From contig NZ_NNRL01000143.1 of NCBI RefSeq assembly GCF_002252505.1, positions 1 to 64,000 of the forward strand: a stretch of DNA of 64,000 nt. The letters are read 5' to 3'. This DNA comes from Brucella grignonensis (lineage in GTDB: Bacteria > Pseudomonadota > Alphaproteobacteria > Rhizobiales > Rhizobiaceae). Shown here piece by piece: positions 1 through 64,000 of the stretch (position 1 is the stretch's first letter; every line of letters starts with the position of its first letter). The notes beneath the pieces were generated by a model, which was not told where the DNA came from, made no database searches, and saw nothing but the letters and a program-made list of their open reading frames with translations. The position numbers and the translations under genes are program-made.

Positions 1-1049
1 CGCTTGCGATCGCAAGCGGGTGGACCGATGGCGAAGAATGGCTTGAAATCCCCTGGCAGCTCGACATGGTGCTTGCGCTGGCCGGCGTGTTCTTTGTCAT
101 CCCTCTGGTCAAAACGGCCATCGCCCGGCAGGTCCACCATATCTATGTGTCCGGGTGGTATTTCCTCGCCGGCATTCTCTGGTTTCCCTGCCTATTCGTC
201 ATCGCCAACATTCCCTACATCCATTCGGGCGTTGAAGAGGCCACCGTCAACTGGTGGTTTGCCCATAACGTGCTAGGGCTTTGGCTGACACCGCTCGGCG
301 TAGGTACAGCCTATTACTTTATCCCGAAGATCATCGGGAAACCGATTTACTCATATTCGGTCTCATTGCTGGGGTTCTGGGGCCTCGCGCTCTTCTACAG
401 CCAGGTGGGCATCCATCATCTGATTGGCGGACCGGTGCCCACCTGGGTTGTGACCCTCTCGATCGTCCACTCTGTGATGATGTTCATCCCGGTGATCGCA
501 GTTGCCATCAATCAGCACGTCACGGTGGCGCGTAATCTCTGGGCACTGAAGGAATCGCTACCGCTACGCTTCATCTCGTTTGGCGCGGTCATGTACACGT
601 TGGCCTCGTTCCAGGGTTCGATCGAAGCATTGCGCTCGGTCAACACCGTCACGCATTTCACGCACTATACAGTTGGACATGCACATCTTGGCGCCTACGC
701 CTTTGTGACCATCGTCATGTTCGGCGCCGCCTATCACATGCTTCCGCGCATGACCGGCCGTACCTTCCAGTGGCCAGCCTTGATCAACGCGCATTTCTGG
801 CTGGTTGTCGTCGGCTTCGCGATCTACTTCTTCGGGCTGTCGATCGGCGGCGTGCTGCAGGGCCTCGCGATGCTCGATGCGACCCGACCCTTTGCCGACA
901 GCGTCACTGTGACCATACCCTATCTCGAGGCGCGCAGCGTTGGCGGCAGCCTCATGACGCTCGGCCATGTCCTGTTCGCCGTAAACGTGGTCATGATCCT
1001 GTTTCCAAGGCCGGCATCGGCAGCCGCGAAGGTGGCGCCCGCAGAATGA
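1..1049 (+). CDS. ccoN: cbb3-type cytochrome c oxidase subunit I (CcoN/FixN), 5' end outside window
   Basis: C-terminal ~348 residues of a haem-copper oxidase catalytic subunit; the frame is open from base 3 to the left edge, so the start lies outside. At least eight hydrophobic segments are visible. A His-His pair in a GIHHLIGG stretch fits the CuB site, and HAHLG in a later helix fits the haem-ligand histidines of cbb3 subunit I. It reduces O2 at the inner membrane with high affinity. It is followed, with a 4-bp ATGA overlap, by a CcoO-like gene. The sequence is rather unlike rhizobial FixN as I remember it, so it may belong to a divergent cbb3 branch. Confidence 0.9.
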   Translation, partial: LAIASGWTDGEEWLEIPWQLDMVLALAGVFFVIPLVKTAIARQVHHIYVSGWYFLAGILWFPCLFVIANIPYIHSGVEEATVNWWFAHNVLGLWLTPLGVGTAYYFIPKIIGKPIYSYSVSLLGFWGLALFYSQVGIHHLIGGPVPTWVVTLSIVHSVMMFIPVIAVAINQHVTVARNLWALKESLPLRFISFGAVMYTLASFQGSIEALRSVNTVTHFTHYTVGHAHLGAYAFVTIVMFGAAYHMLPRMTGRTFQWPALINAHFWLVVVGFAIYFFGLSIGGVLQGLAMLDATRPFADSVTVTIPYLEARSVGGSLMTLGHVLFAVNVVMILFPRPASAAAKVAPAE

Positions 1050-1666
1050 ACCGCTATCTCCCCCTCTCCATCATCGCTCTCGGTATTCTCGCCTTCGCAA
1101 CGCTGATGCTGGTCATCGCGCCCGGCATTCAGATCGCCCGTCACGACATCCCGCCGGAGCTCAAGCCCTATACCGATCAACAGGCGCGCGGCCGTGAAGT
1201 CTACGTTTCGCTTGGCTGCGTCTACTGCCATAGCCAGCAACCACGCTCACCCGACCAGGCTCCAGACGGAGTGCGGGGCTGGGGTCGGCCGGCGGTTGCC
1301 GCCGACTACACCTATGACAGCCCGCACCAGCTCGGCACGATGCGTACAGGGCCTGACCTCCTCAATGTCGGCGCGCGCCTTCCATCGCGCGACTGGCACC
1401 TGACTCATCTTTACCAGCCCCGCGCCATCTTCAGCTGGAGCATCATGCCGGCCTATCCCTTCCTGTTCGAGGAAAAGGGCACGGCTGCACCCGGGGATGT
1501 CGTCGTTGCACTTCCGTCAGAATTCGCTCCGAAATCCGGCGTGGTGATCGCAAAGCAGGATGCTCTTGACCTGACGGCTTACCTGCAATCGCTTGATCGC
1601 ACCTATCCAGCACCCGCCGATGCACTGCGCGACGACGGGTACAATGGACAGGAGGGTGCGCGATGA
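1046..1666 (+). CDS. ccoO: cbb3 oxidase subunit II-like mono-haem cytochrome c (CcoO/FixO)
   Basis: 206 aa. One N-terminal membrane anchor (residues ~4-28) is followed by one c-type haem motif, CVYCH at 58-62, in the context GREVYVSLGCVYCHSQQ that is characteristic of CcoO. It passes electrons from other cytochromes c to CcoN on the periplasmic face. The ATG at 1046 overlaps the ccoN stop (ATGA), indicating translational coupling; an upstream extension of the frame lies inside ccoN and is not the start. At 206 aa it is somewhat shorter than many CcoO proteins. Confidence 0.88.
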   Translation: MNRYLPLSIIALGILAFATLMLVIAPGIQIARHDIPPELKPYTDQQARGREVYVSLGCVYCHSQQPRSPDQAPDGVRGWGRPAVAADYTYDSPHQLGTMRTGPDLLNVGARLPSRDWHLTHLYQPRAIFSWSIMPAYPFLFEEKGTAAPGDVVVALPSEFAPKSGVVIAKQDALDLTAYLQSLDRTYPAPADALRDDGYNGQEGAR

Positions 1667-2910
1667 CAACGGACAAGTCTGCCGGCAAGGGCTCCACCGA
1701 ACATCGAGACGAGAACTTCGAACCCTATGAGTTGCACGGCAAGATGCCATGGCCGCTTATCGCGATTGCGGTAGGCCTTGGCATTTGGGGCGCTGCGACG
1801 CTGCTGGATACGCGAGAGGATATTGCTGAGGCACGCAATGAGCGTGTCGCAGAAAGCCGCGAGGCGACAGGCGCCAGCACGGAGCCAGGCGCCGCGCTGT
1901 TTGCCGCGCGATGTTCGACATGCCATCAGTCTGACGGCTTGGGCGTTCGCGGTGCGATCCCGCCGCTCGCCGGCTCCGCCTTCGTCGCGCATGGGCCAGA
2001 GTTGGTTTCGACCATTCTGCTCCGTGGCATCGACGGATCGATCCGCGTCGGCGATCACACTTTCGACGGCCATATGCCGAGTTTCGCCAGCGTTCTCAGT
2101 GATGTCGAGCTTGGTGAGCTCGCAACTTATGTCGCGCACAGGTTTGGCCAGTCCACCGAGAAAATCGAAGCGGCGGCGGTCGCCAGGTTGCGCGGCGAGG
2201 TGGCGGACAAGGGCAGCTTCAAGGGGGGAGCGGAGATCGCATCATCCTTCCGGCTCGACCTTGGTAGTCAGCCGCCATTTGTGGCGCAGACGACCGTTTC
2301 GATGTCTCCCGAGGCCTCGGCGGCAATCTTTACCGGGCGCGGCGAACAATGGGCCTGCGCCAGTTGTCACGGCGACCTCGGCCAGGGCAAGGCGAACGTC
2401 CCGCGCCTTGCTGGTCTTCCGGCCGACTACATCGTCAAGCAGATGAACGACTTCGCGCAGGGGCGCCGTCTGAACGAATCGATGCGTATCGTTGTGGCGT
2501 CGCTGTCGGATGAAGAAAAGCGCCAGCTCGGCGAATACTACGCCGGCCTACGTGTGCCATCCAACGCCAAACCGGAGCTCGGCGGTGATCTCGCTCGAGG
2601 CGAGGCACTCGCGCTTCACGGCGATTGGAGCCGCAACGTTCCAGCCTGCTTCTCCTGTCACGGGCCGTCGGGCTTTGGCGTCTCGCCGGAATTCCCGGCA
2701 CTGGCCGCCCAGCACGCCGCTTATACGGCAAGCCAACTGGCGGCTTGGGTAGGCGGACAACGACACAATTCCGCGCTCGACCTGATGGGCCGAATTTCCC
2801 GGGAGCTTTCGGACAACGATCGCAGAGCCGTCGCAGATTATCTCGCCTCGCTTCCTCCCGTGCCGGCAGGAGAAAACGCCAAGATCACCAGGATTGGAGA
2901 ACGGCCATGA
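1663..2910 (+). CDS. Membrane-anchored tri-haem cytochrome c (in the CcoP position)
   Basis: 415 aa. A single membrane helix (~29-48) is followed by three CXXCH motifs: CSTCH 84-88, CASCH 232-236 and CFSCH 329-333, each in a cytochrome-c fold (for example SCHGPSGFGV). It overlaps ccoO by ATGA. Canonical CcoP has two haems; three suggests a CcoP-like module fused to another cytochrome c, or a separate electron-entry subunit. It presumably feeds the cbb3 oxidase from the periplasm. No ccoQ-like small gene is present. Family assignment beyond c-type cytochrome is inference. Confidence 0.85.
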   Translation: MTTDKSAGKGSTEHRDENFEPYELHGKMPWPLIAIAVGLGIWGAATLLDTREDIAEARNERVAESREATGASTEPGAALFAARCSTCHQSDGLGVRGAIPPLAGSAFVAHGPELVSTILLRGIDGSIRVGDHTFDGHMPSFASVLSDVELGELATYVAHRFGQSTEKIEAAAVARLRGEVADKGSFKGGAEIASSFRLDLGSQPPFVAQTTVSMSPEASAAIFTGRGEQWACASCHGDLGQGKANVPRLAGLPADYIVKQMNDFAQGRRLNESMRIVVASLSDEEKRQLGEYYAGLRVPSNAKPELGGDLARGEALALHGDWSRNVPACFSCHGPSGFGVSPEFPALAAQHAAYTASQLAAWVGGQRHNSALDLMGRISRELSDNDRRAVADYLASLPPVPAGENAKITRIGERP

Positions 2911-3941
2911 CCCAGCCAGAAAAAAGCGAATCAGCCAAACCTGCCGATCCCCGAAAAGGGCGCGTCGCGCGAACGTGGATCCACGCGGGCGGAGCGGGTC
3001 TGATCGTAGTTGCGCTCGGAGCGCTGGCCTACGAGAGTGGTTTCATTCCCGGTCGACAGACTGCGCAGGACAAGGCGGGCCATGCCACTGCCGGCTTCTT
3101 CCAGCCGCCGACCGACGACGAGATTCCGAACGATCAGTTCGGGGCAGCTGTGCGGCGCGGCCAGGCGATCTTTACGAACACATCGACCAACGCCTCGCAA
3201 TATGTTGGCAACGGTCTGTCCTGCTCCAATTGCCATATGGGAGCTGGGCGGCAGCCATTCTCGGCCCCTATGTGGGCCGCCTGGGTGCAGTACCCGAAAT
3301 ATCGATCCAAGAACAAACAGATCAACACGATGGAGGATCGGGTCAAAGGATGTTTCACCTACTCGATGAATGCCCAACATTCCGTGAAAGGCGGGCCGCC
3401 GCCGGCGGGCGATGATATCTATCGGGATCTGCAAAGCTACTTCTATTGGCTCGCCACCAATGCACCGACCAATGAGGCCCTTGAGGGCGGCGGGTTCGGC
3501 AAGGTTGCCAAGACCGAGCTTGGATATTCGCCCGAGCGCGGACAACAGGTCTTTGCGGCGAACTGCGCCGTTTGTCACGGTGGCGATGGCCAGGGCCAGA
3601 AGGACATCAATGGACGCTACGTCTTTCCGCCCCTCTGGGGCGCCAATTCATTCAACTGGGGCGCCGGCATGGCCCGCATCGACACTGCGGCAGCCTTCAT
3701 CAAGAACAACATGCCCCTCTCGCAGCCCGGGCGTCTGACGGACCAGGAGGCTTGGGACGTCGCTGCCTACATCGACAGCCTGGAGCGGCCGAAAGATCCG
3801 CGCCAGAAGGGAAAAACGATCGAGGAAACGCGCAAGCTGTATCACGACGGCGACCAGATCTATTACGGTCAGACTGTCGACGGCGTGCTGCTCGGTGTCG
3901 GCACGCCGGATCCGGATCGCCCGGTCGGCGCCGTGGACTAA
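2907..3941 (+). CDS. TsdA-like di-haem cytochrome c (possible thiosulfate dehydrogenase)
   Basis: 344 aa with one N-terminal anchor (~24-42). It has two haem c motifs, CSNCH 106-110 and CAVCH 220-224. Between them are the GAGRQPFSAPMWAAW block and a DRVKGCF..SMN block, as in the TsdA thiosulfate dehydrogenase/tetrathionate reductase family. Cys149 sits where TsdA has its unusual cysteine haem ligand. It overlaps the previous gene by ATGA, so it belongs to the oxidase operon. TsdA enzymes couple thiosulfate oxidation to cytochrome c; a direct electron feed to the oxidase is inferred. It could instead be a generic di-haem electron carrier. Confidence 0.7.
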   Translation: MTQPEKSESAKPADPRKGRVARTWIHAGGAGLIVVALGALAYESGFIPGRQTAQDKAGHATAGFFQPPTDDEIPNDQFGAAVRRGQAIFTNTSTNASQYVGNGLSCSNCHMGAGRQPFSAPMWAAWVQYPKYRSKNKQINTMEDRVKGCFTYSMNAQHSVKGGPPPAGDDIYRDLQSYFYWLATNAPTNEALEGGGFGKVAKTELGYSPERGQQVFAANCAVCHGGDGQGQKDINGRYVFPPLWGANSFNWGAGMARIDTAAAFIKNNMPLSQPGRLTDQEAWDVAAYIDSLERPKDPRQKGKTIEETRKLYHDGDQIYYGQTVDGVLLGVGTPDPDRPVGAVD

Positions 3942-3946
3942 GCGCT

Positions 3947-6112
3947 TTGCGCCGCCTGTTCGGCGTCAGTGGTATGGCCTGCGGAGGCTGTGCGCGCGGG
4001 CTTGAGCGTCACGTTGGCCGGCTCGAAGGCGTCAGCGCCGTCGGCGTGCATCATCTGACCGCCTCGATGCTGATCGACTGGGATGGGCAGCGTCTCTCCA
4101 TCGCCGACATTGCCGCTGCTGTCTCGCAGGCCGGATACACATTGATCGATCGCCACCGGCCGGAAGAGCTCTCGGCGATTCTGTCCGCAGATATAAGCCG
4201 CCTCTCGCTGCGCCTGGCGGTCGCGGTCGTGTCGGGGATGTGGTCGATGGCGCTCGCCATCGTGCTTTATGTGTCTGTTCTCGATCCACGCATAGCGTGG
4301 TGGATCGCGTTCGGATCGGGGGTTCTCGCCTTGCCTGTCGTCGTGTGGGCCGGAGCCGGAATCTTCTGGATGGCGTTTCGGTCGATCCGGCTGCGCGCTC
4401 CGGGCATGGACCTGCTGATCGCACTCGGCGCCGGCGGCGCCTTCATTCTCTCCAGCCTAGCGCTCGCGGCTGGATCGTCTCATGTCTATTTCGACACGGC
4501 GACGATGCTCATCACGCTGCTACTGATCGGCCGCCTCCTCGACCTGATGACGCGACGTAGCGCTATCGATGCGCTGAAGGCGCTTGAGGACACTTCCCTT
4601 GAAACAGTGGTGAGGCGATCGCCTACCGGCGATGGGTCCATTCCAGCCACGGAGATCGGAATTGGCGACAAAATAGTCGTCGATGCAGGTTCGACTATTG
4701 GGATGGACGGTGTGATCGACGAAGGGGACAGCCTGATCAATCGCGCTGTTCTGACCGGTGAAAGTCGCGCAATTCATGCCGGCGTCGGTCAGCGTGTCGA
4801 GGCGGGCTGCATCAATCTCGAACGTCGAATTGTGGTGACGGTCGATCGTACTTATGGCGATCGCGACATCGATCGCATGGGCGGAGCGGTCGCGTTGGAG
4901 CTTGCACAGCGGGGAGCGACGGCGTCACGCGCCGATCGGATAGCGGCTGCGCTCAGTTGGGGAATTCCGAGCCTTGCTCTCGTTACAATGACAGTCCTGC
5001 CGTTTTCGGGCATACCCGCCACTGATGCCGTTATCAGGGGGCTTACAGTGCTGGCCGCGGCCTGCCCATGCGCACTGTCCATCGCAGGGCCCCTAGCGCA
5101 AGCTCGCGCGGCAGGCATCGCGGCGACGTTCGGCCTTCGTCTGCGCGACCCTGTCGCATTCGAGGCACTCGCGCATGCCGCAACGGCGATCTTCGATAAG
5201 ACCGGCACGTTGACAGCTGGACGCCCGACGGTCGTCGAGGTCAAACCCGCTGAAGGCTGGGCCGAAGGCGACGTATTGCGTCTGGCGGCACGCGCCGAAA
5301 CTGGTATCGATCATCCCCTTGCGCGCGCGATCGTCGCACGCCATGGTCGTGAGGAGGGAACGGGAGGGAGGCGCCGGGAGCGTAGCGCCGAGGGTGTCGA
5401 TCAGGATGGCCGCCGTATCTCCGTATCCGGATTGAGCGCAGAGGACGGGATGACATCGCTCGCCGTGAACCTCGACGACCAGCTGATCGGCAAGTTAAGC
5501 CTTGCAGATGCTCCGACCGACGAAGCGCGCGCGACTGTAAATCGCTTGAGCCGGAGCAACATCGACGTCTGGATCGCCTCGGGTGACGCCGCAGGGCCAA
5601 CACTTAGCGTCTCTACAACGCTTGGCGTTGCTCCGCGCCATGTGCGTTATGGCTGCACGCCCGCCGACAAGGTCGAGTTACTCAAAGCCGCGACAGGTCC
5701 GGTTGTGTTTGTGGGGGATGGCGTCAATGACGCGCCAGCACTTGCCGCTGCTGATTGCGGCGTCTCGGTCGCCGGAGCCCATGGAGCCGCCGCGCAGACG
5801 GCCGATGTGGTCGTCGTCAGAGGTGGAATCACCCAGCTTCTGACAGCGATCGCGCTGTCGCGCCGGATGACGGTGATCGCCCGGCAGAATGTGGGTCTTG
5901 CCATCGTCTACAACGTCGTCGCCGTACCGGTAGCGATCACAGGTATTCTCACACCGTCGATGGCTGCGCTGGCCATGCTTGCCAGCTCCGTGTCGGTGGC
6001 GCTCAATAGCCTGCGGCTCTCGCGATTAGCGGCAACGCCATCGATCGAAGGCTGCGGAGGACGGATCGATGTCCCCGGCGAAGAGCCGGCGGGCCAGGAA
6101 GCGATCATTTAA
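3947..6112 (+). CDS. ccoI: Copper-translocating P1B-type ATPase, CcoI/FixI-like
   Basis: 721 aa from a TTG start at 3947, five bases after the preceding stop; this is the only start that keeps the full N-terminal metal-binding motif (GMACGGC, 9-15). It has TGES 270-273, the CPC membrane metal site 373-375, the phosphorylation loop DKTGT 417-421, an HP locus (DHPLA) and a GDGVNDAPA hinge. It is a copper exporter of the type that supplies CuB of cbb3 oxidase during assembly. Its place at the end of the oxidase operon supports ccoI rather than a detoxifying copA. An ATG at 3974 would remove part of the HMA domain and is unlikely. Confidence 0.88.
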   Translation: MRRLFGVSGMACGGCARGLERHVGRLEGVSAVGVHHLTASMLIDWDGQRLSIADIAAAVSQAGYTLIDRHRPEELSAILSADISRLSLRLAVAVVSGMWSMALAIVLYVSVLDPRIAWWIAFGSGVLALPVVVWAGAGIFWMAFRSIRLRAPGMDLLIALGAGGAFILSSLALAAGSSHVYFDTATMLITLLLIGRLLDLMTRRSAIDALKALEDTSLETVVRRSPTGDGSIPATEIGIGDKIVVDAGSTIGMDGVIDEGDSLINRAVLTGESRAIHAGVGQRVEAGCINLERRIVVTVDRTYGDRDIDRMGGAVALELAQRGATASRADRIAAALSWGIPSLALVTMTVLPFSGIPATDAVIRGLTVLAAACPCALSIAGPLAQARAAGIAATFGLRLRDPVAFEALAHAATAIFDKTGTLTAGRPTVVEVKPAEGWAEGDVLRLAARAETGIDHPLARAIVARHGREEGTGGRRRERSAEGVDQDGRRISVSGLSAEDGMTSLAVNLDDQLIGKLSLADAPTDEARATVNRLSRSNIDVWIASGDAAGPTLSVSTTLGVAPRHVRYGCTPADKVELLKAATGPVVFVGDGVNDAPALAAADCGVSVAGAHGAAAQTADVVVVRGGITQLLTAIALSRRMTVIARQNVGLAIVYNVVAVPVAITGILTPSMAALAMLASSVSVALNSLRLSRLAATPSIEGCGGRIDVPGEEPAGQEAII

Positions 6113-6139
6113 CAGCCAGCAAACCCTGCGGGTCGAAGC

Positions 6140-7591
6140 TCAGATCGGAATGAGCCTCCCCGGCGTCGTTACGGGCGGGGAGCTCTTCGCAAGGTAGGCT
6201 TGCAGCGCTTCAATTGCGGACACCGGCATCTGCCCTCGGTCGCGGCCGAACCGGCCGGGTACGCCCTGAGCGGTGACGAAAGCCACGTGGTAGGCTGCCT
6301 GCGCATGAAGCTTCTCCTCACCGACAAAGATATCGACGACGCGGCTGCCGAACGGGTTCTCGATCTTGGCGAAAATCGTCAGTCCGCAAAAACGTTTGAC
6401 GTATCCGCCCATCTGACCGAACGGATCCGCGCAGAATGTCCGGTCCAAATTTTGCTCGATCATTGCGCGGATCTCCTCCCCGGTCATCGTGACCGTCGAT
6501 ACGGGAGGATTGACCGGGATGATGTTCCAGAGGTCATTCATCGTGACCTCGCCTGCCGGTATCGGTGCGCCGTAGCGCCAGCCGTTCGAAAAGGCGATGG
6601 CGCGTCCGGATGCATCGCACAAGGCGGCCAACAGCAAATCGTCCATGGTGCAGTCGAGGGTCGTATTGCGATGGAGCGCCGTGTCGATGCTGCCGACGGA
6701 AATTGAGAGTCGCTCGCGCAACGGCGCCATCACGCTTTCCACAAGCACTTCCATCGCCGGATCGGGCTTGATCGAGTCATCCATGGCAATCAGCTCGTGA
6801 CGCTCGAGATGAACGCCATCATCGCCGACGCTCAGATCCAGCCGGCCGATGAAGGCACCGTGGCAGCCGGACTGAATGATGATCGCACCATTGGTGACCA
6901 CCGGCCGTTCCAGCCGGTCATGTGTATGGCCGCTCAGGATGACATCGATCCCCTCAACCAAATCTGCAAGCTTGATGTCTTGTGGCAGGCCGAGATGCGA
7001 GAGAACGACGATCAGATCGACCTGCTCCTTCTGGCGGAGTCGGCGGATTTCGCGTGGCAATTCCTTGTCACCATTGGTGAAGCGAAGGCCCTCGCTGAAA
7101 TGCGGCGGCATGGTCTTGTCAATGATGGTCGCAGCGACACCGATCACACCGATTTTCACGCCGCAGCGCTCGATGACGCGCGAGGCTGCGAACGGACGCC
7201 GGCCACTCTTCTTGTCGAAGCAATTGATCGCCAGGACTGGATAATCAAGCCGCTTTGCGAGCGCCTTGAAGTGGGCCGGTCCCCAGGCAAACTCCCAATG
7301 CGCCGTCATCGCGTCAAAGGCGAGCGCGTTGGTCAGCGGGACCAGTGCCTCGCCCCTTGATGAGACGGCGGCATATGTGCCGTGAAACGTATCGCCGTTG
7401 TCGAGGGCGAGAACCGCATGCGGGGATTCCGATCGAACGCCGTTCAGGTAACCGGCGATTCGGGCATAACCTCCAAGAATTGGAAACTGCGGATTGGCAC
7501 CGTGCCACACCAGCTCAGGGTGTGGCTCCAGATAACCATGCGTGTCGTTGACCTGAAGAAGCGTAATTTTGCGGCGTGTTGTTTCGGCCAT
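6140..7591 (-). CDS. SoxB-like metallophosphoesterase (5'-nucleotidase superfamily), apparently cytoplasmic
   Basis: 483 aa. The N-terminal calcineurin-like domain shows the two-metal motifs NDTHG (15-19), DNGD (64-67) and GHTHD; the C-terminal part matches the 5'-nucleotidase C-terminal domain. Instead of the GNHEFDYG motif of nucleotidases it has AHWEFAWG (97-104), close to the GHWEFTYG of SoxB sulfur-carrier hydrolases. There is no signal peptide, unlike exported SoxB. The ATG at 7591 is preferred because GGAGGAG lies nine bases upstream (7601-7607); an ATG at 7612 has no such site. It faces ccoI convergently. Substrate unknown. Confidence 0.8.
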   Translation of the reverse strand: MAETTRRKITLLQVNDTHGYLEPHPELVWHGANPQFPILGGYARIAGYLNGVRSESPHAVLALDNGDTFHGTYAAVSSRGEALVPLTNALAFDAMTAHWEFAWGPAHFKALAKRLDYPVLAINCFDKKSGRRPFAASRVIERCGVKIGVIGVAATIIDKTMPPHFSEGLRFTNGDKELPREIRRLRQKEQVDLIVVLSHLGLPQDIKLADLVEGIDVILSGHTHDRLERPVVTNGAIIIQSGCHGAFIGRLDLSVGDDGVHLERHELIAMDDSIKPDPAMEVLVESVMAPLRERLSISVGSIDTALHRNTTLDCTMDDLLLAALCDASGRAIAFSNGWRYGAPIPAGEVTMNDLWNIIPVNPPVSTVTMTGEEIRAMIEQNLDRTFCADPFGQMGGYVKRFCGLTIFAKIENPFGSRVVDIFVGEEKLHAQAAYHVAFVTAQGVPGRFGRDRGQMPVSAIEALQAYLAKSSPPVTTPGRLIPI

Positions 7592-7645
7592 TCTGGCGTT
7601 CTCCTCCGGCATTCCGTGCCTGAGTAAATCGCCTCCCCCACAAGC

Positions 7646-7660
7646 TTAAGAGCGGCTTAA
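7646..7660. promoter_or_regulatory. CtrA-type box TTAA-N7-TTAA
   Basis: The bases read TTAAGAGCGGCTTAA. This is an exact match to the half-site pair bound by the alphaproteobacterial cell-cycle regulator CtrA. It lies 55 bases upstream of the SoxB-like gene start and 15 bases beyond the end of the arsR-type gene. Function is inferred from the motif only. Confidence 0.45.
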
Positions 7661-7674
7661 CAAATGCCTTTCAC

Positions 7675-8070
7675 TCAGCGAATTCGAGCAAAATTGGCCG
7701 CGCCACGCACGATCCCGTTCCGCTCCGAGGGCACGTCCGGCCAAACAACGCTCATGAGTGCGCGCTCCGGATCCCCGGCGCCGAACACCGCCTCGATGCT
7801 GCGTACGCATAGAACGACGGTGTCATCGGCGAGACTATAATAGACCTGTTTCGCCTGTCGGCGCGTGGACACCAGTTCGGCCTTTCGCAGCTCAGCAAGT
7901 TGCTGGCTGAGTGCGGGCTGACCGATGCCGGTCGCCATGTCGATTTCAGTGACCGATTTTTCCCCTTCGAGCAGATGGGAAAGGATCATCAAACGTTGTG
8001 GCTGCGCGAATTTGCGCAGCTTCTCAGCGGCGAAATCCGCTTGCGCGCGCGACTGCCAAAGCGTTTTCAT
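7675..8070 (-). CDS. ArsR/SmtB-family transcriptional regulator (BigR/YgaV-like)
   Basis: 131 aa winged-helix repressor. The recognition-helix region IGQPALSQQLAELR and the wing RRQAKQVYYSL match the BigR/SqrR/YgaV branch, which senses sulfide or persulfide. That branch uses two cysteines; here only Cys88 is present and the first position appears to be Ser31, so the usual disulfide/persulfide switch may be lost or altered. Its start overlaps the peroxiredoxin stop (ATGA), so the two are one minus-strand operon. It probably controls that operon and perhaps the divergent cyd genes (inference). Confidence 0.85.
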   Translation of the reverse strand: MKTLWQSRAQADFAAEKLRKFAQPQRLMILSHLLEGEKSVTEIDMATGIGQPALSQQLAELRKAELVSTRRQAKQVYYSLADDTVVLCVRSIEAVFGAGDPERALMSVVWPDVPSERNGIVRGAANFARIR

Positions 8071-8687
8071 GCCTCCCTCCGGCAGAACCAGTCAGCTTCA
8101 TGCTGAGCCTTTTCATCGGCAGGTTGGAGAAGGGGGTCGCCAGGCTGCCAGTCAACGGGTGCAAGCTTCTCTTCAGAATAGGTTGCCTGCAGGGCCGCAA
8201 CCATGCGTACCATTTCATCAACAGAGCGGCCGATCGTCAAAGGGTAATGTGTTATCGCACGAATGACGCCCTTCGGATCGATAAAGTAGGTCGCCCGCAC
8301 CCCGGCGCTGTTTTCAGACGTCTCATCGATCATGCCGTAGGCGCGCCCGACCAACATCGACGGGTCCTCGATGACCGCGAATGGTATGTCGACAGAAAAC
8401 AGCTCACGGATAGCTCGGCTCCAGGCGAGATGGGCGTAGAGACTGTCGACCGATAGTCCCAAAAGCGCACAGTCAAGTGCGGCGAACCGATCGTGCGCCT
8501 TGGCCAGTGCGACGAATTCCGTCGTGCAGACAGGCGTGAAGTCAGCTGGGTGCGAAAAGAAGAGCAGCCAACGGCCCTTATAGTCGGAAAGCCGCACCGC
8601 CCCTTTCGTGGAGCGTGCTTCAAAATCTGGGGCGGCGTCGCCCATTCGCAACGTGGGGGAAGGCAAGCGGGTCGGGGCGTCGTTCAT
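8067..8687 (-). CDS. Peroxiredoxin (1-Cys, Prx6/AhpC-TSA family)
   Basis: 206 aa from the ATG at 8687. The active-site block is HPADFTPVCTTE, with the peroxidatic cysteine in PVCTTE, followed by the C-terminal Prx domain region (DWQPGDPLL). It reduces peroxides at the expense of thiols in the cytoplasm. It is first in a two-gene operon with the ArsR regulator. The start is not certain: in-frame ATG 8723 and GTG 8735 exist, but none of the starts has a strong ribosome site. It is divergent from cydD. Confidence 0.82.
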   Translation of the reverse strand: MNDAPTRLPSPTLRMGDAAPDFEARSTKGAVRLSDYKGRWLLFFSHPADFTPVCTTEFVALAKAHDRFAALDCALLGLSVDSLYAHLAWSRAIRELFSVDIPFAVIEDPSMLVGRAYGMIDETSENSAGVRATYFIDPKGVIRAITHYPLTIGRSVDEMVRMVAALQATYSEEKLAPVDWQPGDPLLQPADEKAQHEADWFCRREA

Positions 8688-8740
8688 CAAATAGCGATCT
8701 CGAAAACGTGATTTTGAAACCATGTTGCATGTCACACGGC

Positions 8741-8769
8741 TTGACGCAACTCGATTACATAATTACATA
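8741..8769 (+). promoter_or_regulatory. Candidate cydD promoter in AT-rich divergent spacer
   Basis: TTGACG at 8741-8746 and TACATA at 8764-8769 are 17 bases apart. The overlapping stretch holds a tandem heptamer ATTACAT (8754-8760, 8762-8768) that could be an operator. The spacer to cydD (8688-8850) holds no gene. No good FNR box (TTGAT-N4-ATCAA) was found. Low confidence. Confidence 0.3.
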
Positions 8770-8850
8770 GTTAGACATATCAGTAAATTAAAAACCTGAC
8801 GGTCTGGTTTGGCGGCGCATGGTGCCTGATCCACCGCCAAAGAGGCAACT

Positions 8851-10545
8851 ATGTCGCATGCCTTGCCGACACCCGATGAGGCAGTTCTGAACGGTTCGCG
8901 CGATCCCGTGGCCCGACGCGCGCGAAATTCCGTATCGCCCCGGCTGGCAGCGCTCCTGCAAGTGGTGGCGGCCCTAATCTTCATCCCCCAAGCGGCCATA
9001 GTTGCCCTGTCCGTCGGTCGGATCGCGAATGGTGGTGGGATACCCGATGTCTTGTGGCCGGCCCTCTCCATCGTTGTTCTCGGTTTCGCCAGGAGCTGTC
9101 TCGATGCAGCCGGCGGCCGCCTCGCGTTCAAAGCGGCCCGCGCTGAGCTAGGCAGGCGTCGCGCCGCTGCAGTCACGGCCCTTGCCCGACGGTCGCCGCT
9201 CGATCGTTCACGGCCAGCGTCTGGAGAAGCTGCCAGCATCATCGGCGAACAAGCCGAACTGATCGTGCCCTATATCGCCCGGTTTCAGCCGGCGCGCTTC
9301 AAGGCGACGGCAGTGCCGTTAGTGATGCTTGTCTGCATCTTTCCCATTTCCTGGATTGCAGCCCTCATCCTGCTGATCGCCATGCCGCTGATCCCGCTTT
9401 TCATGGCGCTGATCGGCTGGCGCGCCCAGGCTGCTAGCGAAAAGCAGCTTGCCGCAACCGGCGGCCTTAACGGCTTCCTCCTCGACAGGCTGCGCGGTCT
9501 GACGACAATCCGCGCGCTCGACGCTGTCGATCAGACGGCAACTCGCCTACGTGTCGATGCCGATAACCTGAAGACCCGGACAATGGCGGTGCTGCGGATC
9601 GCCTTTCTTTCCTCCGCCGTGCTCGAATTGTTTGCCGCGCTCGGTGTGGCATTGGTCGCCGTCTATGTCGGCTTCAGCCTGCTTGGCGAAATCACATTCG
9701 GTGCGTGGACCGGCAGTCTCGACCTGACGACCGGCCTCTTCCTACTCTTGCTTGCTCCGGCCTTTTTCGAACCGCTCCGCGACCTCTCGTCGGTCTGGCA
9801 CGACAGGGCGAGCGGCGAGGCTGCGCTCTTGGCGCTCGACCAGCTGGCATCGGAAACTCTGCCGGTCGTCGCGACCTGCCAGCAGCCTCGGTCGCCGCAT
9901 TTCGAAATCGAGTTGGACGGCGTCGGCTTCCGTTATGGAGTTGATCGCGAACTGTCCATTGACACATTCAACTGTCGTATCATCGAGGGTGAGCATGTCG
10001 CACTTTTGGGCGCAAGCGGTTCGGGCAAGTCGACCCTGCTTGCGCTGATCGCCGGATTGGCTCCGGTTTCGCAAGGCACAGTTTGCATCGGCGGATTGCC
10101 TCTCGGAGAGAGCTGTGACTGGCGCAAGCAGATTGCGTGGATCGGTCAGAAGCCGCATATCTTTGCAGGCACAATCGCCGGCAACATCACACTTGGCCGC
10201 CCGGGTACGAAACCGCTCGAGGCGCTCGAAGCAGCTAATCTGAATGCCGTTGCTGCCGCTTACGGCAAACGTGCGTTGGGCGAAGGCGGCGTTGGTTTGT
10301 CGGGCGGCGAAGCGTTGCGGCTCGCAATCGCTCGTGCTGCCTGCAGCCCCGATATTCGCATCATCCTGGCCGACGAGCCGACGGGCCATCTGGACGCTGC
10401 CACCGCCGCCGAGATCACCGAAAACCTGATCGCGCTCGCGAAGGGCAAGACCCTCGTCATAGCCACCCATGATCCCCGGCTAGCCGCACGCATGCAGCGG
10501 GTAATTACCATCGGCGAGGAAACCCTCCGGGAGGCTGCGGAATGA
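8851..10545 (+). CDS. cydD: Thiol-reductant ABC exporter, CydD subunit
   Basis: 564 aa half-transporter: an N-terminal six-helix membrane domain and a C-terminal ATPase with Walker A GASGSGKS, signature LSGGEALRLAIARA and Walker B ILADEPT. With CydC it exports glutathione/cysteine to the periplasm, which is needed for haem insertion into cytochrome bd. It is the first gene of cydDCABX, and its stop overlaps the cydC start (ATGA at 10542). This order is the usual one in alphaproteobacteria such as Brucella. Confidence 0.93.
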   Translation: MSHALPTPDEAVLNGSRDPVARRARNSVSPRLAALLQVVAALIFIPQAAIVALSVGRIANGGGIPDVLWPALSIVVLGFARSCLDAAGGRLAFKAARAELGRRRAAAVTALARRSPLDRSRPASGEAASIIGEQAELIVPYIARFQPARFKATAVPLVMLVCIFPISWIAALILLIAMPLIPLFMALIGWRAQAASEKQLAATGGLNGFLLDRLRGLTTIRALDAVDQTATRLRVDADNLKTRTMAVLRIAFLSSAVLELFAALGVALVAVYVGFSLLGEITFGAWTGSLDLTTGLFLLLLAPAFFEPLRDLSSVWHDRASGEAALLALDQLASETLPVVATCQQPRSPHFEIELDGVGFRYGVDRELSIDTFNCRIIEGEHVALLGASGSGKSTLLALIAGLAPVSQGTVCIGGLPLGESCDWRKQIAWIGQKPHIFAGTIAGNITLGRPGTKPLEALEAANLNAVAAAYGKRALGEGGVGLSGGEALRLAIARAACSPDIRIILADEPTGHLDAATAAEITENLIALAKGKTLVIATHDPRLAARMQRVITIGEETLREAAE

Positions 10546-12233
10546 GCGCACGTCTTAGTGACCTTAAGCCCGTCATCGCCGTGTTTTTCGCCGAACGGCG
10601 CCGCGGATTACTGCTAGGCGCGCTGATGGCGGCGCTCACAGTTTTCGCCGGAATAGCGCTTCTCGGCCTCTCCGGCTGGTTCATTACTGCCGCCTCTTTA
10701 GCCGGGCTATCCGTTGCCACGGCCGTTACCTTTGATGTCTTTGCTCCATCGGCCGGTATCCGGCTGCTGGCAATCGGCCGAACGGTCTCACGCTACGGCG
10801 AGCGGTTGACGACGCATGACGCGACCCTTTCAGTTCTTGCAGCTCTTCGTGAAAGGCTGTTTCGTAGCTGGGCAAAGGGCAGCTCTGCGCGCGATCTCGT
10901 GGCCCGTCCGGCAAAGCTGCTATTTCGTCTGACCGCAGATATCGACGCGCTCGATTCCCTTTATCTCCGCGTTCTCGTGCCTGCGGCGGTCGCGCTGTGC
11001 GCCGCATTTGCGGCGAGTCTCGCACTTGGACTGATCGATCCGCTGTTGGGCGCGGCGGTCGGGCTGACGCTGCTCATTGCCGGACTTGGCGTCCCCTACA
11101 TTGCGGCGCGCGCGGCTGACAAGGCAGCACGTCGCCGTATGCATGGGGTTGAAGCTCTCCGCGCCCGCGTGATCGATCTCGTTGCCGGGCAGACGGATCT
11201 GTTGCTCGCCGGTCGTCTTGATGCGCAATGCGCCGCCGTCGCGGCGGCAGACAAGTACGCAGCGCTCGCAGATGATCGGCTGAACAGCATCGAAGCCGGT
11301 GTCAGTTTCAGTTTGACGTTCACATCCACGCTGCTTCTTGCTGGCTCTTTGCTGGCGGTGGCAGCCCTCGCGGGTGCTGGTGAGATAGGCGCCCCTATAG
11401 CCGCTTTCGGCGTGCTGGTGGCGTTCGCTGCTATCGAACCGTTTGGCGCATTGCGGCGCGGCGCGGTCGAATTTGCTCGCACCCTGATCGCGGCACGAAG
11501 AGTCGGCAGAAGACTGACATCGAAAGACGATGGGATTAAATTCGTCGCGCCGGAAGGCCATCTGGCACTAAGCCTTTCCGCTGCAACTGCCGCTTACGAC
11601 ACCAATGCACGGCCTGTGCTGCATGACATCACCCTCCAACTGAAGAATGGCGAAAAACTTGCCCTCGTCGGTGCCAGCGGTGCGGGTAAGTCCAGCTTGC
11701 TTGCACTTCTGTCCGGCGAACTGAAACCGCGATGTGGAGCGGTCTGCGTAACCGATACGACCTTGCTCACGCAACGTACCGAGCTGTTTGCCGACTCTGT
11801 CCGTGACAATTTGATCATCGCCGACCCCGCGGCGAGCGAGGATCAGTTGCACGATGCACTTGAGGCGGCTGGCTTGCTCTCGACCATTCTTGCTTTACCG
11901 CGCGGGCTCGACACCAGACTTGGAGAAGGCGGTTTTGGTCTTTCAGGCGGCCAGTCGCGTCGTCTCGCACTTGCCCGCCTCTTTGTTAGAAACGCCTCCC
12001 TTTGGTTGCTCGACGAGCCTACCGAGGGCCTGGACGGAGACACCGCCCGCGACGTGATGCGCAGGCTGATCGAGAAGTCGGAACGTCGCTCGGTGGTCAT
12101 CGCCAGCCATATCCGCCGGGAAGCAGCTATTGCCGACCTCATCGTGGAGATCGATGGCGGGCGAGTAATCAATGTCTTGCGCCGTGGGGAGGCGGCGTTT
12201 GAGAGCGCTCTGGATCGGCTTCGACCAGACTGA
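10542..12233 (+). CDS. cydC: Thiol-reductant ABC exporter, CydC subunit
   Basis: 563 aa. An N-terminal transmembrane domain is followed by an ATPase domain with Walker A GASGAGKS, signature LSGGQSRRLALARL and Walker B LLDEPTEG. It forms the heterodimer with CydD. It overlaps cydD by four bases and is separated from cydA by 66 bases containing a strong hairpin. Both subunits have intact ATPase motifs. Confidence 0.93.
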   Translation: MSARLSDLKPVIAVFFAERRRGLLLGALMAALTVFAGIALLGLSGWFITAASLAGLSVATAVTFDVFAPSAGIRLLAIGRTVSRYGERLTTHDATLSVLAALRERLFRSWAKGSSARDLVARPAKLLFRLTADIDALDSLYLRVLVPAAVALCAAFAASLALGLIDPLLGAAVGLTLLIAGLGVPYIAARAADKAARRRMHGVEALRARVIDLVAGQTDLLLAGRLDAQCAAVAAADKYAALADDRLNSIEAGVSFSLTFTSTLLLAGSLLAVAALAGAGEIGAPIAAFGVLVAFAAIEPFGALRRGAVEFARTLIAARRVGRRLTSKDDGIKFVAPEGHLALSLSAATAAYDTNARPVLHDITLQLKNGEKLALVGASGAGKSSLLALLSGELKPRCGAVCVTDTTLLTQRTELFADSVRDNLIIADPAASEDQLHDALEAAGLLSTILALPRGLDTRLGEGGFGLSGGQSRRLALARLFVRNASLWLLDEPTEGLDGDTARDVMRRLIEKSERRSVVIASHIRREAAIADLIVEIDGGRVINVLRRGEAAFESALDRLRPD

Positions 12234-12243
12234 GCTCCAAAAG

Positions 12244-12269
12244 CCATGCGCGCTGATTGGCGCGCATGG
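12244..12269 (+). repeat. Perfect hairpin between cydC and cydA
   Basis: Arms CCATGCGCGC (12244-12253) and GCGCGCATGG (12260-12269) enclose a six-base loop. There is no T-run, so it is not a classical terminator. It could be an mRNA-processing or stability element that sets cydAB expression apart from cydDC. The cydA ribosome site lies downstream of it. Confidence 0.5.
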
Positions 12270-12299
12270 AACCCGCCACTCAGAATTGAGAGAAGGACC

Positions 12300-13880
12300 A
12301 TGGAATTCGACATCGTATCGCTATCGCGTTTCCAGTTCGCACTGACTGCGCTTTACCACTTCCTGTTTGTGCCTTTGACACTTGGGCTTTCCGTGCTGCT
12401 CGCCATCATGGAAACGACCTATGTAATGACCGGACGCCCCATCTGGCGGCAGATGACCAAGTTCTGGGGCACTCTGTTCGGCATCAATTTCGCAATCGGA
12501 GTCGCGACTGGCATCGTTATGGAGTTCCAGTTCGGCATGAACTGGAGCTATTACAGCTATTATGTCGGCGACATCTTCGGGGCGCCGCTCGCGATTGAAG
12601 GATTGATGGCCTTCTTCCTGGAGGCGACCTTTGTCGGTCTGTTCTTCTTCGGGTGGGACAAGCTTTCCAAGGTCGGGCATCTGGCCGCAACATGGGCAGT
12701 GGCGCTCGGCTCGAACTTTTCGGCGCTCTGGATCCTGATCGCCAATGGCTGGATGCAGAACCCGGTCGGCTCGGCGCTCAATCCGCAGACGATGCGCATG
12801 GAGATCACCAGCTTCTTCGACGTGGTCTTCAACCCCGTGGCCCAGGCAAAGTTCGTCCACACGGTCTCGGCCGGCTACGTCTGTGCCTCGATTTTCGTGC
12901 TCGGCGTCTCGGCCTGGTACCTCTTGAAGGGCCGGCACATCGAGCTTGCTAAGCGCTCGATGACGGTGGCGGCCTCGTTCGGGCTCGCCTCTGCGCTGTC
13001 GGTCGTCGTGCTTGGTGACGAAAGCGGTTATCTTGCAACCGAAAACCAGAAGATGAAGCTCGCCGCCATCGAGGCGATGTGGAAGACTGAACCGGCCCCG
13101 GCCGCCTTCACCGCTTTTGGTTTCCCCGATCAGGAAGCCCGCGAGACGCATTTCGCGATCCATATCCCTTGGGCGATGGGCCTGATTGGTACGCGATCGT
13201 TGACCACCGAAATCCCCGGCATCGACAAGCTGGAGAAACAGGCTGAACAGCGCATCCGCGACGGTATCAAGGCCTATGATGCGTTGGCGCAGATCCGCGC
13301 CGAAACGCCGGACAAGCAGGTCGCCCAGGAAGTCCGCACATCTTTCGAGGATCTCGGACACGACTTGGGCTACGCGCTTCTGTTGAAGCGCTATATCGAC
13401 GATCCGCGTCAGGCAACCGACGCGCAGATCGCGCAGGCTGCGCGTGACACCATCCCGCACGTTCCGACACTCTTCTGGTCGTTCCGCATCATGGTCGGGC
13501 TTGGCGTCTTCTTCATCCTACTGACGGCAACCTTCTTTTGGCTGTCGGCTCGCCGGCGTCTCGACAAACACCGATCGTTGCTCTGGATCGCGGTCTTGGC
13601 AATCCCACTTCCGTGGATTGCCATCGAGGCCGGGTGGGTGGTTGCCGAGATCGGCCGCCAGCCCTGGGTCATCGAGGGTGTCTTGCCCACCGCGCTCGCC
13701 GTGTCGAACCATGGTGCTTGGGCCGTGCTTCTGACGATCGTCGGATTTGCGGCACTCTATACCGTGCTGATCGTCATCGAGATGACGCTGATGATCAAGG
13801 CCATTAAGCATGGTCCCGAGCCCGACGACGAACCTGAAGCCGAGCTTATTTCCAAAACCCTTGTTCCTGCTGCGGAGTGA
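12300..13880 (+). CDS. cydA: Cytochrome bd ubiquinol oxidase subunit I
   Basis: 526 aa, normal family length, with about nine membrane helices. The N-terminus MEFDIVSLSRFQFALTALYH carries the conserved haem-ligand His of CydA; the GWVVAEIGRQPWVIEG motif near the C-terminus is diagnostic. It oxidises quinol and reduces O2 without pumping protons, and such oxidases are often cyanide- and sulfide-tolerant. The ATG at 12300 follows an AGAAGGA ribosome site; the frame is open further upstream but through the hairpin. cydB starts six bases after the stop. Confidence 0.94.
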   Translation: MEFDIVSLSRFQFALTALYHFLFVPLTLGLSVLLAIMETTYVMTGRPIWRQMTKFWGTLFGINFAIGVATGIVMEFQFGMNWSYYSYYVGDIFGAPLAIEGLMAFFLEATFVGLFFFGWDKLSKVGHLAATWAVALGSNFSALWILIANGWMQNPVGSALNPQTMRMEITSFFDVVFNPVAQAKFVHTVSAGYVCASIFVLGVSAWYLLKGRHIELAKRSMTVAASFGLASALSVVVLGDESGYLATENQKMKLAAIEAMWKTEPAPAAFTAFGFPDQEARETHFAIHIPWAMGLIGTRSLTTEIPGIDKLEKQAEQRIRDGIKAYDALAQIRAETPDKQVAQEVRTSFEDLGHDLGYALLLKRYIDDPRQATDAQIAQAARDTIPHVPTLFWSFRIMVGLGVFFILLTATFFWLSARRRLDKHRSLLWIAVLAIPLPWIAIEAGWVVAEIGRQPWVIEGVLPTALAVSNHGAWAVLLTIVGFAALYTVLIVIEMTLMIKAIKHGPEPDDEPEAELISKTLVPAAE

Positions 13881-13886
13881 TCGGTC

Positions 13887-15038
13887 ATGGTCCTGTATGA
13901 ACTCATTGACTACCAGACGCTGCGTGTCATCTGGTGGATTTTGCTTGGAGTACTGCTAATCGGTTTCGCTGTCATGGACGGTTTCGATCTCGGTGTCGGC
14001 ACACTCCTGCCCTTCGTCGCAAAAACGGATGTTGAGCGACGCGTCGCCATCAACACCATCGGCCCGGTATGGGAGGGTAATCAGGTTTGGTTGATCCTCG
14101 GAGGCGGCGCGATCTTCGCCGCCTGGCCGGCGCTTTATGCCGTCTCGTTCTCGGGCTTCTACCTGGCCATGTTCGCGATCCTCTTCGCGCTTATCCTACG
14201 CCCGGTTGGCTTCAAGTACCGCTCCAAGCGAGAAAGCCCGCGCTGGCGCAATGGCTGGGACTGGGCGTTGTTCATCGGCGGCTTCATTCCCTCGCTGATC
14301 TTTGGCGTTGCCGTCGGCAACGTTCTGCAGGGCGTGCCCTTCCGCTTCACCGAAGACATGCGCATCTTCTATGACGGGACATTCTTCGGCCTGTTGAACC
14401 CTTTTGCGCTTCTCTGCGGCCTGCTTTCCGTCGCCATGCTGGTCATGCACGGTGCCTGCTGGTTGATGCTGAAGGCGTCGGGCGCTGTCGCCGAACGCGC
14501 GCGTGGCTTTGGCAGCGTCGCAGCGCTTGCCGTCATCGTGCTATTTGCGTTCGGGGGGGTGTTCCTTGCCTTGGGCATCGACGGATATCGCATTACCAGC
14601 GAAATCAGTACCATCGGCCCGTCGAATCCTCTGCTGAAGGCAGTTGAACATGAAGGCTCGTGGCTTATCAACTATAGCGCTCGTCCGTGGCTGCTGATCG
14701 CGCCTGGTCTTGGTTTCATCGGCGCGTTTCTAGCATTGATCGGTTTGCGGAAAAGGCTCGAGATCACAACCTTGCTGTTCAGCAAATTATCAATATTCGG
14801 GATCATCTCGACGGTCGGCGTTTCGATGTTTCCCTTCATCCTTCCATCGTCGGCCGATCCCCGATCCAGCTTGACCGTCTGGGACGCGTCTTCCAGCCAT
14901 CAGACGCTCTTCATCATGCTCGTTGCAACGATTATCTTCTTGCCGATGATCGTCGCTTACACGAGCTGGGTCTACAAGGTTCTGTGGGGCAAAGTCGATG
15001 AGAAGAGCGTTACCGACAAAAACAGCCATGCCTACTGA
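13887..15038 (+). CDS. cydB: Cytochrome bd ubiquinol oxidase subunit II
   Basis: 383 aa polytopic membrane protein. The N-terminal GFAVMDGFDLGVGTLLPF and GPVWEGNQVWLILGGGA blocks are hallmarks of CydB. It pairs with CydA. It is tightly spaced after cydA and followed eight bases later by cydX. Length and motifs are intact. Confidence 0.94.
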   Translation: MVLYELIDYQTLRVIWWILLGVLLIGFAVMDGFDLGVGTLLPFVAKTDVERRVAINTIGPVWEGNQVWLILGGGAIFAAWPALYAVSFSGFYLAMFAILFALILRPVGFKYRSKRESPRWRNGWDWALFIGGFIPSLIFGVAVGNVLQGVPFRFTEDMRIFYDGTFFGLLNPFALLCGLLSVAMLVMHGACWLMLKASGAVAERARGFGSVAALAVIVLFAFGGVFLALGIDGYRITSEISTIGPSNPLLKAVEHEGSWLINYSARPWLLIAPGLGFIGAFLALIGLRKRLEITTLLFSKLSIFGIISTVGVSMFPFILPSSADPRSSLTVWDASSSHQTLFIMLVATIIFLPMIVAYTSWVYKVLWGKVDEKSVTDKNSHAY

Positions 15039-15046
15039 AGGAAAAA

Positions 15047-15160
15047 ATGATGTGGTACTTTGCATGGATCCTCGGCCTGCCGCTCGCGGCAGCCTTCGCC
15101 GTTCTCAACGCCATGTGGTATGAGCTGATGGACGACAAGGCCAAGAAAAAGCCGACCTGA
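15047..15160 (+). CDS. cydX: Cytochrome bd small subunit CydX (YbgT family)
   Basis: 37 aa. It begins MMWYFAWILGLPLAAAFAVL, a single membrane helix, and ends in a charged DDKAKKK tail. This matches CydX, which stabilises the haems of cytochrome bd. The start is ATG 15047 (a second ATG follows at 15050) behind a GAAGGAAAA ribosome site. It completes the oxidase operon. Confidence 0.9.
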   Translation: MMWYFAWILGLPLAAAFAVLNAMWYELMDDKAKKKPT

Positions 15161-15193
15161 TACTACTATCGACGGTTCACATAGATGATGATT

Positions 15194-15232
15194 AACTGCC
15201 CATCGGGTCTCATGAAGATACGTTGGGCAGTT
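15194..15232 (+). terminator. Possible terminator after cydX
   Basis: Arms AACTGCCCA (15194-15202) and TGGGCAGTT (15224-15232) are perfect but the loop is 21 bases and only TTG follows. It lies between the convergent cyd and hamB genes. Weak terminator candidate. Confidence 0.4.
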
Positions 15233-15314
15233 TGCCTTCCGGTGTCCACACGCACGATCAGTAAAATCGCGGCGATAACATATGGGACACCTTATTCTGC
15301 GCAGCTGAAGGGTG

Positions 15315-18300
15315 TCATGCTGCGGACAGGTCGGCCGGCCCCAGGTAACTGATGTCGATCCTGGAGACATCTTGGCTCACCTGAGCACGCACCAAGCCCG
15401 CTCTCGCTGGATTGAGCGCGGCCTGTACGGTACCGAGCGGAGTACCATCGGCCGATAGCACCCGAGGATAGTCAGCCCAATGGTGAAGCTGGACAGGCGT
15501 TCCCGGAGGTGGCGGAACGCCAAGCCATGATACATTGGCCCAGTATCGCCTTTCGGACCAAGTGCGGTTTTCGGGTGGGACGAAGCTCTGCTTAAATTCC
15601 GTCCACATCGCTTTCGTCTCGGCGGTCGGCCAGTCGGGCTGCTCGCTCATTGCGGTGACAGCTTCGGAGGTAAGCCACTGGCGAAGTTCCGAGCCCGTAT
15701 GAAACGCGGCGCCAGTGTCGGTAACAGCCTTGATCGCCGCGAGCCGGGAGTTAAAGCCTGCCTGGATGAGGATCGAAGCAGAGCGATTCAAAGTCCCTGT
15801 CTCCACAGCAGGAACAGCAAGACCAATCTCATGGTCTTCGAGGGCGAGGCTAAAAACGCCAACCAAATCACCATTCGCGGCCGCTCGCACGCGCAGGGCT
15901 TCCATAGCCCAAGGAAGACGATACACCAGGCTGCCCTCGATGAACTGGAGGGTTTCGGATTCTTGACCTGCGGCAATGGCGGCGAGAGGTTGCCCGAGAA
16001 GCCAGGCGCGCAGAATATCGCGCCAGTTTGCCGGCCACGGATCGGGTGAGAATGGATAAAACTCGAAGACCCGTTCGGCCAAACCTGTAATCGCCGCAAT
16101 TGCCGCGTCACCGTCGCCATCAAGTATTGCCGCATTGGCTTGGACGAGGAGGAGGTTCGCGTCCTCTGCTATGGCGTCCAACGCATGCCCGGTCGTCAAT
16201 CCCACACCCGCCAGGAAGTAGCCTCTTCGACGCGCCGCCGTCGACTGGCTCCAGATCAGGCGGCTACGGGAGACGAGACCAACCTTCAGAACCTGCCGCA
16301 CCGGCTCGTCTTGTCGCAGCAGGCGGCGGTGCCATAGCGATGATTGCAGGATGTCGTCCAATGCGGCCTCAATATCCTCATCAGGAATGTCATTCTCGCC
16401 GATGAGGCTAAGAATTGCCGTGTCGAGCGTTGCGACATGCCGCTCCCAATCGGCGCGTGCGCGCTCTCGGTCTTCAGGCTTTTCGTTTTCGATCTCAGGA
16501 AAAGTCCACGCAGCGGCATTGTTGGCGACATACTCAACGAGTTGATTGAGATCGCCGCCGAGACGCGTGTGCATACGCGACAGAAGCGTCCAAACGAGCA
16601 GCGCCAGCCCGCTTTCCATGTTTCTTGCGCCAAGATCGCCGATGAGAGCTTCCCAGTTACGCCGCTTCTTCGCGATATCGTCAAACATCGGAAAAAGCAC
16701 CATTCCTTCGACGTCGACATAAGCGCGGCCGGCGCGGCCAATGACATTCTTGAACTCAGATATGTCGATCCTCTCTCCATTGCGGTGAAGTGAATGCATG
16801 ATTACCGCCGTGGCCGAGAGATTGAGGCCCTGCGCAAGGGTAGGCGACGAGATCGTCACCTTGAGAATACCATCACGCAACAGGCGCTCGACCTCTTTGC
16901 GGTAGGCCGTTGGAAGGGCACCGTGGTGCAAGGCGACACCCAGGCGCAGGCATTTAAGAATTGCGCTGTTCGCTCCGAGCCACTCCTCGCCAAGCGCGAT
17001 GGCAGTGCTGAGGACCGCGGGCTCGGCTTCGAGCAACGTCCGTAACGCTCCACGCTCATGAAGATCCACAATCACATCGGCGAATGGCTCGACGCTTTTG
17101 CGTAGGGGGCAGAAGATCAGAACCGTTTGTCCGTCGTCGACCAGCCGCCAAGCCGTCGCAAGGCACAGCTCGCGCTGATCGTTCGGGAAAAGTTTCGTTC
17201 GCTGACGCTTTGGCGGCACCCATTTCGGTGGCGCCATGCCGGTAAGGAAGCGTTGGACCCAAGGACGCTCTTCGCCGACGCGAAGGTTCAATCTGGCGTT
17301 GGGTGAGGTCCACACGACCTCACCGAAGCGTAAACGGGTTGGTCGCCAGTCGTGCTTGATCACGCCGCCCGGATGATCTCGTCGTAGCCAACCGGCGAAG
17401 TCGTCGAGCTGATCTCCGTCTGGAAGTATGGCTGACAGACACACAATGCGACGTGTGTGCGCATCCGCGCGCCGCAGAAGTCGCTGAATTTGTACTTCGT
17501 AGCGCACCTCGCGCTCGTTGAGTCCGATCATATGGCCTTCGTCGAAGACAAGAAGACCGACATCGTCGAGAAGAGACGGATCATTGCGCAGTGCGAAATC
17601 AAGCTTCTCGGGCGTCGCCACCACAATATCCCGTTCGCGGATCGCATCCTCGTCAAAACCACTCGACCCGATGCTGCCATAAAGGGCCGAGATGGTTTTG
17701 CCGAACGGCCCAAAGGTTCTCTGAAGCGTCGTTTCTGTTTGCGCTGACAGTGCTCGAAGTGGCGTGATGAAGACCACGCGCTTACCGCCGGCCAGGCAAC
17801 GCAGGATGCAGAGCTCCGCGATGCGGGTCTTGCCCGCGCTCGTGGGCAACGAAACCACGAGATCGTCGGACTGGTCAACCGCCCGCGTCGCCGCCGTCAT
17901 CTGCGATGGCCACAGATCGACCTCAGCTCTTGGCCGTCGTTGCAAGAGGGCTATGAACAGCTCCCGCAGGCGAGACCAGTCTTCTGCATTTCCGCCAGCC
18001 GGTTGGAGGGGAACCTTCTCGTGAAAGGTACTCGACCAGAGATCAGAAAGGAGGTGAAGCGCGATGCGGTGTGCCCACCATTGCGGCAACATGTTCATCT
18101 CGCTGCAAATGGAAAGGCCTGTTCGCAGGCGCTCCAGCGCCTGATCCAGCAAAGGTCGCTCACCCCGTTCCAAGGCGAGGAGGAACAGCGACATCGCCGC
18201 CATGAAAGCGTCGGTCAGCGCGATGTCGACGCTCTCGAAAAGAAAGTCATTGTTGCGGTCTGCAGGATTGGCCATCCCCTCTACCTGGTCGAGGGAGGCT

Positions 18301-18833
18301 TGAATGCCGGCTGTGATCCGAGCGTCGCTGCCTTCACCGGAGGCCCGATAATCGAGCACGCTGATACGAAGCGCGCTGAAGTTTCGCTGCATAAGCAGGG
18401 CAAGCGCCCGTTCAATCGGGGCGAAATTGTCGTCGCCTTCGACGATTGCTAGCAGCGAGAAGGCGCGGGCGGAGAGATGGGCGAGATGATAGCTCGCCGC
18501 CGCCATGACGAAGTGGAAATCACGATCGGCTTCAAGACGGTCTCCCTTTGCGATCACCGCCTCAAGCGCAGTGGCAGCCTGTTCGAAGGCGGTGCGCGCT
18601 TGTGCAGCGTCGCCACCAACTTCACGAAGCCGAAGACCAAGCCCGAGGAGACCGTAGCCGTACGAATGCAAGTCGTAGCTGAGTTGCGGTGCAAAGGCTG
18701 GCGCATCTGGCGGAAGTGTCCCGTCCCGCCAGATGATCGCTCTGGCCTGTCCACGTGCGATGAGACTGCCGCGGAAGCCGGCGGTCGCTGCTTCTGTGAT
18801 GTCGGCCCCTATCGCTTCAGGTGTTATTGGCAT
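15315..18833 (-). CDS. hamB: Hachiman helicase HamB-like (superfamily 2, Ski2/Hel308-like)
   Basis: 1172 aa. Residues 1-300 are a helical, Ala/Leu-rich region without recognised motifs. The helicase core follows: motif I LPTSAGKT (329-336), motif II DEGH (431-434), SAIL, and motif VI NVIGRAGR (696-703). The rest is a long C-terminal region. In Hachiman, HamB is a DNA-scanning helicase that restrains the HamA nuclease until phage DNA damage is sensed. It is the last gene of the defence operon; its start overlaps hamA by 17 bases. Membership rests on the HamA partner plus motifs. Confidence 0.82.
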   Translation of the reverse strand: MPITPEAIGADITEAATAGFRGSLIARGQARAIIWRDGTLPPDAPAFAPQLSYDLHSYGYGLLGLGLRLREVGGDAAQARTAFEQAATALEAVIAKGDRLEADRDFHFVMAAASYHLAHLSARAFSLLAIVEGDDNFAPIERALALLMQRNFSALRISVLDYRASGEGSDARITAGIQASLDQVEGMANPADRNNDFLFESVDIALTDAFMAAMSLFLLALERGERPLLDQALERLRTGLSICSEMNMLPQWWAHRIALHLLSDLWSSTFHEKVPLQPAGGNAEDWSRLRELFIALLQRRPRAEVDLWPSQMTAATRAVDQSDDLVVSLPTSAGKTRIAELCILRCLAGGKRVVFITPLRALSAQTETTLQRTFGPFGKTISALYGSIGSSGFDEDAIRERDIVVATPEKLDFALRNDPSLLDDVGLLVFDEGHMIGLNEREVRYEVQIQRLLRRADAHTRRIVCLSAILPDGDQLDDFAGWLRRDHPGGVIKHDWRPTRLRFGEVVWTSPNARLNLRVGEERPWVQRFLTGMAPPKWVPPKRQRTKLFPNDQRELCLATAWRLVDDGQTVLIFCPLRKSVEPFADVIVDLHERGALRTLLEAEPAVLSTAIALGEEWLGANSAILKCLRLGVALHHGALPTAYRKEVERLLRDGILKVTISSPTLAQGLNLSATAVIMHSLHRNGERIDISEFKNVIGRAGRAYVDVEGMVLFPMFDDIAKKRRNWEALIGDLGARNMESGLALLVWTLLSRMHTRLGGDLNQLVEYVANNAAAWTFPEIENEKPEDRERARADWERHVATLDTAILSLIGENDIPDEDIEAALDDILQSSLWHRRLLRQDEPVRQVLKVGLVSRSRLIWSQSTAARRRGYFLAGVGLTTGHALDAIAEDANLLLVQANAAILDGDGDAAIAAITGLAERVFEFYPFSPDPWPANWRDILRAWLLGQPLAAIAAGQESETLQFIEGSLVYRLPWAMEALRVRAAANGDLVGVFSLALEDHEIGLAVPAVETGTLNRSASILIQAGFNSRLAAIKAVTDTGAAFHTGSELRQWLTSEAVTAMSEQPDWPTAETKAMWTEFKQSFVPPENRTWSERRYWANVSWLGVPPPPGTPVQLHHWADYPRVLSADGTPLGTVQAALNPARAGLVRAQVSQDVSRIDISYLGPADLSAA

Positions 18834-19596
18834 CTGCGATCACTCGATCATAAACAGCGCCGATGAAGGCGGCGTGTCCTTCTACACGAAGACCTACACC
18901 CCATTGATTGATAGGTCCGGGGTACGTCTGCAGCGAAGCGGTTAACAGGGCGTCCGGTGCATTGCCGGAGAATGTGAAGAGCAGGTGCTTGACGCTCTGC
19001 AAGGGAACGCCGTGCTTGAGAAGCGCATCATCGATCGCGTCGACGAGCGGCAGATTGTCCAGCTCCAGTAGACGTGCCGAGATGAAAGACAGCGCGTGGG
19101 CCGATGGCAGCCCGCCGTCCTTGTCCAGGCCAGCCCGCGCGTCCATTAGAACTTGGCCGGTCAGTGCCACGCGGCTCTTTGCCTCTGTCTTAAGAAAGTG
19201 CAAGCGGTTCGTCGCGGCATCTTGGAGAATGCCGATGACGTCATCACCGCGCATCGCCATGTTGCGGTGATCCCGCCAGCGCAAACGCTTGATCGGTGCG
19301 CGGTATCCACCGCTATGTGCATCGATCCACTCGGTCGCGTAGATTTCGCCGAGATCGCCCGAGCGGATGTTTTTAGTCGTTGGAAGCTTTCCCTCAATGA
19401 GCGCAGCGGCCGCAGGCTTACCAAGGCGGTTGAGCGCCCGCGCAACTGACTCTTCTGACGCATAGTGTCCGGGGACGATGGCAGCCGTTGCCTGGATCCC
19501 GGTTGGCAGATGGGCCGTCTGTCCGGTCATCACCCTGCGAAAGTGCGTTCCGACGTTCTCATCAACCGAGAGGCACCAATCATTGAATTGCGTCAT
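18817..19596 (-). CDS. hamA: Hachiman nuclease HamA-like (DUF1837)
   Basis: 259 aa. It shows the DUF1837 pattern of a PD-(D/E)xK nuclease: GDLGE (80-84), RW.D (106-109), GDDVIG (117-122) and the catalytic TEAK (137-140). HamA is the effector that degrades DNA when released by HamB. It overlaps hamB and sits 15 bases after the Mrr-like gene. All catalytic residues I would expect are present, so it should be active. It is similar in length to known HamA proteins. Confidence 0.78.
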   Translation of the reverse strand: MTQFNDWCLSVDENVGTHFRRVMTGQTAHLPTGIQATAAIVPGHYASEESVARALNRLGKPAAAALIEGKLPTTKNIRSGDLGEIYATEWIDAHSGGYRAPIKRLRWRDHRNMAMRGDDVIGILQDAATNRLHFLKTEAKSRVALTGQVLMDARAGLDKDGGLPSAHALSFISARLLELDNLPLVDAIDDALLKHGVPLQSVKHLLFTFSGNAPDALLTASLQTYPGPINQWGVGLRVEGHAAFIGAVYDRVIADANNT

Positions 19597-19611
19597 AGCG
19601 CGATCTCCCGA

Positions 19612-20490
19612 TTACCGCGGAAAAATATCGCGAACGCGAACAAATGCTGAGCCGGTTTCGGCCGCGCGACGGACCTTGCGTTCGAGAACGTGTGTGAGGA
19701 GAAGTTTCCGTTCCAGCATCTCGTAAAGGTCGAGACCGTCCATACAAATGATGCGCTTGCCTCGACCGAAGGCGGCGAGACCCTGCTCGGTGAATCCGCT
19801 GTTGCTGACGAATAGGCCTCTGGCCCAGGCTGCCTTCTGCTCGATCTTGCCGTGAAAGGTATGTAGTTCGGCGACCCCGATGGGCTGACCGTGCCATTTG
19901 GCTTCGAGCAAGTAAGTATCGCCTCCAAAGAGAAAGCTGCCATCGATCTGCTCGCCGCGATTCCGGAAAGGCTCCTGAGCTTCAAGGCCAAAAGCGTTGA
20001 ACAGGCTGGCGAGAAAACCCTCAAATGCAAATCCACGCGCGTGCGGCGCAAGCGAAGTGATCTGTAAAAGGTCCGATTTGATTTTTGAAATCTTTTCCCG
20101 GTCTACCGCCGAGACAACTGCCCCTTGCGTTACCGGTTGAGGACCGGCTCCGCCGGACAACCGGTTGATGAGTGCTTGATACCGAGTTTGGGCGCTGGCG
20201 ACGGGATCTTTGCCGCCTGTACGGGCAAGATATTCGGAGCGATGCTCCCAAAGAGCGGCAAGCGTGCGAAGTGCTGTGGCGTCGTTGCAACTCTGCAGGA
20301 AGTATCGCAGACGCTTGCCCTTCGAGCCTCCGTTCGCACAATATTTTGCATCGTCGATGTCGACCTTCAGCTCAGATGCAAAAAACTGAGAGAAACTGGT
20401 GTCCGAAAAGTCCAGGACAAAGCCAGGACCTCGTACGAAATCGACGAGCTCCTCAACAAGACGCAGATCAGTGGACCGTATCGAGCTTAT
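19612..20490 (-). CDS. Mrr-like restriction endonuclease with N-terminal accessory domain; apparent ATA start
   Basis: About 292 aa. The C-terminal Mrr_cat-type nuclease has QIDG (181-184) and LLEAKW (194-199). Residues ~20-90 (core [15 protein letters not shown] and GGSKGKRLR) match a domain often found before such nucleases. The frame is open and protein-like up to a TGA at 20509, but holds no ATG or GTG, and its first TTG, at 20160, would discard this domain. GGAGGG at 20498-20503 is seven bases before an in-frame ATA (20488-20490), the most likely start or a mutated ATG. It lies 30 bases after abiEii and 15 before hamA. Confidence 0.75.
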
Positions 20491-20520
20491 AAAAATTCCC
20501 TCCAGCGATCAAAAATCAGA

Positions 20521-21558
20521 CTACTTATTTATCATGTCTTGTAATTCTTCAATTTTGGCAAGTATGTCTTCGAAAGTCGGCGGCTTCTCGTCAAACATCA
20601 TCGGCGCCATGGCGCGATAGTCGGCGCGCAGGTCCTTGAGCCGGGTCTCGCTTGGCATAAGTCTCAACGTGCCCTGCCGCGCGGTGCCATAGCTGGCCCA
20701 ACCTGACCGGAAGAAGATTGCCTTATGCTTCGCAACGACTGCCAATAGGTCGAAATCCGCAGCTGCGGCTTTCCCCTCTTCAGTGTCGAGAAGCATGGCC
20801 AGATCATAATAGTGCCGCGAAAAATATTGCGGTGTAGCGGATTCCGCGGGCCGATGTGCCTCGGCATGTAGCGCCGTGGCCTTTTCCCAGAACGTCCGTC
20901 GCGCCGAGAGAACGGTCACAGAGCTGTCAGGGTTTTCGAAAAAGGCCGGATAGTCTTCTGCTGCATAAGGGCGAATGACCTTATCTTCCGTGGGCCAGGG
21001 GTCTCCCCGTGCGCCAAGCTCGAGCTTCACTCGCGGAGTGATGTAGCCCATGCGTTCATATTCCGAGGGCGGCAACACAGTTGGATAGTGGAAATTCAAC
21101 GTCTGCGCGTCGTGGGGATCGATCTCCAGCGTCCATTCGCCGTTTGTCGGTTCACCAAGCTGCTCGATGATTGCAATTCTAAGAGCAGGGAGGAGCTTGT
21201 CGGCAATATGCCGTTCGACATCGCTCACAAGGGCTTCGATGAGCTGAGCGGCTTTCTTTTTGCTGATGGCATCGTTCTCGGGATCACTGTCACCTGTGTA
21301 GCCCAGGTCAGCCCGATCGAAAGACAAGTCGATATCTTCAGAGAAACGGCGGATAGCACCGAAGGCCTTTGAGAGCGAGGTGCCACCTTTGAAAACCAAG
21401 GTGGCAGCATCACTTTGCTTAAGGCCGAAAAGCCGTTTCAAAGTCCAACAAACCCAGAAGTCTTTCTCGATGATGGTATTGGCGACACCTCGGCCGGCGC
21501 CGGTCTCGCCAAAAAGAGCTGCCCGATCATCGGCTGGGAGAAGAGCGACTTTATCCAT
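20521..21558 (-). CDS. abiEii: AbiEii/AbiGii-family nucleotidyltransferase toxin
   Basis: 345 aa from ATG 21558. The nucleotidyltransferase signature is present: VFKGGTSLSK (55-64) and EDIDLSF (74-80). AbiEii is the toxin of a type IV toxin-antitoxin abortive-infection system; relatives transfer nucleotides to tRNA. The start overlaps the antitoxin gene by eight bases. A GTG at 21567 is an alternative. It lies inside a five-gene minus-strand operon with the Mrr-like nuclease and Hachiman. Confidence 0.9.
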   Translation of the reverse strand: MDKVALLPADDRAALFGETGAGRGVANTIIEKDFWVCWTLKRLFGLKQSDAATLVFKGGTSLSKAFGAIRRFSEDIDLSFDRADLGYTGDSDPENDAISKKKAAQLIEALVSDVERHIADKLLPALRIAIIEQLGEPTNGEWTLEIDPHDAQTLNFHYPTVLPPSEYERMGYITPRVKLELGARGDPWPTEDKVIRPYAAEDYPAFFENPDSSVTVLSARRTFWEKATALHAEAHRPAESATPQYFSRHYYDLAMLLDTEEGKAAAADFDLLAVVAKHKAIFFRSGWASYGTARQGTLRLMPSETRLKDLRADYRAMAPMMFDEKPPTFEDILAKIEELQDMINK

Positions 21559-22180
21559 CGATCTCACCGGAAGTTGCGGTGGCGATGGAGAACAGCGTGG
21601 GCCTCATCCACGCCGGGGCCTGGACCGCATTGGATGCGAGCGTCTTCTTGTCGCTAGCCGACAATCGACGCGACGCGATGCGGGCAACATCCGCTGCACG
21701 TACGGCGCCAACATGACGAAGTGCCTGAACCACGGTGCCAGCCGCACTCCCCGGAGCAATCAGATGCTTCGGCGAGGCATGACGCAGATCGACCACGCGC
21801 TTACCCAGTACAACCCGACGTGAAGGGCCGTCCGTCAAATAGCTGCTCTTCGCCGGAACCTGTGTTGACAGACCAAGGGCATTCGCGGCGCGCGCGCCGG
21901 CGATCTGCACCTGAGATCCGGTTTCCCGCGCCAACGCCTGCGCGACATCGTCAGGGGCCGGCGAAAGCGGGCCAAGTTGCGGATGCATCTTGGGGAAGTC
22001 GTATAGACCGCGCGCCAGGCGGCGAAGCTTTCCATTCTTCGCCAGACGGGAGAGGGCTTGATCGATCGTCGCCCGCGCAGCCACGTCAAGGAAGTCACTT
22101 GGCGTGAAAACACCGCCGCGTCCGGCTGCACGCGCGCGCTTCATGATACGATCAGGAACGGATATTGATACGGGTTTCAT
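21551..22180 (-). CDS. abiEi: AbiEi-type antitoxin (DUF6088)
   Basis: 209 aa. An N-terminal winged-helix domain (~1-70, with GVFTPSDF and LRRLARGLYDFPK) is followed by a C-terminal AbiEi-like domain. In characterised systems this protein neutralises AbiEii indirectly and binds inverted repeats in its own promoter. A perfect 10-bp inverted repeat lies directly upstream (22182-22211). First gene of the defence operon. Confidence 0.86.
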   Translation of the reverse strand: MKPVSISVPDRIMKRARAAGRGGVFTPSDFLDVAARATIDQALSRLAKNGKLRRLARGLYDFPKMHPQLGPLSPAPDDVAQALARETGSQVQIAGARAANALGLSTQVPAKSSYLTDGPSRRVVLGKRVVDLRHASPKHLIAPGSAAGTVVQALRHVGAVRAADVARIASRRLSASDKKTLASNAVQAPAWMRPTLFSIATATSGEIDG

Positions 22181-22181
22181 G

Positions 22182-22211
22182 TGTCAGAAAATAGCCTAGT
22201 TTTTTCTGACA
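22182..22211. promoter_or_regulatory. Inverted-repeat operator of the abiE/Hachiman operon
   Basis: Arms TGTCAGAAAA (22182-22191) and TTTTCTGACA (22202-22211) are perfect, with centres 20 bp apart, two helical turns. It abuts the abiEi start, where AbiEi autoregulation is known in other systems. It would place the whole five-gene operon under antitoxin control. Confidence 0.6.
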
Positions 22212-22348
22212 TTCAATGGCTTCAATTTTGCTGTCGAGGTTCCTGCCTGGGCACGCCCGACACCTCGGCGCGGAAATGCGTTTCGGGGAGGTATCGATAA
22301 GCTAATCCCTCCCATCACAGTCAGCCGATCGACCAGGCTTGGTCAATT

Positions 22349-23074
22349 TCATGGCTCGCCTGCACCAACATCGTCGGTCCAGATATCTTCGCGCAGATCA
22401 TCCGGTATGACATCTGGTAGCTCGGCTGAACCTGGTTCACCTCTAGAAAGAAGCCCCGCATCCTCCAGCGCTTCCATCTCCGGAAGGTCGCGCAGCGTGT
22501 CCATACCGAACGCCGAGAGAAAGTGTGGCGTCGTCACATAGGTGTAGGGTGCACCCGGCGTCGGGCTGCGCGGCCCGGAGCCGATGAATCCAGCGCCGCG
22601 CAGATTACCAATCACGTCACGGCTAACCTCCTTGCCAAAAATCTTCGACAGCTCGCCGCGGGTGACTGGCTGGAAATATCCCACCGCCATTAGCACCATC
22701 GCCTCGAACTCGGACAACGACGCCGCCCCTCCCCGCGTGGGCGCCGACGAGGCGCGGATCGTCTCGGCGAACCGCGGCCGGGTTCGATGCTGCCAGCCGC
22801 CGGCGACCGAGACCAGTTCGTAGGGCCGGTCTCGAAGCTCCTCGACGAGGTCGTCGATCAGCAGGTCGATGCTGCAATCCTTACCGACCACGCGCGCCAG
22901 TGTCTCGCGGCTAACCGGTTCGGCCGAGGCAAAGATCACCGCCTCCACCCGCATCATCCATTCCCTCCAGCGTAGCTCCGGCGGCAGATCCTCGAGCTCC
23001 CGATCGTACAAGACCTCTTGCTGTCGCTCCTTCGCTTGACGCCGGTTGGCCTTGGCCACGCTCGCTCCCGCCAT
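22349..23074 (-). CDS. scpB: SMC-Scp complex subunit ScpB-like protein (plasmid type)
   Basis: 241 aa. Two winged-helix-like segments fit ScpB: RVEAVIFASAEPVSRETLARVV and the AVGYFQPVTRGELSKIFGKEVS region, plus the ATPHFL-like TTPHFLSAFG. ScpB bridges the SMC ATPases in chromosome organisation; plasmid copies next to DUF1403 are common in rhizobia. The ATG at 23074 is two bases after the DUF1403 stop and is preferred to an upstream in-frame start inside that gene. No scpA or smc partner lies in the window. Confidence 0.8.
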   Translation of the reverse strand: MAGASVAKANRRQAKERQQEVLYDRELEDLPPELRWREWMMRVEAVIFASAEPVSRETLARVVGKDCSIDLLIDDLVEELRDRPYELVSVAGGWQHRTRPRFAETIRASSAPTRGGAASLSEFEAMVLMAVGYFQPVTRGELSKIFGKEVSRDVIGNLRGAGFIGSGPRSPTPGAPYTYVTTPHFLSAFGMDTLRDLPEMEALEDAGLLSRGEPGSAELPDVIPDDLREDIWTDDVGAGEP

Positions 23075-23076
23075 CG

Positions 23077-24030
23077 TCACAACCCGAAAATGCGGAAGGA
23101 GGAGCGGCCGGACAATTCGCGCACAGCATCGAGACTCTCGAGCCGATCGAACAGCCGGTTCGCTGCCCATCGCGACAGGGCGCTGCCCGGCGCCGACGCT
23201 GCGATCGCATCATCGGTCAGCAGCTTGCGGATCACCGGATGGGCGCCCTTGGTTCGCACTTTCGGCGCGACCGCCAACAGCCGCGCAGCGCGGCGGTCAA
23301 TCTCGACGGCGGACCGGAGCGCGGTGTCAACGCCTTCCACCATCGCCAGGCAGATTGCTTTTGGATAGGCAGGCTCTCCCGGTCGGACGCGACCGCGACC
23401 ACCAATGGTGCGGAAGGCGGGCCCGAAGCGCTCTGGCAACAGCAGTGGCACAGGTTTCGGCCAGTTCAGCTTGTGCGCCAGCACGAGCTCGGCCAACCCA
23501 AGGGCCAGCACTTCGGCGTCCGGGCGAACGGCAGAGATCGCCGTTATCAGGTCCGCCACCGCGAAGGGTGCTGCTCGCCCGGACTGATTTGCAGAATCGA
23601 CCATGTCGGCGCACGATGCAAGGCTGTCGTCCCAGTTCACTCCCAACAGCGCGGCGACTTCCCTAACGAGGGGAGTGGTAAGTGTCCCGGATCGGCGCGT
23701 CAGCATTCGTGTGGCAAGAAACAGCTTGCCGGCTGGACCCGGATCATCGCCTGGTGTCGTGAGCAGGATGGCGTCACGCAACGTGTGTTCGTCCTCGTTG
23801 CGGCCGAGCATCCTAGCCGCTATCGCGGCCGATTTAAGGGCAAGGCGATCACGCCAGCAGCCGAGCCATGGCGGATCGGCGCGCATCAAATCATCAAGCG
23901 ATTTCAGAGCGATACCGGCCGCGAATGCCGCGTCGGACTCGCGGCTGTCGTGAGTTCGTGGCCGCGTCCAGCCCGGCAGTCGGGCTGACCAGGAGGCAGT
24001 CGTATCTGTGGTGAGCAAGAAAGAATCCAT
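23077..24030 (-). CDS. DUF1403 family protein
   Basis: 317 aa helical protein matching the DUF1403 family (conserved WLGCWRDRLALKSAA region and KLNWPKPVPLL). Its function is not known to me. It is regularly encoded with ScpB on repABC plasmids and is coupled to scpB here with a two-base gap. A role in plasmid organisation or segregation is possible but only inferred from that neighbourhood. Confidence 0.82.
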   Translation of the reverse strand: MDSFLLTTDTTASWSARLPGWTRPRTHDSRESDAAFAAGIALKSLDDLMRADPPWLGCWRDRLALKSAAIAARMLGRNEDEHTLRDAILLTTPGDDPGPAGKLFLATRMLTRRSGTLTTPLVREVAALLGVNWDDSLASCADMVDSANQSGRAAPFAVADLITAISAVRPDAEVLALGLAELVLAHKLNWPKPVPLLLPERFGPAFRTIGGRGRVRPGEPAYPKAICLAMVEGVDTALRSAVEIDRRAARLLAVAPKVRTKGAHPVIRKLLTDDAIAASAPGSALSRWAANRLFDRLESLDAVRELSGRSSFRIFGL

Positions 24031-24107
24031 GCGACGGAGCGTAACTCATGTGCGCGCTTTACACCATCAGAATCGTTTGAAACCGCACGGCTCGTCGCCA
24101 ATTAATA

Positions 24108-24140
24108 ACGTCCGATAATGTTGCATTATCGGGCGTTTTT
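24108..24140 (+). terminator. Terminator-like palindrome 14 bases before the recombinase
   Basis: CCGATAATG (24112-24120) and CATTATCGG (24124-24132) form a perfect 9-bp stem with a TTG loop, extended by a T.G pair and ACG/CGT to 13 pairs, then TTTTT (24136-24140). By shape it is an intrinsic terminator on the plus strand. It sits between divergent genes, so it could be an attenuator in the recombinase leader, the end of a small RNA, or a recombinase binding site. Confidence 0.55.
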
Positions 24141-24154
24141 GTCATTATAGAGAA

Positions 24155-25288
24155 ATGGCCCAAATCGTCGAGCAAAACACCGAAAATCACGTCGAGGAGA
24201 CCTCAGCGCCGTCTCTCAGCACGGCGGCTGGGCGTGATGTTTCCGCGCTGGAGGTGTCAGGCGCAAGCCCCCTCTCCTCTCTCGCCGGCGGCGACGAGAC
24301 ACCGGCTCATCTCGCCAGCCTCGCCGATCGCGCTCGCGGCTATGTCCAGGCGGCCAGTTCCGCCAACACGCGCAAGGCCTACGCGGCCGACTGGAAGCAT
24401 TTTTCGGCGTGGTGCAGGCGCTCCAATCTGGCCCCCCTGCCCCCGCATCCGCGAACCGTCGGACTTTACATCACTGCCTGCGCTTCCGGTACGGCTGAAC
24501 GAGGCGCAAAAGCGAACTCCGTCTCAACCATCGAACGACGCCTCTCCTCGCTCTCCTGGAACTATGCCCAGCGTGGCCTTTCGCTCGATCGCAAGGACCG
24601 GCATATCGCCACAGTAATGGCCGGAATCCGGAACAGCCACGCCAAGCCACCCGTCCAGAAGGAAGCTGTCATGGCTGAAGACATCATTGCCATGGTCGAG
24701 ACGCTCAATCGCGGCTCTCTTCGCGGCCTGCGAGATCGTGCAATGTTGCTCATTGGCTTTGCCGGAGGTCTTCGTCGCTCCGAGATCGTTGGCCTCGATC
24801 TGAAGGCCGACCAAACTGAGGACGGGCGCGGTTGGATCGAGATCCTCGAAAAAGGGATGCTTATTACCCTGCGCGGGAAAACCGGATGGCGAGAGGTCGA
24901 GGTCGGACGCGGCTCGGCCGATGCGACCTGCCCAGTCGTGGCAATCGAGACCTGGATCAAGTTCGCCAAGCTGGCACATGGCCCACTCTTTCGCCGCGTG
25001 AAGGGGCAGGGCAAGGCTGTTGGATCTGAGCGGCTGAATGACAAAGAGGTTGCCCGGCTAGTGAAGCGGGCTGCAATGGCTGCGGGCGTTCGCGGTGATC
25101 TTGGCGAAATGGAGCGTACCCTCAAATTCTCTGGTCATTCACTGCGAGCTGGTCTCGCCTCTTCGGCAGAAGTCGATGAGCGATACGTGCAGAAGCAGCT
25201 CGGTCATACTAGCGCGGAGATGACTCGCAGATATCAGCGACGACGCGACCGCTTCCGCGTAAACCTGACTAAGGCTTCCGGCCTCTAG
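24155..25288 (+). CDS. Tyrosine-type site-specific recombinase
   Basis: 377 aa. An N-terminal SAM-like core-binding domain (~55-165) is followed by a catalytic domain with Arg207 (GGLRRSE), HSLR (328-331), His351 (LGHTS) and nucleophile Tyr360. It probably resolves plasmid multimers or acts as an integrase. Its place between DUF1403 and repC matches the recombinase often found beside repABC. A terminator-like palindrome in its leader may limit expression. Confidence 0.88.
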   Translation: MAQIVEQNTENHVEETSAPSLSTAAGRDVSALEVSGASPLSSLAGGDETPAHLASLADRARGYVQAASSANTRKAYAADWKHFSAWCRRSNLAPLPPHPRTVGLYITACASGTAERGAKANSVSTIERRLSSLSWNYAQRGLSLDRKDRHIATVMAGIRNSHAKPPVQKEAVMAEDIIAMVETLNRGSLRGLRDRAMLLIGFAGGLRRSEIVGLDLKADQTEDGRGWIEILEKGMLITLRGKTGWREVEVGRGSADATCPVVAIETWIKFAKLAHGPLFRRVKGQGKAVGSERLNDKEVARLVKRAAMAAGVRGDLGEMERTLKFSGHSLRAGLASSAEVDERYVQKQLGHTSAEMTRRYQRRRDRFRVNLTKASGL

Positions 25289-25586
25289 TTCGCCCATCCG
25301 CTCGCGTGAAAACCCACAGTATTATGCCATACAGACCTGCGAAGACTCTCGCTTTCCGTACCGCTCACAAATAACCGCACTATGCAAAACCCGCCCTGCA
25401 GCCCGTAGTCTCGGCATGACCGCAGTGCTGACCGCAAGGGCCGCAGAATTAAATAGTTGACAGTATCCGCGCTGAACCTGCGGCGTTTCGAACCGTTTGG
25501 TTTTGACCGCACGGCAGCACTTATCTCATGGGACGTTACTAGGCCCACAGTTGCCCAATGCGCCAACCAAGATTTTTGGCTATCGG
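25289..25586. other. Non-coding spacer downstream of repC and the recombinase
   Basis: 298 bases between convergent genes. A TTGACA (25458-25463) is the only promoter-like element noticed, without a convincing -10. No gene is supported. Confidence 0.4.
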
Positions 25587-26897
25587 TCATGTTGTCGGAT
25601 TTCGCTTGTGCAAGCTCTTCAGGAGCGACTCCGACACCTCAAGGCGTGGAGATGATGCAGAAGTTGTTGCTTCGGCAACTGGCGCTCGTTTGCTTGCGTC
25701 CAGTTTGGCTCGCAGCAGTGCCATCACCATCGGCCAGGTAGAGAATTTCCCTTCCCGTGCCTTGTCTGTCAGGCTGCGTAGATATCCCCCTGCGCTAGTG
25801 ATCTGATCCGTACGTTCATAGATCGCTGCCACCGCGATTGCCGCCTGAATCTCACCCATGACCGTTTGGGCATCCCGCCAAGCACTTGGGCTGATGCCGA
25901 GCATCGTCCGGCCGAGTTCAGCGGCTGCTAGAAAGTCCCGCCAGTGACGAACTTCGCCCGACTGAACAAGTCCCAGCAGGTTGGGGCATGCATCAAGCAC
26001 GATACTCAACGGCAAATCTCGTTTCGGCAGACTTCGGACGTTGTCGGTTTCCGCAGCGCCGCCATCCGCTTCATTCTTTTCTCGAATGCTTGGTTCAAAT
26101 TCAAATATGGATTCGGGATTTGAATTCTGTATGTGGCGCTCAGAATGAGACTCATTGGCGTTCGTATTTTGTGTTTTTGTGAAAGATTCCAATGCCCCAC
26201 GTATCTCGGCATGAAGTTCCGCCAGTTGCTCGCAGATGCCCTCGATGGCTTGTCTCGGCGCGCTGCGAGGCAGATCCGAGATGATTGTCCTGTAGGTTTG
26301 AAGCACTCTGCCCCAGTTGCCTGGCACGCCCTCTTCAATCCCCATATCAATCATTTTAACGATATCGCGCCTCAGCAGCGTCAGACGCTCTCTGGCGATG
26401 CGGAACGCCTTCTTCTCTGCTTGCACGGTCTCTGCGAGTTCACGGAGCTCGTCGGCGCGCGCGATGATCGGTGAAAGGTCGAAGCCATAGGCCTGTTCAA
26501 CATCCCCTGCCCTGCTTCTGCGTGCAAAACGTTTGCCATTCGGACTGTCGCGTCGAATGATCAAGCCGCATTCGACTAAGACGGCCAGATGGCGCCGAAG
26601 CGTCGCCGGTGAAATTCCATTGGCGCGCGCCATCAGCTGTTCGTTCGACGGCCAAACGATAAGTTCCCCTTGGGCCGACAGCTCAGTCTCGCGGTGGAAC
26701 GACAACAACGCGTTGAGGATCGCCAGTGAGCGATCCGTCGCTCCAAGCAGCTCCCGCGCTTCACGAATGTGCTGGAAGACCTGCCACTTGTTAGCGGTTG
26801 CCTCCTTAGGCATGGCCTTTGCGGTCGCTTGGCTCGCAATCTGGCCGAGCGTTAGCGTTCGCCGCCCGAAGGGCGTCGTTGAGATATGCGTCTGCAT
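25587..26897 (-). CDS. repC: Plasmid replication initiator RepC (repABC)
   Basis: 436 aa. The N-terminal winged-helix DNA-binding part contains LIVWPSNEQLMARANGISPATLRRHL and the conserved AYGFDLSPIIAR; the C-terminal RepC domain follows a variable, low-complexity linker (~240-285). RepC binds the origin that lies within its own gene. It is preceded by a 190-bp intergenic region encoding an antisense RNA, the usual arrangement for copy-number control. Full length. Confidence 0.94.
   Translation of the reverse strand: MQTHISTTPFGRRTLTLGQIASQATAKAMPKEATANKWQVFQHIREARELLGATDRSLAILNALLSFHRETELSAQGELIVWPSNEQLMARANGISPATLRRHLAVLVECGLIIRRDSPNGKRFARRSRAGDVEQAYGFDLSPIIARADELRELAETVQAEKKAFRIARERLTLLRRDIVKMIDMGIEEGVPGNWGRVLQTYRTIISDLPRSAPRQAIEGICEQLAELHAEIRGALESFTKTQNTNANESHSERHIQNSNPESIFEFEPSIREKNEADGGAAETDNVRSLPKRDLPLSIVLDACPNLLGLVQSGEVRHWRDFLAAAELGRTMLGISPSAWRDAQTVMGEIQAAIAVAAIYERTDQITSAGGYLRSLTDKAREGKFSTWPMVMALLRAKLDASKRAPVAEATTSASSPRLEVSESLLKSLHKRNPTT
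26075..26190. other. Candidate oriV: AT-rich stretch inside repC
   Basis: The linker-coding part of repC is markedly richer in A and T than its surroundings and contains TTCAAATTCAAATAT and TTTGTGTTTTTGTG. In characterised repABC plasmids the origin lies in such a region within repC. Location inferred from that precedent. Confidence 0.45.
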
Positions 26898-26963
26898 TGT
26901 CTTTCACCTATCGCTAGGCAAAAGAAATTAGCTCACCGGAACGACGTTTTCCGTCGCGGACTC

Positions 26964-26992
26964 TTGACTGCGATTCGTGGAAGTGCGATTCT
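26964..26992 (+). promoter_or_regulatory. Promoter of the repABC counter-transcribed RNA
   Basis: TTGACT (26964-26969), a 17-base spacer and GATTCT (26987-26992), read antisense to repABC in the repB-repC gap. Followed at the right distance by a short RNA with a terminator. Confidence 0.75.
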
Positions 26993-26998
26993 CTGGGT

Positions 26999-27045
26999 GC
27001 TAACTTGGAGAAGGGCTTCCGAACGCCGGTTTGGGGGCCTTTTTC
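26999..27045 (+). ncRNA. repABC counter-transcribed RNA (incompatibility RNA)
   Basis: About 45 nt predicted from a start near 26999 to an intrinsic terminator. The terminator pairs 27014-27024 with 27029-27039 (11 pairs including U.G) around a GCCG loop, then TTTTT. It is complementary to the repC leader. In this plasmid family such RNAs block repC expression and determine incompatibility. The ends are inferred, not mapped. Confidence 0.75.
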
Positions 27046-27087
27046 TTTTGCTTCGTTTCGATCTCCTGCTTCTTCTTTAGTTCGTGC

Positions 27088-28134
27088 CTATCCGATGCTC
27101 TTGCGGTGCTCCGCGTAGAGCCGGGGGACCTCGTTCAAGACGAATTCGGCAAACTCTGGCGAGACCTTGCGATCGACGCTGAGCGTCACCTTCTGCCTTG
27201 TTTGAGAAATTTTACCAACTTCGTTGCCTTGGTGAGTGACAGGCACCTCATCCTTCGAAGAAAGCGTGCCGTCCTTGAGAGCTTTAGCGACGGTCTCGAA
27301 GCGCTCTTTCGACTTGAGGAGCTCGAATTCGGGACGATTGGCGACGCTCAACGCGTGCTTCACTTGCTGTTTGTCTGATGCCAGCGTGTCTGCCAATGCG
27401 ATCCAGTTACGGCGACCGACACCATGCGCAGGGCCGATGGCATCGACCAACTCCCCGGGTATCTTCGCCGCCACAGCCAGCATATTGGAAAGATCACTCT
27501 TATAGATTGCCAAGGCCGACATAATCACATCACGCGGAAACTGCTTTTCAAGCCGCTGGGCGAAGCGAACTTTCTCGATGTAGGAGAGGTCTTGTCGCTC
27601 GTTGTTCTCCTGCCCCTGCGCAATCACCAGTTCCTGGTCGGACATCGACCTGACGACAGCCTTAACCGGCCGCGCCAGCGCCACCGCAGCGCGCAGTCGG
27701 CGATGACCAAATGCAACTTGATATTTCGCACTGTCGTCGGGATGGGGCCGAACTAAAATCGGAACTTGTTGTCCCTCGCTTCGGATTGAGTCCACAAAGC
27801 CACGAAAGGCTTCATCGTCGGACACCATTCGGTCTGGGATAAACGAAGGTTCTACATCGGCCGTATCGAGTTCGACGATTATCTGCCCCGAGAGGAGCTT
27901 CTTTTCAATTTCATCCGCTCGCTTCGAACGCTCGCTGAGTTCACCGAGGGACTGACCTAGGGCACCAACCGGCGTGGAATCGATGGGATCGGTCAGATCA
28001 GGTGAACCAAGAAGGGGACGCAGCCGTGACGGCCGGCGCTGCCCTTGCTCTTCTGGCGAAGCGGCAGTCTCTGTCTCGCGACTTTGATCCGCCGGCTTAT
28101 GCGACAGGTTACCAAAGATCTGCTTCCGACTCAT
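27088..28134 (-). CDS. repB: Plasmid partitioning protein RepB
   Basis: 348 aa ParB-family protein. The ParB core is visible (RPHPDDSAKYQVAFGHRRLRAA and GQENNERQDLSYIEKVRFAQ), followed by a helix-turn-helix region and the C-terminal RepB domain. It binds parS and works with RepA to segregate the plasmid. It overlaps repA by four bases. A parS-type palindrome lies upstream of repA at 29500. Confidence 0.94.
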   Translation of the reverse strand: MSRKQIFGNLSHKPADQSRETETAASPEEQGQRRPSRLRPLLGSPDLTDPIDSTPVGALGQSLGELSERSKRADEIEKKLLSGQIIVELDTADVEPSFIPDRMVSDDEAFRGFVDSIRSEGQQVPILVRPHPDDSAKYQVAFGHRRLRAAVALARPVKAVVRSMSDQELVIAQGQENNERQDLSYIEKVRFAQRLEKQFPRDVIMSALAIYKSDLSNMLAVAAKIPGELVDAIGPAHGVGRRNWIALADTLASDKQQVKHALSVANRPEFELLKSKERFETVAKALKDGTLSSKDEVPVTHQGNEVGKISQTRQKVTLSVDRKVSPEFAEFVLNEVPRLYAEHRKSIG

Positions 28135-29348
28135 GCCGCTCTACCCCATGCTTTCTTGATCAGGGTCTCAATCTCAGCATTTACACTCTCTACCGACTCC
28201 AACGCTCTGTCGTAGGTTGACCGTGTGAACTGACTTCTCTCAACCTCGAAAATAGTTTGGTTGGTAAGACCTGCGTCCGAAATCGCCGTGCTTTTGAGCA
28301 TCGGATGATTGAGGACGTGGTCGCCAAAAATCGAACGCAAAAAGGCAACCATCTGGTTTTGCGGACCATCGCTCGGTTCAAAGCGAGTCACCAAGTACTT
28401 CATCCATAGATATTGCGACGATGCTCCTGCCCTGCTGATTTCTTCAAGGAGATCGCCTGTCATAGCCAGGAACTGTCCCATTGACATCACGTCCAGCATC
28501 TGGGGATGAATGGTTATCAGAACCGACGTCGCAGCAGTCAGCGCTGACATCGTCAAAAATCCCAGCTGCGGTGGGCAATCGATCACCACGACATCGTAAA
28601 GCTTTTGGACTTGTGAAAGCGCCTGCCCGATGCGTGCAAAGAACAGAGTGTCCCCTGGGGCGCGAGTCATTAGGGCCTTTGGCGTATCGTGCTCAAATTC
28701 CATCAGCTCGAGGTTGCCCGGCACCAGATGGAGATCTGGAATGTAGGTTGCTCTCACGATCTCAGCGATCGGGCGCTTTTCACCGTCGTACCGGATCGCT
28801 CCGTAAAGCGTTTCGTTTGGGCCAACATCGAGTTCGGGTTGATGTCCAAACAGCGCAGAAAGGCTGGCTTGCGGGTCGAGGTCGATAGCGAGGACGCGGT
28901 AGCCACGAAGAGCAAGGTACTGAGCGAGGTGGGCTGTCGTCGTTGTCTTTCCGGACCCCCCCTTGAAGTTCATCACGGTGATAACTTGGAGTTGCTCAGA
29001 GCCGGAGCGCCATGGCAAGTACCGCTTATTTCCCCGCGTCCCACTATCCAGTGTTTTTCGAATCTCATTGATCGCATCGACTGAGTATGTACGGCGCCCC
29101 CCCGCAGAGACGTTACCAACGTCCGGCATTTCGCTCGCTACCTGCCGGAGATACCCCTCTGTGATACCGATAAGCTTTGCGGTCTCGGCCGGCGAAAAAT
29201 TGCGAATTCCTTTTTCAGCGTGTGGCGGAAAAGTGCTTGCGTGGTGCGCCCGAAGTTCGGAGGACAGCGCTGCAGAATGACGCTGAATGAGCGTCTTGAG
29301 TTCATCGGTCACGTCAGTTGATTTTGGCGCTTCAGCAGTGGTCTCCAT
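28131..29348 (-). CDS. repA: Plasmid partitioning ATPase RepA
   Basis: 405 aa ParA-family ATPase. An N-terminal helix-turn-helix (NFSPAETAKLIGITEGYLRQ) is followed by the deviant Walker A FKGGSGKTTT and the VVIDCPPQLG block. It drives plasmid segregation and represses the repABC promoter. It is first in the operon; parS and a CtrA-type box lie in its upstream region. Confidence 0.95.
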   Translation of the reverse strand: METTAEAPKSTDVTDELKTLIQRHSAALSSELRAHHASTFPPHAEKGIRNFSPAETAKLIGITEGYLRQVASEMPDVGNVSAGGRRTYSVDAINEIRKTLDSGTRGNKRYLPWRSGSEQLQVITVMNFKGGSGKTTTTAHLAQYLALRGYRVLAIDLDPQASLSALFGHQPELDVGPNETLYGAIRYDGEKRPIAEIVRATYIPDLHLVPGNLELMEFEHDTPKALMTRAPGDTLFFARIGQALSQVQKLYDVVVIDCPPQLGFLTMSALTAATSVLITIHPQMLDVMSMGQFLAMTGDLLEEISRAGASSQYLWMKYLVTRFEPSDGPQNQMVAFLRSIFGDHVLNHPMLKSTAISDAGLTNQTIFEVERSQFTRSTYDRALESVESVNAEIETLIKKAWGRAA

Positions 29349-29456
29349 AAGGTTCTTCCATTCTTGCGGCAGTTGCGGAATATTTACGAGATTGCGAAAA
29401 AATCCGCAGGTGGGAGGACTATGCCCGATTCTTTCCGTTCTGCAACAAAATAAGGG

Positions 29457-29471
29457 TTAACGAGTTCTTAA
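29457..29471. promoter_or_regulatory. CtrA-type box upstream of repA
   Basis: TTAACGAGTTCTTAA, an exact TTAA-N7-TTAA, 109 bases upstream of the repA start, where the repABC promoter should lie. Suggests cell-cycle control of plasmid replication; motif evidence only. Confidence 0.5.
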
Positions 29472-29499
29472 TGCCCTCCTGGCGGCGTCTAGGATTGCA

Positions 29500-29515
29500 G
29501 TTAGCCGCGGCTAAC
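29500..29515. other. parS centromere palindrome
   Basis: GTTAGCCGCGGCTAAC is a perfect 16-bp palindrome and fits the repABC parS pattern GTTNNNNGCNNNNAAC recognised by RepB. It lies 152 bases upstream of repA. Only this copy was noticed. Confidence 0.8.
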
Positions 29516-29602
29516 CGGCTTTCTCGGACGCCGCAATGCGCTGTATTAGCAACTCGCTGACATCTCGTGTTTCGCTCGGTCCTTGCGTCAAGGCATCGAT
29601 CA

Positions 29603-30199
29603 TCATCGCTGAGGTGCAAGAGGATTATATGTGCCGTGTGTACGCCGCCATTCGGACGGCATCTTGAAAACACTCGACCAAATGCCGGCGCCTGCAGCCT
29701 TTGCCCTGGCCTCAATCTCACGATAGCCGGGCGGAGGATGCTCCTGCGCCGGCACTGCCAGGACAAACATCCCCTCCTCCAGCCCAGCTGCTGCTATGTC
29801 CGTCCCATCAACGTAGCACTGAGCACGATACCCACCTCCTTGAAGAACACGCGTCGGCCGGCACTCGACCTTCCTGACCAATGTGCGAGAAGTGAGCCAC
29901 GCAGTTGCCACTGCGCCACATGGCCAGTCCACCGTTCCGAGCCGCGCCTTCTGCCGCAGCTCGCAGGAATCGACCGCCTCCAAACGGATTCGGGCCGCGG
30001 TACGATACCGCCCGCCGTCCTGAACTAAATCAAAGGTGACGCCGTCGTACACCTGTGCCTTGCCAGCAATCGCTTCCGGGAGGCTCTCCGAAGCGACTCC
30101 GCCGCCACAGGAGAACAAGCCGACCGTAAGGCTAAGGGCATAGATCACACGGTAAAGCTGAAGACCGCGCGGCGTCTTAGATTCGATGCACGTTTCCAT
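29603..30199 (-). CDS. Secreted thermonuclease-family (SNase-like) protein
   Basis: 198 aa. A signal peptide-like segment (~17-40) is followed by an SNase fold pattern: VTFDLV, ARIRLEAVDSCELRQ, GGYRAQCYVDG, and a C-terminal EIEARAKAAGAGIWSS. Such proteins occur next to conjugation genes in rhizobial plasmids. The usual PE of the SNase active site reads CE here, so activity is uncertain. The ATG at 30199 directly follows the orphan RepC stop, so the two are coupled. Confidence 0.72.
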   Translation of the reverse strand: METCIESKTPRGLQLYRVIYALSLTVGLFSCGGGVASESLPEAIAGKAQVYDGVTFDLVQDGGRYRTAARIRLEAVDSCELRQKARLGTVDWPCGAVATAWLTSRTLVRKVECRPTRVLQGGGYRAQCYVDGTDIAAAGLEEGMFVLAVPAQEHPPPGYREIEARAKAAGAGIWSSVFKMPSEWRRTHGTYNPLAPQR

Positions 30200-30200
30200 A

Positions 30201-31736
30201 TCAGCGCTGTCGCCATTTCTTGCAGAATCCGATAAACGCCTTCTCAATGCTCGGTTGGGCTAAATCGATATTCCCTTTGCGGCACCACGACCTGAAGGCT
30301 TCCGCAACGGTCTCGACGTCGGGGGTCGGTTCGGGTGCATGATCTCGCACTAAGTCCGCCCAACTCGACCAGGTGATCCGCCCCAAAGGAAAGCCTCGAT
30401 AGGGCGGCGTAGGTTGCAGCGCTTGCTTCGGGACGTTGGTGTACTTTGCGCCAGCAAGCGCGAACAAGGACCTACTTATACGCAACTGCCCGCTTCTGCC
30501 TCGCTGCACAAGTGTTCGGAGGTACGCGCCGGGGTTGGCAATTTGCCCATCGTCCGTTCGCTGCATGGTGACGGCAAGTGCCGCGATCGCGGCGTCTGGC
30601 CCAAGATAGCTTTCTGCCTCGTTCCATACCTGCGTGTTGATTGCGGCCGCGACGCAGAGTCGGTGTCCTGACGACCGCAGCGCTGTCCAGCTGTCAAATA
30701 CCTCGGGAACGTGCTGCTGAAGGGCAGGGCAGGCGGTTCGCACGAGGTCGAGTGATACACTGCCGATCTCCTCGGCCGGTATCTGGCTCGGCCTCCTATC
30801 AACTCGTGATCCCGTTTGTGCCTCTCCCACCTTTCTTCCGGAAGTGGGGCGGGAGGAGGACTGCAGTGCGCTGGGAGAGTGACTGACGCTCTGGGTAGGT
30901 TGCAGCCCTTCTCTACAGTTTTCATCAGATGGAAGATCCGCTGTAGCTTGTACCCGACGAAAACTCGCCACCGCGGTGTCTATATTTGAGCATCGCGATG
31001 CGCTTTTGTATGCCTCTTCAACGTCCTCGCGAAGAGTGGTCAACTCTTCGATTACCGTATGAAATTGCTCGAGGTCACTCGTTACGTTCTCCCGCAGCCT
31101 ATCCAGCCGCGCGTGAAAGTGTTGCCAGTTGCCCACAAGCCTGTCCCGTTGGGCGGCCACTAGCACAGCCTGGATCTCTCTGCGGATCTGAGTGCGTTGA
31201 TAGCACAGCATTCGTCGCTCACGTCCTTGCTGTTCGTAAGCAAGAGCTATTTCGAGCAACTCGTCGTAGCGGACGATGATCGGCGACAAATCGATCCCGA
31301 ATGCCTCGACGATATTGCCGTTGGCGTCACGAACCCCGCGCCGCTGGAAGGTTGGATGCGAGACGTGAGCAATCAAACCCGCGGCCGCGAGCCCGCGGAG
31401 GTGATGGCGCGCTGTCGATATGGATAGGCCGAGCTGCCGGGCGAGGGTATCATTCGAGGGCCAGACAATTGGGTTGGAACCCGTGCTGTTCCAATCAGAT
31501 GCCGGCGAGTATCCGAACAGCTTGTCTATCATCGCGATCTTCGCGGCTTTCAGACCCATGGCTGCGGCCGCGCGTTTAGCCAATTGTAAAGCTTCGACCC
31601 GTTTTACAGCCAAGGTGCGATCAATGGCATAACGTCGGGCCGCTCGCTGCGCGGCCAAGCCCTCCAGCGTAATCCGACGCGCACCAGCCACCAACTTCAC
31701 GACGGTGTTTGGCTTTACTTCATCTGTACTGCTCAT
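30201..31736 (-). CDS. Second, orphan RepC-like replication protein
   Basis: 511 aa. The same architecture as RepC: IVWPSNDTLARQLGLSISTARHHL, then EAFGIDLSPIIVRYDE, a low-complexity linker (~300-360), and a C-terminal RepC-like domain. No repA or repB accompanies it. ATG 31736 has GAGAAGACCGGG just upstream; in-frame starts further out are less likely. An antisense promoter like that of the repABC ctRNA lies upstream (31792-31820). It may be a stand-alone replicon of the repC-only type or a relic of plasmid fusion. Confidence 0.82.
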   Translation of the reverse strand: MSSTDEVKPNTVVKLVAGARRITLEGLAAQRAARRYAIDRTLAVKRVEALQLAKRAAAAMGLKAAKIAMIDKLFGYSPASDWNSTGSNPIVWPSNDTLARQLGLSISTARHHLRGLAAAGLIAHVSHPTFQRRGVRDANGNIVEAFGIDLSPIIVRYDELLEIALAYEQQGRERRMLCYQRTQIRREIQAVLVAAQRDRLVGNWQHFHARLDRLRENVTSDLEQFHTVIEELTTLREDVEEAYKSASRCSNIDTAVASFRRVQATADLPSDENCREGLQPTQSVSHSPSALQSSSRPTSGRKVGEAQTGSRVDRRPSQIPAEEIGSVSLDLVRTACPALQQHVPEVFDSWTALRSSGHRLCVAAAINTQVWNEAESYLGPDAAIAALAVTMQRTDDGQIANPGAYLRTLVQRGRSGQLRISRSLFALAGAKYTNVPKQALQPTPPYRGFPLGRITWSSWADLVRDHAPEPTPDVETVAEAFRSWCRKGNIDLAQPSIEKAFIGFCKKWRQR

Positions 31737-31791
31737 CCCGGTCTTCTCCCGAAACGGCATGCAGGATCGTTCGCCAAAGTGGCGTATCGCC

Positions 31792-31820
31792 TTGACAGAA
31801 ATTTTCGGGTTTGCGATTAT
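31792..31820 (+). promoter_or_regulatory. Antisense promoter upstream of the orphan repC
   Basis: TTGACA (31792-31797), a 17-base spacer and GATTAT (31815-31820), on the strand opposite the orphan repC. The layout copies the ctRNA promoter in the repB-repC gap. A 9-pair hairpin at 31888-31911 and a TTTTT at 31920-31924 could end the RNA, at ~100 nt. Confidence 0.5.
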
Positions 31821-31927
31821 CCAACATGTACCAGTTGGGGTTCTCGCCAAAGAGCCCGATCACGAAATCCGAACTTCGTTGAACCAGCCTCGGAAGCGCC
31901 AACTTCCGGGGCCGTTCCGTTTTTGCC

Positions 31928-31932
31928 GTATA
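31928..31932. repeat. Target-site duplication GTATA, left copy
   Basis: GTATA flanks the left terminal repeat and recurs at 36333-36337 outside the right one. Five bases is the size made by Tn3-family transposition. Confidence 0.9.
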
Positions 31933-31970
31933 GGCCCCTGAACATTAAAGGGGCACAGATATACGTTAGG
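31933..31970 (+). repeat. Left terminal inverted repeat of the transposon
   Basis: 38 bp beginning GGCCCCTGAACATTAAAGGG; mirrors 36295-36332 with one mismatch at position 34. The stop codon of the passenger gene (31966-31968) lies inside it. Confidence 0.95.
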
Positions 31971-32499
31971 ACTGATGGCTGTTCGTCAAACTCTGGATAA
32001 AGGCCTGCACTTCTCGGCGCGATTTGAGGTGATATTTAAGTTTGGCGGCCGGCAAGCTTTGTAAAAACGCCAGAGTTCTCACGCGCCCCTGGGACCGATA
32101 GCGCAACACATGTCGGAAAAATCTTAAGTCAAAACGTTCTTTGCAACCATCTGCCATATCAGGACGGTTTCGACCTCTGTATTGAAGGCTACGGCGAAGA
32201 GTGCGAACGAGCCTTATAGGGGTTGCGATATCGAGAAAAATAATCATGTCAGCGAGTGAAGCCCGATACTTCATGGTACTGGTGTGATTGCCTTCCATAA
32301 TCCATTCTGGCTCATTGGCAGCCTGAATAACGTCCTTTTGAACCAGGTCATGTTTGCGTAGCTGCCAGCCGGGATCGTAATAGAACCAATCAATGTGAAC
32401 GCTTGGAAGCTTGGTTATCTTTGCTATCTCACGGGCGAGGCTCGTTTTGCCAGAGCCCGATCCACCGATAATCATAATTCTATGAAATGTGTTTTGCAT
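31966..32499 (-). CDS. P-loop kinase-like passenger protein (adenylate-kinase/topology-modulation type)
   Basis: 177 aa. Walker A GGSGSGKTSLA is near the N-terminus, then HIDWFYYDPGW, EGNHTSTM, and a DMIIFLDIATPIRL segment, as in small AAA/adenylate-kinase-like proteins often annotated as topology modulation protein. The substrate is unknown. It is transposon cargo: its last codons and TAA run into the left terminal repeat, so it was captured up to the very end of the element. AT-richer than neighbouring genes. Confidence 0.75.
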   Translation of the reverse strand: MQNTFHRIMIIGGSGSGKTSLAREIAKITKLPSVHIDWFYYDPGWQLRKHDLVQKDVIQAANEPEWIMEGNHTSTMKYRASLADMIIFLDIATPIRLVRTLRRSLQYRGRNRPDMADGCKERFDLRFFRHVLRYRSQGRVRTLAFLQSLPAAKLKYHLKSRREVQAFIQSLTNSHQS

Positions 32500-32552
32500 G
32501 ATGACTACTTGATAAAAACAGGCATTGCGCTTTGAGGGAAATGCAATGCCTT

Positions 32553-33188
32553 TCAGGTTAAAGCTCGCGCCCGCCGTCCCAGCAGGCGCTGCCCATCCAG
32601 ACGTAATTCACCTGTTGGGCTTACGAACCGATAAAGTGTTTGGCGTGAGATTCCGAGTTCGAGGCAAAGATCGGCTACTTTCGTTTCAGGATCTCCCATT
32701 GCTGCTTGCGCCAGGCGTAGTTTTGCTGGTGTCATCTTGAAAGGTGCGCCTCCGTTTCGTCCACGGGCGCGAGCGGCCTCCAGTCCGGCTTTGGTTCGTT
32801 CGATGATCAGTGCTCGCTCGAATTCTGCCAGTGCTGCGAAAATGCCAAACACCAATCGTCCATTTGCAGTGGAAGTGTCGATCGAAGCACCTTCGCCCGC
32901 CAATACCTTGAGACCAATGCTTCGCCTGGTCAATTCATCGACCAGATTAACGAGATGACGTAGATCGCGCCCCAACCGGTCCAGTTTCCAGACAACAAGC
33001 GTATCACCACTCCTTAGCGCTTTGAGGCAAGCACTAAGGCCAGGGCGGCCTTCCAGTTTACCAGAGGCAAAGTCTTCGTAAATATTGTCGCCATCAACAC
33101 CAGCATCAACAAGCGCATCACGCTGAAGGTCGTGCGCCTGGCTGCCATCGGTTTTGGACACCCGCGCATATCCAATAAGTATTGTCAT
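32553..33188 (-). CDS. tnpR: Serine resolvase TnpR
   Basis: 211 aa. The N-terminal catalytic domain IGYARVSKTDGSQ carries the nucleophile Ser; KLDRLGRD and AEFERALIIERT follow; a C-terminal helix-turn-helix contains VADLCLELGISRQTLYRF. It resolves the cointegrate at res. It is divergent from tnpA. Full length. Confidence 0.93.
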   Translation of the reverse strand: MTILIGYARVSKTDGSQAHDLQRDALVDAGVDGDNIYEDFASGKLEGRPGLSACLKALRSGDTLVVWKLDRLGRDLRHLVNLVDELTRRSIGLKVLAGEGASIDTSTANGRLVFGIFAALAEFERALIIERTKAGLEAARARGRNGGAPFKMTPAKLRLAQAAMGDPETKVADLCLELGISRQTLYRFVSPTGELRLDGQRLLGRRARALT

Positions 33189-33317
33189 TTATACGTCCGT
33201 TTGTGTGACATTCTTCATTTGGTCGCGCCAAAGTCTGTAGATTGTCACATAACCCGTCTTGCAAAGTAAGCTCCATAAACGGTTATCTTCAGTCTTTTTA
33301 TGACATATGGAGTCCCA
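33189..33317. other. Candidate res site between tnpR and tnpA
   Basis: Two nested inverted pairs fit resolvase subsites: TGTGACA (33204-33210) with TGTCACA (33243-33249), and ATAACC (33249-33254) with GGTTAT (33281-33286). Located in the divergent spacer where Tn3 res sites lie. Confidence 0.55.
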
Positions 33318-36290
33318 ATGCCTCGCCGCAAGATTTTGACGGATGCCGAACGACAGAATTTCCTTGCCCTGCCCACCGACGACGACACCCTGATCCGGCA
33401 TTGGAGCCTTGATGACGATGACCATCGTCTTCTCGAAACGCGCCGGCGCGACGATACCCGCCTTGGCCTGGCCCTTCAGCTCTGCGCTCTTCGCTATCCC
33501 GGCCGTCTCATCCAGCGCGGAGAGGTCATTCCGGAAACCGCGCTCACCTTCCTTGCCGAGCAACTCAAGATCGACCCCGAGGCGCTTGCCACCTTCGCAC
33601 AAAGAGCACCTACCCGCTACGAACAACTGGCCGTCCTTCGCCGACATTACGGCTTCAGTGAACTGAGCCACCCGGCACGCGCCGACCTTCTGGCCTTTGC
33701 GAAGGGCGTGGCGATCGCCTCGACCAAGGACAAATTCGTCGTCGCCGCTCTGGCAGATGAGATGCGCCGGCGGCGTATCGTCATTCCCGGCATCACCGTG
33801 ATCGAACGGTTGGCTGGTCGGGCATGCACTGAGGCTGAGGAAGCTTTGTTCGCCGATGTTACCGGAAGACTGACGACGGACATCATTGTCAGGATGGAGG
33901 CGCTGCTCGGTATCGGACCACGCGTCCGCCAGAGCGGCGTTTCGTGGTTACGTGAACCGCCCGGAAAAGCTGGCGACGCAGCCATGCGAGGATTGATCGA
34001 TCGGCTTAAAGCCGTGCGTCATGTCGGCCTTTCCAGTGATGTGCTTCAGGCCGTCCCGACGCATCGTGTCAGCCGCATGGCCCAGGAAGGTCGCCGCCTG
34101 ACCGCTCAGAACTTCGAGCAAATGCGGCCAGGACGCCGATATGCCACCTTGGCAGCCTTCCTTCTGGAGACGGAAATAGCCCTCACGGATTCAGCGATCG
34201 CTATGTTCGAAGTCCTGATCGGCAAGGCATTCCGGCAGGCCGAGGCTCTCCGCGACAAGCAACTGCTTGAGAACGCCACATCGGCAACATCGGCGCTGGA
34301 TTTCTTCGTGGGCTTCGGCGAGGCGATCGCGTCCAAACGGGAAACCGGGCTTTCTCTCGATGAGGCCGTCAATGCGGTCGCCAGTTGGGAACAACTGATG
34401 CAGGCGACTGCGGCAGCAAAAGCCGCATCGCGGACCCGCAAGGACGACGATCTGATCGCCTACCTTCCGGCTCAATATGTGCGCATCCGACGTTTTGCTG
34501 TTCCGTTCATAGGCGCTTTCATCTTCGAGGGTAATCGTCAAAGCTGCGATTTCATCAGCGTGGCGATGCAAATGAAGGACGCCGGGAAAAGCCGTCGTCG
34601 CTCTTCAGAGCAAGCTTGGGTGCGAGGCGCACTCGATCTGGTCGACAAGCGCTGGAGTAAGGAAATCCGGGCATCAGACGGCTCTGTCGATCACAGAGTG
34701 CTCGAACTCTTCATGATCGTCGAGTTGAAGAACCGGATCGCTGCCAACGAGATCTGGATCAAAGGCTCTCGCACATACCGTGCCCTCGATGAGAGTATGA
34801 TCTCGCATCAGACCTACGCCATCATCAAGGCTGAGGCTCGCATTCCCGTTGCCATTCCGGTCGATGTCGAGATCTATCTCGCCCAAAAGGCCGAAGCGCT
34901 CGATCAGAAACTCCGTGAGGCGGCAAACCGGCTGGAGACCGGGCGCGGCGACACCCGCATTGGCGCAAAAGGCTTGCGGGTGCCTGCGGTCAAAACCGTC
35001 GAGACCGAAGCCGCGCTGGCCTTCGCACGGAGAGTGGCGAGCAGCATGCCACCGATCCGACTGACGGATCTTGTCGCTGACGTGGATCGGATGACCGGCT
35101 TCAGCTCCCTCTTCGAGCATCTTCAAACAGGGCGGACGCCGGGCGACATGCGTGTTTTCTACGCAGCGCTCATCGCTGAAGCCACCAATCTCGGCTTCTC
35201 GAAGATGGCGCTGGCTTGCCCTGGCATCACACGTCGTCAGCTACAGCAGATGGCGATCTGGCACTTCAGAGAGGAAACCTTCACGTTGGCGCTCGCCCGG
35301 TTGGTCGAGGCCCAGCACTACGCGCCATTTGCCAGCGTCTTCGGTTCGCACACCATATCATCCTCAGATGGGCAACATATCCATCTCGGCGACGGCGGCG
35401 AAATCGCCGGCGGCGTCAACGGCCGCTACGGCACTAACCCGATCATCAAGCTCTACACGGCGATCTCCGGACGTTATGCGCCCTTCCATACAAAAATCAT
35501 CGCTGCTACGGCGAGCGAGGCTGTCCATGTTCTTGACGCGCTGCTCGAAACAGACGCGGGCCTCGACATCGTTCGCCATCATGTCGATGGCGGTGGCGTC
35601 AGCGATCTCGTCTTCGCCTTTTGCCATGCGCTCGGCTTTGCCTTCGTCCCGCGTATTCCAGATCTCGACGGCCGATGCCTCTATGGCTTCGGTCCTGGCA
35701 AGCAGTACGGCATTCTCCAGAATGTCATGGGCGATCGCATCGACGCCGATCTGATCCGGACCCATTGGGACGACATTCTGCGTCTGATGACCTCGCTGCG
35801 CACGCGCACCGTTAGCGCCTCGCTTATGCTTAAAAGGCTGTCGGCCACCACAAGGCAGAGCGGTCTTGCCCAAGCCCTGCGGCAAATGGGCCGCATAGAG
35901 CGGACCCTGTTCACGCTGGACTGGATCAATGACGAGGATCTGAGAAAGACGACAACGGCAGAACTGAACAAGGGCGAGAGCCGAAACAGCCTCGTACGTG
36001 CCGTCAACCTACACCGTCTCGGCCGCTTCCGCGATCGCAGCCAGGAAAACCTCTCGATCCGGGCATCCGCCCTCAATCTGGTCGTCACCGCTATCATCCA
36101 CTGGAACACGATCTATACCGGCCGTGTCGTCGGGGCCTTGCACGACGCCGGGCAGCATGTGCCCGATCACCTGCTGTCGAGTCTGTCGCCCCTCTCTTGG
36201 GAGCACGTGAATCTTACCGGGGATTACATCTGGGAGGACAAGCCAGCGCTCGACGATTCCGGCTTCCGACCCCTGCCGTTCTCGGTCTGA
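33318..36290 (+). CDS. tnpA: Tn3-family transposase TnpA
   Basis: 990 aa, the usual length. The N-terminus MPRRKILTDAERQNFLALP and the C-terminal DDE region (FGSHTISSSDGQ, HVDGGGVSDLVFAFCHALGF, FVPRIPDLDGRCLYGFG) are typical. The ATG at 33318 follows GGAG at a five-base spacing; an earlier ATG at 33300 is less well placed. No frameshift, so the element should be able to move. Confidence 0.95.
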   Translation: MPRRKILTDAERQNFLALPTDDDTLIRHWSLDDDDHRLLETRRRDDTRLGLALQLCALRYPGRLIQRGEVIPETALTFLAEQLKIDPEALATFAQRAPTRYEQLAVLRRHYGFSELSHPARADLLAFAKGVAIASTKDKFVVAALADEMRRRRIVIPGITVIERLAGRACTEAEEALFADVTGRLTTDIIVRMEALLGIGPRVRQSGVSWLREPPGKAGDAAMRGLIDRLKAVRHVGLSSDVLQAVPTHRVSRMAQEGRRLTAQNFEQMRPGRRYATLAAFLLETEIALTDSAIAMFEVLIGKAFRQAEALRDKQLLENATSATSALDFFVGFGEAIASKRETGLSLDEAVNAVASWEQLMQATAAAKAASRTRKDDDLIAYLPAQYVRIRRFAVPFIGAFIFEGNRQSCDFISVAMQMKDAGKSRRRSSEQAWVRGALDLVDKRWSKEIRASDGSVDHRVLELFMIVELKNRIAANEIWIKGSRTYRALDESMISHQTYAIIKAEARIPVAIPVDVEIYLAQKAEALDQKLREAANRLETGRGDTRIGAKGLRVPAVKTVETEAALAFARRVASSMPPIRLTDLVADVDRMTGFSSLFEHLQTGRTPGDMRVFYAALIAEATNLGFSKMALACPGITRRQLQQMAIWHFREETFTLALARLVEAQHYAPFASVFGSHTISSSDGQHIHLGDGGEIAGGVNGRYGTNPIIKLYTAISGRYAPFHTKIIAATASEAVHVLDALLETDAGLDIVRHHVDGGGVSDLVFAFCHALGFAFVPRIPDLDGRCLYGFGPGKQYGILQNVMGDRIDADLIRTHWDDILRLMTSLRTRTVSASLMLKRLSATTRQSGLAQALRQMGRIERTLFTLDWINDEDLRKTTTAELNKGESRNSLVRAVNLHRLGRFRDRSQENLSIRASALNLVVTAIIHWNTIYTGRVVGALHDAGQHVPDHLLSSLSPLSWEHVNLTGDYIWEDKPALDDSGFRPLPFSV

Positions 36291-36294
36291 TCCG

Positions 36295-36332
36295 CCTACC
36301 GTATATCTGTGCCCCTTTAATGTTCAGGGGCC
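36295..36332 (-). repeat. Right terminal inverted repeat of the transposon
   Basis: Reverse complement of 31933-31970 with one mismatch, starting five bases after the tnpA stop; followed by GTATA. Confidence 0.95.
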
Positions 36333-36337
36333 GTATA
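36333..36337. repeat. Target-site duplication GTATA, right copy
   Basis: Matches 31928-31932. The following 168 bases (36338-36505) hold no supported gene. Confidence 0.9.
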
Positions 36338-36505
36338 GCCTCTCCATCACACAGGTTTATCTACGCAAAACGAATCAGTAAGCCCGCCAAAGGTCACTGA
36401 GTCGCCGTGCGAAGTATGCTTGCGCCATGAAGCGTGAGCAATACTGTGCGTTTTTACCATGTAATGAAAGAGTTTTCGTACGATCGATCTACCTGATTGG
36501 ATCGG

Positions 36506-36859
36506 TCAGGCGCCGTACACGCCCTGCAGTTTTTCGAAGATTTCCGGCGCGATCTCATACTGCCGCGCCTTGCCACGACCTATGGACGTCCTCCCCCAGG
36601 ATTCCTTTAAGAGGCCTCGGACGACTAGTGGATCAATCGCTTCCTGGGCCGCTTTCCTTGTCATTCCAGTCACTTCGGTGACATTGGTGATAGTCAGCGC
36701 GGTATCCGCTTTTTGCAGCGTGTACAAAAGATTCATCATCCCGAGCTGGCGAAGACGCGAATTAGGCGTCTCGTCCGGCAAGGGCTTTGACATGATCTCG
36801 TGCGTAGCCAGGGTCGCAAAAACCGTGTTGTGCCAGCGTTGGTTCAAAGGGCTTGGCAT
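36506..36859 (-). CDS. Winged-helix regulator next to virB (RctA-like position)
   Basis: 117 aa. A MarR/wHTH-like fold is suggested by LGMMNLLYTLQKADTALTIT, VTGMTRKAAQEAIDPLVVRGLL and a basic wing WGRTSIGRGKARQYEI. It is divergent from the virB operon, like RctA, the repressor of virB-type conjugation genes on rhizobial plasmids p42d and pSymA. I infer control of transfer; sequence identity to RctA cannot be checked here. Confidence 0.65.
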   Translation of the reverse strand: MPSPLNQRWHNTVFATLATHEIMSKPLPDETPNSRLRQLGMMNLLYTLQKADTALTITNVTEVTGMTRKAAQEAIDPLVVRGLLKESWGRTSIGRGKARQYEIAPEIFEKLQGVYGA

Positions 36860-36948
36860 CTTCTTATCTATTCGTTATCGTGCAGTATGACAAGGTGGTA
36901 AAGCCTCGCAGGCGAATAGCCGGTCGGAAGGCAAACGAGGGTCTGAGC

Positions 36949-37485
36949 ATGAAGAATGCAGTCATTCGGGCACTTTCCGCTGTTGCGATTGGTGTTTCAT
37001 TGTACACGTTTTCGTCCCCCATTGCGCGAGCGGATGACTGGGGTTGCCAAGTTCTCCTTTGTCTTTCTAATCCAGGCGGCGCAACACAGTACGCCGAGTG
37101 CCGCCCCCCGATCGAACGGCTGTGGTCGCACTTAGCGAAAGGACGGTCTTTCCCTATCTGCAGCGGCGTCGGTTTCACGGCAACGAAACCACGGTATGAG
37201 CCGTACTATTGCGATGCCGGCTTCCGTCTCGTCACGCGCCAAGATGATCGCGGCGTTGGCCAAATGGGATGCGTTTCCACCGAGCTACAGACAGTTAGTG
37301 CCGATCAGTGCAGCAACAATGGCAGCGGTCGCCATTCCGGCGCTGTTGGGGCCGGTCGATGGGATTTTTCGGACGGCAAGCGCGTTTGCAAAGCTTATGT
37401 GACGGCGCGCCCGCATGTCCGCGAACAACCCCGCTACATCGACCTGACGATCGACGGCGCAGGCCAGCAACGAGTCTGGTTCTAG
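36949..37485 (+). CDS. TrbM/KikA-like periplasmic conjugation protein
   Basis: 178 aa. A signal peptide ends in ARADD near residue 25, followed by CQVLLCLSNPGG..YAECRPPIERLW, the pattern of the TrbM/KikA/MpfK family, with several cysteines that may form disulfides. The ATG at 36949 is favoured over an upstream in-frame start because it exposes the signal peptide. It is first in the virB operon, four bases before virB1. Exact role unknown. Confidence 0.68.
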   Translation: MKNAVIRALSAVAIGVSLYTFSSPIARADDWGCQVLLCLSNPGGATQYAECRPPIERLWSHLAKGRSFPICSGVGFTATKPRYEPYYCDAGFRLVTRQDDRGVGQMGCVSTELQTVSADQCSNNGSGRHSGAVGAGRWDFSDGKRVCKAYVTARPHVREQPRYIDLTIDGAGQQRVWF

Positions 37486-37488
37486 CCC

Positions 37489-38163
37489 ATGCCGGTAGCC
37501 TTCCTTGATCTCGCCCAGCAATGCGCTCCGCAAATCGCCACGGAAACAATAGCCGCGGTCATAAGCGTCGAGAGCGGCTTCCACCCCTTCGCCATTCGTA
37601 TCAACACAGACCGTCCGCTCGCCGAGCAGCCTAAAACCAGAGCTGAGGCGATAGAGACAGCGACTGCCTTGATCGCCGAGGGTCACGATATCGACTTGGG
37701 ACTCGGCGGGATCAATTCTGGAAATCTGGGTAGGCTGGGTCTGTCCGTCAGCGACGCCTTCGACTTCTGCCTCAACATCAAGGCCAGCGCAGCGCTGCTT
37801 GACGGCTACTACCAAGTCGCTTTCCAGGATGGCGCAACAAAGACACAGGCTGAAGCCGTCATGCTGCGAAGTTATTTTGGCAGTGGCGACCCCTCTGCCG
37901 GCGAAATGGTGGGTTACGACAAAAGAGTATTGGCGGAGCGAAAGCGGCTGTCCAGTCAACTCGCGACCATCGAGATTGTCGAGGGACAGGTGCAAGCGTT
38001 GCCCACGCGCGAAGGGGCAGGGGGCTCGTCAGCTTCAACAACTGGCGGCAGCTCGCCAGAGAAGGTTCAGCCAGGGTCTCAGATCCCTGCGCCGAGGTGG
38101 GATGTCTTCAATGCGGGGCGGCAATCCTCCGTCCTCGTTTTTTCCAACGAGCAAAAGGAGTGA
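37489..38163 (+). CDS. virB1: VirB1 lytic transglycosylase
   Basis: 224 aa. The SLT-type active site is AAVISVESGFHPFAI with Glu28; GGINSGNLGRLGLS follows. It opens peptidoglycan for assembly of the type IV channel. No clear signal peptide is visible, so the N-terminal export signal may be missing or atypical. C-terminal Ser/Gly/Pro-rich tail. First core gene of virB1-virB11. Confidence 0.88.
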   Translation: MPVAFLDLAQQCAPQIATETIAAVISVESGFHPFAIRINTDRPLAEQPKTRAEAIETATALIAEGHDIDLGLGGINSGNLGRLGLSVSDAFDFCLNIKASAALLDGYYQVAFQDGATKTQAEAVMLRSYFGSGDPSAGEMVGYDKRVLAERKRLSSQLATIEIVEGQVQALPTREGAGGSSASTTGGSSPEKVQPGSQIPAPRWDVFNAGRQSSVLVFSNEQKE

Positions 38164-38170
38164 TGAGCAC

Positions 38171-38476
38171 ATGACCCTAACGGCGCGTATCAGGTCGGCC
38201 GCGGCAATCGTGACAATGGCAACGGTGTTTTCGCTAGCCTTGATCGAGCCGAGTTTCGCCCAGGCAGGTGGCATCGAAAGCGTCCTGCAGAATATCGTCA
38301 ATATGCTGACCGGCAACGTAGCGCGCCTGCTAGCAATTATTGCTGTGATCATCGTCGGCATCGCGTGGATGTTCGGCTACCTCGACCTGCGCAAGGCGGC
38401 GTTTGTCGTTCTCGGCATCGGAATCATCTTTGGCGCGACCGAGATCGTCAACATGATCTCAGGAGGAGGTTCATGA
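38171..38476 (+). CDS. virB2: VirB2 pilin subunit
   Basis: 101 aa. A long signal peptide ending SFAQA (~36) is followed by a mature part with two membrane helices (LLAIIAVIIVGIAWMFG, AAFVVLGIGIIFGATEIV). Typical VirB2 size after cleavage. The ATG at 38171 follows GGAGTGATGAG. It overlaps virB3 by four bases. Confidence 0.9.
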   Translation: MTLTARIRSAAAIVTMATVFSLALIEPSFAQAGGIESVLQNIVNMLTGNVARLLAIIAVIIVGIAWMFGYLDLRKAAFVVLGIGIIFGATEIVNMISGGGS

Positions 38477-38811
38477 GCGAGAAGAATGCCCTCGAGGAAG
38501 ATACGTTGTTCCTGGCCTGCACGAGGCCGGCAATGATCGGGGGCGTTACGATGGAGGCGATGGGGATCAACATGATTTTTACGACGATCCTCTTCATCGT
38601 CGCCGGTTCAGTCGCCTATGCCCTCGTGGGCGTCGTATTTCATTTTATCTTCAAGGCGGTCGTCAAGCACGATCACAACATGTTCCGCGTGCTGCTTGGT
38701 TGGATGGAGACCCGGGGGAGGGCGCGCAATACCGGGGTTTGGGGTGGAGCTAGCCTTACTCCGATGAAGCTCGTCCGGCGCTATGACGAAAGGGATATCG
38801 GCTTTGCCTAG
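38473..38811 (+). CDS. virB3: VirB3 inner-membrane component
   Basis: 112 aa. LFLACTRPAMIGGV and two hydrophobic helices (~30-60) match VirB3. It works with VirB4 in pilus assembly. The ATG overlaps the virB2 stop; GGAGGAGG (38462-38469) is its ribosome site. Confidence 0.88.
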   Translation: MSEKNALEEDTLFLACTRPAMIGGVTMEAMGINMIFTTILFIVAGSVAYALVGVVFHFIFKAVVKHDHNMFRVLLGWMETRGRARNTGVWGGASLTPMKLVRRYDERDIGFA

Positions 38812-41185
38812 CATCGCGATCGTCAAGAGCCGGGAGCTCGAACCGGAGACCTTCATTCCTTACACTCGCCACGTCGATGAAAGGATCATCGCGCTCGATT
38901 CGCGTGCAATGATGGTGATCATCGCTCTTGAGGGCGTATCTTTCGAAACAGCCGACACTCTTGACCTAAATGCACTCCATCGCGACCTCAACACGCTCTA
39001 CCGCAATGTCGCCGACGAACGGCTGGCGCTGTGGACGCATGTGATCCGGCGTCGCGATAACGAATATCCCGGCGGCGAATTTGCCAACGCCTTTTCGCGG
39101 ACGCTGAACGCAAAGTATCGCGACCGCATGATCGACGAGGATCTGTTTCGCAACGACCTTTATCTCAGCCTTGTCTGGCACCCTGGGCGCGATGCGACCG
39201 AGCGCGTGATGGCGTTCCTGTCAAAGCTCAGGAGGGCCCGCCGGCGAGAAATCGAACTCGATGAGGATGCGATCAAGCATCTTGACGATGCGATCATCGA
39301 CGTCACGGCCGGCCTCAAGCGGTTCGGCCCGCGCGTCCTCACCCTGCAGGAACGCGAAGGTATTATTTTTTCTGAACCTAGCGAAGTGCTGCATCAGCTT
39401 GTGGGTGGGCGCCGCGAGTCCGTTCCATTAACGGAGGGCCGCATCTCGTCTGCCATCTATTCGGATCGCATCATTGTCGGACGTGAGACAGTCGAAATCA
39501 GGCATGAGGGATCCAGCCGCTTTGCGGCTATGTTTGGCTTTAAGGAATATCCAGCCCGGACGCGGCCGGGCATGTTCGATGGGCTGCTGACCGTTCCATA
39601 CGAGTTGATCCTCACTCAAAGCTTTTCTTTCCTGTCGAAATCCGACGCTAAAACGGTGATGGGACGCAAACAAAACCAGATGGTGAGTGCCGGCGACAAA
39701 GCTGGGTCGCAGCTGGAAGAACTCGATGACGCGTTGGACGATCTGGAATCGAACCGCTTCGTGCTGGGCGATCATCATCTCACCCTGACTGTCTTCGCTG
39801 GATCAGTGAAGGAACTAACGGACAATCTCGCGAAGAGCCGGACGCATCTTACCAATGGCGGCGCGGTCGTCGCTCGCGAGGATCTCGGGCTTGAGGCGGC
39901 CTGGTGGGCGCAATTGCCGGGCAATTTCCGCTATCGCGTCAGATCCGGCGCGATCACATCGAAGAACTTCGCTGCCTTTTCTCCATACCATTCCTATCCG
40001 ACCGGCCAGAGAGACGGCAACGAATGGGGCCCAGCGGTTGCCATGCTTAAAACGGCATCGGGGTCGCCGCTCTATTTCAATCTGCATTATGGCGACCTCG
40101 GCAACACTTTCATCGGCGGGCCGTCCGGATCGGGCAAGACCGTCCTACTCAACTTCCTTCTGTCGCAGGGTGAGAAGTTCGACGCGCAAATTGTTTTCTT
40201 CGACAAGGATCGTGGCGCCGACCTCTTCGTGCGCGCCGCCGGTGGAACCTATCTGCCGCTGAAGAATGGTCGCCCGACAGGTTGCGCGCCTTTGAAGGGA
40301 ATGGAGCTAACGCCGGAGAACAAGGTGTTCCTGGCACAATGGGTAGCGAAGCTGGTGAACTCAAAAACACGCGATCTTTCCGTATCGGAAGTGCGCGACA
40401 TCGCCAACGCCATCGACGGATTGGCAGACCTGCCCGTCGAACGGCGCACCATCGGGGCGCTAAGGACGTTTCTTAACAACACCGACCCCGAGGGCATCGC
40501 CGCGCGACTGCGTCGCTGGGAGCGTGGCGGGCCACTTGGATGGGTGTTCGACAACGTCATTGAGGATGTTGGTCTTGGCGAACTCGGCGTAGACCATAGG
40601 TTCGTCGGCTATGACATGACCGACTTCCTCGACAATGAGGAGATCCGTACGCCGCTGATGGCCTATCTCTTCCACCGCGTCGAGCAGTTGATCGACGGTC
40701 GGAGGATCATCATCGTCATCGATGAGTTTTGGAAGGCGCTTGCAGACGAAGGTTTTCGTGACCTTGCCCAAAACAAGCTCAAGACCATCCGAAAGCAGAA
40801 TGGCCTCATGCTATTTGCGACGCAGAGCCCGCGGGACGCGATCAATTCTCCGATCGCGCACACCATCATTGAGCAGTGCCCAACGCAGGTATTCATGCCG
40901 AACTCACGCGGCAGCCGTAATGACTATGTCGACGGCTTCAAACTCACCGAGCGCGAATATGAATTGATTGCGCGCGATCTCTCCAATGAAAGTCGCCGCT
41001 TCATCGTCAAGCAGGGCCATAACAGCATCGTTGCCGAACTAAATCTCGGCGGCTTCGACGATGAGCTCGCCGTCCTCTCCGGCCGCACCGCCAATGTCGA
41101 ACTCGCTGACGCAATCAGGGCGCAGGCTGGCGAGGATCCGGAGGTCTGGCTTCCTCTCTTCCACCAACAACGGAGTGCAGGCTGA
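38783..41185 (+). CDS. virB4: VirB4 ATPase of the type IV secretion system
   Basis: 800 aa from ATG 38783. The N-terminal CagE/TrbE-VirB domain (SRELEPETFIPYTRHVD) is followed by an ATPase domain with Walker A GPSGSGKT and Walker B IIIVIDEFWKAL. It powers pilus assembly and substrate transfer. A TTG at 38804, eight bases after AAAGGGA, is a credible alternative start that would shorten the overlap with virB3. Full length. Confidence 0.93.
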   Translation: MTKGISALPSIAIVKSRELEPETFIPYTRHVDERIIALDSRAMMVIIALEGVSFETADTLDLNALHRDLNTLYRNVADERLALWTHVIRRRDNEYPGGEFANAFSRTLNAKYRDRMIDEDLFRNDLYLSLVWHPGRDATERVMAFLSKLRRARRREIELDEDAIKHLDDAIIDVTAGLKRFGPRVLTLQEREGIIFSEPSEVLHQLVGGRRESVPLTEGRISSAIYSDRIIVGRETVEIRHEGSSRFAAMFGFKEYPARTRPGMFDGLLTVPYELILTQSFSFLSKSDAKTVMGRKQNQMVSAGDKAGSQLEELDDALDDLESNRFVLGDHHLTLTVFAGSVKELTDNLAKSRTHLTNGGAVVAREDLGLEAAWWAQLPGNFRYRVRSGAITSKNFAAFSPYHSYPTGQRDGNEWGPAVAMLKTASGSPLYFNLHYGDLGNTFIGGPSGSGKTVLLNFLLSQGEKFDAQIVFFDKDRGADLFVRAAGGTYLPLKNGRPTGCAPLKGMELTPENKVFLAQWVAKLVNSKTRDLSVSEVRDIANAIDGLADLPVERRTIGALRTFLNNTDPEGIAARLRRWERGGPLGWVFDNVIEDVGLGELGVDHRFVGYDMTDFLDNEEIRTPLMAYLFHRVEQLIDGRRIIIVIDEFWKALADEGFRDLAQNKLKTIRKQNGLMLFATQSPRDAINSPIAHTIIEQCPTQVFMPNSRGSRNDYVDGFKLTEREYELIARDLSNESRRFIVKQGHNSIVAELNLGGFDDELAVLSGRTANVELADAIRAQAGEDPEVWLPLFHQQRSAG

Positions 41186-41880
41186 TGCGTATACGAAATT
41201 CTTTGATGGTCGCCACCATCCTTGCCTTATCGGCCAGCGCAGCCGGTGCCCAGGGGATACCCGTAAACGACCAGGCCGCGATCCTGAAACATATTGAGAG
41301 CATCGCCCAGCTGAAGTCGCAGCTAGATGCACTTAATCAGCAAATCACGCAAGCCGAGCAATTGTTCGGGTCGCTGAACAAGTTCACGAAGATGGCTGAT
41401 GTCGCCTCACTTCTGAACCAGCCAGAAATTCGCAAGGCATTGCCGCAGGACTTTGCGGCCATCGAAAGCCTGCTTAAGGGCAACGGCACGGGTGCGTTTG
41501 GCGATGCCGCCTCAAAATTCCTTGGAGACAACTCGACATATAAGACCTCTGCCAACGATTTCTACGCCCAGGAGCTGGCGCGCGTCCAGAATCGCAACGC
41601 CGGTCAGATGAGCCTCGGCCAACAAATTTACGATGCTGCCACGAAGCGTATCGACGGGATCGATCAGTTGCGTCAGCAGATATCCTCGGCGAGCGATGCC
41701 AAGGATATCGCCGATCTCCAGGCCCGCATTCAGGCCGAAAGTGCGTTCCTACAAACCGATCTCCTGCGCATGCAGGGTCTACAAATGGTTCAGCAAGCGC
41801 AAGCTCAGGTCGAGGATCAGCGTAAGGCAGAAGACTGGCGCAAGCGCATCGACACGATGAACACGGCGCTGTCGAAATGA
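41185..41880 (+). CDS. virB5: VirB5 minor pilin
   Basis: 231 aa. A signal peptide (cleavage after AGAQG, ~23) is followed by a helical protein with repeated Gln-rich heptads, as in VirB5, the pilus-tip component. ATG and the virB4 TGA share one base. Confidence 0.86.
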   Translation: MRIRNSLMVATILALSASAAGAQGIPVNDQAAILKHIESIAQLKSQLDALNQQITQAEQLFGSLNKFTKMADVASLLNQPEIRKALPQDFAAIESLLKGNGTGAFGDAASKFLGDNSTYKTSANDFYAQELARVQNRNAGQMSLGQQIYDAATKRIDGIDQLRQQISSASDAKDIADLQARIQAESAFLQTDLLRMQGLQMVQQAQAQVEDQRKAEDWRKRIDTMNTALSK

Positions 41881-42113
41881 AGCGCGTAGCGGCTCTCCTC
41901 CTGATGGCATTTCTGGCGGCGTGTTCCGAACCGCCGCCGTCTACCGTCATCACCGTCAGCGAGTTTCTCGCAGACGAGAGCCTACGCGCCGATCACGTGG
42001 GGAGATGCCGCGAGAACCCGGGCGCGCTGGGTCAGACGCCTATCTGCCGGAACGCCGAAGAAGCAGAGGGAAAGGCGCGGCTCGAGCGCATGAACAGGGC
42101 GCTGGGAGGATAG
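41877..42113 (+). CDS. EexN-type entry-exclusion lipoprotein
   Basis: 78 aa. The lipobox LAAC (13-16) is followed by VSEFLADESLR....CRENPGALGQTPICRNAEEA, which fits the EexN family: short lipoproteins between virB5 and virB6 that block redundant plasmid entry. The gene position is the standard one. Overlaps virB5 by four bases. Confidence 0.75.
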   Translation: MKRVAALLLMAFLAACSEPPPSTVITVSEFLADESLRADHVGRCRENPGALGQTPICRNAEEAEGKARLERMNRALGG

Positions 42114-42117
42114 CGCC

Positions 42118-43014
42118 ATGTATACCGTCTTCGACTTCCTCGATCGACAATTCACGACACCGCTGCAGAATTTCATCAGTTCCGGGACGAGCGGGATTAG
42201 CGCGTGGGTGGCAGGCCCGCTGACGGCGGCGTTGACGCTATACGTGATCCTATACGGATTTCTGATCCTGCGTGGATCTGTGCAGGAACCGATCATGGAG
42301 TTCGCTTTCCGGGCAATAAAGCTCGCCATCATCCTGATGCTGGTCAGGAACGCGAGCGAATACCAAACCTATGTGACGAACATTTTCTTCGAGACGCTGC
42401 CGAAGGAGATTTCGGAGGCGCTAAATACAGGAGGCGCTCCGAGCGCCTCGACTTTCGATAGTCTGCTCGATAAAGGTCAGAAATCTGCGAACGATATCTG
42501 GGCACAAGGTGCGTGGCCGGTCGATCCGCTGACCGGCTTTGCTGGTCTCGTAGTCATCGTGGTGACGTTTATCGTCGCCTCGATCGGATACGTGGTGTCG
42601 CTCTATGCGCGCGTCGCGCTCGCGATCATGCTCGCGATCGGACCGATTTTCATCGCGCTGGCGATGTTCCAGTCAACGCGCCGCTTCACCGAGTCATGGA
42701 TCGGGCAACTCGCAAATTTTGTAATATTGCAAGTGCTCGTCGTCGCGGTTGGCTCCCTGCTGGTCACCAGTTTCGCCACCATGTTCACGACGGTCGAGGC
42801 ATATAGCGACGTGCTGATGCGGCCGATCGCCGTTGGAGCCATCGGTCTGGCTTCCCTCTATGTCTTTTACCAGCTGCCAAGCATTGCCTCTGGGCTCGCA
42901 TCCGGGGGTGCCTCACTGACGTATGGCTACACCGCGGCGCGCGACGGGCACAACAACACCGTGGTCCGCACCATCGGCTGGGGCTGGGGGAAGCTGACCG
43001 GGAAGAAGGCCTGA
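42118..43014 (+). CDS. virB6: VirB6 polytopic inner-membrane protein
   Basis: 298 aa with five to six membrane helices and a central periplasmic loop (~95-140), as in VirB6/TrbL. It forms part of the inner-membrane channel. It starts four bases after the exclusion gene. Confidence 0.9.
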   Translation: MYTVFDFLDRQFTTPLQNFISSGTSGISAWVAGPLTAALTLYVILYGFLILRGSVQEPIMEFAFRAIKLAIILMLVRNASEYQTYVTNIFFETLPKEISEALNTGGAPSASTFDSLLDKGQKSANDIWAQGAWPVDPLTGFAGLVVIVVTFIVASIGYVVSLYARVALAIMLAIGPIFIALAMFQSTRRFTESWIGQLANFVILQVLVVAVGSLLVTSFATMFTTVEAYSDVLMRPIAVGAIGLASLYVFYQLPSIASGLASGGASLTYGYTAARDGHNNTVVRTIGWGWGKLTGKKA

Positions 43015-43041
43015 CGCCATGGCCAAATGGGGAGTTAAAGA

Positions 43042-43335
43042 TTGAATACAGCACGCATCACCACTCTGCTTGGCCTGCTACTTGTCGTCTCCGGCTGCGC
43101 CACGCTCAGCTATCCACTGCCCAAATGCGACGGTTATTCCAAACGGCCGCTCAATCGCTCAATGTGGGATTGGGATGCAAGCAAGACGGAGGCGGACAAG
43201 CAGCAGTCTTCGCTCAACGATGGAAGCAAGATCGTACTCGCATTCGCCGATCAGACGGTCGAGCCAACCGTCCATACCGCAGCTTTTGCCGGGTTCGATG
43301 AAGCGGCGTCCCATACCGCTTGCCAGGGGGGGTAA
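43042..43335 (+). CDS. virB7: VirB7-position outer-membrane lipoprotein
   Basis: 97 aa. The lipobox VSGC (16-19) gives a mature lipoprotein longer than Agrobacterium or Brucella VirB7. Called VirB7 from gene order between virB6 and virB8; the sequence itself is poorly conserved. It would anchor VirB9 to the outer membrane. Confidence 0.65.
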   Translation: MNTARITTLLGLLLVVSGCATLSYPLPKCDGYSKRPLNRSMWDWDASKTEADKQQSSLNDGSKIVLAFADQTVEPTVHTAAFAGFDEAASHTACQGG

Positions 43336-43340
43336 GGGGT

Positions 43341-44012
43341 ATGGTTACAACGGACAGCCTAAAGGATTATTTTGATAAGGCACGTCGCTTCGATCAGGAT
43401 CGAATGGTCTCTGCCGAGCGCTCGAAACGTCTGGCTTGGTTTGTTGCCGCCGTCGCCAGCGTGCTCGCTTGCGTGTCTGTCACTGCCGTCGTTGCGCTCA
43501 CACCACTGAAGACCGTCGAGCCCTTCGTCATTCGGGTGGATAACTCGACGGGCATTGTAGACGTTGTGTCGGCCATGTCGTTGGCGGCTGGCAGCTATGA
43601 TGAGGAAGTCACCAAATACTTCGCCGCGCGCTACGTGCGCGCCCGCGAGGGTTACGTATGGTCGGAGGCGGAGGAGAATTTCCGCACTGCATCTCTGATG
43701 TCGAATGCGGCGGAGCAGCAACGCTTCGCGGCCACCTATCGCGGTAGCAATCCTGAATCGCCGCAGAACATTTACGGTCGATCGGCGTCATCCCGCATCG
43801 GCATCAAGTCGATCTCGCTCATTAACAGCAATGTCGTTTCCGTTCGTTACACCCGGACGATCACGCGTGGTGAAGATATCCGCACCACGCATTGGGTGGC
43901 AACGATTACCTACACCTACGCCAATTCCCCGATTTCCTCCACCGACCGGTTGGTGAACCCTCTTGGGTTCGTGGTTAGCGAGTACCGGGCCGATCCGGAG
44001 GCTTTGAATTGA
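43341..44012 (+). CDS. virB8: VirB8 inner-membrane assembly factor
   Basis: 223 aa. One N-terminal membrane helix (~31-53) is followed by a periplasmic NTF2-like domain (TPLKTVEPFVIRVDNSTG, YVWSEAEENF, RYTRTITRGED). The ATG at 43341 follows TAAGGGGT; the in-frame upstream start lies within virB7. It overlaps virB9. Confidence 0.91.
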   Translation: MVTTDSLKDYFDKARRFDQDRMVSAERSKRLAWFVAAVASVLACVSVTAVVALTPLKTVEPFVIRVDNSTGIVDVVSAMSLAAGSYDEEVTKYFAARYVRAREGYVWSEAEENFRTASLMSNAAEQQRFAATYRGSNPESPQNIYGRSASSRIGIKSISLINSNVVSVRYTRTITRGEDIRTTHWVATITYTYANSPISSTDRLVNPLGFVVSEYRADPEALN

Positions 44013-44866
44013 CAGTACGCTCTCTCATCATGGCGATCGTAGTCACCGTCTTGACGCTAACGCCCGTACAAGCCCTCGAAATTCCTGCAAGCGCACAGCA
44101 GGACAACCGCGTGCGCTTCGTAAACTACCAACCCTACAACATTACACGGATTGTCGGCACAATCCGCTCCTCTGTGCAGGTCGAATTTGCTCCCGACGAA
44201 GAGATCGCTCACGTCGCGCTCGGCAACACCGTTGCTTGGGAAGTCGCTCCGGCTGGTCATATCCTGTTTCTGAAGCCACGCGAGAACCAACCGGCGACGA
44301 ACATTTCCGTAGTTACGACGCGGCGAGACGGCTCCAAGCGCAGCTATCAGATGGAACTAGTTGTGCGCGACGGCTCGGTGGACGCCGGGCAGAACACTTA
44401 TTTCTATGTGAAATACCGCTATCCGGCCGATGAAGCTGAGCGTCGGCGCCTGGAGGAAGAGGCCCGCAAGCGTGCGGCCGAGGCAGGTTATGCCGATCAG
44501 GTCCTCGGTATCCACGAGCAGTATGGGCCGCGAAACTGGCGTTATTCCGCCCAGGGCGGAGCGGCGATCGAACCGCAAGCCGTTTATGATAACGGCAAGG
44601 TTACAACGTTCTCATTTAGCGGCAATCAGGAAATGCCGGCGATCTATATTGAGAATTCAGACGGAACCGAGAGTCTTGTTCCGAAAACGGTGCAGGGCGA
44701 TCTCGTGCTCGTTCACGCGATCAGCCGCAAATTCATTTTGCGACGCGGCTCCGACACGCTTTGCATTTACAATGAAGCTTATTCGCCGGTCGGTGTGGAT
44801 CCGGGCACCAACACGACATCACCGTCGGTCGAGCGTGTGGTGAGGGTGCCGGCCGCTGGCCAGTAG
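44009..44866 (+). CDS. virB9: VirB9 outer-membrane core component
   Basis: 285 aa from a TTG start overlapping the virB8 TGA and preceded by GGAGG; an internal ATG at 44030 would cut the signal peptide. The mature protein contains RVRFVNYQPYNITRIVG and the C-terminal TFSFSGNQEMPAIYI block typical of VirB9/CagX. A Glu/Arg-rich coiled segment (~133-155) links its domains. Confidence 0.91.
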   Translation: MTVRSLIMAIVVTVLTLTPVQALEIPASAQQDNRVRFVNYQPYNITRIVGTIRSSVQVEFAPDEEIAHVALGNTVAWEVAPAGHILFLKPRENQPATNISVVTTRRDGSKRSYQMELVVRDGSVDAGQNTYFYVKYRYPADEAERRRLEEEARKRAAEAGYADQVLGIHEQYGPRNWRYSAQGGAAIEPQAVYDNGKVTTFSFSGNQEMPAIYIENSDGTESLVPKTVQGDLVLVHAISRKFILRRGSDTLCIYNEAYSPVGVDPGTNTTSPSVERVVRVPAAGQ

Positions 44867-44877
44867 GGGAGGGCCAA

Positions 44878-46050
44878 ATGGCAGAAAACACCGAAACAAA
44901 TATCCCCGGCGAGCGCGGCCAAACCGCAGCCGCCCGCAAGGTCGACAACAATCCCTTGCTCAAGCGTGGGGCCGTTGTCCTGGCTGTTGTCGCGTTCATG
45001 GGTTTTGCCATGTGGTCGATGCGACAGGCTCCGAAAGAGGACGTCGAACAGCCGGGATCCGGCGTAATCCGACAGAATACGGAGTTCGAGCCGGCGCGGG
45101 CAGAACCCGAACCAGTGGCGCTCCCCGTACCTGAGATCAAGCTGCCAACCCCTTCCGTGGAAACAAACGAAAAGCCCGCTGTAGACGAACTCCTCGAGGC
45201 TGCCAGGCGAGCGCCGGTGATGGCGTACGGCGGCGGCCAGACAGGCAACAATGCGCGGCCATCTGAAAATTCCGGCACGAATCCCGACCCCAATTTTCTT
45301 CCGGTCGACGGCCTGCTTGGGGCAGGGGGACAGGGCGAGAACGAGGATCAGCGGTTCAACCGCATGCTGAAGCCGACGGTTCTCGAGGGCTCCAAAGCGG
45401 GACATCTCGGCAATCGCAACTTCATCGTTGCCATGGGTACCTCTATCCCTTGTGCGCTCGAAACCGCGCTCTCTTCGGATCAGCCAGGCTTTACAAGTTG
45501 CGTGATCACCCGCGATGTTCTCTCCGACAACGGACGTGTGGTGTTGATGGAAAAAGGCACGCAAGTTGTTGGCGAGTATCGAGGGGGCCTACGCCGTGGC
45601 CAGAGCCGGCTGTTCGTCTTGTGGAATCGGGCCAAGACCCCAACCGGTGTCATCATCACTCTCGCCTCGCCGGCGACCGACGCGATCGGCCGCGCAGGCT
45701 TTGATGGTTATGTCGATACCCATTGGTGGGAGCGCTTCGGGAGCGCGCTGCTCTTATCTGTGGTCGGGGACGTGGCGACATACGCCGGTCAGGAGTTGCA
45801 GAGAAGCGATGTACAGGCGCAAGGAACGACGAGCGCCGGCAAGGACGCGGCGGCGATCGCCGTTGAGCAGTCAATCAACATTCCGCCGACGCTCACGAAA
45901 CATCAAGGCTCTCTGGTTTCAATATTTGTGGCCCGAGATCTAGATTTTTCGACGATTTATGGTCTTCGTGTAACTGAACCCCGCAATACGATCTACGATC
46001 GCGCGGTAATGGGCGATTTCTATCCGAAGTCTGACCTGGTGACGAAATAG
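44878..46050 (+). CDS. virB10: VirB10 energy-transducing core component
   Basis: 390 aa. A cytoplasmic N-terminus is followed by a membrane helix (~36-56), a Pro/Glu-rich periplasmic linker and a C-terminal TrbI-like domain (KAGHLGNRNFIVAMGTSIPC and GRAGFDGYVDTHWWERFG). It spans both membranes in the secretion core. Confidence 0.93.
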   Translation: MAENTETNIPGERGQTAAARKVDNNPLLKRGAVVLAVVAFMGFAMWSMRQAPKEDVEQPGSGVIRQNTEFEPARAEPEPVALPVPEIKLPTPSVETNEKPAVDELLEAARRAPVMAYGGGQTGNNARPSENSGTNPDPNFLPVDGLLGAGGQGENEDQRFNRMLKPTVLEGSKAGHLGNRNFIVAMGTSIPCALETALSSDQPGFTSCVITRDVLSDNGRVVLMEKGTQVVGEYRGGLRRGQSRLFVLWNRAKTPTGVIITLASPATDAIGRAGFDGYVDTHWWERFGSALLLSVVGDVATYAGQELQRSDVQAQGTTSAGKDAAAIAVEQSINIPPTLTKHQGSLVSIFVARDLDFSTIYGLRVTEPRNTIYDRAVMGDFYPKSDLVTK

Positions 46051-46058
46051 GACCGGGG

Positions 46059-47066
46059 ATGGCGGAAACCTCCGATTCCGGCGTCGTCCGCCAACTGCTT
46101 TTGCCGCTTGATCGCTTTTTGAAAGATGCGAGCCTCTACGAGGTCGTTATCAATCGACCAGGAGAGGTGCTGACAGAAGGGACGGCAGGCTGGCAGCGCC
46201 ACGAGCTGCCGGACCTTTCTTTTGACAAGTTGATGCGGTTGGCGCGGGCTGTAGCCAGCTTTTCTAACCAGGGCATTGATGAGACCCGCCCGCTGTTGTC
46301 TGCCACCCTCCCGGATGACGAACGTATCCAAATTGTCATCCCGCCGGCGACAACACGAGATACAGTTTCGATCACAATTCGAAAGCCGTCACTAGTATCG
46401 CTTTCGATGGCGGACATGGAGGAGGGAGGGCTTTTCGAGCGAGTGGTGGCCAGTGCCAATCAAAAAGCAGGCGAAGATCCGCTGCTGACGACTTACCGCA
46501 GCGGCCAGTATCGAGCTTTTCTCGAGGGGGCGGTGCTGGCGCGCAAGAACATTATCATCTCCGGCGCCACAGGGTCTGGCAAGACTACTCTCTCCAAGGC
46601 CCTGATCCAGCACATTCCACACGACGAACGCCTTATCAGCATAGAGGACACGCCCGAACTTACGATTCCACAGCCTAACCATGTCCGGCTGTTTTACTCC
46701 AAAGGCGGGCAGGGGTTAGCCAAGTTAGGTGTGAAAGACCTACTAGAATCGTGTCTGCGCATGCGCCCTGACCGAGTGCTGCTGCAGGAGCTACGCGATG
46801 GGACGGCCTTCTATTATATTCGAAACATCAACTCCGGACATCCCGGCTCAATAACTACTGTGCATGCGGAGTCACCGGAGCTTGCCTTTGAACAGCTAAC
46901 TCTTTTGGTAAAAGAGTCCGAAGGCGGGCACGATCTCGATCGCGCGGATATTCGGAATCTTCTAAGAATCTCAATTGATATAATCGTGCAATGCAAACGG
47001 GTTGGTGGTCGGTTTCGGGTGACGGAACTTTACTATTCTGATCACTGGCGGTCGGAAGGCGGGTAG
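46059..47066 (+). CDS. virB11: VirB11 hexameric ATPase
   Basis: 335 aa. Walker A GATGSGKTTL, Asp box ISIEDTPEL, Walker B MRPDRVLLQELRDG and a His box GHPGSITTVHAES are all present. It switches the secretion system between pilus assembly and DNA transfer. Last gene of the virB operon. Confidence 0.94.
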   Translation: MAETSDSGVVRQLLLPLDRFLKDASLYEVVINRPGEVLTEGTAGWQRHELPDLSFDKLMRLARAVASFSNQGIDETRPLLSATLPDDERIQIVIPPATTRDTVSITIRKPSLVSLSMADMEEGGLFERVVASANQKAGEDPLLTTYRSGQYRAFLEGAVLARKNIIISGATGSGKTTLSKALIQHIPHDERLISIEDTPELTIPQPNHVRLFYSKGGQGLAKLGVKDLLESCLRMRPDRVLLQELRDGTAFYYIRNINSGHPGSITTVHAESPELAFEQLTLLVKESEGGHDLDRADIRNLLRISIDIIVQCKRVGGRFRVTELYYSDHWRSEGG

Positions 47067-47183
47067 ACTCAATCCCCGGGGCACTCGATGACCACCTTTG
47101 CGGTGTCGAACCTGATCGAAACAATTGATCGCATCTTCTGTCGCTGCCATGCGGTGTTGGGAACGGCATTCGATATGCGCGGC

Positions 47184-47198
47184 TTAAGCCTGCCTTAA
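47184..47198. promoter_or_regulatory. CtrA-type box between virB11 and the next gene
   Basis: TTAAGCCTGCCTTAA, exact TTAA-N7-TTAA within a GCTTAAG/CTTAAGC inverted repeat (47182-47200). It is 143 bases upstream of the hypothetical gene at 47341. The rest of 47067-47340 holds no supported gene. Confidence 0.45.
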
Positions 47199-47340
47199 GC
47201 TTGCATCGCTCCGCTCGCTCTGATTGAAGGCGCGGTAATCCACCTCACGCACGGTGTGGGCCTCCTTGTTCGCAACAGGTCCATTGCAATCAGGCTTGCC
47301 ATTCCTGGGGAGGGATATCGTCGAGCAAGTGGAGGACTCG

Positions 47341-47715
47341 ATGAACTTTACGTGCGAAACATGCATAAAGCTGGAGAATGCCGAGACGGCAATCCGAAAA
47401 GCGTTTGGAAGCCTTCAGCCGCATTGCTGTGCCCAGACGCGGTCGGGACACGACTACGCGTTTGATTTTTGCTCCGCAAAGGCTGTTGTGCGCGCTGACT
47501 CACACATTTTATGGATTCGCATCGAAGCGGAAGAATTTATCATTGCTGTTGGTGCGAAAATTCTCATTCAATCTGAGATCGCTATCCATAGCAAAGATGT
47601 GCCAGAAAATTGGCTCTGGATCGAAGCGACCGATGATCCATTCGCTGCGATAACATCATTTGAAGGACAGGAAGGTTCGAGAGCCGCCGGTGGTTCATCG
47701 GTAACACCGGAGTAA
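47341..47715 (+). CDS. Hypothetical protein downstream of virB11
   Basis: 124 aa; family not recognised. It starts MNFTCETC with a CXXC pair and has further cysteines (Cys29, Cys30, Cys44), so metal binding is possible. ATG 47341 has GGAGG five bases upstream. Soluble, no signal peptide. The end of a virB cluster is a common place for transfer-accessory genes, but no function can be assigned. Confidence 0.6.
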   Translation: MNFTCETCIKLENAETAIRKAFGSLQPHCCAQTRSGHDYAFDFCSAKAVVRADSHILWIRIEAEEFIIAVGAKILIQSEIAIHSKDVPENWLWIEATDDPFAAITSFEGQEGSRAAGGSSVTPE

Positions 47716-47887
47716 CAAATCGGACTCACTACCTGCCACATTGGGACGGCATCTCGGTCATTCCGCAACTATGATCATTAGCCGCGATTTCCGGAGAGAT
47801 AGATGCCGACTCGCTCACGCTGATTGCTATGGATCAAAAAAATACCCTTTTCGTTTACTAATATCTGGGTTCCGATACATCTTGCGG

Positions 47888-49642
47888 TCAACGTTTGAGC
47901 GTCGGGGTCACATTTCCATGTTGAGTCTGGCTATGAGTTTGAACGTGCCGTCCGAGACCCTCCGTCTGTTTATGTATCCGCGACAGACTTGCGGCCTGGC
48001 CGGCAGACACATTGAGCGATTGCGCGATCTGCTTAAGATTGTCTCGCCTCAACGCAGTGCGGTCTGTAACGTCGAGGCGTCGTGATATTGAAGCGCTGAT
48101 CCGTTCCAATTCCCTCCGTAGCTCTGGCGTCGCGTTGAGCCGCATTGCCCGCTCATGTTCCGGGGCCGCCAGGACTTTCTCGAGACCTTCTGACGGCGCA
48201 CGGATTTCCTGCCGCTGACGATATTGTTCATCACGATGTTTTGTCTCCATCTGATACCGCTCGAAATCGACCGTTCGCCCGTAGTCCTCAAGAGCTGCGG
48301 CCAGTTGCGGCAGATGTGCTTTCGCCGCCTGCCGTTCGGGGCTTTCCGCGCGGAAGAAACCTTTGCCTTCGCCGGCGAGAGGCCCGAGTTTGCCACTGCG
48401 GGCATCCTCGCCTGCAATAGCCCCAGCCATCGGGCCATCGATGCGCTCGACCGTCGCCGAGACGGCGGCCGAGTTGCCATAGACCAGCATCGACAGTCGA
48501 TCGATTTCTGCCCGCTTCTCCGCCAACCGCGATGAATCCCTCAGCTTGACGACGATCTCGGCCTCACTCAGATCCGCCAGCTCGCGTCCGGGAATGAGGA
48601 CATCTCCGGGGCGGACCTGGCGATCAGGCTTCTCCCTATCTCGATCCGGGTCCGCGAGGGTCGGGATTCGTTCGGGTGCCTCTGCCATCGCGGGGGCCGG
48701 CACCATACCGACGCGCTGTTTTACGTCATGTGAACTTTTGACCGCGTCACCGGCTTCCGACCGCCGACGCTCCAACTGGAACCAGGCGAGGTCGTCGCGT
48801 GACTGACTTTTCACCTCGTCAATCAGGATAGATGGAGCGCGCCTGTCCTCCATGCGTTGAATCAACCGCGTCCAGATATGCGCGAACCGGTCAACCTCCT
48901 CACGGGTTAAGGGACGATTGCGCGTTTCGTCGAGCACCTGAGCTGCGATCGTGGCTGAGCGCCATCGCCCGTTGGCAAGCTGGTTGTCATAGACGGCCTC
49001 TCCGTCGGCCGACTGGATCACGACTCGGTCGGCGAGCTTGCGGCGCTCAATACGCTTGAGGCTTTCGGCCAGACCAGTGACAGCACCATCATGAACGGCA
49101 CGTGGCGGGATCCGCGCAGCCGCTCCGGCCTGGTGCAGTTCTTCAAACCGGTAATGGCATCCCTGCCAGCTGACACGTGGGCTGACGGCCAGAGCGCGCG
49201 CCTCGACGCGATAACCGGCGGATCGTCCAACCTTCATGATTTTCTCGACATTGTCCGGCGTCCGCATCGTCGTTTCGAATACAACGTGGACACGACGAGA
49301 GGTGGCGGCAGCAAGCAGCTTCTCGGTCCAGATCCCGGCATCGCCTTGCGTAAAGCGCGATGCCGTTACAGGATCGATACTCTGATGGGCGACAAAGCCG
49401 GGATGGTAGGACCGCAAATCGTCACCGACGATCCTTATGGCACCACCGGTCCGCTCCAGCTCGGTCTGGCTGGCGATCAAAAGTGCCGTCTTGCCAGAGC
49501 CCGGCTGGCCGCCCAGAACAATCAGGGTCGGGCAGTCGGCGGCGCGAATCTGATCGGGAAGATAGTCTGGCAGGATTTCCGTCCGGAAGACGCGTTCGTT
49601 CTCGGTCTCCGACAAGCGACCATTGGCAGCCTCCTCCGCCAT
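47888..49642 (-). CDS. Zeta-toxin domain fused to a BID-like secretion domain
   Basis: 584 aa. The N-terminal zeta/PezT-type kinase has Walker A GGQPGSGKT (44-52), GDDLRSYHP (73-81) and FETTMRTPDN; zeta toxins phosphorylate UDP-amino sugars and block wall synthesis. Residues ~350-480 (AEKRAEIDRLSMLVYGN, KLGPLAGEG, ESPERQAAKAHLP) parallel the BID-like repeats of the neighbouring TraA. BID domains are type IV secretion signals. It is the third gene of traA-small gene-toxin. Delivery into recipients is inferred. Confidence 0.75.
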   Translation of the reverse strand: MAEEAANGRLSETENERVFRTEILPDYLPDQIRAADCPTLIVLGGQPGSGKTALLIASQTELERTGGAIRIVGDDLRSYHPGFVAHQSIDPVTASRFTQGDAGIWTEKLLAAATSRRVHVVFETTMRTPDNVEKIMKVGRSAGYRVEARALAVSPRVSWQGCHYRFEELHQAGAAARIPPRAVHDGAVTGLAESLKRIERRKLADRVVIQSADGEAVYDNQLANGRWRSATIAAQVLDETRNRPLTREEVDRFAHIWTRLIQRMEDRRAPSILIDEVKSQSRDDLAWFQLERRRSEAGDAVKSSHDVKQRVGMVPAPAMAEAPERIPTLADPDRDREKPDRQVRPGDVLIPGRELADLSEAEIVVKLRDSSRLAEKRAEIDRLSMLVYGNSAAVSATVERIDGPMAGAIAGEDARSGKLGPLAGEGKGFFRAESPERQAAKAHLPQLAAALEDYGRTVDFERYQMETKHRDEQYRQRQEIRAPSEGLEKVLAAPEHERAMRLNATPELRRELERISASISRRLDVTDRTALRRDNLKQIAQSLNVSAGQAASLSRIHKQTEGLGRHVQTHSQTQHGNVTPTLKR

Positions 49643-49645
49643 AAC

Positions 49646-49915
49646 TCAAAGCTCCCGCCAGAATTGCGCCGGGTTTTTGATCCTCGGTCCCCATTCGGCG
49701 ATCACCGCCTCGACGTGATCGAGATCGTCGACGCGAACGCTGTTCTGGACGGCGAGAAGCGTGCGCCGCTTGGCACGCATTGCTTCCGCGCCGGCTGGAT
49801 CCTCCGCCTCAATGGCGGCGACCCGCTCCGAGACCAGCCCCCGCGCCTGGTTCATGATTTCGATGGCAAGCTCGGTCCGCACGATTGCGTCGAGAGCGGT
49901 TGTCTGTCCGGCCAT
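49646..49915 (-). CDS. Small protein between traA and the zeta toxin; antitoxin candidate
   Basis: 89 aa, charged and helical, no recognised family. It lies 16 bases after traA and three bases before the zeta toxin, the position and size of an epsilon-type antitoxin. The zeta-epsilon family uses a small helical antitoxin that covers the nucleotide site. The assignment is positional only. Confidence 0.6.
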   Translation of the reverse strand: MAGQTTALDAIVRTELAIEIMNQARGLVSERVAAIEAEDPAGAEAMRAKRRTLLAVQNSVRVDDLDHVEAVIAEWGPRIKNPAQFWREL

Positions 49916-49931
49916 TTGAATATCCTTTCTG

Positions 49932-52900
49932 CTACCTGGTGATGCCCTTGACCTGATTGAGCGCCCGCATCTGACGCTCTGCGATAATGTCTTGCGCCCT
50001 GTCGGCGCGAACGGCGTTCTGCAGGACCTTCAGACGGGGTTGCATCGCCTCGAAAACCTTGCGCTGCGCGGCGGGAATGCGGCTGACGACATCACCCTGT
50101 TCGCGGCCGATGGCGTTGGGGCCGAACCGGTTGTCGAGCGCCTTGCTGACAACTGCGAATTCCGCCCTGACCTTCGCGTCGAGAGCGCGGACAAGTCGCG
50201 TAATGTCTTTAGGGGATTTCGCGACGGCAGCCGTCAAGCGGGTCAGATCGGCCTCTGCCTGCGGCGACAGGCCGGGCACCGGCACGCTCATCCGCTCCCG
50301 ATCCGCAAAAACGGCAGTCTTTTCGGCGTCAAACGCACCACGCCAAGCCCTCCCCATTGAAACCACCTGAGCCGCTACGCTTTCCACGGCCGAGAGCGCT
50401 GCTTTGCGTTCCTTCCCTGAGGCCAGCAGCCGATCCATGACCCGCTCGGAGCCACGCAGCGGGCCATAGGCGGCGGGTTCATTGGTGAGAGCGCGGGCGA
50501 TCCGCTCCGGCTCGACACCCCTGACAACAAGATCCTCGATCATTGCAAGCGAGGCCGCTGGATCGCGCCATACCCGCTGCACCGCCTCGGCGAGGACCGC
50601 GCGTTGCTGCTTGTAACGAGGCACTTCAATCGCCCGCATTTTAGCCTCCTCCTCGACGGAGGATTTGAACAAGGTGACGGCGGCAAGCATCGGCAATGCC
50701 GGTGGCTTCGACATTTCCAGGGTCGCGGCCGGATCGTAGGCCGCCGGCGCGACTGTCCGCGAAGGATCGCGCTTCTCGGCCAGATATAGTTGTTCGTTGA
50801 ACCGCCGAACGGCGGCAAACAATGTCGTCAGTTCCACGCGCTTGCCTTCCGACACCCCTTCCGCCATGCGATCAACCATCTGCTTCTCGGCGTACAGATC
50901 GGCCTTATCGGTAAACGCGCTCCAGCCGAACCGTGCGGTCAGGGCTTCACCGACCGCCTTCATTTCCTGCGAGAGGGATCGTTCCGCGGCAGCGAAAGCG
51001 AAGGCGGTCTTGTAGGCGCCCTCGCCGCCTTGCTCGCGCACGGCTTCGATTTCCGTGAGCCGCGCCATAGCATGTGGAGACAGCGCCGGAACCGAAAGGG
51101 ACATGGCGGCCCGGCGAGCATGTTCGCGGTTGGCAAAAAGGGTCTGATCGCGTTTGAAACTCTCGGCGTGGCCGCGCACGAGCGGCACAAGATCTGCGAC
51201 AGCGGCGACAGCCTCTGCCCGTTCCTGACGCGCAGCCTGTCCATCGACCAGGCTGGCGCTTCCGCGCACAGCGCCGAGCATCGCGGGGGCACGCCCGAGA
51301 TCTTCACCCAAACGACGTGGCTCGACATCAAAGGCGGATGCTTGCCGATTCAGTTGGTCGAGTGCGGCGGCCGGATTGCGATAGATGCGCTCCATTACCG
51401 GAAGAAGGATCGTCTCACGCTCCTTCCACCGGGCCGACGCCACGTGCTCGATGCGCGCGTCTTCATCCAGCGAACGGACAAAACTTTCCTGTGGCGCGAT
51501 GAGATATCGCATTTCGGCGCAAATCGGCGCTTGCTGTGCCGGCTGAACCGGGGCTGCCGCTTTGGATGCCGAAACCACCGGCTCCGCCCTGACCGCCTGA
51601 TCGTCATAGGAGACGCTGCGCTCCTTCTCGATCGCAAGTCCGAGCGCAATGCTCGCGCGCTCCCAGAGCCGCGCCAAGCGATCGCGCTGCGCGCCAATCC
51701 ACGACAGCCGCCGCTCCATCCCCGCTTCCATCCCGGCAGCAAGTTCGATGGCGTGATCCATGTTGCGGCGACGGGCGAAATCGACAACCTGTGCCTGGTA
51801 GCCTGCTTCGGATTCGTAATCGAGCGTCGTGCTCTTGGCGCCCGAACGCGACAGACGTTCGACCAACTGTTTGAACAGTTCCGGCCGATGGCTTTCCTGC
51901 TCGATGCGCTGCTGGCGGGCTTCGGCTGTCTCAACTAGGTTTGCGGTCCAGACATTGCGCTGCACCTCGCGTTCCTCGAACCGCTTGGCGCCCGTTTCGG
52001 GATCGACGACAGGAACCTCTACCTTGACGGTTTCAACACCGTCCTTGCGCAGGGTAACGGTATCGCCTTCCAAAACGCCGCCCTTTTCCAGCGCCTTCGG
52101 CAGGCTGACGCCCCAGACACGATGCACCGCTCCATCGTCGGTCTTAACATCCGCATAGGGGCTCTTTTTCGCATCCTCGTCATCAGGCCGGAATTTGGCT
52201 TCGCCGGTTTCGATCAGTTCGCCGGTTACACCGGCGGCGTGGTCGGCACGCGGCGCCCTGCCCAATTCGTCGCGCGGCGCAAAATCCTGATGCGCCATAT
52301 AGAGATCGGCCCGATCGCGATGGCGTGACATCGCCACATAGGCGAGATGCTGATCCATCATTCCGGTGGCGAGAACGAAAGTGCGGTCGACCGTCGCGCC
52401 CTGTGACTTGTGCACCGTGGCGGCATAACCATGGTCGATATTGCGATAGGTGTCCTGCCCGAACGTGATCTCGCGGCCCGCGTCCAACTTGACAGTCAAC
52501 AGAGTTTCGCCGCGCGCGGTCGTAGTCGAGATGACGGTGCCCAGCATCCCGTTCTTGACATGCTGCACGGCGAGATGCTCGGCTCGCTTCTCGAAGAACC
52601 GGGCATTTTCGAGGAAGATCAGGCGGTCACCGACTGCGAACTGGCGCGCGCCGCGTTCGGTCTGGAACGCGCGCTCCTCGCCAAGCGAACCCTGTCTTGC
52701 CATAACGGCGCGCAACGCTTCATTGAGCCTCCGCACATCGTCATTGGTCTGCGCTAGGACGAGCAGCTCGGAACCGCTGAGTTTGCGGTTTTCGCTTTCG
52801 GCGCGCGCACGGTATTCCTCCCGAGCCTGCCCCCAATCCGCGACGATCTGCTCGATCAGCGCTTCACGGGTTTCAAGCTGAAGGATGCGGCCGTGCTGTG

Positions 52901-54605
52901 CATAGGCATCAAGGGCCGCCTCGACCTTACCTCGAGCGAACAGGCGCGAGGCATCGCGCGCCCACGCCTCCCGTTGTCGGCGAACACCGGTCAGTTCGGC
53001 AAAGCCGATGCGCTCGACAATCGCGCGGAACGCCGCACCTGCCTGGATGGGTTGGAGTTGCATCGGGTCGCCAACAAGGACGGCTTTCGCACCGGCCTCG
53101 TCCACTATTTTGAGCACCCGCGCCAATTGCTCCGACGACACCATGCCAGCTTCGTCGACAACCAGCACATCGCCCTTTTGCAGTCTGTCTCGCCCGTCTG
53201 CCCAGGCCAGTTCCCAGGACGCAAGTGTGCGAGATTTGATACCGGAACTATCTTCCAGACCTTCCGCAGCCTTGCCGGCGAGCGCAGCACCTAACACGCG
53301 TCGACCATCGCCTTCCCATGCAAATCGCGCCGCATCGAGCAAGGTCGATTTGCCCGCACCGGCCAATCCGACCACGGCGGATATGGCGCTGTCCCCGGTA
53401 ACATGCCAGACCGCATCGACCTGTTCGATGTCGAGCTTGAACGGCTTTTCCGGATCGCGGCTCTCCACCATGCGAATGGCGGCATCGACTTTATCGGAGG
53501 CTACGTTAAAGCCGGATCGGCTGAAGAGTTCTCGTGCCGACTCTGCCATATCGTATTCGGTGCGCAGCATGGACCGCGTGGTGAACACGGCGACGTCGCT
53601 GACCTTTCCGGTCTCCGGATCGATCTGCTGGGGCTTCAACGTCACAAGATCGGACGATGCCATTAACTGCGCCCGGATGTTGGCGAAGGCGGTGGGATCG
53701 TCGACATAGCGATGTAGAGCCCGGGCGATTTCGCGCTCGTCGAACGTTGAGCGCTCGCGGCTCAGCTGCATCAGCAAAAGGCCGGGCTCGTCGACAAGCC
53801 GGTCGGCCATCTCCTGCCGCCGCGCCAGGGCGGCCGGCGCGAAATACATCTCCATGCCTTTCCGGGTCAGCGCCGCCTTTGCCGGGCCCAGATGACTTTG
53901 CGCAATGCCGTCGAGCCCCTGTTCGGCATAGGAGCGCCCGTCGAGACGAATGTCATGACCGGCGAGTGCCAGATGCCTGTTGGCCGTTTCCGCCCAGGCG
54001 ATCTTCCACGCCTTCATCGTGTCCTTGTCGCCGGCCCAGAGCCGATAGACGATCTTGCCCTTGGGACGATCGGGGGTGACGACACGCAACGGCTCGCCGT
54101 CATTGCCGAGCACCGCAACCTTCTTCGGCCCGAAACCGTCATCCGTCAGCGGTCGCAAGGTGGTCATCAGATGGATATGCGGATTGCCCCCTTTGTCGTG
54201 ATAGACCCAGTCGGCAACCATGCCCTTTGACGTGAGGTGGTCGCGCACGAATTCGCGCACCAGGGCGACGTTCTCCGCCCGCGACAACTCTTCGGGCAAC
54301 GCGAATATCATCTCGCGGGCAAGCTGCGCATCCGCCCTTTTCTCGAATGTATCGACGGCATTCCACAACACCTCGCTGGCGCCGGCGATCGTCCGCCCAT
54401 CGATCATTGTGCGAAGCCAGGCCGGCGTCTGATCGGGCAGCGCCAGCTCCTCATGAACGAGTTCGGCCTTGCCGGCCTCATAGCGGAAGCTCATCCCGGT
54501 CTGCTCTTCCTCCATCCTCGTACGGTGGCGATAGGCGGCGGCCGAGACGACGCTGCGCCCCGCTCCCCGACTGATCACCTGAGCCCGTACGAACATGATC
54601 GCCAT
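49932..54605 (-). CDS. traA: Conjugal relaxase/helicase TraA (MOBQ type) with two BID-like domains
   Basis: 1557 aa. The MobA/MobL relaxase has Tyr25 and the histidine cluster HDKGGNPHIHLM (136-146); a TraI-like helicase follows (Walker A GLAGAGKST, VVDEAGMVSSEQL). C-terminal residues ~1029-1220 and ~1318-1500 are similar to each other (LGAVRGS, YGPLRGS) and fit BID domains that target relaxases to VirB channels. The ATG 54605 (MAIMFVRAQVIS) follows GGGAGAGG; an earlier in-frame start runs through oriT and is unlikely. It nicks oriT and leads the strand into the recipient. Confidence 0.92.
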   Translation of the reverse strand: MAIMFVRAQVISRGAGRSVVSAAAYRHRTRMEEEQTGMSFRYEAGKAELVHEELALPDQTPAWLRTMIDGRTIAGASEVLWNAVDTFEKRADAQLAREMIFALPEELSRAENVALVREFVRDHLTSKGMVADWVYHDKGGNPHIHLMTTLRPLTDDGFGPKKVAVLGNDGEPLRVVTPDRPKGKIVYRLWAGDKDTMKAWKIAWAETANRHLALAGHDIRLDGRSYAEQGLDGIAQSHLGPAKAALTRKGMEMYFAPAALARRQEMADRLVDEPGLLLMQLSRERSTFDEREIARALHRYVDDPTAFANIRAQLMASSDLVTLKPQQIDPETGKVSDVAVFTTRSMLRTEYDMAESARELFSRSGFNVASDKVDAAIRMVESRDPEKPFKLDIEQVDAVWHVTGDSAISAVVGLAGAGKSTLLDAARFAWEGDGRRVLGAALAGKAAEGLEDSSGIKSRTLASWELAWADGRDRLQKGDVLVVDEAGMVSSEQLARVLKIVDEAGAKAVLVGDPMQLQPIQAGAAFRAIVERIGFAELTGVRRQREAWARDASRLFARGKVEAALDAYAQHGRILQLETREALIEQIVADWGQAREEYRARAESENRKLSGSELLVLAQTNDDVRRLNEALRAVMARQGSLGEERAFQTERGARQFAVGDRLIFLENARFFEKRAEHLAVQHVKNGMLGTVISTTTARGETLLTVKLDAGREITFGQDTYRNIDHGYAATVHKSQGATVDRTFVLATGMMDQHLAYVAMSRHRDRADLYMAHQDFAPRDELGRAPRADHAAGVTGELIETGEAKFRPDDEDAKKSPYADVKTDDGAVHRVWGVSLPKALEKGGVLEGDTVTLRKDGVETVKVEVPVVDPETGAKRFEEREVQRNVWTANLVETAEARQQRIEQESHRPELFKQLVERLSRSGAKSTTLDYESEAGYQAQVVDFARRRNMDHAIELAAGMEAGMERRLSWIGAQRDRLARLWERASIALGLAIEKERSVSYDDQAVRAEPVVSASKAAAPVQPAQQAPICAEMRYLIAPQESFVRSLDEDARIEHVASARWKERETILLPVMERIYRNPAAALDQLNRQASAFDVEPRRLGEDLGRAPAMLGAVRGSASLVDGQAARQERAEAVAAVADLVPLVRGHAESFKRDQTLFANREHARRAAMSLSVPALSPHAMARLTEIEAVREQGGEGAYKTAFAFAAAERSLSQEMKAVGEALTARFGWSAFTDKADLYAEKQMVDRMAEGVSEGKRVELTTLFAAVRRFNEQLYLAEKRDPSRTVAPAAYDPAATLEMSKPPALPMLAAVTLFKSSVEEEAKMRAIEVPRYKQQRAVLAEAVQRVWRDPAASLAMIEDLVVRGVEPERIARALTNEPAAYGPLRGSERVMDRLLASGKERKAALSAVESVAAQVVSMGRAWRGAFDAEKTAVFADRERMSVPVPGLSPQAEADLTRLTAAVAKSPKDITRLVRALDAKVRAEFAVVSKALDNRFGPNAIGREQGDVVSRIPAAQRKVFEAMQPRLKVLQNAVRADRAQDIIAERQMRALNQVKGITR

Positions 54606-54826
54606 ACGATCCGAGACCTCTCCCAAGCATGTCGCGTCAGCGACGTATATTGCGCCCTCGAACAGATCGGGCCGTAGGACCGATGCCGCTTCTCGGGATG
54701 CGCCCTTCCGGGCGCAGACCAAAAATGAGCCTCACGGCTCGACGCAAACTATCATCTTTTACTATGCGTTTCTACACGGTATAATGGCCGCGCAAAAGAA
54801 GTGCGACCGGAAGGAAAAGTGAGCAA
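54606..54826. other. traA-traC intergenic region with oriT
   Basis: GTCGC-GTCA-GCGAC (54631-54644) is an inverted repeat followed by ATATTGCGCCCT (54647-54658), matching the nic region of RSF1010 and Ti-plasmid type oriT (core TGCGCCCT). Relaxase and traCDG diverge from it, as on Ti plasmids. Divergent promoters must also lie here. Confidence 0.8.
54699..54716. repeat. Palindrome carrying a second nic-like core
   Basis: TGCGCCC (54699-54705), loop TTCC, GGGCGCA (54710-54716). The left arm and loop repeat the TGCGCCCT core of oriT. Could be a protein-binding or termination hairpin of the transfer origin. Confidence 0.5.
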
Positions 54827-55051
54827 ATGCGTGCTAGATCATCGATTTCAGAGATTGACGCCCAGATTGAGAAACTACGCGAAAAACGCCGTGGAATTCT
54901 GGCGAAGGCCAATGAACGCTTTGCACGCGCCGCGGCAAAGGCGGGGCTGGCGGAACTAGAAATATCCGACAACGAACTCGACGCCATCTTCGAGGAGATC
55001 GCCGCGCGATTTCGCAAAAGCGGCAAGGGGCCTTCAGCGGCATCTGCTTAA
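54827..55051 (+). CDS. traC: Conjugal transfer protein TraC
   Basis: 74 aa small basic/acidic helical protein (SEIDAQIEKLREKRRGILAKA) matching rhizobial TraC, an accessory relaxosome protein. First of traC-traD-traG, directly right of oriT. GGAAAAGTGAG precedes the ATG. Confidence 0.8.
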   Translation: MRARSSISEIDAQIEKLREKRRGILAKANERFARAAAKAGLAELEISDNELDAIFEEIAARFRKSGKGPSAASA

Positions 55052-55076
55052 GCGCCTCGATCGGCGCATTCTGGGT

Positions 55077-55388
55077 ATGGAGAGAAGGCGGCGGCAGGCA
55101 ATGACCGAAGACCGAAAAAAGGACGCCCGCGAAAAGATCACGCTCGGCGGGCTGGTGGTGAAGGCCGGTCTGCGGCAGGCCGACCGCGCTTTCTTGCTGG
55201 GTGTGCTTCTGGAGGCTGCGACCGTTCGAGTGGGATCACCCGAGCACCATCGCCTGAAGGCCAAAGGCGGCATGGCCTTCCAGCGCGATCGGCTGGACGC
55301 GGCGGAAGCCGGACCGCCTGTCGGCGATCATTCTGAAAACTCCACGGGCGACCAAGCGCCAACGAGAGGCGCCGGACATGGCAACTAA
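55077..55388 (+). CDS. traD: Conjugal transfer protein TraD
   Basis: 103 aa. KKDAREKITLGGLVVKAGLRQADRAFLLGVLLEAA is the conserved core of rhizobial TraD. An ATG at 55101 (MTEDRKK) is a likely alternative start. It overlaps traG by 11 bases. The tail after residue ~60 is low-complexity. Confidence 0.78.
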   Translation: MERRRRQAMTEDRKKDAREKITLGGLVVKAGLRQADRAFLLGVLLEAATVRVGSPEHHRLKAKGGMAFQRDRLDAAEAGPPVGDHSENSTGDQAPTRGAGHGN

Positions 55389-57294
55389 GACCATACTGAA
55401 GCCAGCGCTATTGTGGGCAATCCTGCCTGTCGCTGTCACCGCGATCACGCTGGTGATCACATCGTACAGATGGCAAGGGATGGCGGCGGCGTTCTCGACG
55501 GGTAATGCATATTGGTTCCTGCGCTCCGCGCCGGTTGCCAACCTGCTCTTTGGTCCGATTGCGGGGCTGATCACCGTCCTCGCCCTGCCGATGCATCGCC
55601 GGCGGCCAGTGGCTTTTGCGAACCTGATCTGCTTTCTGGGCGTCGCCAGCTTTTACGCTCTGCGCGAGTATGCGCGCCTGTCCCCATCCGTAGAGAGCGG
55701 CGCGGTGACGTGGGACGAAGTCCTGTCTTATCTCGACTTCTTCGCCGTCATTGCCGCAGCGGGCGGTTTCGTCATCGTTGCAGTTTCGGCACGGGTATCG
55801 GTCGTGGTGTCCGATCCGGTGAGGCGTGCGAAGCGCGGAACCTTTGGTGACGCAGATTGGCTCACCATGTCAGCGGCCGGAAAGCTGTTTCCGCCAGACG
55901 GCGAGATCGTCGTCGGTGAGCGCTACCGTGTCGACAAGGAGACGGTCCGCGACGTGCCATTCGACCCAACCGACGGGGAAACGTGGGGCAGCGGCGGGAC
56001 AGTGCCGTTACTCACCTACAAGCAGGATTTCGATTCCACACATATGTTGTTCTTTGCTGGATCAGGCGGGTTCAAGACGACGAGCAATGTCGTTCCGACG
56101 GCGCTGCGTTACACCGGGCCGTTGATCTGCCTCGACCCATCGACGGAGGTAGCGCCGATGGTCGTCGAGCATCGGACCCGCAAGCTCGGCCGGGAATGCA
56201 TGGTGCTCGATCCCGCAAACCCCGTCACAGGTTTCAACGTCCTCGATTGGATCGAAACCTCGAAACACAAGGAAGAGGATATCGTCGCCGTGGCGCATAT
56301 GCTGCTGTCGGAAAGCGCGCGTTTCGAATCCTCGACCGGCAGTTATTTCCAGAACCAGGCACACAACCTCTTGACGGGTTTACTTGCCCACGTCGTGCTG
56401 TCCCCGGAGTATGCCGGGCGGCGATCGTTGCGCAGTTTGCGCCAGATCGTCTCGGAGCCGGAGCCTTCGGTTCTCGCCATGCTGCGCGACATACAGGCGA
56501 CATCGCAGTCCGCCTTCATCCGCGAGACGCTGGGCGTTTTCACCAACATGACCGAGCAGACATTCTCCGGGGTCTATTCGACGGCATCGAAGGATACGCA
56601 ATGGCTGTCGCTTGATGATTACGCCGCACTGGTCTGCGGTCGTTCGTTCAAATCGAGCGACATCGTTGCCGGGGGAAAGGACGTGTTCCTCAATATCCCG
56701 GCGGCGATCTTGCGCTCCTATCCAGGGATCGGGCGGGTGATTATCGGCTCGCTGATCAACGCAATGACGCAGGCCGACGGCGCGTTCAAGCGTCGCGCCC
56801 TGTTCATGCTCGATGAAGTGGATTTGCTCGGCTACATGCGGGTGCTCGAGGAGGCGCGCGACCGTGGGCGCAAGTACGGGATCACGCTGATGCTGATGTA
56901 CCAGTCCGTCGGCCAGCTCGAACGGCATTTTGGCAAGGACGGCGCGACGTCGTGGATCGATGGCTGCGCTTTTGCCTCCTATGCTGCGATCAAGGCCCTG
57001 GAAACGGCGCGCAACGTTTCGGCGCAATGCGGCGAGATGACCGTCGAGGTCGAGGGCAAATCCCGCAATGTCGGTTGGAGCAATTCCAACAGCGGCAATC
57101 GCAAATCGGAAAGTCTCAATCTGCAGCGTAGGCCGCTGATCATGCCGCATGAGATCACGCAGCAGATGCGCAAGGACGAGCAGATCATCATCGTGCAGGG
57201 ACACGATCCGATCCGCTGCGGGCGAGCAATCTACTTCCGGAGAAAGGACATGGATGCCAAGGCTAACCCAAACAGGTTCGTCAAGTCGAGCTGA
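55378..57294 (+). CDS. traG: Type IV coupling protein TraG (VirD4 family)
   Basis: 638 aa. Three N-terminal membrane helices precede a VirD4-type ATPase: Walker A-like AGSGGFKTTS, the EDIVAVAHML region, Walker B LFMLDEVDLLG and LMYQSVGQLERHFG. It recruits the TraA-DNA complex to the VirB channel. Intact. Confidence 0.93.
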   Translation: MATKTILKPALLWAILPVAVTAITLVITSYRWQGMAAAFSTGNAYWFLRSAPVANLLFGPIAGLITVLALPMHRRRPVAFANLICFLGVASFYALREYARLSPSVESGAVTWDEVLSYLDFFAVIAAAGGFVIVAVSARVSVVVSDPVRRAKRGTFGDADWLTMSAAGKLFPPDGEIVVGERYRVDKETVRDVPFDPTDGETWGSGGTVPLLTYKQDFDSTHMLFFAGSGGFKTTSNVVPTALRYTGPLICLDPSTEVAPMVVEHRTRKLGRECMVLDPANPVTGFNVLDWIETSKHKEEDIVAVAHMLLSESARFESSTGSYFQNQAHNLLTGLLAHVVLSPEYAGRRSLRSLRQIVSEPEPSVLAMLRDIQATSQSAFIRETLGVFTNMTEQTFSGVYSTASKDTQWLSLDDYAALVCGRSFKSSDIVAGGKDVFLNIPAAILRSYPGIGRVIIGSLINAMTQADGAFKRRALFMLDEVDLLGYMRVLEEARDRGRKYGITLMLMYQSVGQLERHFGKDGATSWIDGCAFASYAAIKALETARNVSAQCGEMTVEVEGKSRNVGWSNSNSGNRKSESLNLQRRPLIMPHEITQQMRKDEQIIIVQGHDPIRCGRAIYFRRKDMDAKANPNRFVKSS

Positions 57295-57550
57295 CCGGCT
57301 CTTCGCTGCCCTGGTCGAGCGTGTCATATTCTGCGTTCGTCGGCCAATGAGTGCTGTGCATGAGAGAGAGAGCCGCCTCAATGGCCTTCTGCGCCCCAAC
57401 CAAATCCAAGCGGCGCATGGATGGGTCGGAATAGATGCCGTACCCGTTGACGATCCGGCCGTTAAAGCCGCCTTGAAGTCGATCAAGCGCTATCCCGACC
57501 TGATCCTGAATCTGGTCTGTTGCGTCTGCCGCCTTGGTGATGTTCGACAT
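57281..57550 (-). CDS. Small hypothetical plasmid protein
   Basis: 89 aa, no recognised family. An N-terminal helix (TDQIQDQVGIALDRLQGGFNGRIVNGYGIY) is followed by a second helical part. AAGGAG sits eight bases before the ATG at 57550. Its end overlaps traG by 14 bases, convergently. Likely co-transcribed with the membrane-protein gene upstream. Confidence 0.6.
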   Translation of the reverse strand: MSNITKAADATDQIQDQVGIALDRLQGGFNGRIVNGYGIYSDPSMRRLDLVGAQKAIEAALSLMHSTHWPTNAEYDTLDQGSEEPVSST

Positions 57551-57604
57551 GCGGCGATCTCCTTGAATGGTCTTTCTTTGAAGTCTGCGGGTGCGGTCAG
57601 CGGG

Positions 57605-58015
57605 CTAGCGACCATTTCCTGCCGTTGGCGATTGCCGATAGCGTTCGAATGGATCTTCCGCGCCTGGAGGCGCGAACCAGCCGAGGAAGAGATTATAGCC
57701 GAGCGCGAATGCGAACATGCCGAAAGCCGAGGACAAGAAGAACCACCATGGCATCGGAGCCGCGTTCGGATTGACGAAGACCCCGAGCGAGACGGGAAGC
57801 ATGACGAACCCGGCGAGAACGAGAAAGCCGGTGAAGGCACGAAATGCGCAGGCGACGAAATAGAGCAGATGCCATGTGGCGTAGAAGCCAGCGCGCCCGA
57901 TCGCCTCAAGCATATTGAACGGCAATGCGATGAGGAAGGGCATCGGGCGCAAACGGGTCGAACGATCGCCAGGGACAGCGTCGAAGGCTTGGTCGGCATT
58001 TGTAGGATCTCGCAT
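57605..58015 (-). CDS. Small inner-membrane protein
   Basis: 136 aa with three to four hydrophobic helices (LPFNMLEAIGRAGFYATWHLLYF, AFTGFLVLAGFVMLPVSLGVF, WWFFLSSAFGMFAFALGYNLF). The ATG at 58015 follows AAAGGACAAGG; a start at 58042 is possible. Family unknown. Divergent from the DUF1173 gene across a 150-base AT-rich spacer. Confidence 0.65.
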   Translation of the reverse strand: MRDPTNADQAFDAVPGDRSTRLRPMPFLIALPFNMLEAIGRAGFYATWHLLYFVACAFRAFTGFLVLAGFVMLPVSLGVFVNPNAAPMPWWFFLSSAFGMFAFALGYNLFLGWFAPPGAEDPFERYRQSPTAGNGR

Positions 58016-58166
58016 GCCTTGTCCTTTCGCGGAGAGCTTCATTGTACCTGAAATTGGAAAAATGAGAATCGACAGAGTTCAACTGACACAACAAAAAAAC
58101 CAGCAAAAATAGCTTTGAGCCTGAAGGGGAGACTATTCGGATGATTATCGCTGGAAGCGAAAGACC

Positions 58167-59364
58167 ATGAGCCGGCATATCCGCATGGGCGGGATTGATG
58201 TTGATGTCGGAGATACCGCGCTCGACGATCGATTGGCGGATGCCTATTCGCACCGTGAACATCCTCTTTGCCTCTGCCAGGCAGAAGGCGTGCCGATGTA
58301 TATCGCGCGGTTTGAAGACCGCCATATCCTGAAGCGGATGCCGGGCACCGGGGCGCAGCACGCGCCCGACTGCGAGTCCTACGAGCCGCCATCCGACCTT
58401 TCGGGCCTGAGCGCAGTTGAGGGCGAGGCAATCATCGAGAATGTCGAAACCCGGCACGACGGCCCTGAAGCTCGGGTTCAGCCTTTCGAAGCTCGGCGGG
58501 CGGACTGCACCCTCGATTGGTGACAACGCTGATCCGGGCGACGTCAGAACCGACGGTGCCCGATTGTCCTTGAAGGCGATGCTGCATTTCCTGTGGGACC
58601 GGGCACAGTTTAATCGCTGGCGTCCGGCGATGGCCGGCCGGCGCAATTGGGGGGTGGTCCGCAAGTTCCTGATCGAGGCAGCGTCGAGTTCGAGCGCCAA
58701 GGGAAAGCCGCTTTCGGACACGGTCTACATCCCGGAAATGTTCGACCCAGAGCGGGCCGACGCAATCGTTCAGCGCCGCCAGGCATTTCTGAGCAGAGCG
58801 GTGCAGTCGCAGGGCAATCGCCGTTCACTCGCGATTCTGATCGGAGAGGTGAAGGAGATACAGCCGGCCCGGTCTGGTTCACGACTGATCGTCAAACACG
58901 CCCCTCGGTATCCGTTCATGCTGGCCGAGGACGTCAACCGTCGTATGAACAAGGTGTTCGCACGAGAGCTTGCGCTTTGGGACGCAAGCCCGGACTCACA
59001 TCTCATCGCCGCGGCAACATTCGGCGTCGGTCTTTCTGGTATTGCAGCGGTCGAGGCCATCGCGCTGATGACGGTCAGCGAAAAGTGGATTCCGTTCGAG
59101 AGCCAATACGAAGGCATGCTGCTTGACGCGCTCATCAAGCGAGGCTCGATCTTCATGAAAGGCCTGCGGTACAATCTGACGCCGACACAGCCGATGGCGA
59201 GTATCGTGCTGACCGTGAATAAGGCGGAGCCCATTGCGATGTACATCGTGCCCGACGATGCAGACTGCGCGTATCACGACAGCCTTGCTCTGCTCGTCTC
59301 GGAGAGCGAAATGCCGTCGTGGATTTGGGATATCGCTAACGGCCCAATGCCCGATCTTCCCTGA
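58167..59364 (+). pseudogene. DUF1173 gene split by a one-base frameshift
   Basis: The first part (58167-58523 frame) reads HPLCLCQAEGVPMYIARF, LKRMPGTG and DCESYEPPSDLSGL; the second (58417-59364 frame) continues with TTALKLGFSLSKLGGR, GRRNWGVVRKFLIEAA, YIPEMF and KGLRYNL. Together they cover a normal ~400-aa DUF1173 protein. Removing one C from CCC at 58450-58452 restores ...NVETGTTALKLGF.... It is a real mutation or an error in a short C run. DUF1173 is common near tra genes; function unknown. Confidence 0.8.
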
Positions 59365-59776
59365 TGAAGGGAAGCGGCGGTTCACCGTCCACGCACAGTT
59401 CAGAGTCTGCGAAGGTATCGGCACAGCGCCTCATCGCGAGAGGTTCGTCGCCCGCATGGGGCGAAACCGCGCAGCGGGTTCGATGAGCGCAGCGAGCAGA
59501 GCCGTGCCCGCAGGGCCTCGCCCAACATCTTCCCTGCCAGCAACCTTTAGGCCTTCGATCGGAAAGGGATCTCCCTCGCTTCCTTGAGATAAGCCGATAT
59601 CGACGTATGGCGCGCGCAGTTATGGGGCGAGATGCTGATCGAGGAACGGCCCCCTCATCGATGTATGGACCACGGCATATCTGATGGTCTGATCCATCAC
59701 CAAAATGAATCGGCCGTGGGAAACCGATTCATAGAAGTCGTTAGACCCCGTATTCGAACAGCGCGATTCTCTTCCG
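59365..59776. other. Intergenic region upstream of the WGR gene, with two inverted repeats
   Basis: 412 bases without a supported gene. It contains TGATGG/CCATCA around 59680-59700 and a larger repeat at 59705-59732 close to the WGR start. Confidence 0.5.
59705..59732. promoter_or_regulatory. Inverted repeat, possible operator of the WGR gene
   Basis: ATGAATCGG (59705-59713), ten-base spacer, CCGATTCAT (59724-59732); perfect nine-base arms 44 bases before the WGR start. Confidence 0.45.
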
Positions 59777-60061
59777 ATGATCGTGCAACCCTACCAGCTT
59801 TACGTCGAACGGATGGATCCCACGAAAAACATGGCCCGGTTTTATGCCATGTCGATCGAGGCGACCTTGTTTGGGGACGTCTGCCTGACCCGCAGATGGG
59901 GGCGCATAGGCGCGCGTGGCCAATCCATGCAACATCATTTCAGTAAAGAAGACGACGCGGTGCAGCTCTTCCTGGAGCTGCTGCGCAACAAACGCGAGCG
60001 TGGGTACGGCCCGCAAACGTGCGGCCAGCAGCATAGTCGCCGGGCTCGGCGAACCTCATAG
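59777..60061 (+). CDS. WGR-domain protein
   Basis: 94 aa. VERMDPTKNMARFYAMSIEATLFGDVCLTRRWGRIGARGQ is a WGR domain, including the Trp-Gly-Arg signature. Single-domain WGR proteins are frequent on rhizobial plasmids; they probably bind nucleic acid. No clear ribosome site. The stop lies inside a strong hairpin. Confidence 0.82.
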   Translation: MIVQPYQLYVERMDPTKNMARFYAMSIEATLFGDVCLTRRWGRIGARGQSMQHHFSKEDDAVQLFLELLRNKRERGYGPQTCGQQHSRRARRTS

Positions 60062-60087
60062 GCCGGTCGATCCGGCCTATGAGGTTC
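60051..60087. terminator. Strong bidirectional hairpin between convergent genes
   Basis: Perfect 16-bp arms (GAACCTCATAGGCCGG, 60051-60066, and its complement 60072-60087) around TCGAT. It covers the WGR stop codon and lies before the end of the small minus-strand gene. No T-run, yet the position is that of a shared terminator. Confidence 0.65.
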
Positions 60088-60107
60088 TATTGCAGGGCGA
60101 AAGCCTC

Positions 60108-60272
60108 CTAGAAAGGAGGCTCCGCAAGCATGATCGCTTCTTGCTCGGCCCAAATGGTTTCACGCTCAGCAAGGGCGAGCTCCAGCGCGGCCTCGATCTC
60201 GCGACGCTCGCCGCGATAGACAGCGTTCCGCAGCTCGGCGCGCAATTCCTCGATTACCTGATCGATCGACAT
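60108..60272 (-). CDS. Very small helical protein
   Basis: 54 aa (MSIDQVIEELRAELRNAVYRG...), almost all helical and acidic. AAGGAG lies six bases before ATG 60272, which decides this start over an in-frame codon further up. No recognised family. Confidence 0.55.
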   Translation of the reverse strand: MSIDQVIEELRAELRNAVYRGERREIEAALELALAERETIWAEQEAIMLAEPPF

Positions 60273-60532
60273 CTTCGTCTCCTTGACGTTTTTGAAAGAT
60301 GTCACCGGCGGTCATGGTGAGCCGGAGGGGTCAAGGTTCGCGGCACGCGACCGGCGGAGCCGGCAAGTGGGGGAGCCGAAATGCGGAGCATTTTGGGGGT
60401 ACCACGAAGACCTTGGGGCCTTCGGATCGCCATGGCATCCTCGGACGATCTGAGCAGACTTCCCCACACACGGGTGGCGCCAAGAAGTCGGGACCAGGCT
60501 CGATGCCTGGTTTCGGCTTGATCAGACGCAGG

Positions 60533-60560
60533 AGGAACCCCGCCTGCGCGGCGGGGTCCT
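60533..60560 (-). terminator. Hairpin after the DUF736 gene
   Basis: AGGA-CCCCGCC and GGCGGGG-TCCT pair (11 pairs, one bulged A at 60537, loop TGCGC), 13 bases past the DUF736 stop on the minus strand. No T-run. The remaining bases 60306-60532 hold no supported gene. Confidence 0.5.
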
Positions 60561-60573
60561 CTGTCGGGGCCGA

Positions 60574-60882
60574 TCAGTCCCGGTTGGGGCGGGACCAGAT
60601 CAGTTGGAGACCTTCCTCGCCTTCCACCTCGATCAGGGTGGCGTAGATCGGGGCGGGGAAGCTCGGGTCATCCAGCTTGACGGAGAGGTAGTCGCGGCCT
60701 TCGCCGGAGACCTTCTGCCAGGCGGCGCCGAGTTCGACATTGCCGGAGAAGATGCGGAAGTGCGGTCCCTTGTCGGAGGGGTTTTCGATGCGGACCAGCT
60801 TGGCCTTGACGTTGAGGTTGAGGGTCTTGATCGAACCGCTGAAGCCATTGCCCGTGGAAGCGAAGGTGCCGATGGTAGCCAT
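60574..60882 (-). CDS. DUF736 family protein
   Basis: 102 aa. [40 protein letters not shown] and [18 protein letters not shown] are the DUF736 core. It is one of the commonest accessory proteins of alphaproteobacterial conjugative plasmids; function unknown. ATG 60882 is chosen because upstream in-frame residues are not conserved-looking; AAGGAATG precedes it. Confidence 0.9.
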
Positions 60883-60892
60883 GTGTCTCATT

Positions 60893-61577
60893 CCTTTTTT
60901 GTTCGGGCCGCGCCCATCGCGACCTCGATGACGGTCGAAGGACCGGAGGCGATCGACCGGCACCCGCGGGGCTGGAACGAAGTGGAAGGCGGCCGGGAGA
61001 GACTTTGTTGGTGCGCGAGGAATGGCGGCACAGCCGTCAGGGGAAGAAAGTCTCGAAGGCCGTTGCCGGGACAAGATCGAGAACCCGTGCAAACGGGGGC
61101 GTCCTTCGGTCAGACCAGTCACATCGAGGACGCAGATGGACGTGGCCTTTGTGGAAAGTTGAATGAAGACCGGCGTTTCCGTCGTCGGCGTGAACCCCGA
61201 GGCATGGCGATCGGTCGCAAATGAGCCTCCCGGCTTCCAGACAGGCTATGCAAAGACCTGAGCCCCGGACAGGGTTTCGCACCCACGATCCCTCAACCGC
61301 CATGAACCCGGGGATCCTGCGGAAGGTCCGGACGCTGACTTCGCTACACGCCCAGTCAGGCTGACCACGCGCTGAAATCAAGCTGCGCCTCTGGCGCACT
61401 ATATCGGGAAGGCGGCCGGCAACCGCGCATCCGGCTCTCGTTTCACACGGGACCGGTCCGATAGAGAAGTCCGTGCAGGCGGGGATACCCGGCGGCAGGC
61501 CTTGGTGTCCTATCGTTGACACGACGATCGACCGGACGGGAACGGGTGACCCGGATCGAAACGGAAAACGTCTCGCT
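60893..61577. other. Long region without a supported gene
   Basis: 685 bases between DUF736 and vapC. Open frames here are Arg/Ser/Pro-rich and look like shadows. No repeat or RNA gene was recognised. It probably holds promoters and decayed sequence. Confidence 0.4.
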
Positions 61578-61982
61578 TCAGGGGACCGCGGTGAGATCGG
61601 TCTGCCGGAACTCGTCGGCCGTGGCAAGAATTGGCACCGCGAAATATTTCGCGCATGCGTAATGCAGGCAATCGCCGAGGTTGAGACCATGGCGCCCGGA
61701 GCGATACCGATGTGCGGCGGAGAGCGCCAGCTTTGTGGTTTCGGACGCGGGCGGCAGATCCCTGATTTCGATGCCGCGCTCGTCAAGAAACTCGACCACG
61801 ATCGGCTCAACCTCGGATACGGCGAGAGCGAACTTGTCGGGGCGCGCAAGACCAAGGACCGCCTCCAGTACGGCGACCGGAGAGGTAAATGCACCCTTCC
61901 CGGAAGCGAGCGCATCGGAGACGCGCTTTGCTTCCGGCTCGTCGGACATCACGGCAATGATCGCGCACGCGTCGACGAACAT
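61578..61982 (-). CDS. vapC: VapC-type PIN-domain ribonuclease toxin
   Basis: 134 aa. MFVDACAII supplies the first acidic residue of the PIN site; further acidic residues are in the central part and in HGLNLGDCLHYA. VapC toxins cut tRNA or rRNA. Start and antitoxin stop share a base (TAATG at 61980-61984). Confidence 0.88.
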   Translation of the reverse strand: MFVDACAIIAVMSDEPEAKRVSDALASGKGAFTSPVAVLEAVLGLARPDKFALAVSEVEPIVVEFLDERGIEIRDLPPASETTKLALSAAHRYRSGRHGLNLGDCLHYACAKYFAVPILATADEFRQTDLTAVP

Positions 61983-62227
61983 TATTTCGATTCCCACATC
62001 TCGTCAAAAGCCTCGCGCGGAAGCGGCATCTTCGCCGCTTTGCGCAGCGCCACACCATGCTTCTCACGAAGACGCGCGGCGGTCTGAAGCGGGCTTTCGG
62101 CAACACGGCGGCGCTCGATCGCCTCCTTCATGGCGATGACGATCGCGTCGGTGATGCTCACACCGGCCATATGAGCGAACCGGCGGGTAAGCGCATCCGC
62201 CTCCGGATTGTTGACATTGATCGGCAT
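61982..62227 (-). CDS. vapB: VapB-type antitoxin
   Basis: 81 aa. The N-terminal MPINVNNPEADALTRRFAHMAGVSITDAIVIAMKEAI is the ribbon-helix-helix/PSK-type DNA-binding part; the C-terminus would wrap VapC. GGAG precedes the ATG. It binds, by analogy, the inverted repeat at 62257-62282. Confidence 0.87.
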   Translation of the reverse strand: MPINVNNPEADALTRRFAHMAGVSITDAIVIAMKEAIERRRVAESPLQTAARLREKHGVALRKAAKMPLPREAFDEMWESK

Positions 62228-62256
62228 GGAGCCTCCGTGTAGATAATTTTTCCCGT

Positions 62257-62282
62257 GAATGTAGATGCTCTAGTCTACATTC
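62257..62282. promoter_or_regulatory. vapBC operator
   Basis: GAATGTAGA (62257-62265), eight-base spacer, TCTACATTC (62274-62282): perfect nine-base arms 30 bases upstream of vapB. A further GTAGAT half-site lies at 62239-62244. The following 62283-62600 holds no supported gene. Confidence 0.65.
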
Positions 62283-62600
62283 GCAAGGTTCCTGATCTCG
62301 AAGGGAGCTGCCGCGTCTCCGGGACCGAGCGGTCGATGGACCTGCTGCGTCGCATTCTGGAACCATCCGGTCCAGCCCCATATCATCTTGCTTCTTCCCC
62401 GGCGCCCGGATCGGGAATCGGTCCCACTTCGCGATGTCAATCGTGACCCAGCCGTCGAATGGGTGAAGATTGCCGCTGTGCAGGACCGAATCCTGATACC
62501 TGACGGCCCAGCGGCAACCACGGGCAGCAGTGATCGCCGGAAAGACGAATGATCGCCATACGGAGCGCGACAGGGCAGAAGTCCGGCTTGGGTACAACCC

Positions 62601-62615
62601 TTAAGTTTACCTTAA
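62601..62615. promoter_or_regulatory. CtrA-type box upstream of the YggS gene
   Basis: TTAAGTTTACCTTAA, exact TTAA-N7-TTAA inside CCTTAAG/CTTAAGG, 97 bases before the gene at 62712. Confidence 0.45.
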
Positions 62616-62711
62616 GGTGGGCTGTTACGATCTAGAAGAAAGCTTATCGACGAATTGGGAAGCGTGGGTATTTTCTGCTGATGCGCCGACATTCTTGAAG
62701 AGGGGATTGTA

Positions 62712-63377
62712 ATGACGCTCTCAAGCATCCTTCCTCAGATCGCTGACGCCGAACGTAGCTGCGGCCGACGGAGCGGTTCAGTTACTGTAGTTGCGGTTTC
62801 CAAGCTTCAGCCACTTGATAGGGTGCAAGCGGCGCTGGCAGCCGGTCATCGAGAATTTGGCGAGAACTACGTAAAGGAGGCCGCGGAAAAGTGGCCCTTG
62901 CTTCGCGCAAAGTATCCGGACACTCGGCTCCACCTGATTGGCCCACTTCAGTCCAACAAGGCAAAGGCGGCAGTGGGATTGTTTGACGCGATTCACAGTA
63001 TTGACAGAATTTCTTTGGCTGTCGCCTTGGCGAAGTCTGTTCAGGCAAGTGGCACATGTCCGCAGTTGTTTGTTCAGATCAATACGGGTGGTGAACCACA
63101 GAAGGCAGGTATCGCTAGCGGTGCTGCAGATCAGTTCATCGCCGAGTGCCAGCGGTTAGACCTTCGGGTATTGGGTTTGATGTGCATCCCACCATCCGGA
63201 CAGGAGCCGATTCCCCATTTCCAAATGCTTGCTGATATTGCCGCCCGGAACGGTTTGTATGGCTTGTCGATGGGAATGAGTGGTGACTTTAAGGCCGCCA
63301 TATCACTTGGCGCAACCCATGTACGTATCGGTTCTGCCGTTTTTGGAGAACGCAGTACGAAAGAGCCTAAGGAGTAA
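62712..63377 (+). CDS. YggS/PLPBP-family pyridoxal-phosphate-binding protein
   Basis: 221 aa. VVAVSKLQP holds the PLP lysine (Lys31); FGENYVKEAAEKW, HLIGPLQSNKAKAA, SIDR, QINTGGEPQKAG, LMCIP and SMGMSGDF..AI..GATHVRIGSAVFG are all family motifs. Such proteins keep PLP homeostasis and lack an enzyme activity. A plasmid copy next to an unknown gene 66 bases on may serve a dedicated biosynthetic pathway (inference). Confidence 0.9.
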   Translation: MTLSSILPQIADAERSCGRRSGSVTVVAVSKLQPLDRVQAALAAGHREFGENYVKEAAEKWPLLRAKYPDTRLHLIGPLQSNKAKAAVGLFDAIHSIDRISLAVALAKSVQASGTCPQLFVQINTGGEPQKAGIASGAADQFIAECQRLDLRVLGLMCIPPSGQEPIPHFQMLADIAARNGLYGLSMGMSGDFKAAISLGATHVRIGSAVFGERSTKEPKE

Positions 63378-63443
63378 GTGCCGGGCGCAATTAGAACAAT
63401 GGCACAAGATCCAAGACGCCAAATAAGTGAAGGGGGAGGATCC

Positions 63444-64000
63444 ATGCGCACTTTGGCATTCACGGAGCTGTATCGCAACAATCATATTATTCTCCCAAAG
63501 CAGGATGAACTAAAAATCGCTGAGTCCATTGCTTGGCGAATAGTGCCATATTTTCCACGACGCGGTCGAATGGCATGGTACCGCCTGAAAACACCCGTGG
63601 CCAGTTTAACAGCCGAGGGACGCCTGCTTTCGGGTGTAAAACTGAAAGGACTTGGTGCCTACAATCCACCGGTGGAGGGTCGTGGGCGAGACGCAATTCT
63701 CGATTCCTTCGCTCAGGACCCGGTGCAGCCGACCACCTTACCGTTATCCAGTTTCGCAACTTATCCTCATCTGGGCTTCGATGTGAAAGGTGAGTTAACG
63801 GTGTCGCTTGGTGCTACCGCCCCTGTCGGTGGCATCGTGGTAGAGCGCGCGACCCGGGAATATCTGACAGCACAGAGGTTGATAGAACGGGGGGTCTCAT
63901 CGATTGAGCCTTATCTCGTCGTCCACTATACAGAATTGAATGCTTTTGCGGATCAGCCGCTGGGCGCGGTCGTATCATTGACGCCCGACGCGGCCCCCTA
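63444..64000 (+). CDS. Unknown protein, 3' end outside window
   Basis: At least 185 aa, open to the right edge. A GGGGGAGG ribosome site precedes ATG 63444. Blocks such as SGVKLKGLGAYNPP, GGIVVERATREYLTAQRLIERGV and PYLVVHYTEL recall the N-terminal pattern of SelO-like pseudokinases but I cannot confirm this. Probably co-transcribed with the YggS gene. Soluble, no signal peptide. Confidence 0.6.
   Translation, partial: MRTLAFTELYRNNHIILPKQDELKIAESIAWRIVPYFPRRGRMAWYRLKTPVASLTAEGRLLSGVKLKGLGAYNPPVEGRGRDAILDSFAQDPVQPTTLPLSSFATYPHLGFDVKGELTVSLGATAPVGGIVVERATREYLTAQRLIERGVSSIEPYLVVHYTELNAFADQPLGAVVSLTPDAAP

What the first reader, a model, noticed from the sequence alone, without database searches (positions are those of the whole stretch)
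47888..49642. Zeta toxin with a BID-like C-terminus encoded right after the relaxase
The C-terminal segment shares spacing and motifs (R..EKRAE...VYGN, LGPLAG, ER.AAKAHL) with the two repeats at the end of TraA. BID domains are secretion signals for VirB-type systems, best known from Bartonella effectors. This would be a toxin shipped with the plasmid into recipients, acting on competitors or enforcing retention.
Basis: partly seen in the sequence, partly recalled or inferred. Interest (0 to 1): 0.78.

Follow-up and report, generated by a model that had tools for sequence, protein, structure and literature searches.

The report
Plasmid toxin tagged for conjugative delivery
A conjugative plasmid encodes a probable cell-wall-poisoning (zeta) toxin carrying the same kind of export tag as the plasmid's own transfer protein, next to its likely antidote, so the poison is probably injected into the recipient together with the plasmid; the design was described in 2017-2019 and this is a further, well-preserved example.

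Summary
The ORF at 47888-49642 (-) is a 584-aa zeta/PezT kinase with a C-terminal BID domain over the Pfam cut-off, in a traA - small gene - toxin array beside traG and a VirB operon. "PezT/Zeta-BID" is in print (Harms 2017; Wagner 2019): a new member of a known kind.

Corrections and additions. (1) Direct similarity to the two TraA repeats is at chance level; BID plus tail instead matches a solved Bartonella effector (E 8e-14), so it was not recently copied from TraA. (2) The 89-aa gene before the toxin is the likely antitoxin: no Pfam or NCBIfam family, beside a zeta toxin in 22 of 22 plasmid hits, relatives before 26 of 54 stand-alone zeta toxins. Covariation with zeta beyond TraA is 0.60-0.63 within length classes but only 0.23 overall without one outlier. 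(3) The window copy keeps its active site. One relative (Agrobacterium pAt-Tul002) has lost most of it but keeps an open frame and a recognisable BID; two more have a changed P-loop residue.

The parts
47888..49642 (-). zeta-BID toxin gene, 584 aa
48980..49537 (-). zeta/PezT kinase domain (residues 36-221); P-loop K51/T52, D74, R77, R165 and the UDP-GlcNAc-contact equivalents E107, T125, R127, T128 present
   Evidence: residue roles from PMC4938570 and PMC3062530 (passages read)
48275..48547 (-). BID domain (residues 366-456), proposed T4SS signal
47891..48274 (-). post-BID tail (residues 457-584), Bep-like to residue 559; last 40 residues 5 K/R against 1 D/E
49646..49915 (-). 89-aa gene, likely antitoxin; no Pfam or NCBIfam match; stop codon 3 bases before the toxin's ATG; 16 bases after traA
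49932..54605 (-). traA, Ti-type MobQ relaxase (ORF opens at 54722; start at 54605 inferred from TIGR02768 beginning at residue 40)
50358..50624 (-). TraA second BID domain
51186..51425 (-). TraA first BID domain
54627..54672 (.). strongly conserved block in the traC-traA interval, many columns invariant in the 8 sequences aligned; likely oriT
   Evidence: location matches the oriT placement in Harms 2017 (passage); function not tested
54827..55051 (+). traC-like ORF, 74 aa
   Evidence: named by position relative to annotated relatives
55077..55388 (+). traD-like ORF, about 103 aa
   Evidence: named by position
55378..57294 (+). traG coupling protein (TIGR02767), proposed receptor of the BID signals
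37489..47066 (+). VirB-type T4SS operon (VirB1-like transglycosylase to VirB11-like ATPase)
   Evidence: the two end genes by Pfam; VirB genes annotated in the aligned relatives; genes between not tested one by one
47254..47715 (+). small gene facing the toxin's 3' end, similar to genes in the same place in 7 of 10 relatives tested (DUF2218 match below cut-off in two relatives, none in the window copy); role unknown

Best explanation
This is an antitoxin/zeta-BID toxin pair next to the relaxase gene of a conjugative plasmid with a RepC replication protein. The donor makes TraA, the antitoxin and the toxin from one transcript (inferred from spacing). The antitoxin holds the kinase silent in the donor (inferred). 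The BID domain and basic tail dock the toxin on TraG and it is passed through the VirB channel with the TraA-bound strand (inferred by analogy with VbhT, whose transfer was shown by Cre reporter). In the recipient the freed zeta domain phosphorylates the peptidoglycan precursor UDP-GlcNAc (inferred from conserved residues). A recipient that establishes the plasmid makes the antitoxin and survives; one that loses or destroys it is inhibited. Addiction would therefore begin at the moment of mating, before any plasmid gene is expressed.
For: Shown here: zeta and BID domains over curated cut-offs and matched to solved structures. The P-loop and substrate-contact residues are present in the window copy (roles from PMC4938570 and PMC3062530, passages). 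A TraA-like ORF lies upstream in 38 of 40 relatives' loci examined; of the two misses, L022 holds only 358 bases upstream and L045 is a zeta toxin without BID. The partner gene is beside a zeta toxin in 22 of 22 plasmid hits. Its distances follow zeta more than BID within each length class (partial r given TraA 0.60 vs 0.23 in 23 long forms; 0.63 vs 0.02 in 8 short forms). No sigma-70-like site was found on the coding strand in 47100-50400; the traA-antitoxin gap is 16 bases. Literature (passages): VbhT FIC-BID is translocated during conjugation; a Cre fusion to the tBID of pAt TraA is translocated by a Bartonella VirB system; PezT/Zeta-BID are named as probable substrates. The pAtC58 TraA tail is 49.8% identical to the window's.
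Against: No translocation or toxicity data were found for this kind of protein. The toxin BID and the BIDs of its own TraA are so divergent that one coupling protein recognising both is an assumption, although the 2019 review argues for relaxed specificity. Three of 36 complete members have a changed P-loop, and one traA-linked locus (L031) has a zeta frame with no BID found, which simple delivered addiction would not favour. Antitoxin activity rests on position and covariation; the overall partial correlation with zeta falls from 0.79 to 0.23 when the outlier L009 is left out; a profile search of the PDB found nothing significant.
Confidence: 0.7

Rival explanations
1. An ordinary, cell-internal toxin-antitoxin pair for plasmid maintenance in the donor line; the BID domain is a leftover or has another use and the protein is not exported.
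For: Toxin and antitoxin are adjacent, as in classical pairs; stand-alone zeta toxins with related small genes exist; one traA-linked zeta frame (L031) shows no BID.
Against: 36 of the 40 traA-type loci (window plus 39) have one intact frame with zeta and BID; of the other four, L018 and L034 are frame-broken, L043 runs off its contig and L031 lacks BID. In the kinase-dead member the BID branch is close to that of the window copy (0.44 vs 0.34) while the zeta branch is far longer (1.12 vs 0.14). The gene sits in the transfer region.
Confidence: 0.13
2. An antibacterial weapon: the toxin is injected into neighbours irrespective of DNA transfer and kills competitors that lack the plasmid.
For: Same anatomy; T4SSs that kill bacteria are known (PMC6536674, seen in the search listing only). 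The antitoxin profile matched only the window's own genome among 397 of the order, so most neighbours would be unprotected.
Against: Conjugation into a killed cell is wasteful; the antitoxin gene travels on the same plasmid; the gene is next to the relaxase gene rather than in an effector array (arguments, not tests).
Confidence: 0.1
3. The delivered protein mainly serves plasmid establishment through its BID/tail or a kinase-independent activity, and toxicity is secondary or dispensable.
For: Three of ten short-form members have a changed P-loop, one of them lacking most catalytic positions, with frame and BID kept.
Against: 33 of 36 complete members keep an intact P-loop motif, 26 of 26 among long forms. 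In most ordinary comparisons zeta is about as conserved as BID or more so (window vs L004 76 vs 62%; L004 vs L021, L023, L025 and L026 84-91 vs 77-91%).
Confidence: 0.14

Closest known systems
PezT/Zeta-BID (tBID-alpha) proteins of Alphaproteobacteria (Harms 2017 PMC5675462, Wagner 2019 PMC6509941; passages read)
   Same: Zeta/PezT kinase plus terminal BID, beside a relaxase gene and a VirB/TraG-type conjugation system, described as a TA module; BID reported closer to Beps than to relaxase BIDs
   Different: Nothing essential; another plasmid host. Added here: a partner-gene family without Pfam or NCBIfam entry, two length classes, members with a lost or changed P-loop
VbhT/VbhA of Bartonella schoenbuchensis pVbh (Harms 2017; passages)
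   Same: TA toxin fused to BID, module downstream of the T4SS genes and next to the dtr genes; translocation shown by Cre reporter
   Different: FIC toxin instead of a kinase; its BID is reported virtually identical to that of its TraA, unlike here
PezT (2p5t) and zeta (1gvn) toxins
   Same: Kinase domain, E 3e-21 and 8e-14, active-site residues
   Different: No BID; no epsilon/PezA family hit for the 89-aa protein
AvrRxo1:Arc1 (PMC4938570; passages)
   Same: Secreted zeta-like kinase with a small antitoxin; reported as frequently inactivated in some species
   Different: Type III effector; antitoxin gene downstream; other substrate-site residues
Zeta/BID gene on Rhizobiaceae linear plasmids with a Dot/Icm T4SS (PMC13293297; passages)
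   Same: Homology to zeta toxins and BID effectors, next to T4SS genes
   Different: Dot/Icm-type system; the authors could not identify a relaxase gene on the plasmids they studied

Membership tests
Zeta/PezT toxin | Zeta_toxin domain PF06414 over cut-off | tested here: met
   151.9 bits vs 22.3
Zeta/PezT toxin | P-loop Lys/Thr, catalytic Asp, UDP-GlcNAc-contact residues | tested here: met
   alignment and table; four of five contact positions of zeta kept (the equivalent of T128 is not), roles from PMC4938570 (passage)
Zeta/PezT toxin | kinase activity and growth inhibition | not testable with these tools
   needs bench
BID-domain T4SS substrate (tBID-alpha) | PF17841 over cut-off at the C-terminal side | tested here: met
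   41.2 vs 29.5 bits; NF033856 46 vs 45
BID-domain T4SS substrate (tBID-alpha) | four-helix bundle with hook | not testable with these tools
   structure prediction switched off; sequence match to solved BIDs 4nps, 4yk2, 4yk1 only
BID-domain T4SS substrate (tBID-alpha) | positively charged C-terminal tail | tested here: met
   last 40 residues 5 K/R, 1 D/E; modest
BID-domain T4SS substrate (tBID-alpha) | gene linked to relaxase, coupling protein and VirB genes | tested here: met
BID-domain T4SS substrate (tBID-alpha) | translocation through the T4SS | not testable with these tools
   none
epsilon/PezA antitoxin (for the 89-aa protein) | sequence similarity to epsilon or PezA | tested here: not met
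   no Pfam or NCBIfam hit for the window protein; profile vs PDB best E 0.12. A shared fold is not excluded
cognate zeta antitoxin (functional class) | small gene directly before the toxin, found with it, covarying with it | tested here: met
   covariation within classes only moderate and weak overall without L009
BID copied from the neighbouring relaxase (as VbhT) | near identity of toxin BID and TraA BID | tested here: not met

The most novel reading that the evidence does not exclude
In this family what selection keeps is delivery of the BID-bearing protein, not only the kinase. On pAt-Tul002, and perhaps in two more plasmids with a changed P-loop, the toxin has died and (on pAt-Tul002) its antitoxin has diverged with it, but the protein is still encoded in frame and its BID stays recognisable and little more diverged than that of the window copy. 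The injected protein would then have a kinase-independent job in the recipient, for example helping TraA or establishment, or acting as a decoy against active zeta-BID of rival plasmids.
Probability: 0.15. Interest if true: 0.7.

Novelty: new member of a known kind. Interest (0 to 1): 0.42.

Why it matters
It supports the view that conjugative plasmids ship toxins as well as DNA, which would let plasmid addiction start before the plasmid expresses any gene and even if the recipient cuts the incoming DNA (idea of Harms 2017). The window copy is a good test case: intact kinase site, a defined small partner gene, compact arrangement. The naturally kinase-dead relative allows the delivery role and the toxic role to be separated. 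The Bep-like BID bears on where Bartonella's host-targeted effectors got their signal.

Tried and rejected
Rejected: origin of the toxin's BID from its own TraA (pairwise at chance; weak profile match; the TraA BIDs show no match to solved Beps at E 1, where the toxin gives 8e-14). Rejected: the extra ~235 aa in long-form relatives as another BID (hhalign probability below 1% against all three BID profiles); it stays unidentified (the only unexplained Pfam hit in several of the 16 members is a weak BLACT_WH match in 5, position not shown). Rejected: the 89-aa protein as a recognisable epsilon/PezA. Weakened on checking: covariation of the 89-aa protein with zeta; given TraA it is 0.79 over 32 loci but 0.23 over 31 without L009, and 0.60 and 0.63 within the two length classes. 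Because of this and of the BID rates I lowered the main confidence from a drafted 0.72 to 0.70 and the novel case from 0.17 to 0.15.

Other BID fusions: in 397 genomes of the order, 24 have a BID match at E 0.001 or better, 20 over cut-off. I fetched 16 regions from 15 of the 23 other genomes and read ORF lengths and first residues: relaxase-like N-termini or relaxase-length ORFs, one relaxase-like fragment at a contig start, and three ORFs of 204-221 aa with sub-cut-off matches. No toxin fusion other than the window's was recognised, but these were not run through Pfam, and 8 genomes, among them G164 with 8 BID matches, were not fetched. Closer relatives of the Tul002 copy: none above about 47% in the plasmid collection.

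Rows dropped before counts: of the traA-type loci L018 (frame broken), L031 (no BID found), L034 (split frame) and L043 (contig end); also L050 (broken) and the zeta toxins without BID (L010, L045). That leaves 36 complete toxins, of which 32 have a full-length TraA and entered the distance analysis. Many plasmid and species records are near duplicates (e.g. L006, L028, L030; L022-L024), so counts are not independent events. One search kept the best 80 of 366 zeta relatives. E-values were computed for 1000 sequences although 19948 ORFs were searched; multiply by about 20.

Full report
What is there. On the minus strand the order is traA (49932-54605), a gene of 89 codons (49646-49915) and a toxin gene of 584 codons (47888-49642). 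The gaps are 16 and 3 bases, and no sigma-70-like site was found on that strand in 47100-50400, so one transcript is likely (inference). On the other side of a strongly conserved block (54627-54672, 8 sequences aligned) lie traC- and traD-like ORFs and traG; oriT lies in that interval in related plasmids (Harms 2017, passage). A VirB operon ends at 47066, and a RepC replication protein (30201-31850) and a Tn3-family transposase (33300-36290) lie further left. The window is part of a 169-contig assembly. The best-covering plasmids over the transfer region are two S. meliloti records (89% of the query covered at 81.6%).

The toxin. Pfam gives Zeta_toxin at residues 36-221 and BID at 366-456, both over cut-off. 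Against solved structures the protein matches PezT and zeta with its N-terminal part and a Bartonella effector with residues 322-559. By that alignment and the table, the equivalents of zeta K46, T47, D67, K70 (as Arg) and R158 are present, and of the UDP-GlcNAc contacts E100, T118, R120 and T121; the equivalent of T128 is not kept. Residue roles are from PMC4938570 and PMC3062530 (passages). In PezT, changing the Asp abolishes toxicity (PMC3062530, passage). I therefore predict an active UDP-GlcNAc kinase; this was not tested.

The signal. Pairwise comparison of the two C-termini is not above shuffled sequence, and profile comparison is weak, although the two TraA BIDs are clearly related to each other (99%). 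The TraA BIDs show no match to solved Bartonella proteins at E 1, whereas the toxin gives 8e-14. This agrees with the 2019 review, which puts toxin BIDs (tBID-alpha) nearer to Bartonella effectors than to relaxase BIDs (passage). The C-terminus of the window's TraA is 49.8% identical over 99% to that of pAtC58; the review says a Cre fusion to the tBID of pAt TraA was translocated.

The partner gene. The 89-aa protein has no Pfam or NCBIfam family. In plasmids its 22 hits are all beside a zeta toxin: 21 of BID type by the extent of the match (one, L018, with a broken frame) and one (Lichenicola) without BID. A profile of the family finds a small ORF just before the toxin's open frame in 26 of 54 stand-alone zeta loci, among them sphingomonads, Burkholderiales, pseudomonads and Hazenella (a Gram-positive, recalled); in 5 of these the zeta domain starts some 500-700 bases further on in the frame. 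28 of 54 had no hit. E-values run from 5e-3 to 7e-9 for 1000 sequences, about 20 times more for the 19948 ORFs really searched; no locus had a second hit. Several loci are near duplicates. Over 32 loci its distances correlate with zeta (r 0.94), BID (0.85) and TraA (0.84); given TraA, 0.79 for zeta and 0.41 for BID. Much of this comes from L009: without it the partial values are 0.23 and 0.20. Within the long forms they are 0.60 and 0.23 (23 loci) and within the short forms without L009 0.63 and 0.02 (8 loci). I take it as the cognate antitoxin, mainly on position and constancy. In 397 genomes of the order only the window's own has it.

The family. 36 complete zeta-BID proteins fall into a short form (10, 584-590 aa, including the window) and a long form (26, 820-831 aa) with an unidentified insert. 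A TraA-like ORF lies upstream in 38 of 40 relatives' loci, some of them cut by contig ends or frame breaks; the exceptions are a contig end (L022) and a zeta toxin without BID (L045). One traA-linked locus, L031, has a zeta frame but no BID. 20 plasmid records cover at least 80% of the toxin and a 21st (Neorhizobium) covers 78% with a broken frame; 320 plasmid records match the BID-bearing TraA tail, so the toxin is an occasional passenger of this relaxase type.

Dead kinases. On A. tumefaciens Tul002 pAt (L009), 13 of 19 examined active-site and conserved positions differ, including the P-loop lysine, although these positions are identical in 34 or 35 of the other 35. Against the window, L004 and L023, the relaxase core of TraA there is 88-90% identical, but zeta is 40-43%, the antitoxin 39-40% and BID plus tail 56-57% (window vs L004: 90, 76, 80 and 62%). 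The zeta branch is 1.12 (a lower bound, since the midpoint root fell on it) against 0.14 for the window copy; the BID branch is 0.44 against 0.34. Both BID branches are longer than those of the other short forms (0.00-0.18), so the BID of L009 is not slow, only not accelerated like its zeta. With that many changes a neutral model expects 6.6-6.9 stop codons; none is seen (fraction of simulations with none 0.0005-0.0011), and the zeta part has no insertion or deletion relative to L004. The model is crude, and part of the divergence may predate the loss or reflect replacement by a distant allele. Two further short-form copies have a changed P-loop lysine (L021) or threonine (L026) with the rest conserved; draft errors cannot be excluded. 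The parallel drift of antitoxin and kinase fits their being partners; the retention of frame and BID suggests that delivery of the protein may itself be useful. This rests mainly on one plasmid.

Mechanism and status. Best reading: an injected toxin with its antidote gene travelling on the same plasmid, so that addiction starts at mating (confidence 0.70). Domains, gene order, partner constancy and intact active site are shown by sequence; expression, docking on TraG, passage, kinase activity and neutralisation are inferred. [quoted passage not shown] My searches showed one later mention of a zeta/BID gene (PMC13293297, passages); a 2025 review mentions VbhT and does not contain the term BID (PMC12548467, passages). 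In the listings and passages I saw there was no experiment on a zeta-BID protein; other listed papers were mostly not opened, and only open-licence PubMed Central papers are held.

Noticed in passing
L009:9001-10770 (CP048491.1, A. tumefaciens Tul002 pAt): Zeta-BID gene with the kinase active site largely lost but the frame and BID kept; its antitoxin has diverged in step.
   Followed up: yes
L021:7001-8752 and L026:7001-8761: Two otherwise conserved zeta-BID genes with a changed P-loop residue.
   Followed up: partly
L031 (Shinella sp. UYSO24), ORF 6920-9073: traA-linked zeta frame of the long type with no BID found in the locus.
   Followed up: no
L058, L083: Burkholderiales zeta toxins with a C-terminal KfrB domain (PF18790) over cut-off.
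   Followed up: no
L100:4859-9076 (Nonomuraea): Zeta domain in a 1406-aa open frame with an N-terminal WXG100-like domain over cut-off, suggesting another export route.
   Followed up: no
L097:6971-8797 (Streptomyces): Protein with two zeta stretches.
   Followed up: no
L047, L048 (Variovorax): Zeta ORFs of 1087 and 1158 aa with a long unassigned C-terminal extension; L047 has a glycine-zipper match below cut-off.
   Followed up: no
window 47254-47715 and the same place in L004, L006-L008, L012, L014, L017: Conserved small gene facing the toxin's 3' end; similar in 7 of 10 relatives tested; DUF2218 below cut-off in two relatives.
   Followed up: partly
L004:3912-8351: The S. meliloti pMl1 traA frame ends about 370 bases before the small gene, shorter than its relatives, so part of its second BID may be lost.
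   Followed up: no
window 32553-36290: Tn3-family resolvase and transposase between repC and the VirB operon.
   Followed up: no
long-form zeta-BID proteins, e.g. L006:8989-11463: Conserved ~235-aa insert between zeta and BID without a recognised family.
   Followed up: partly
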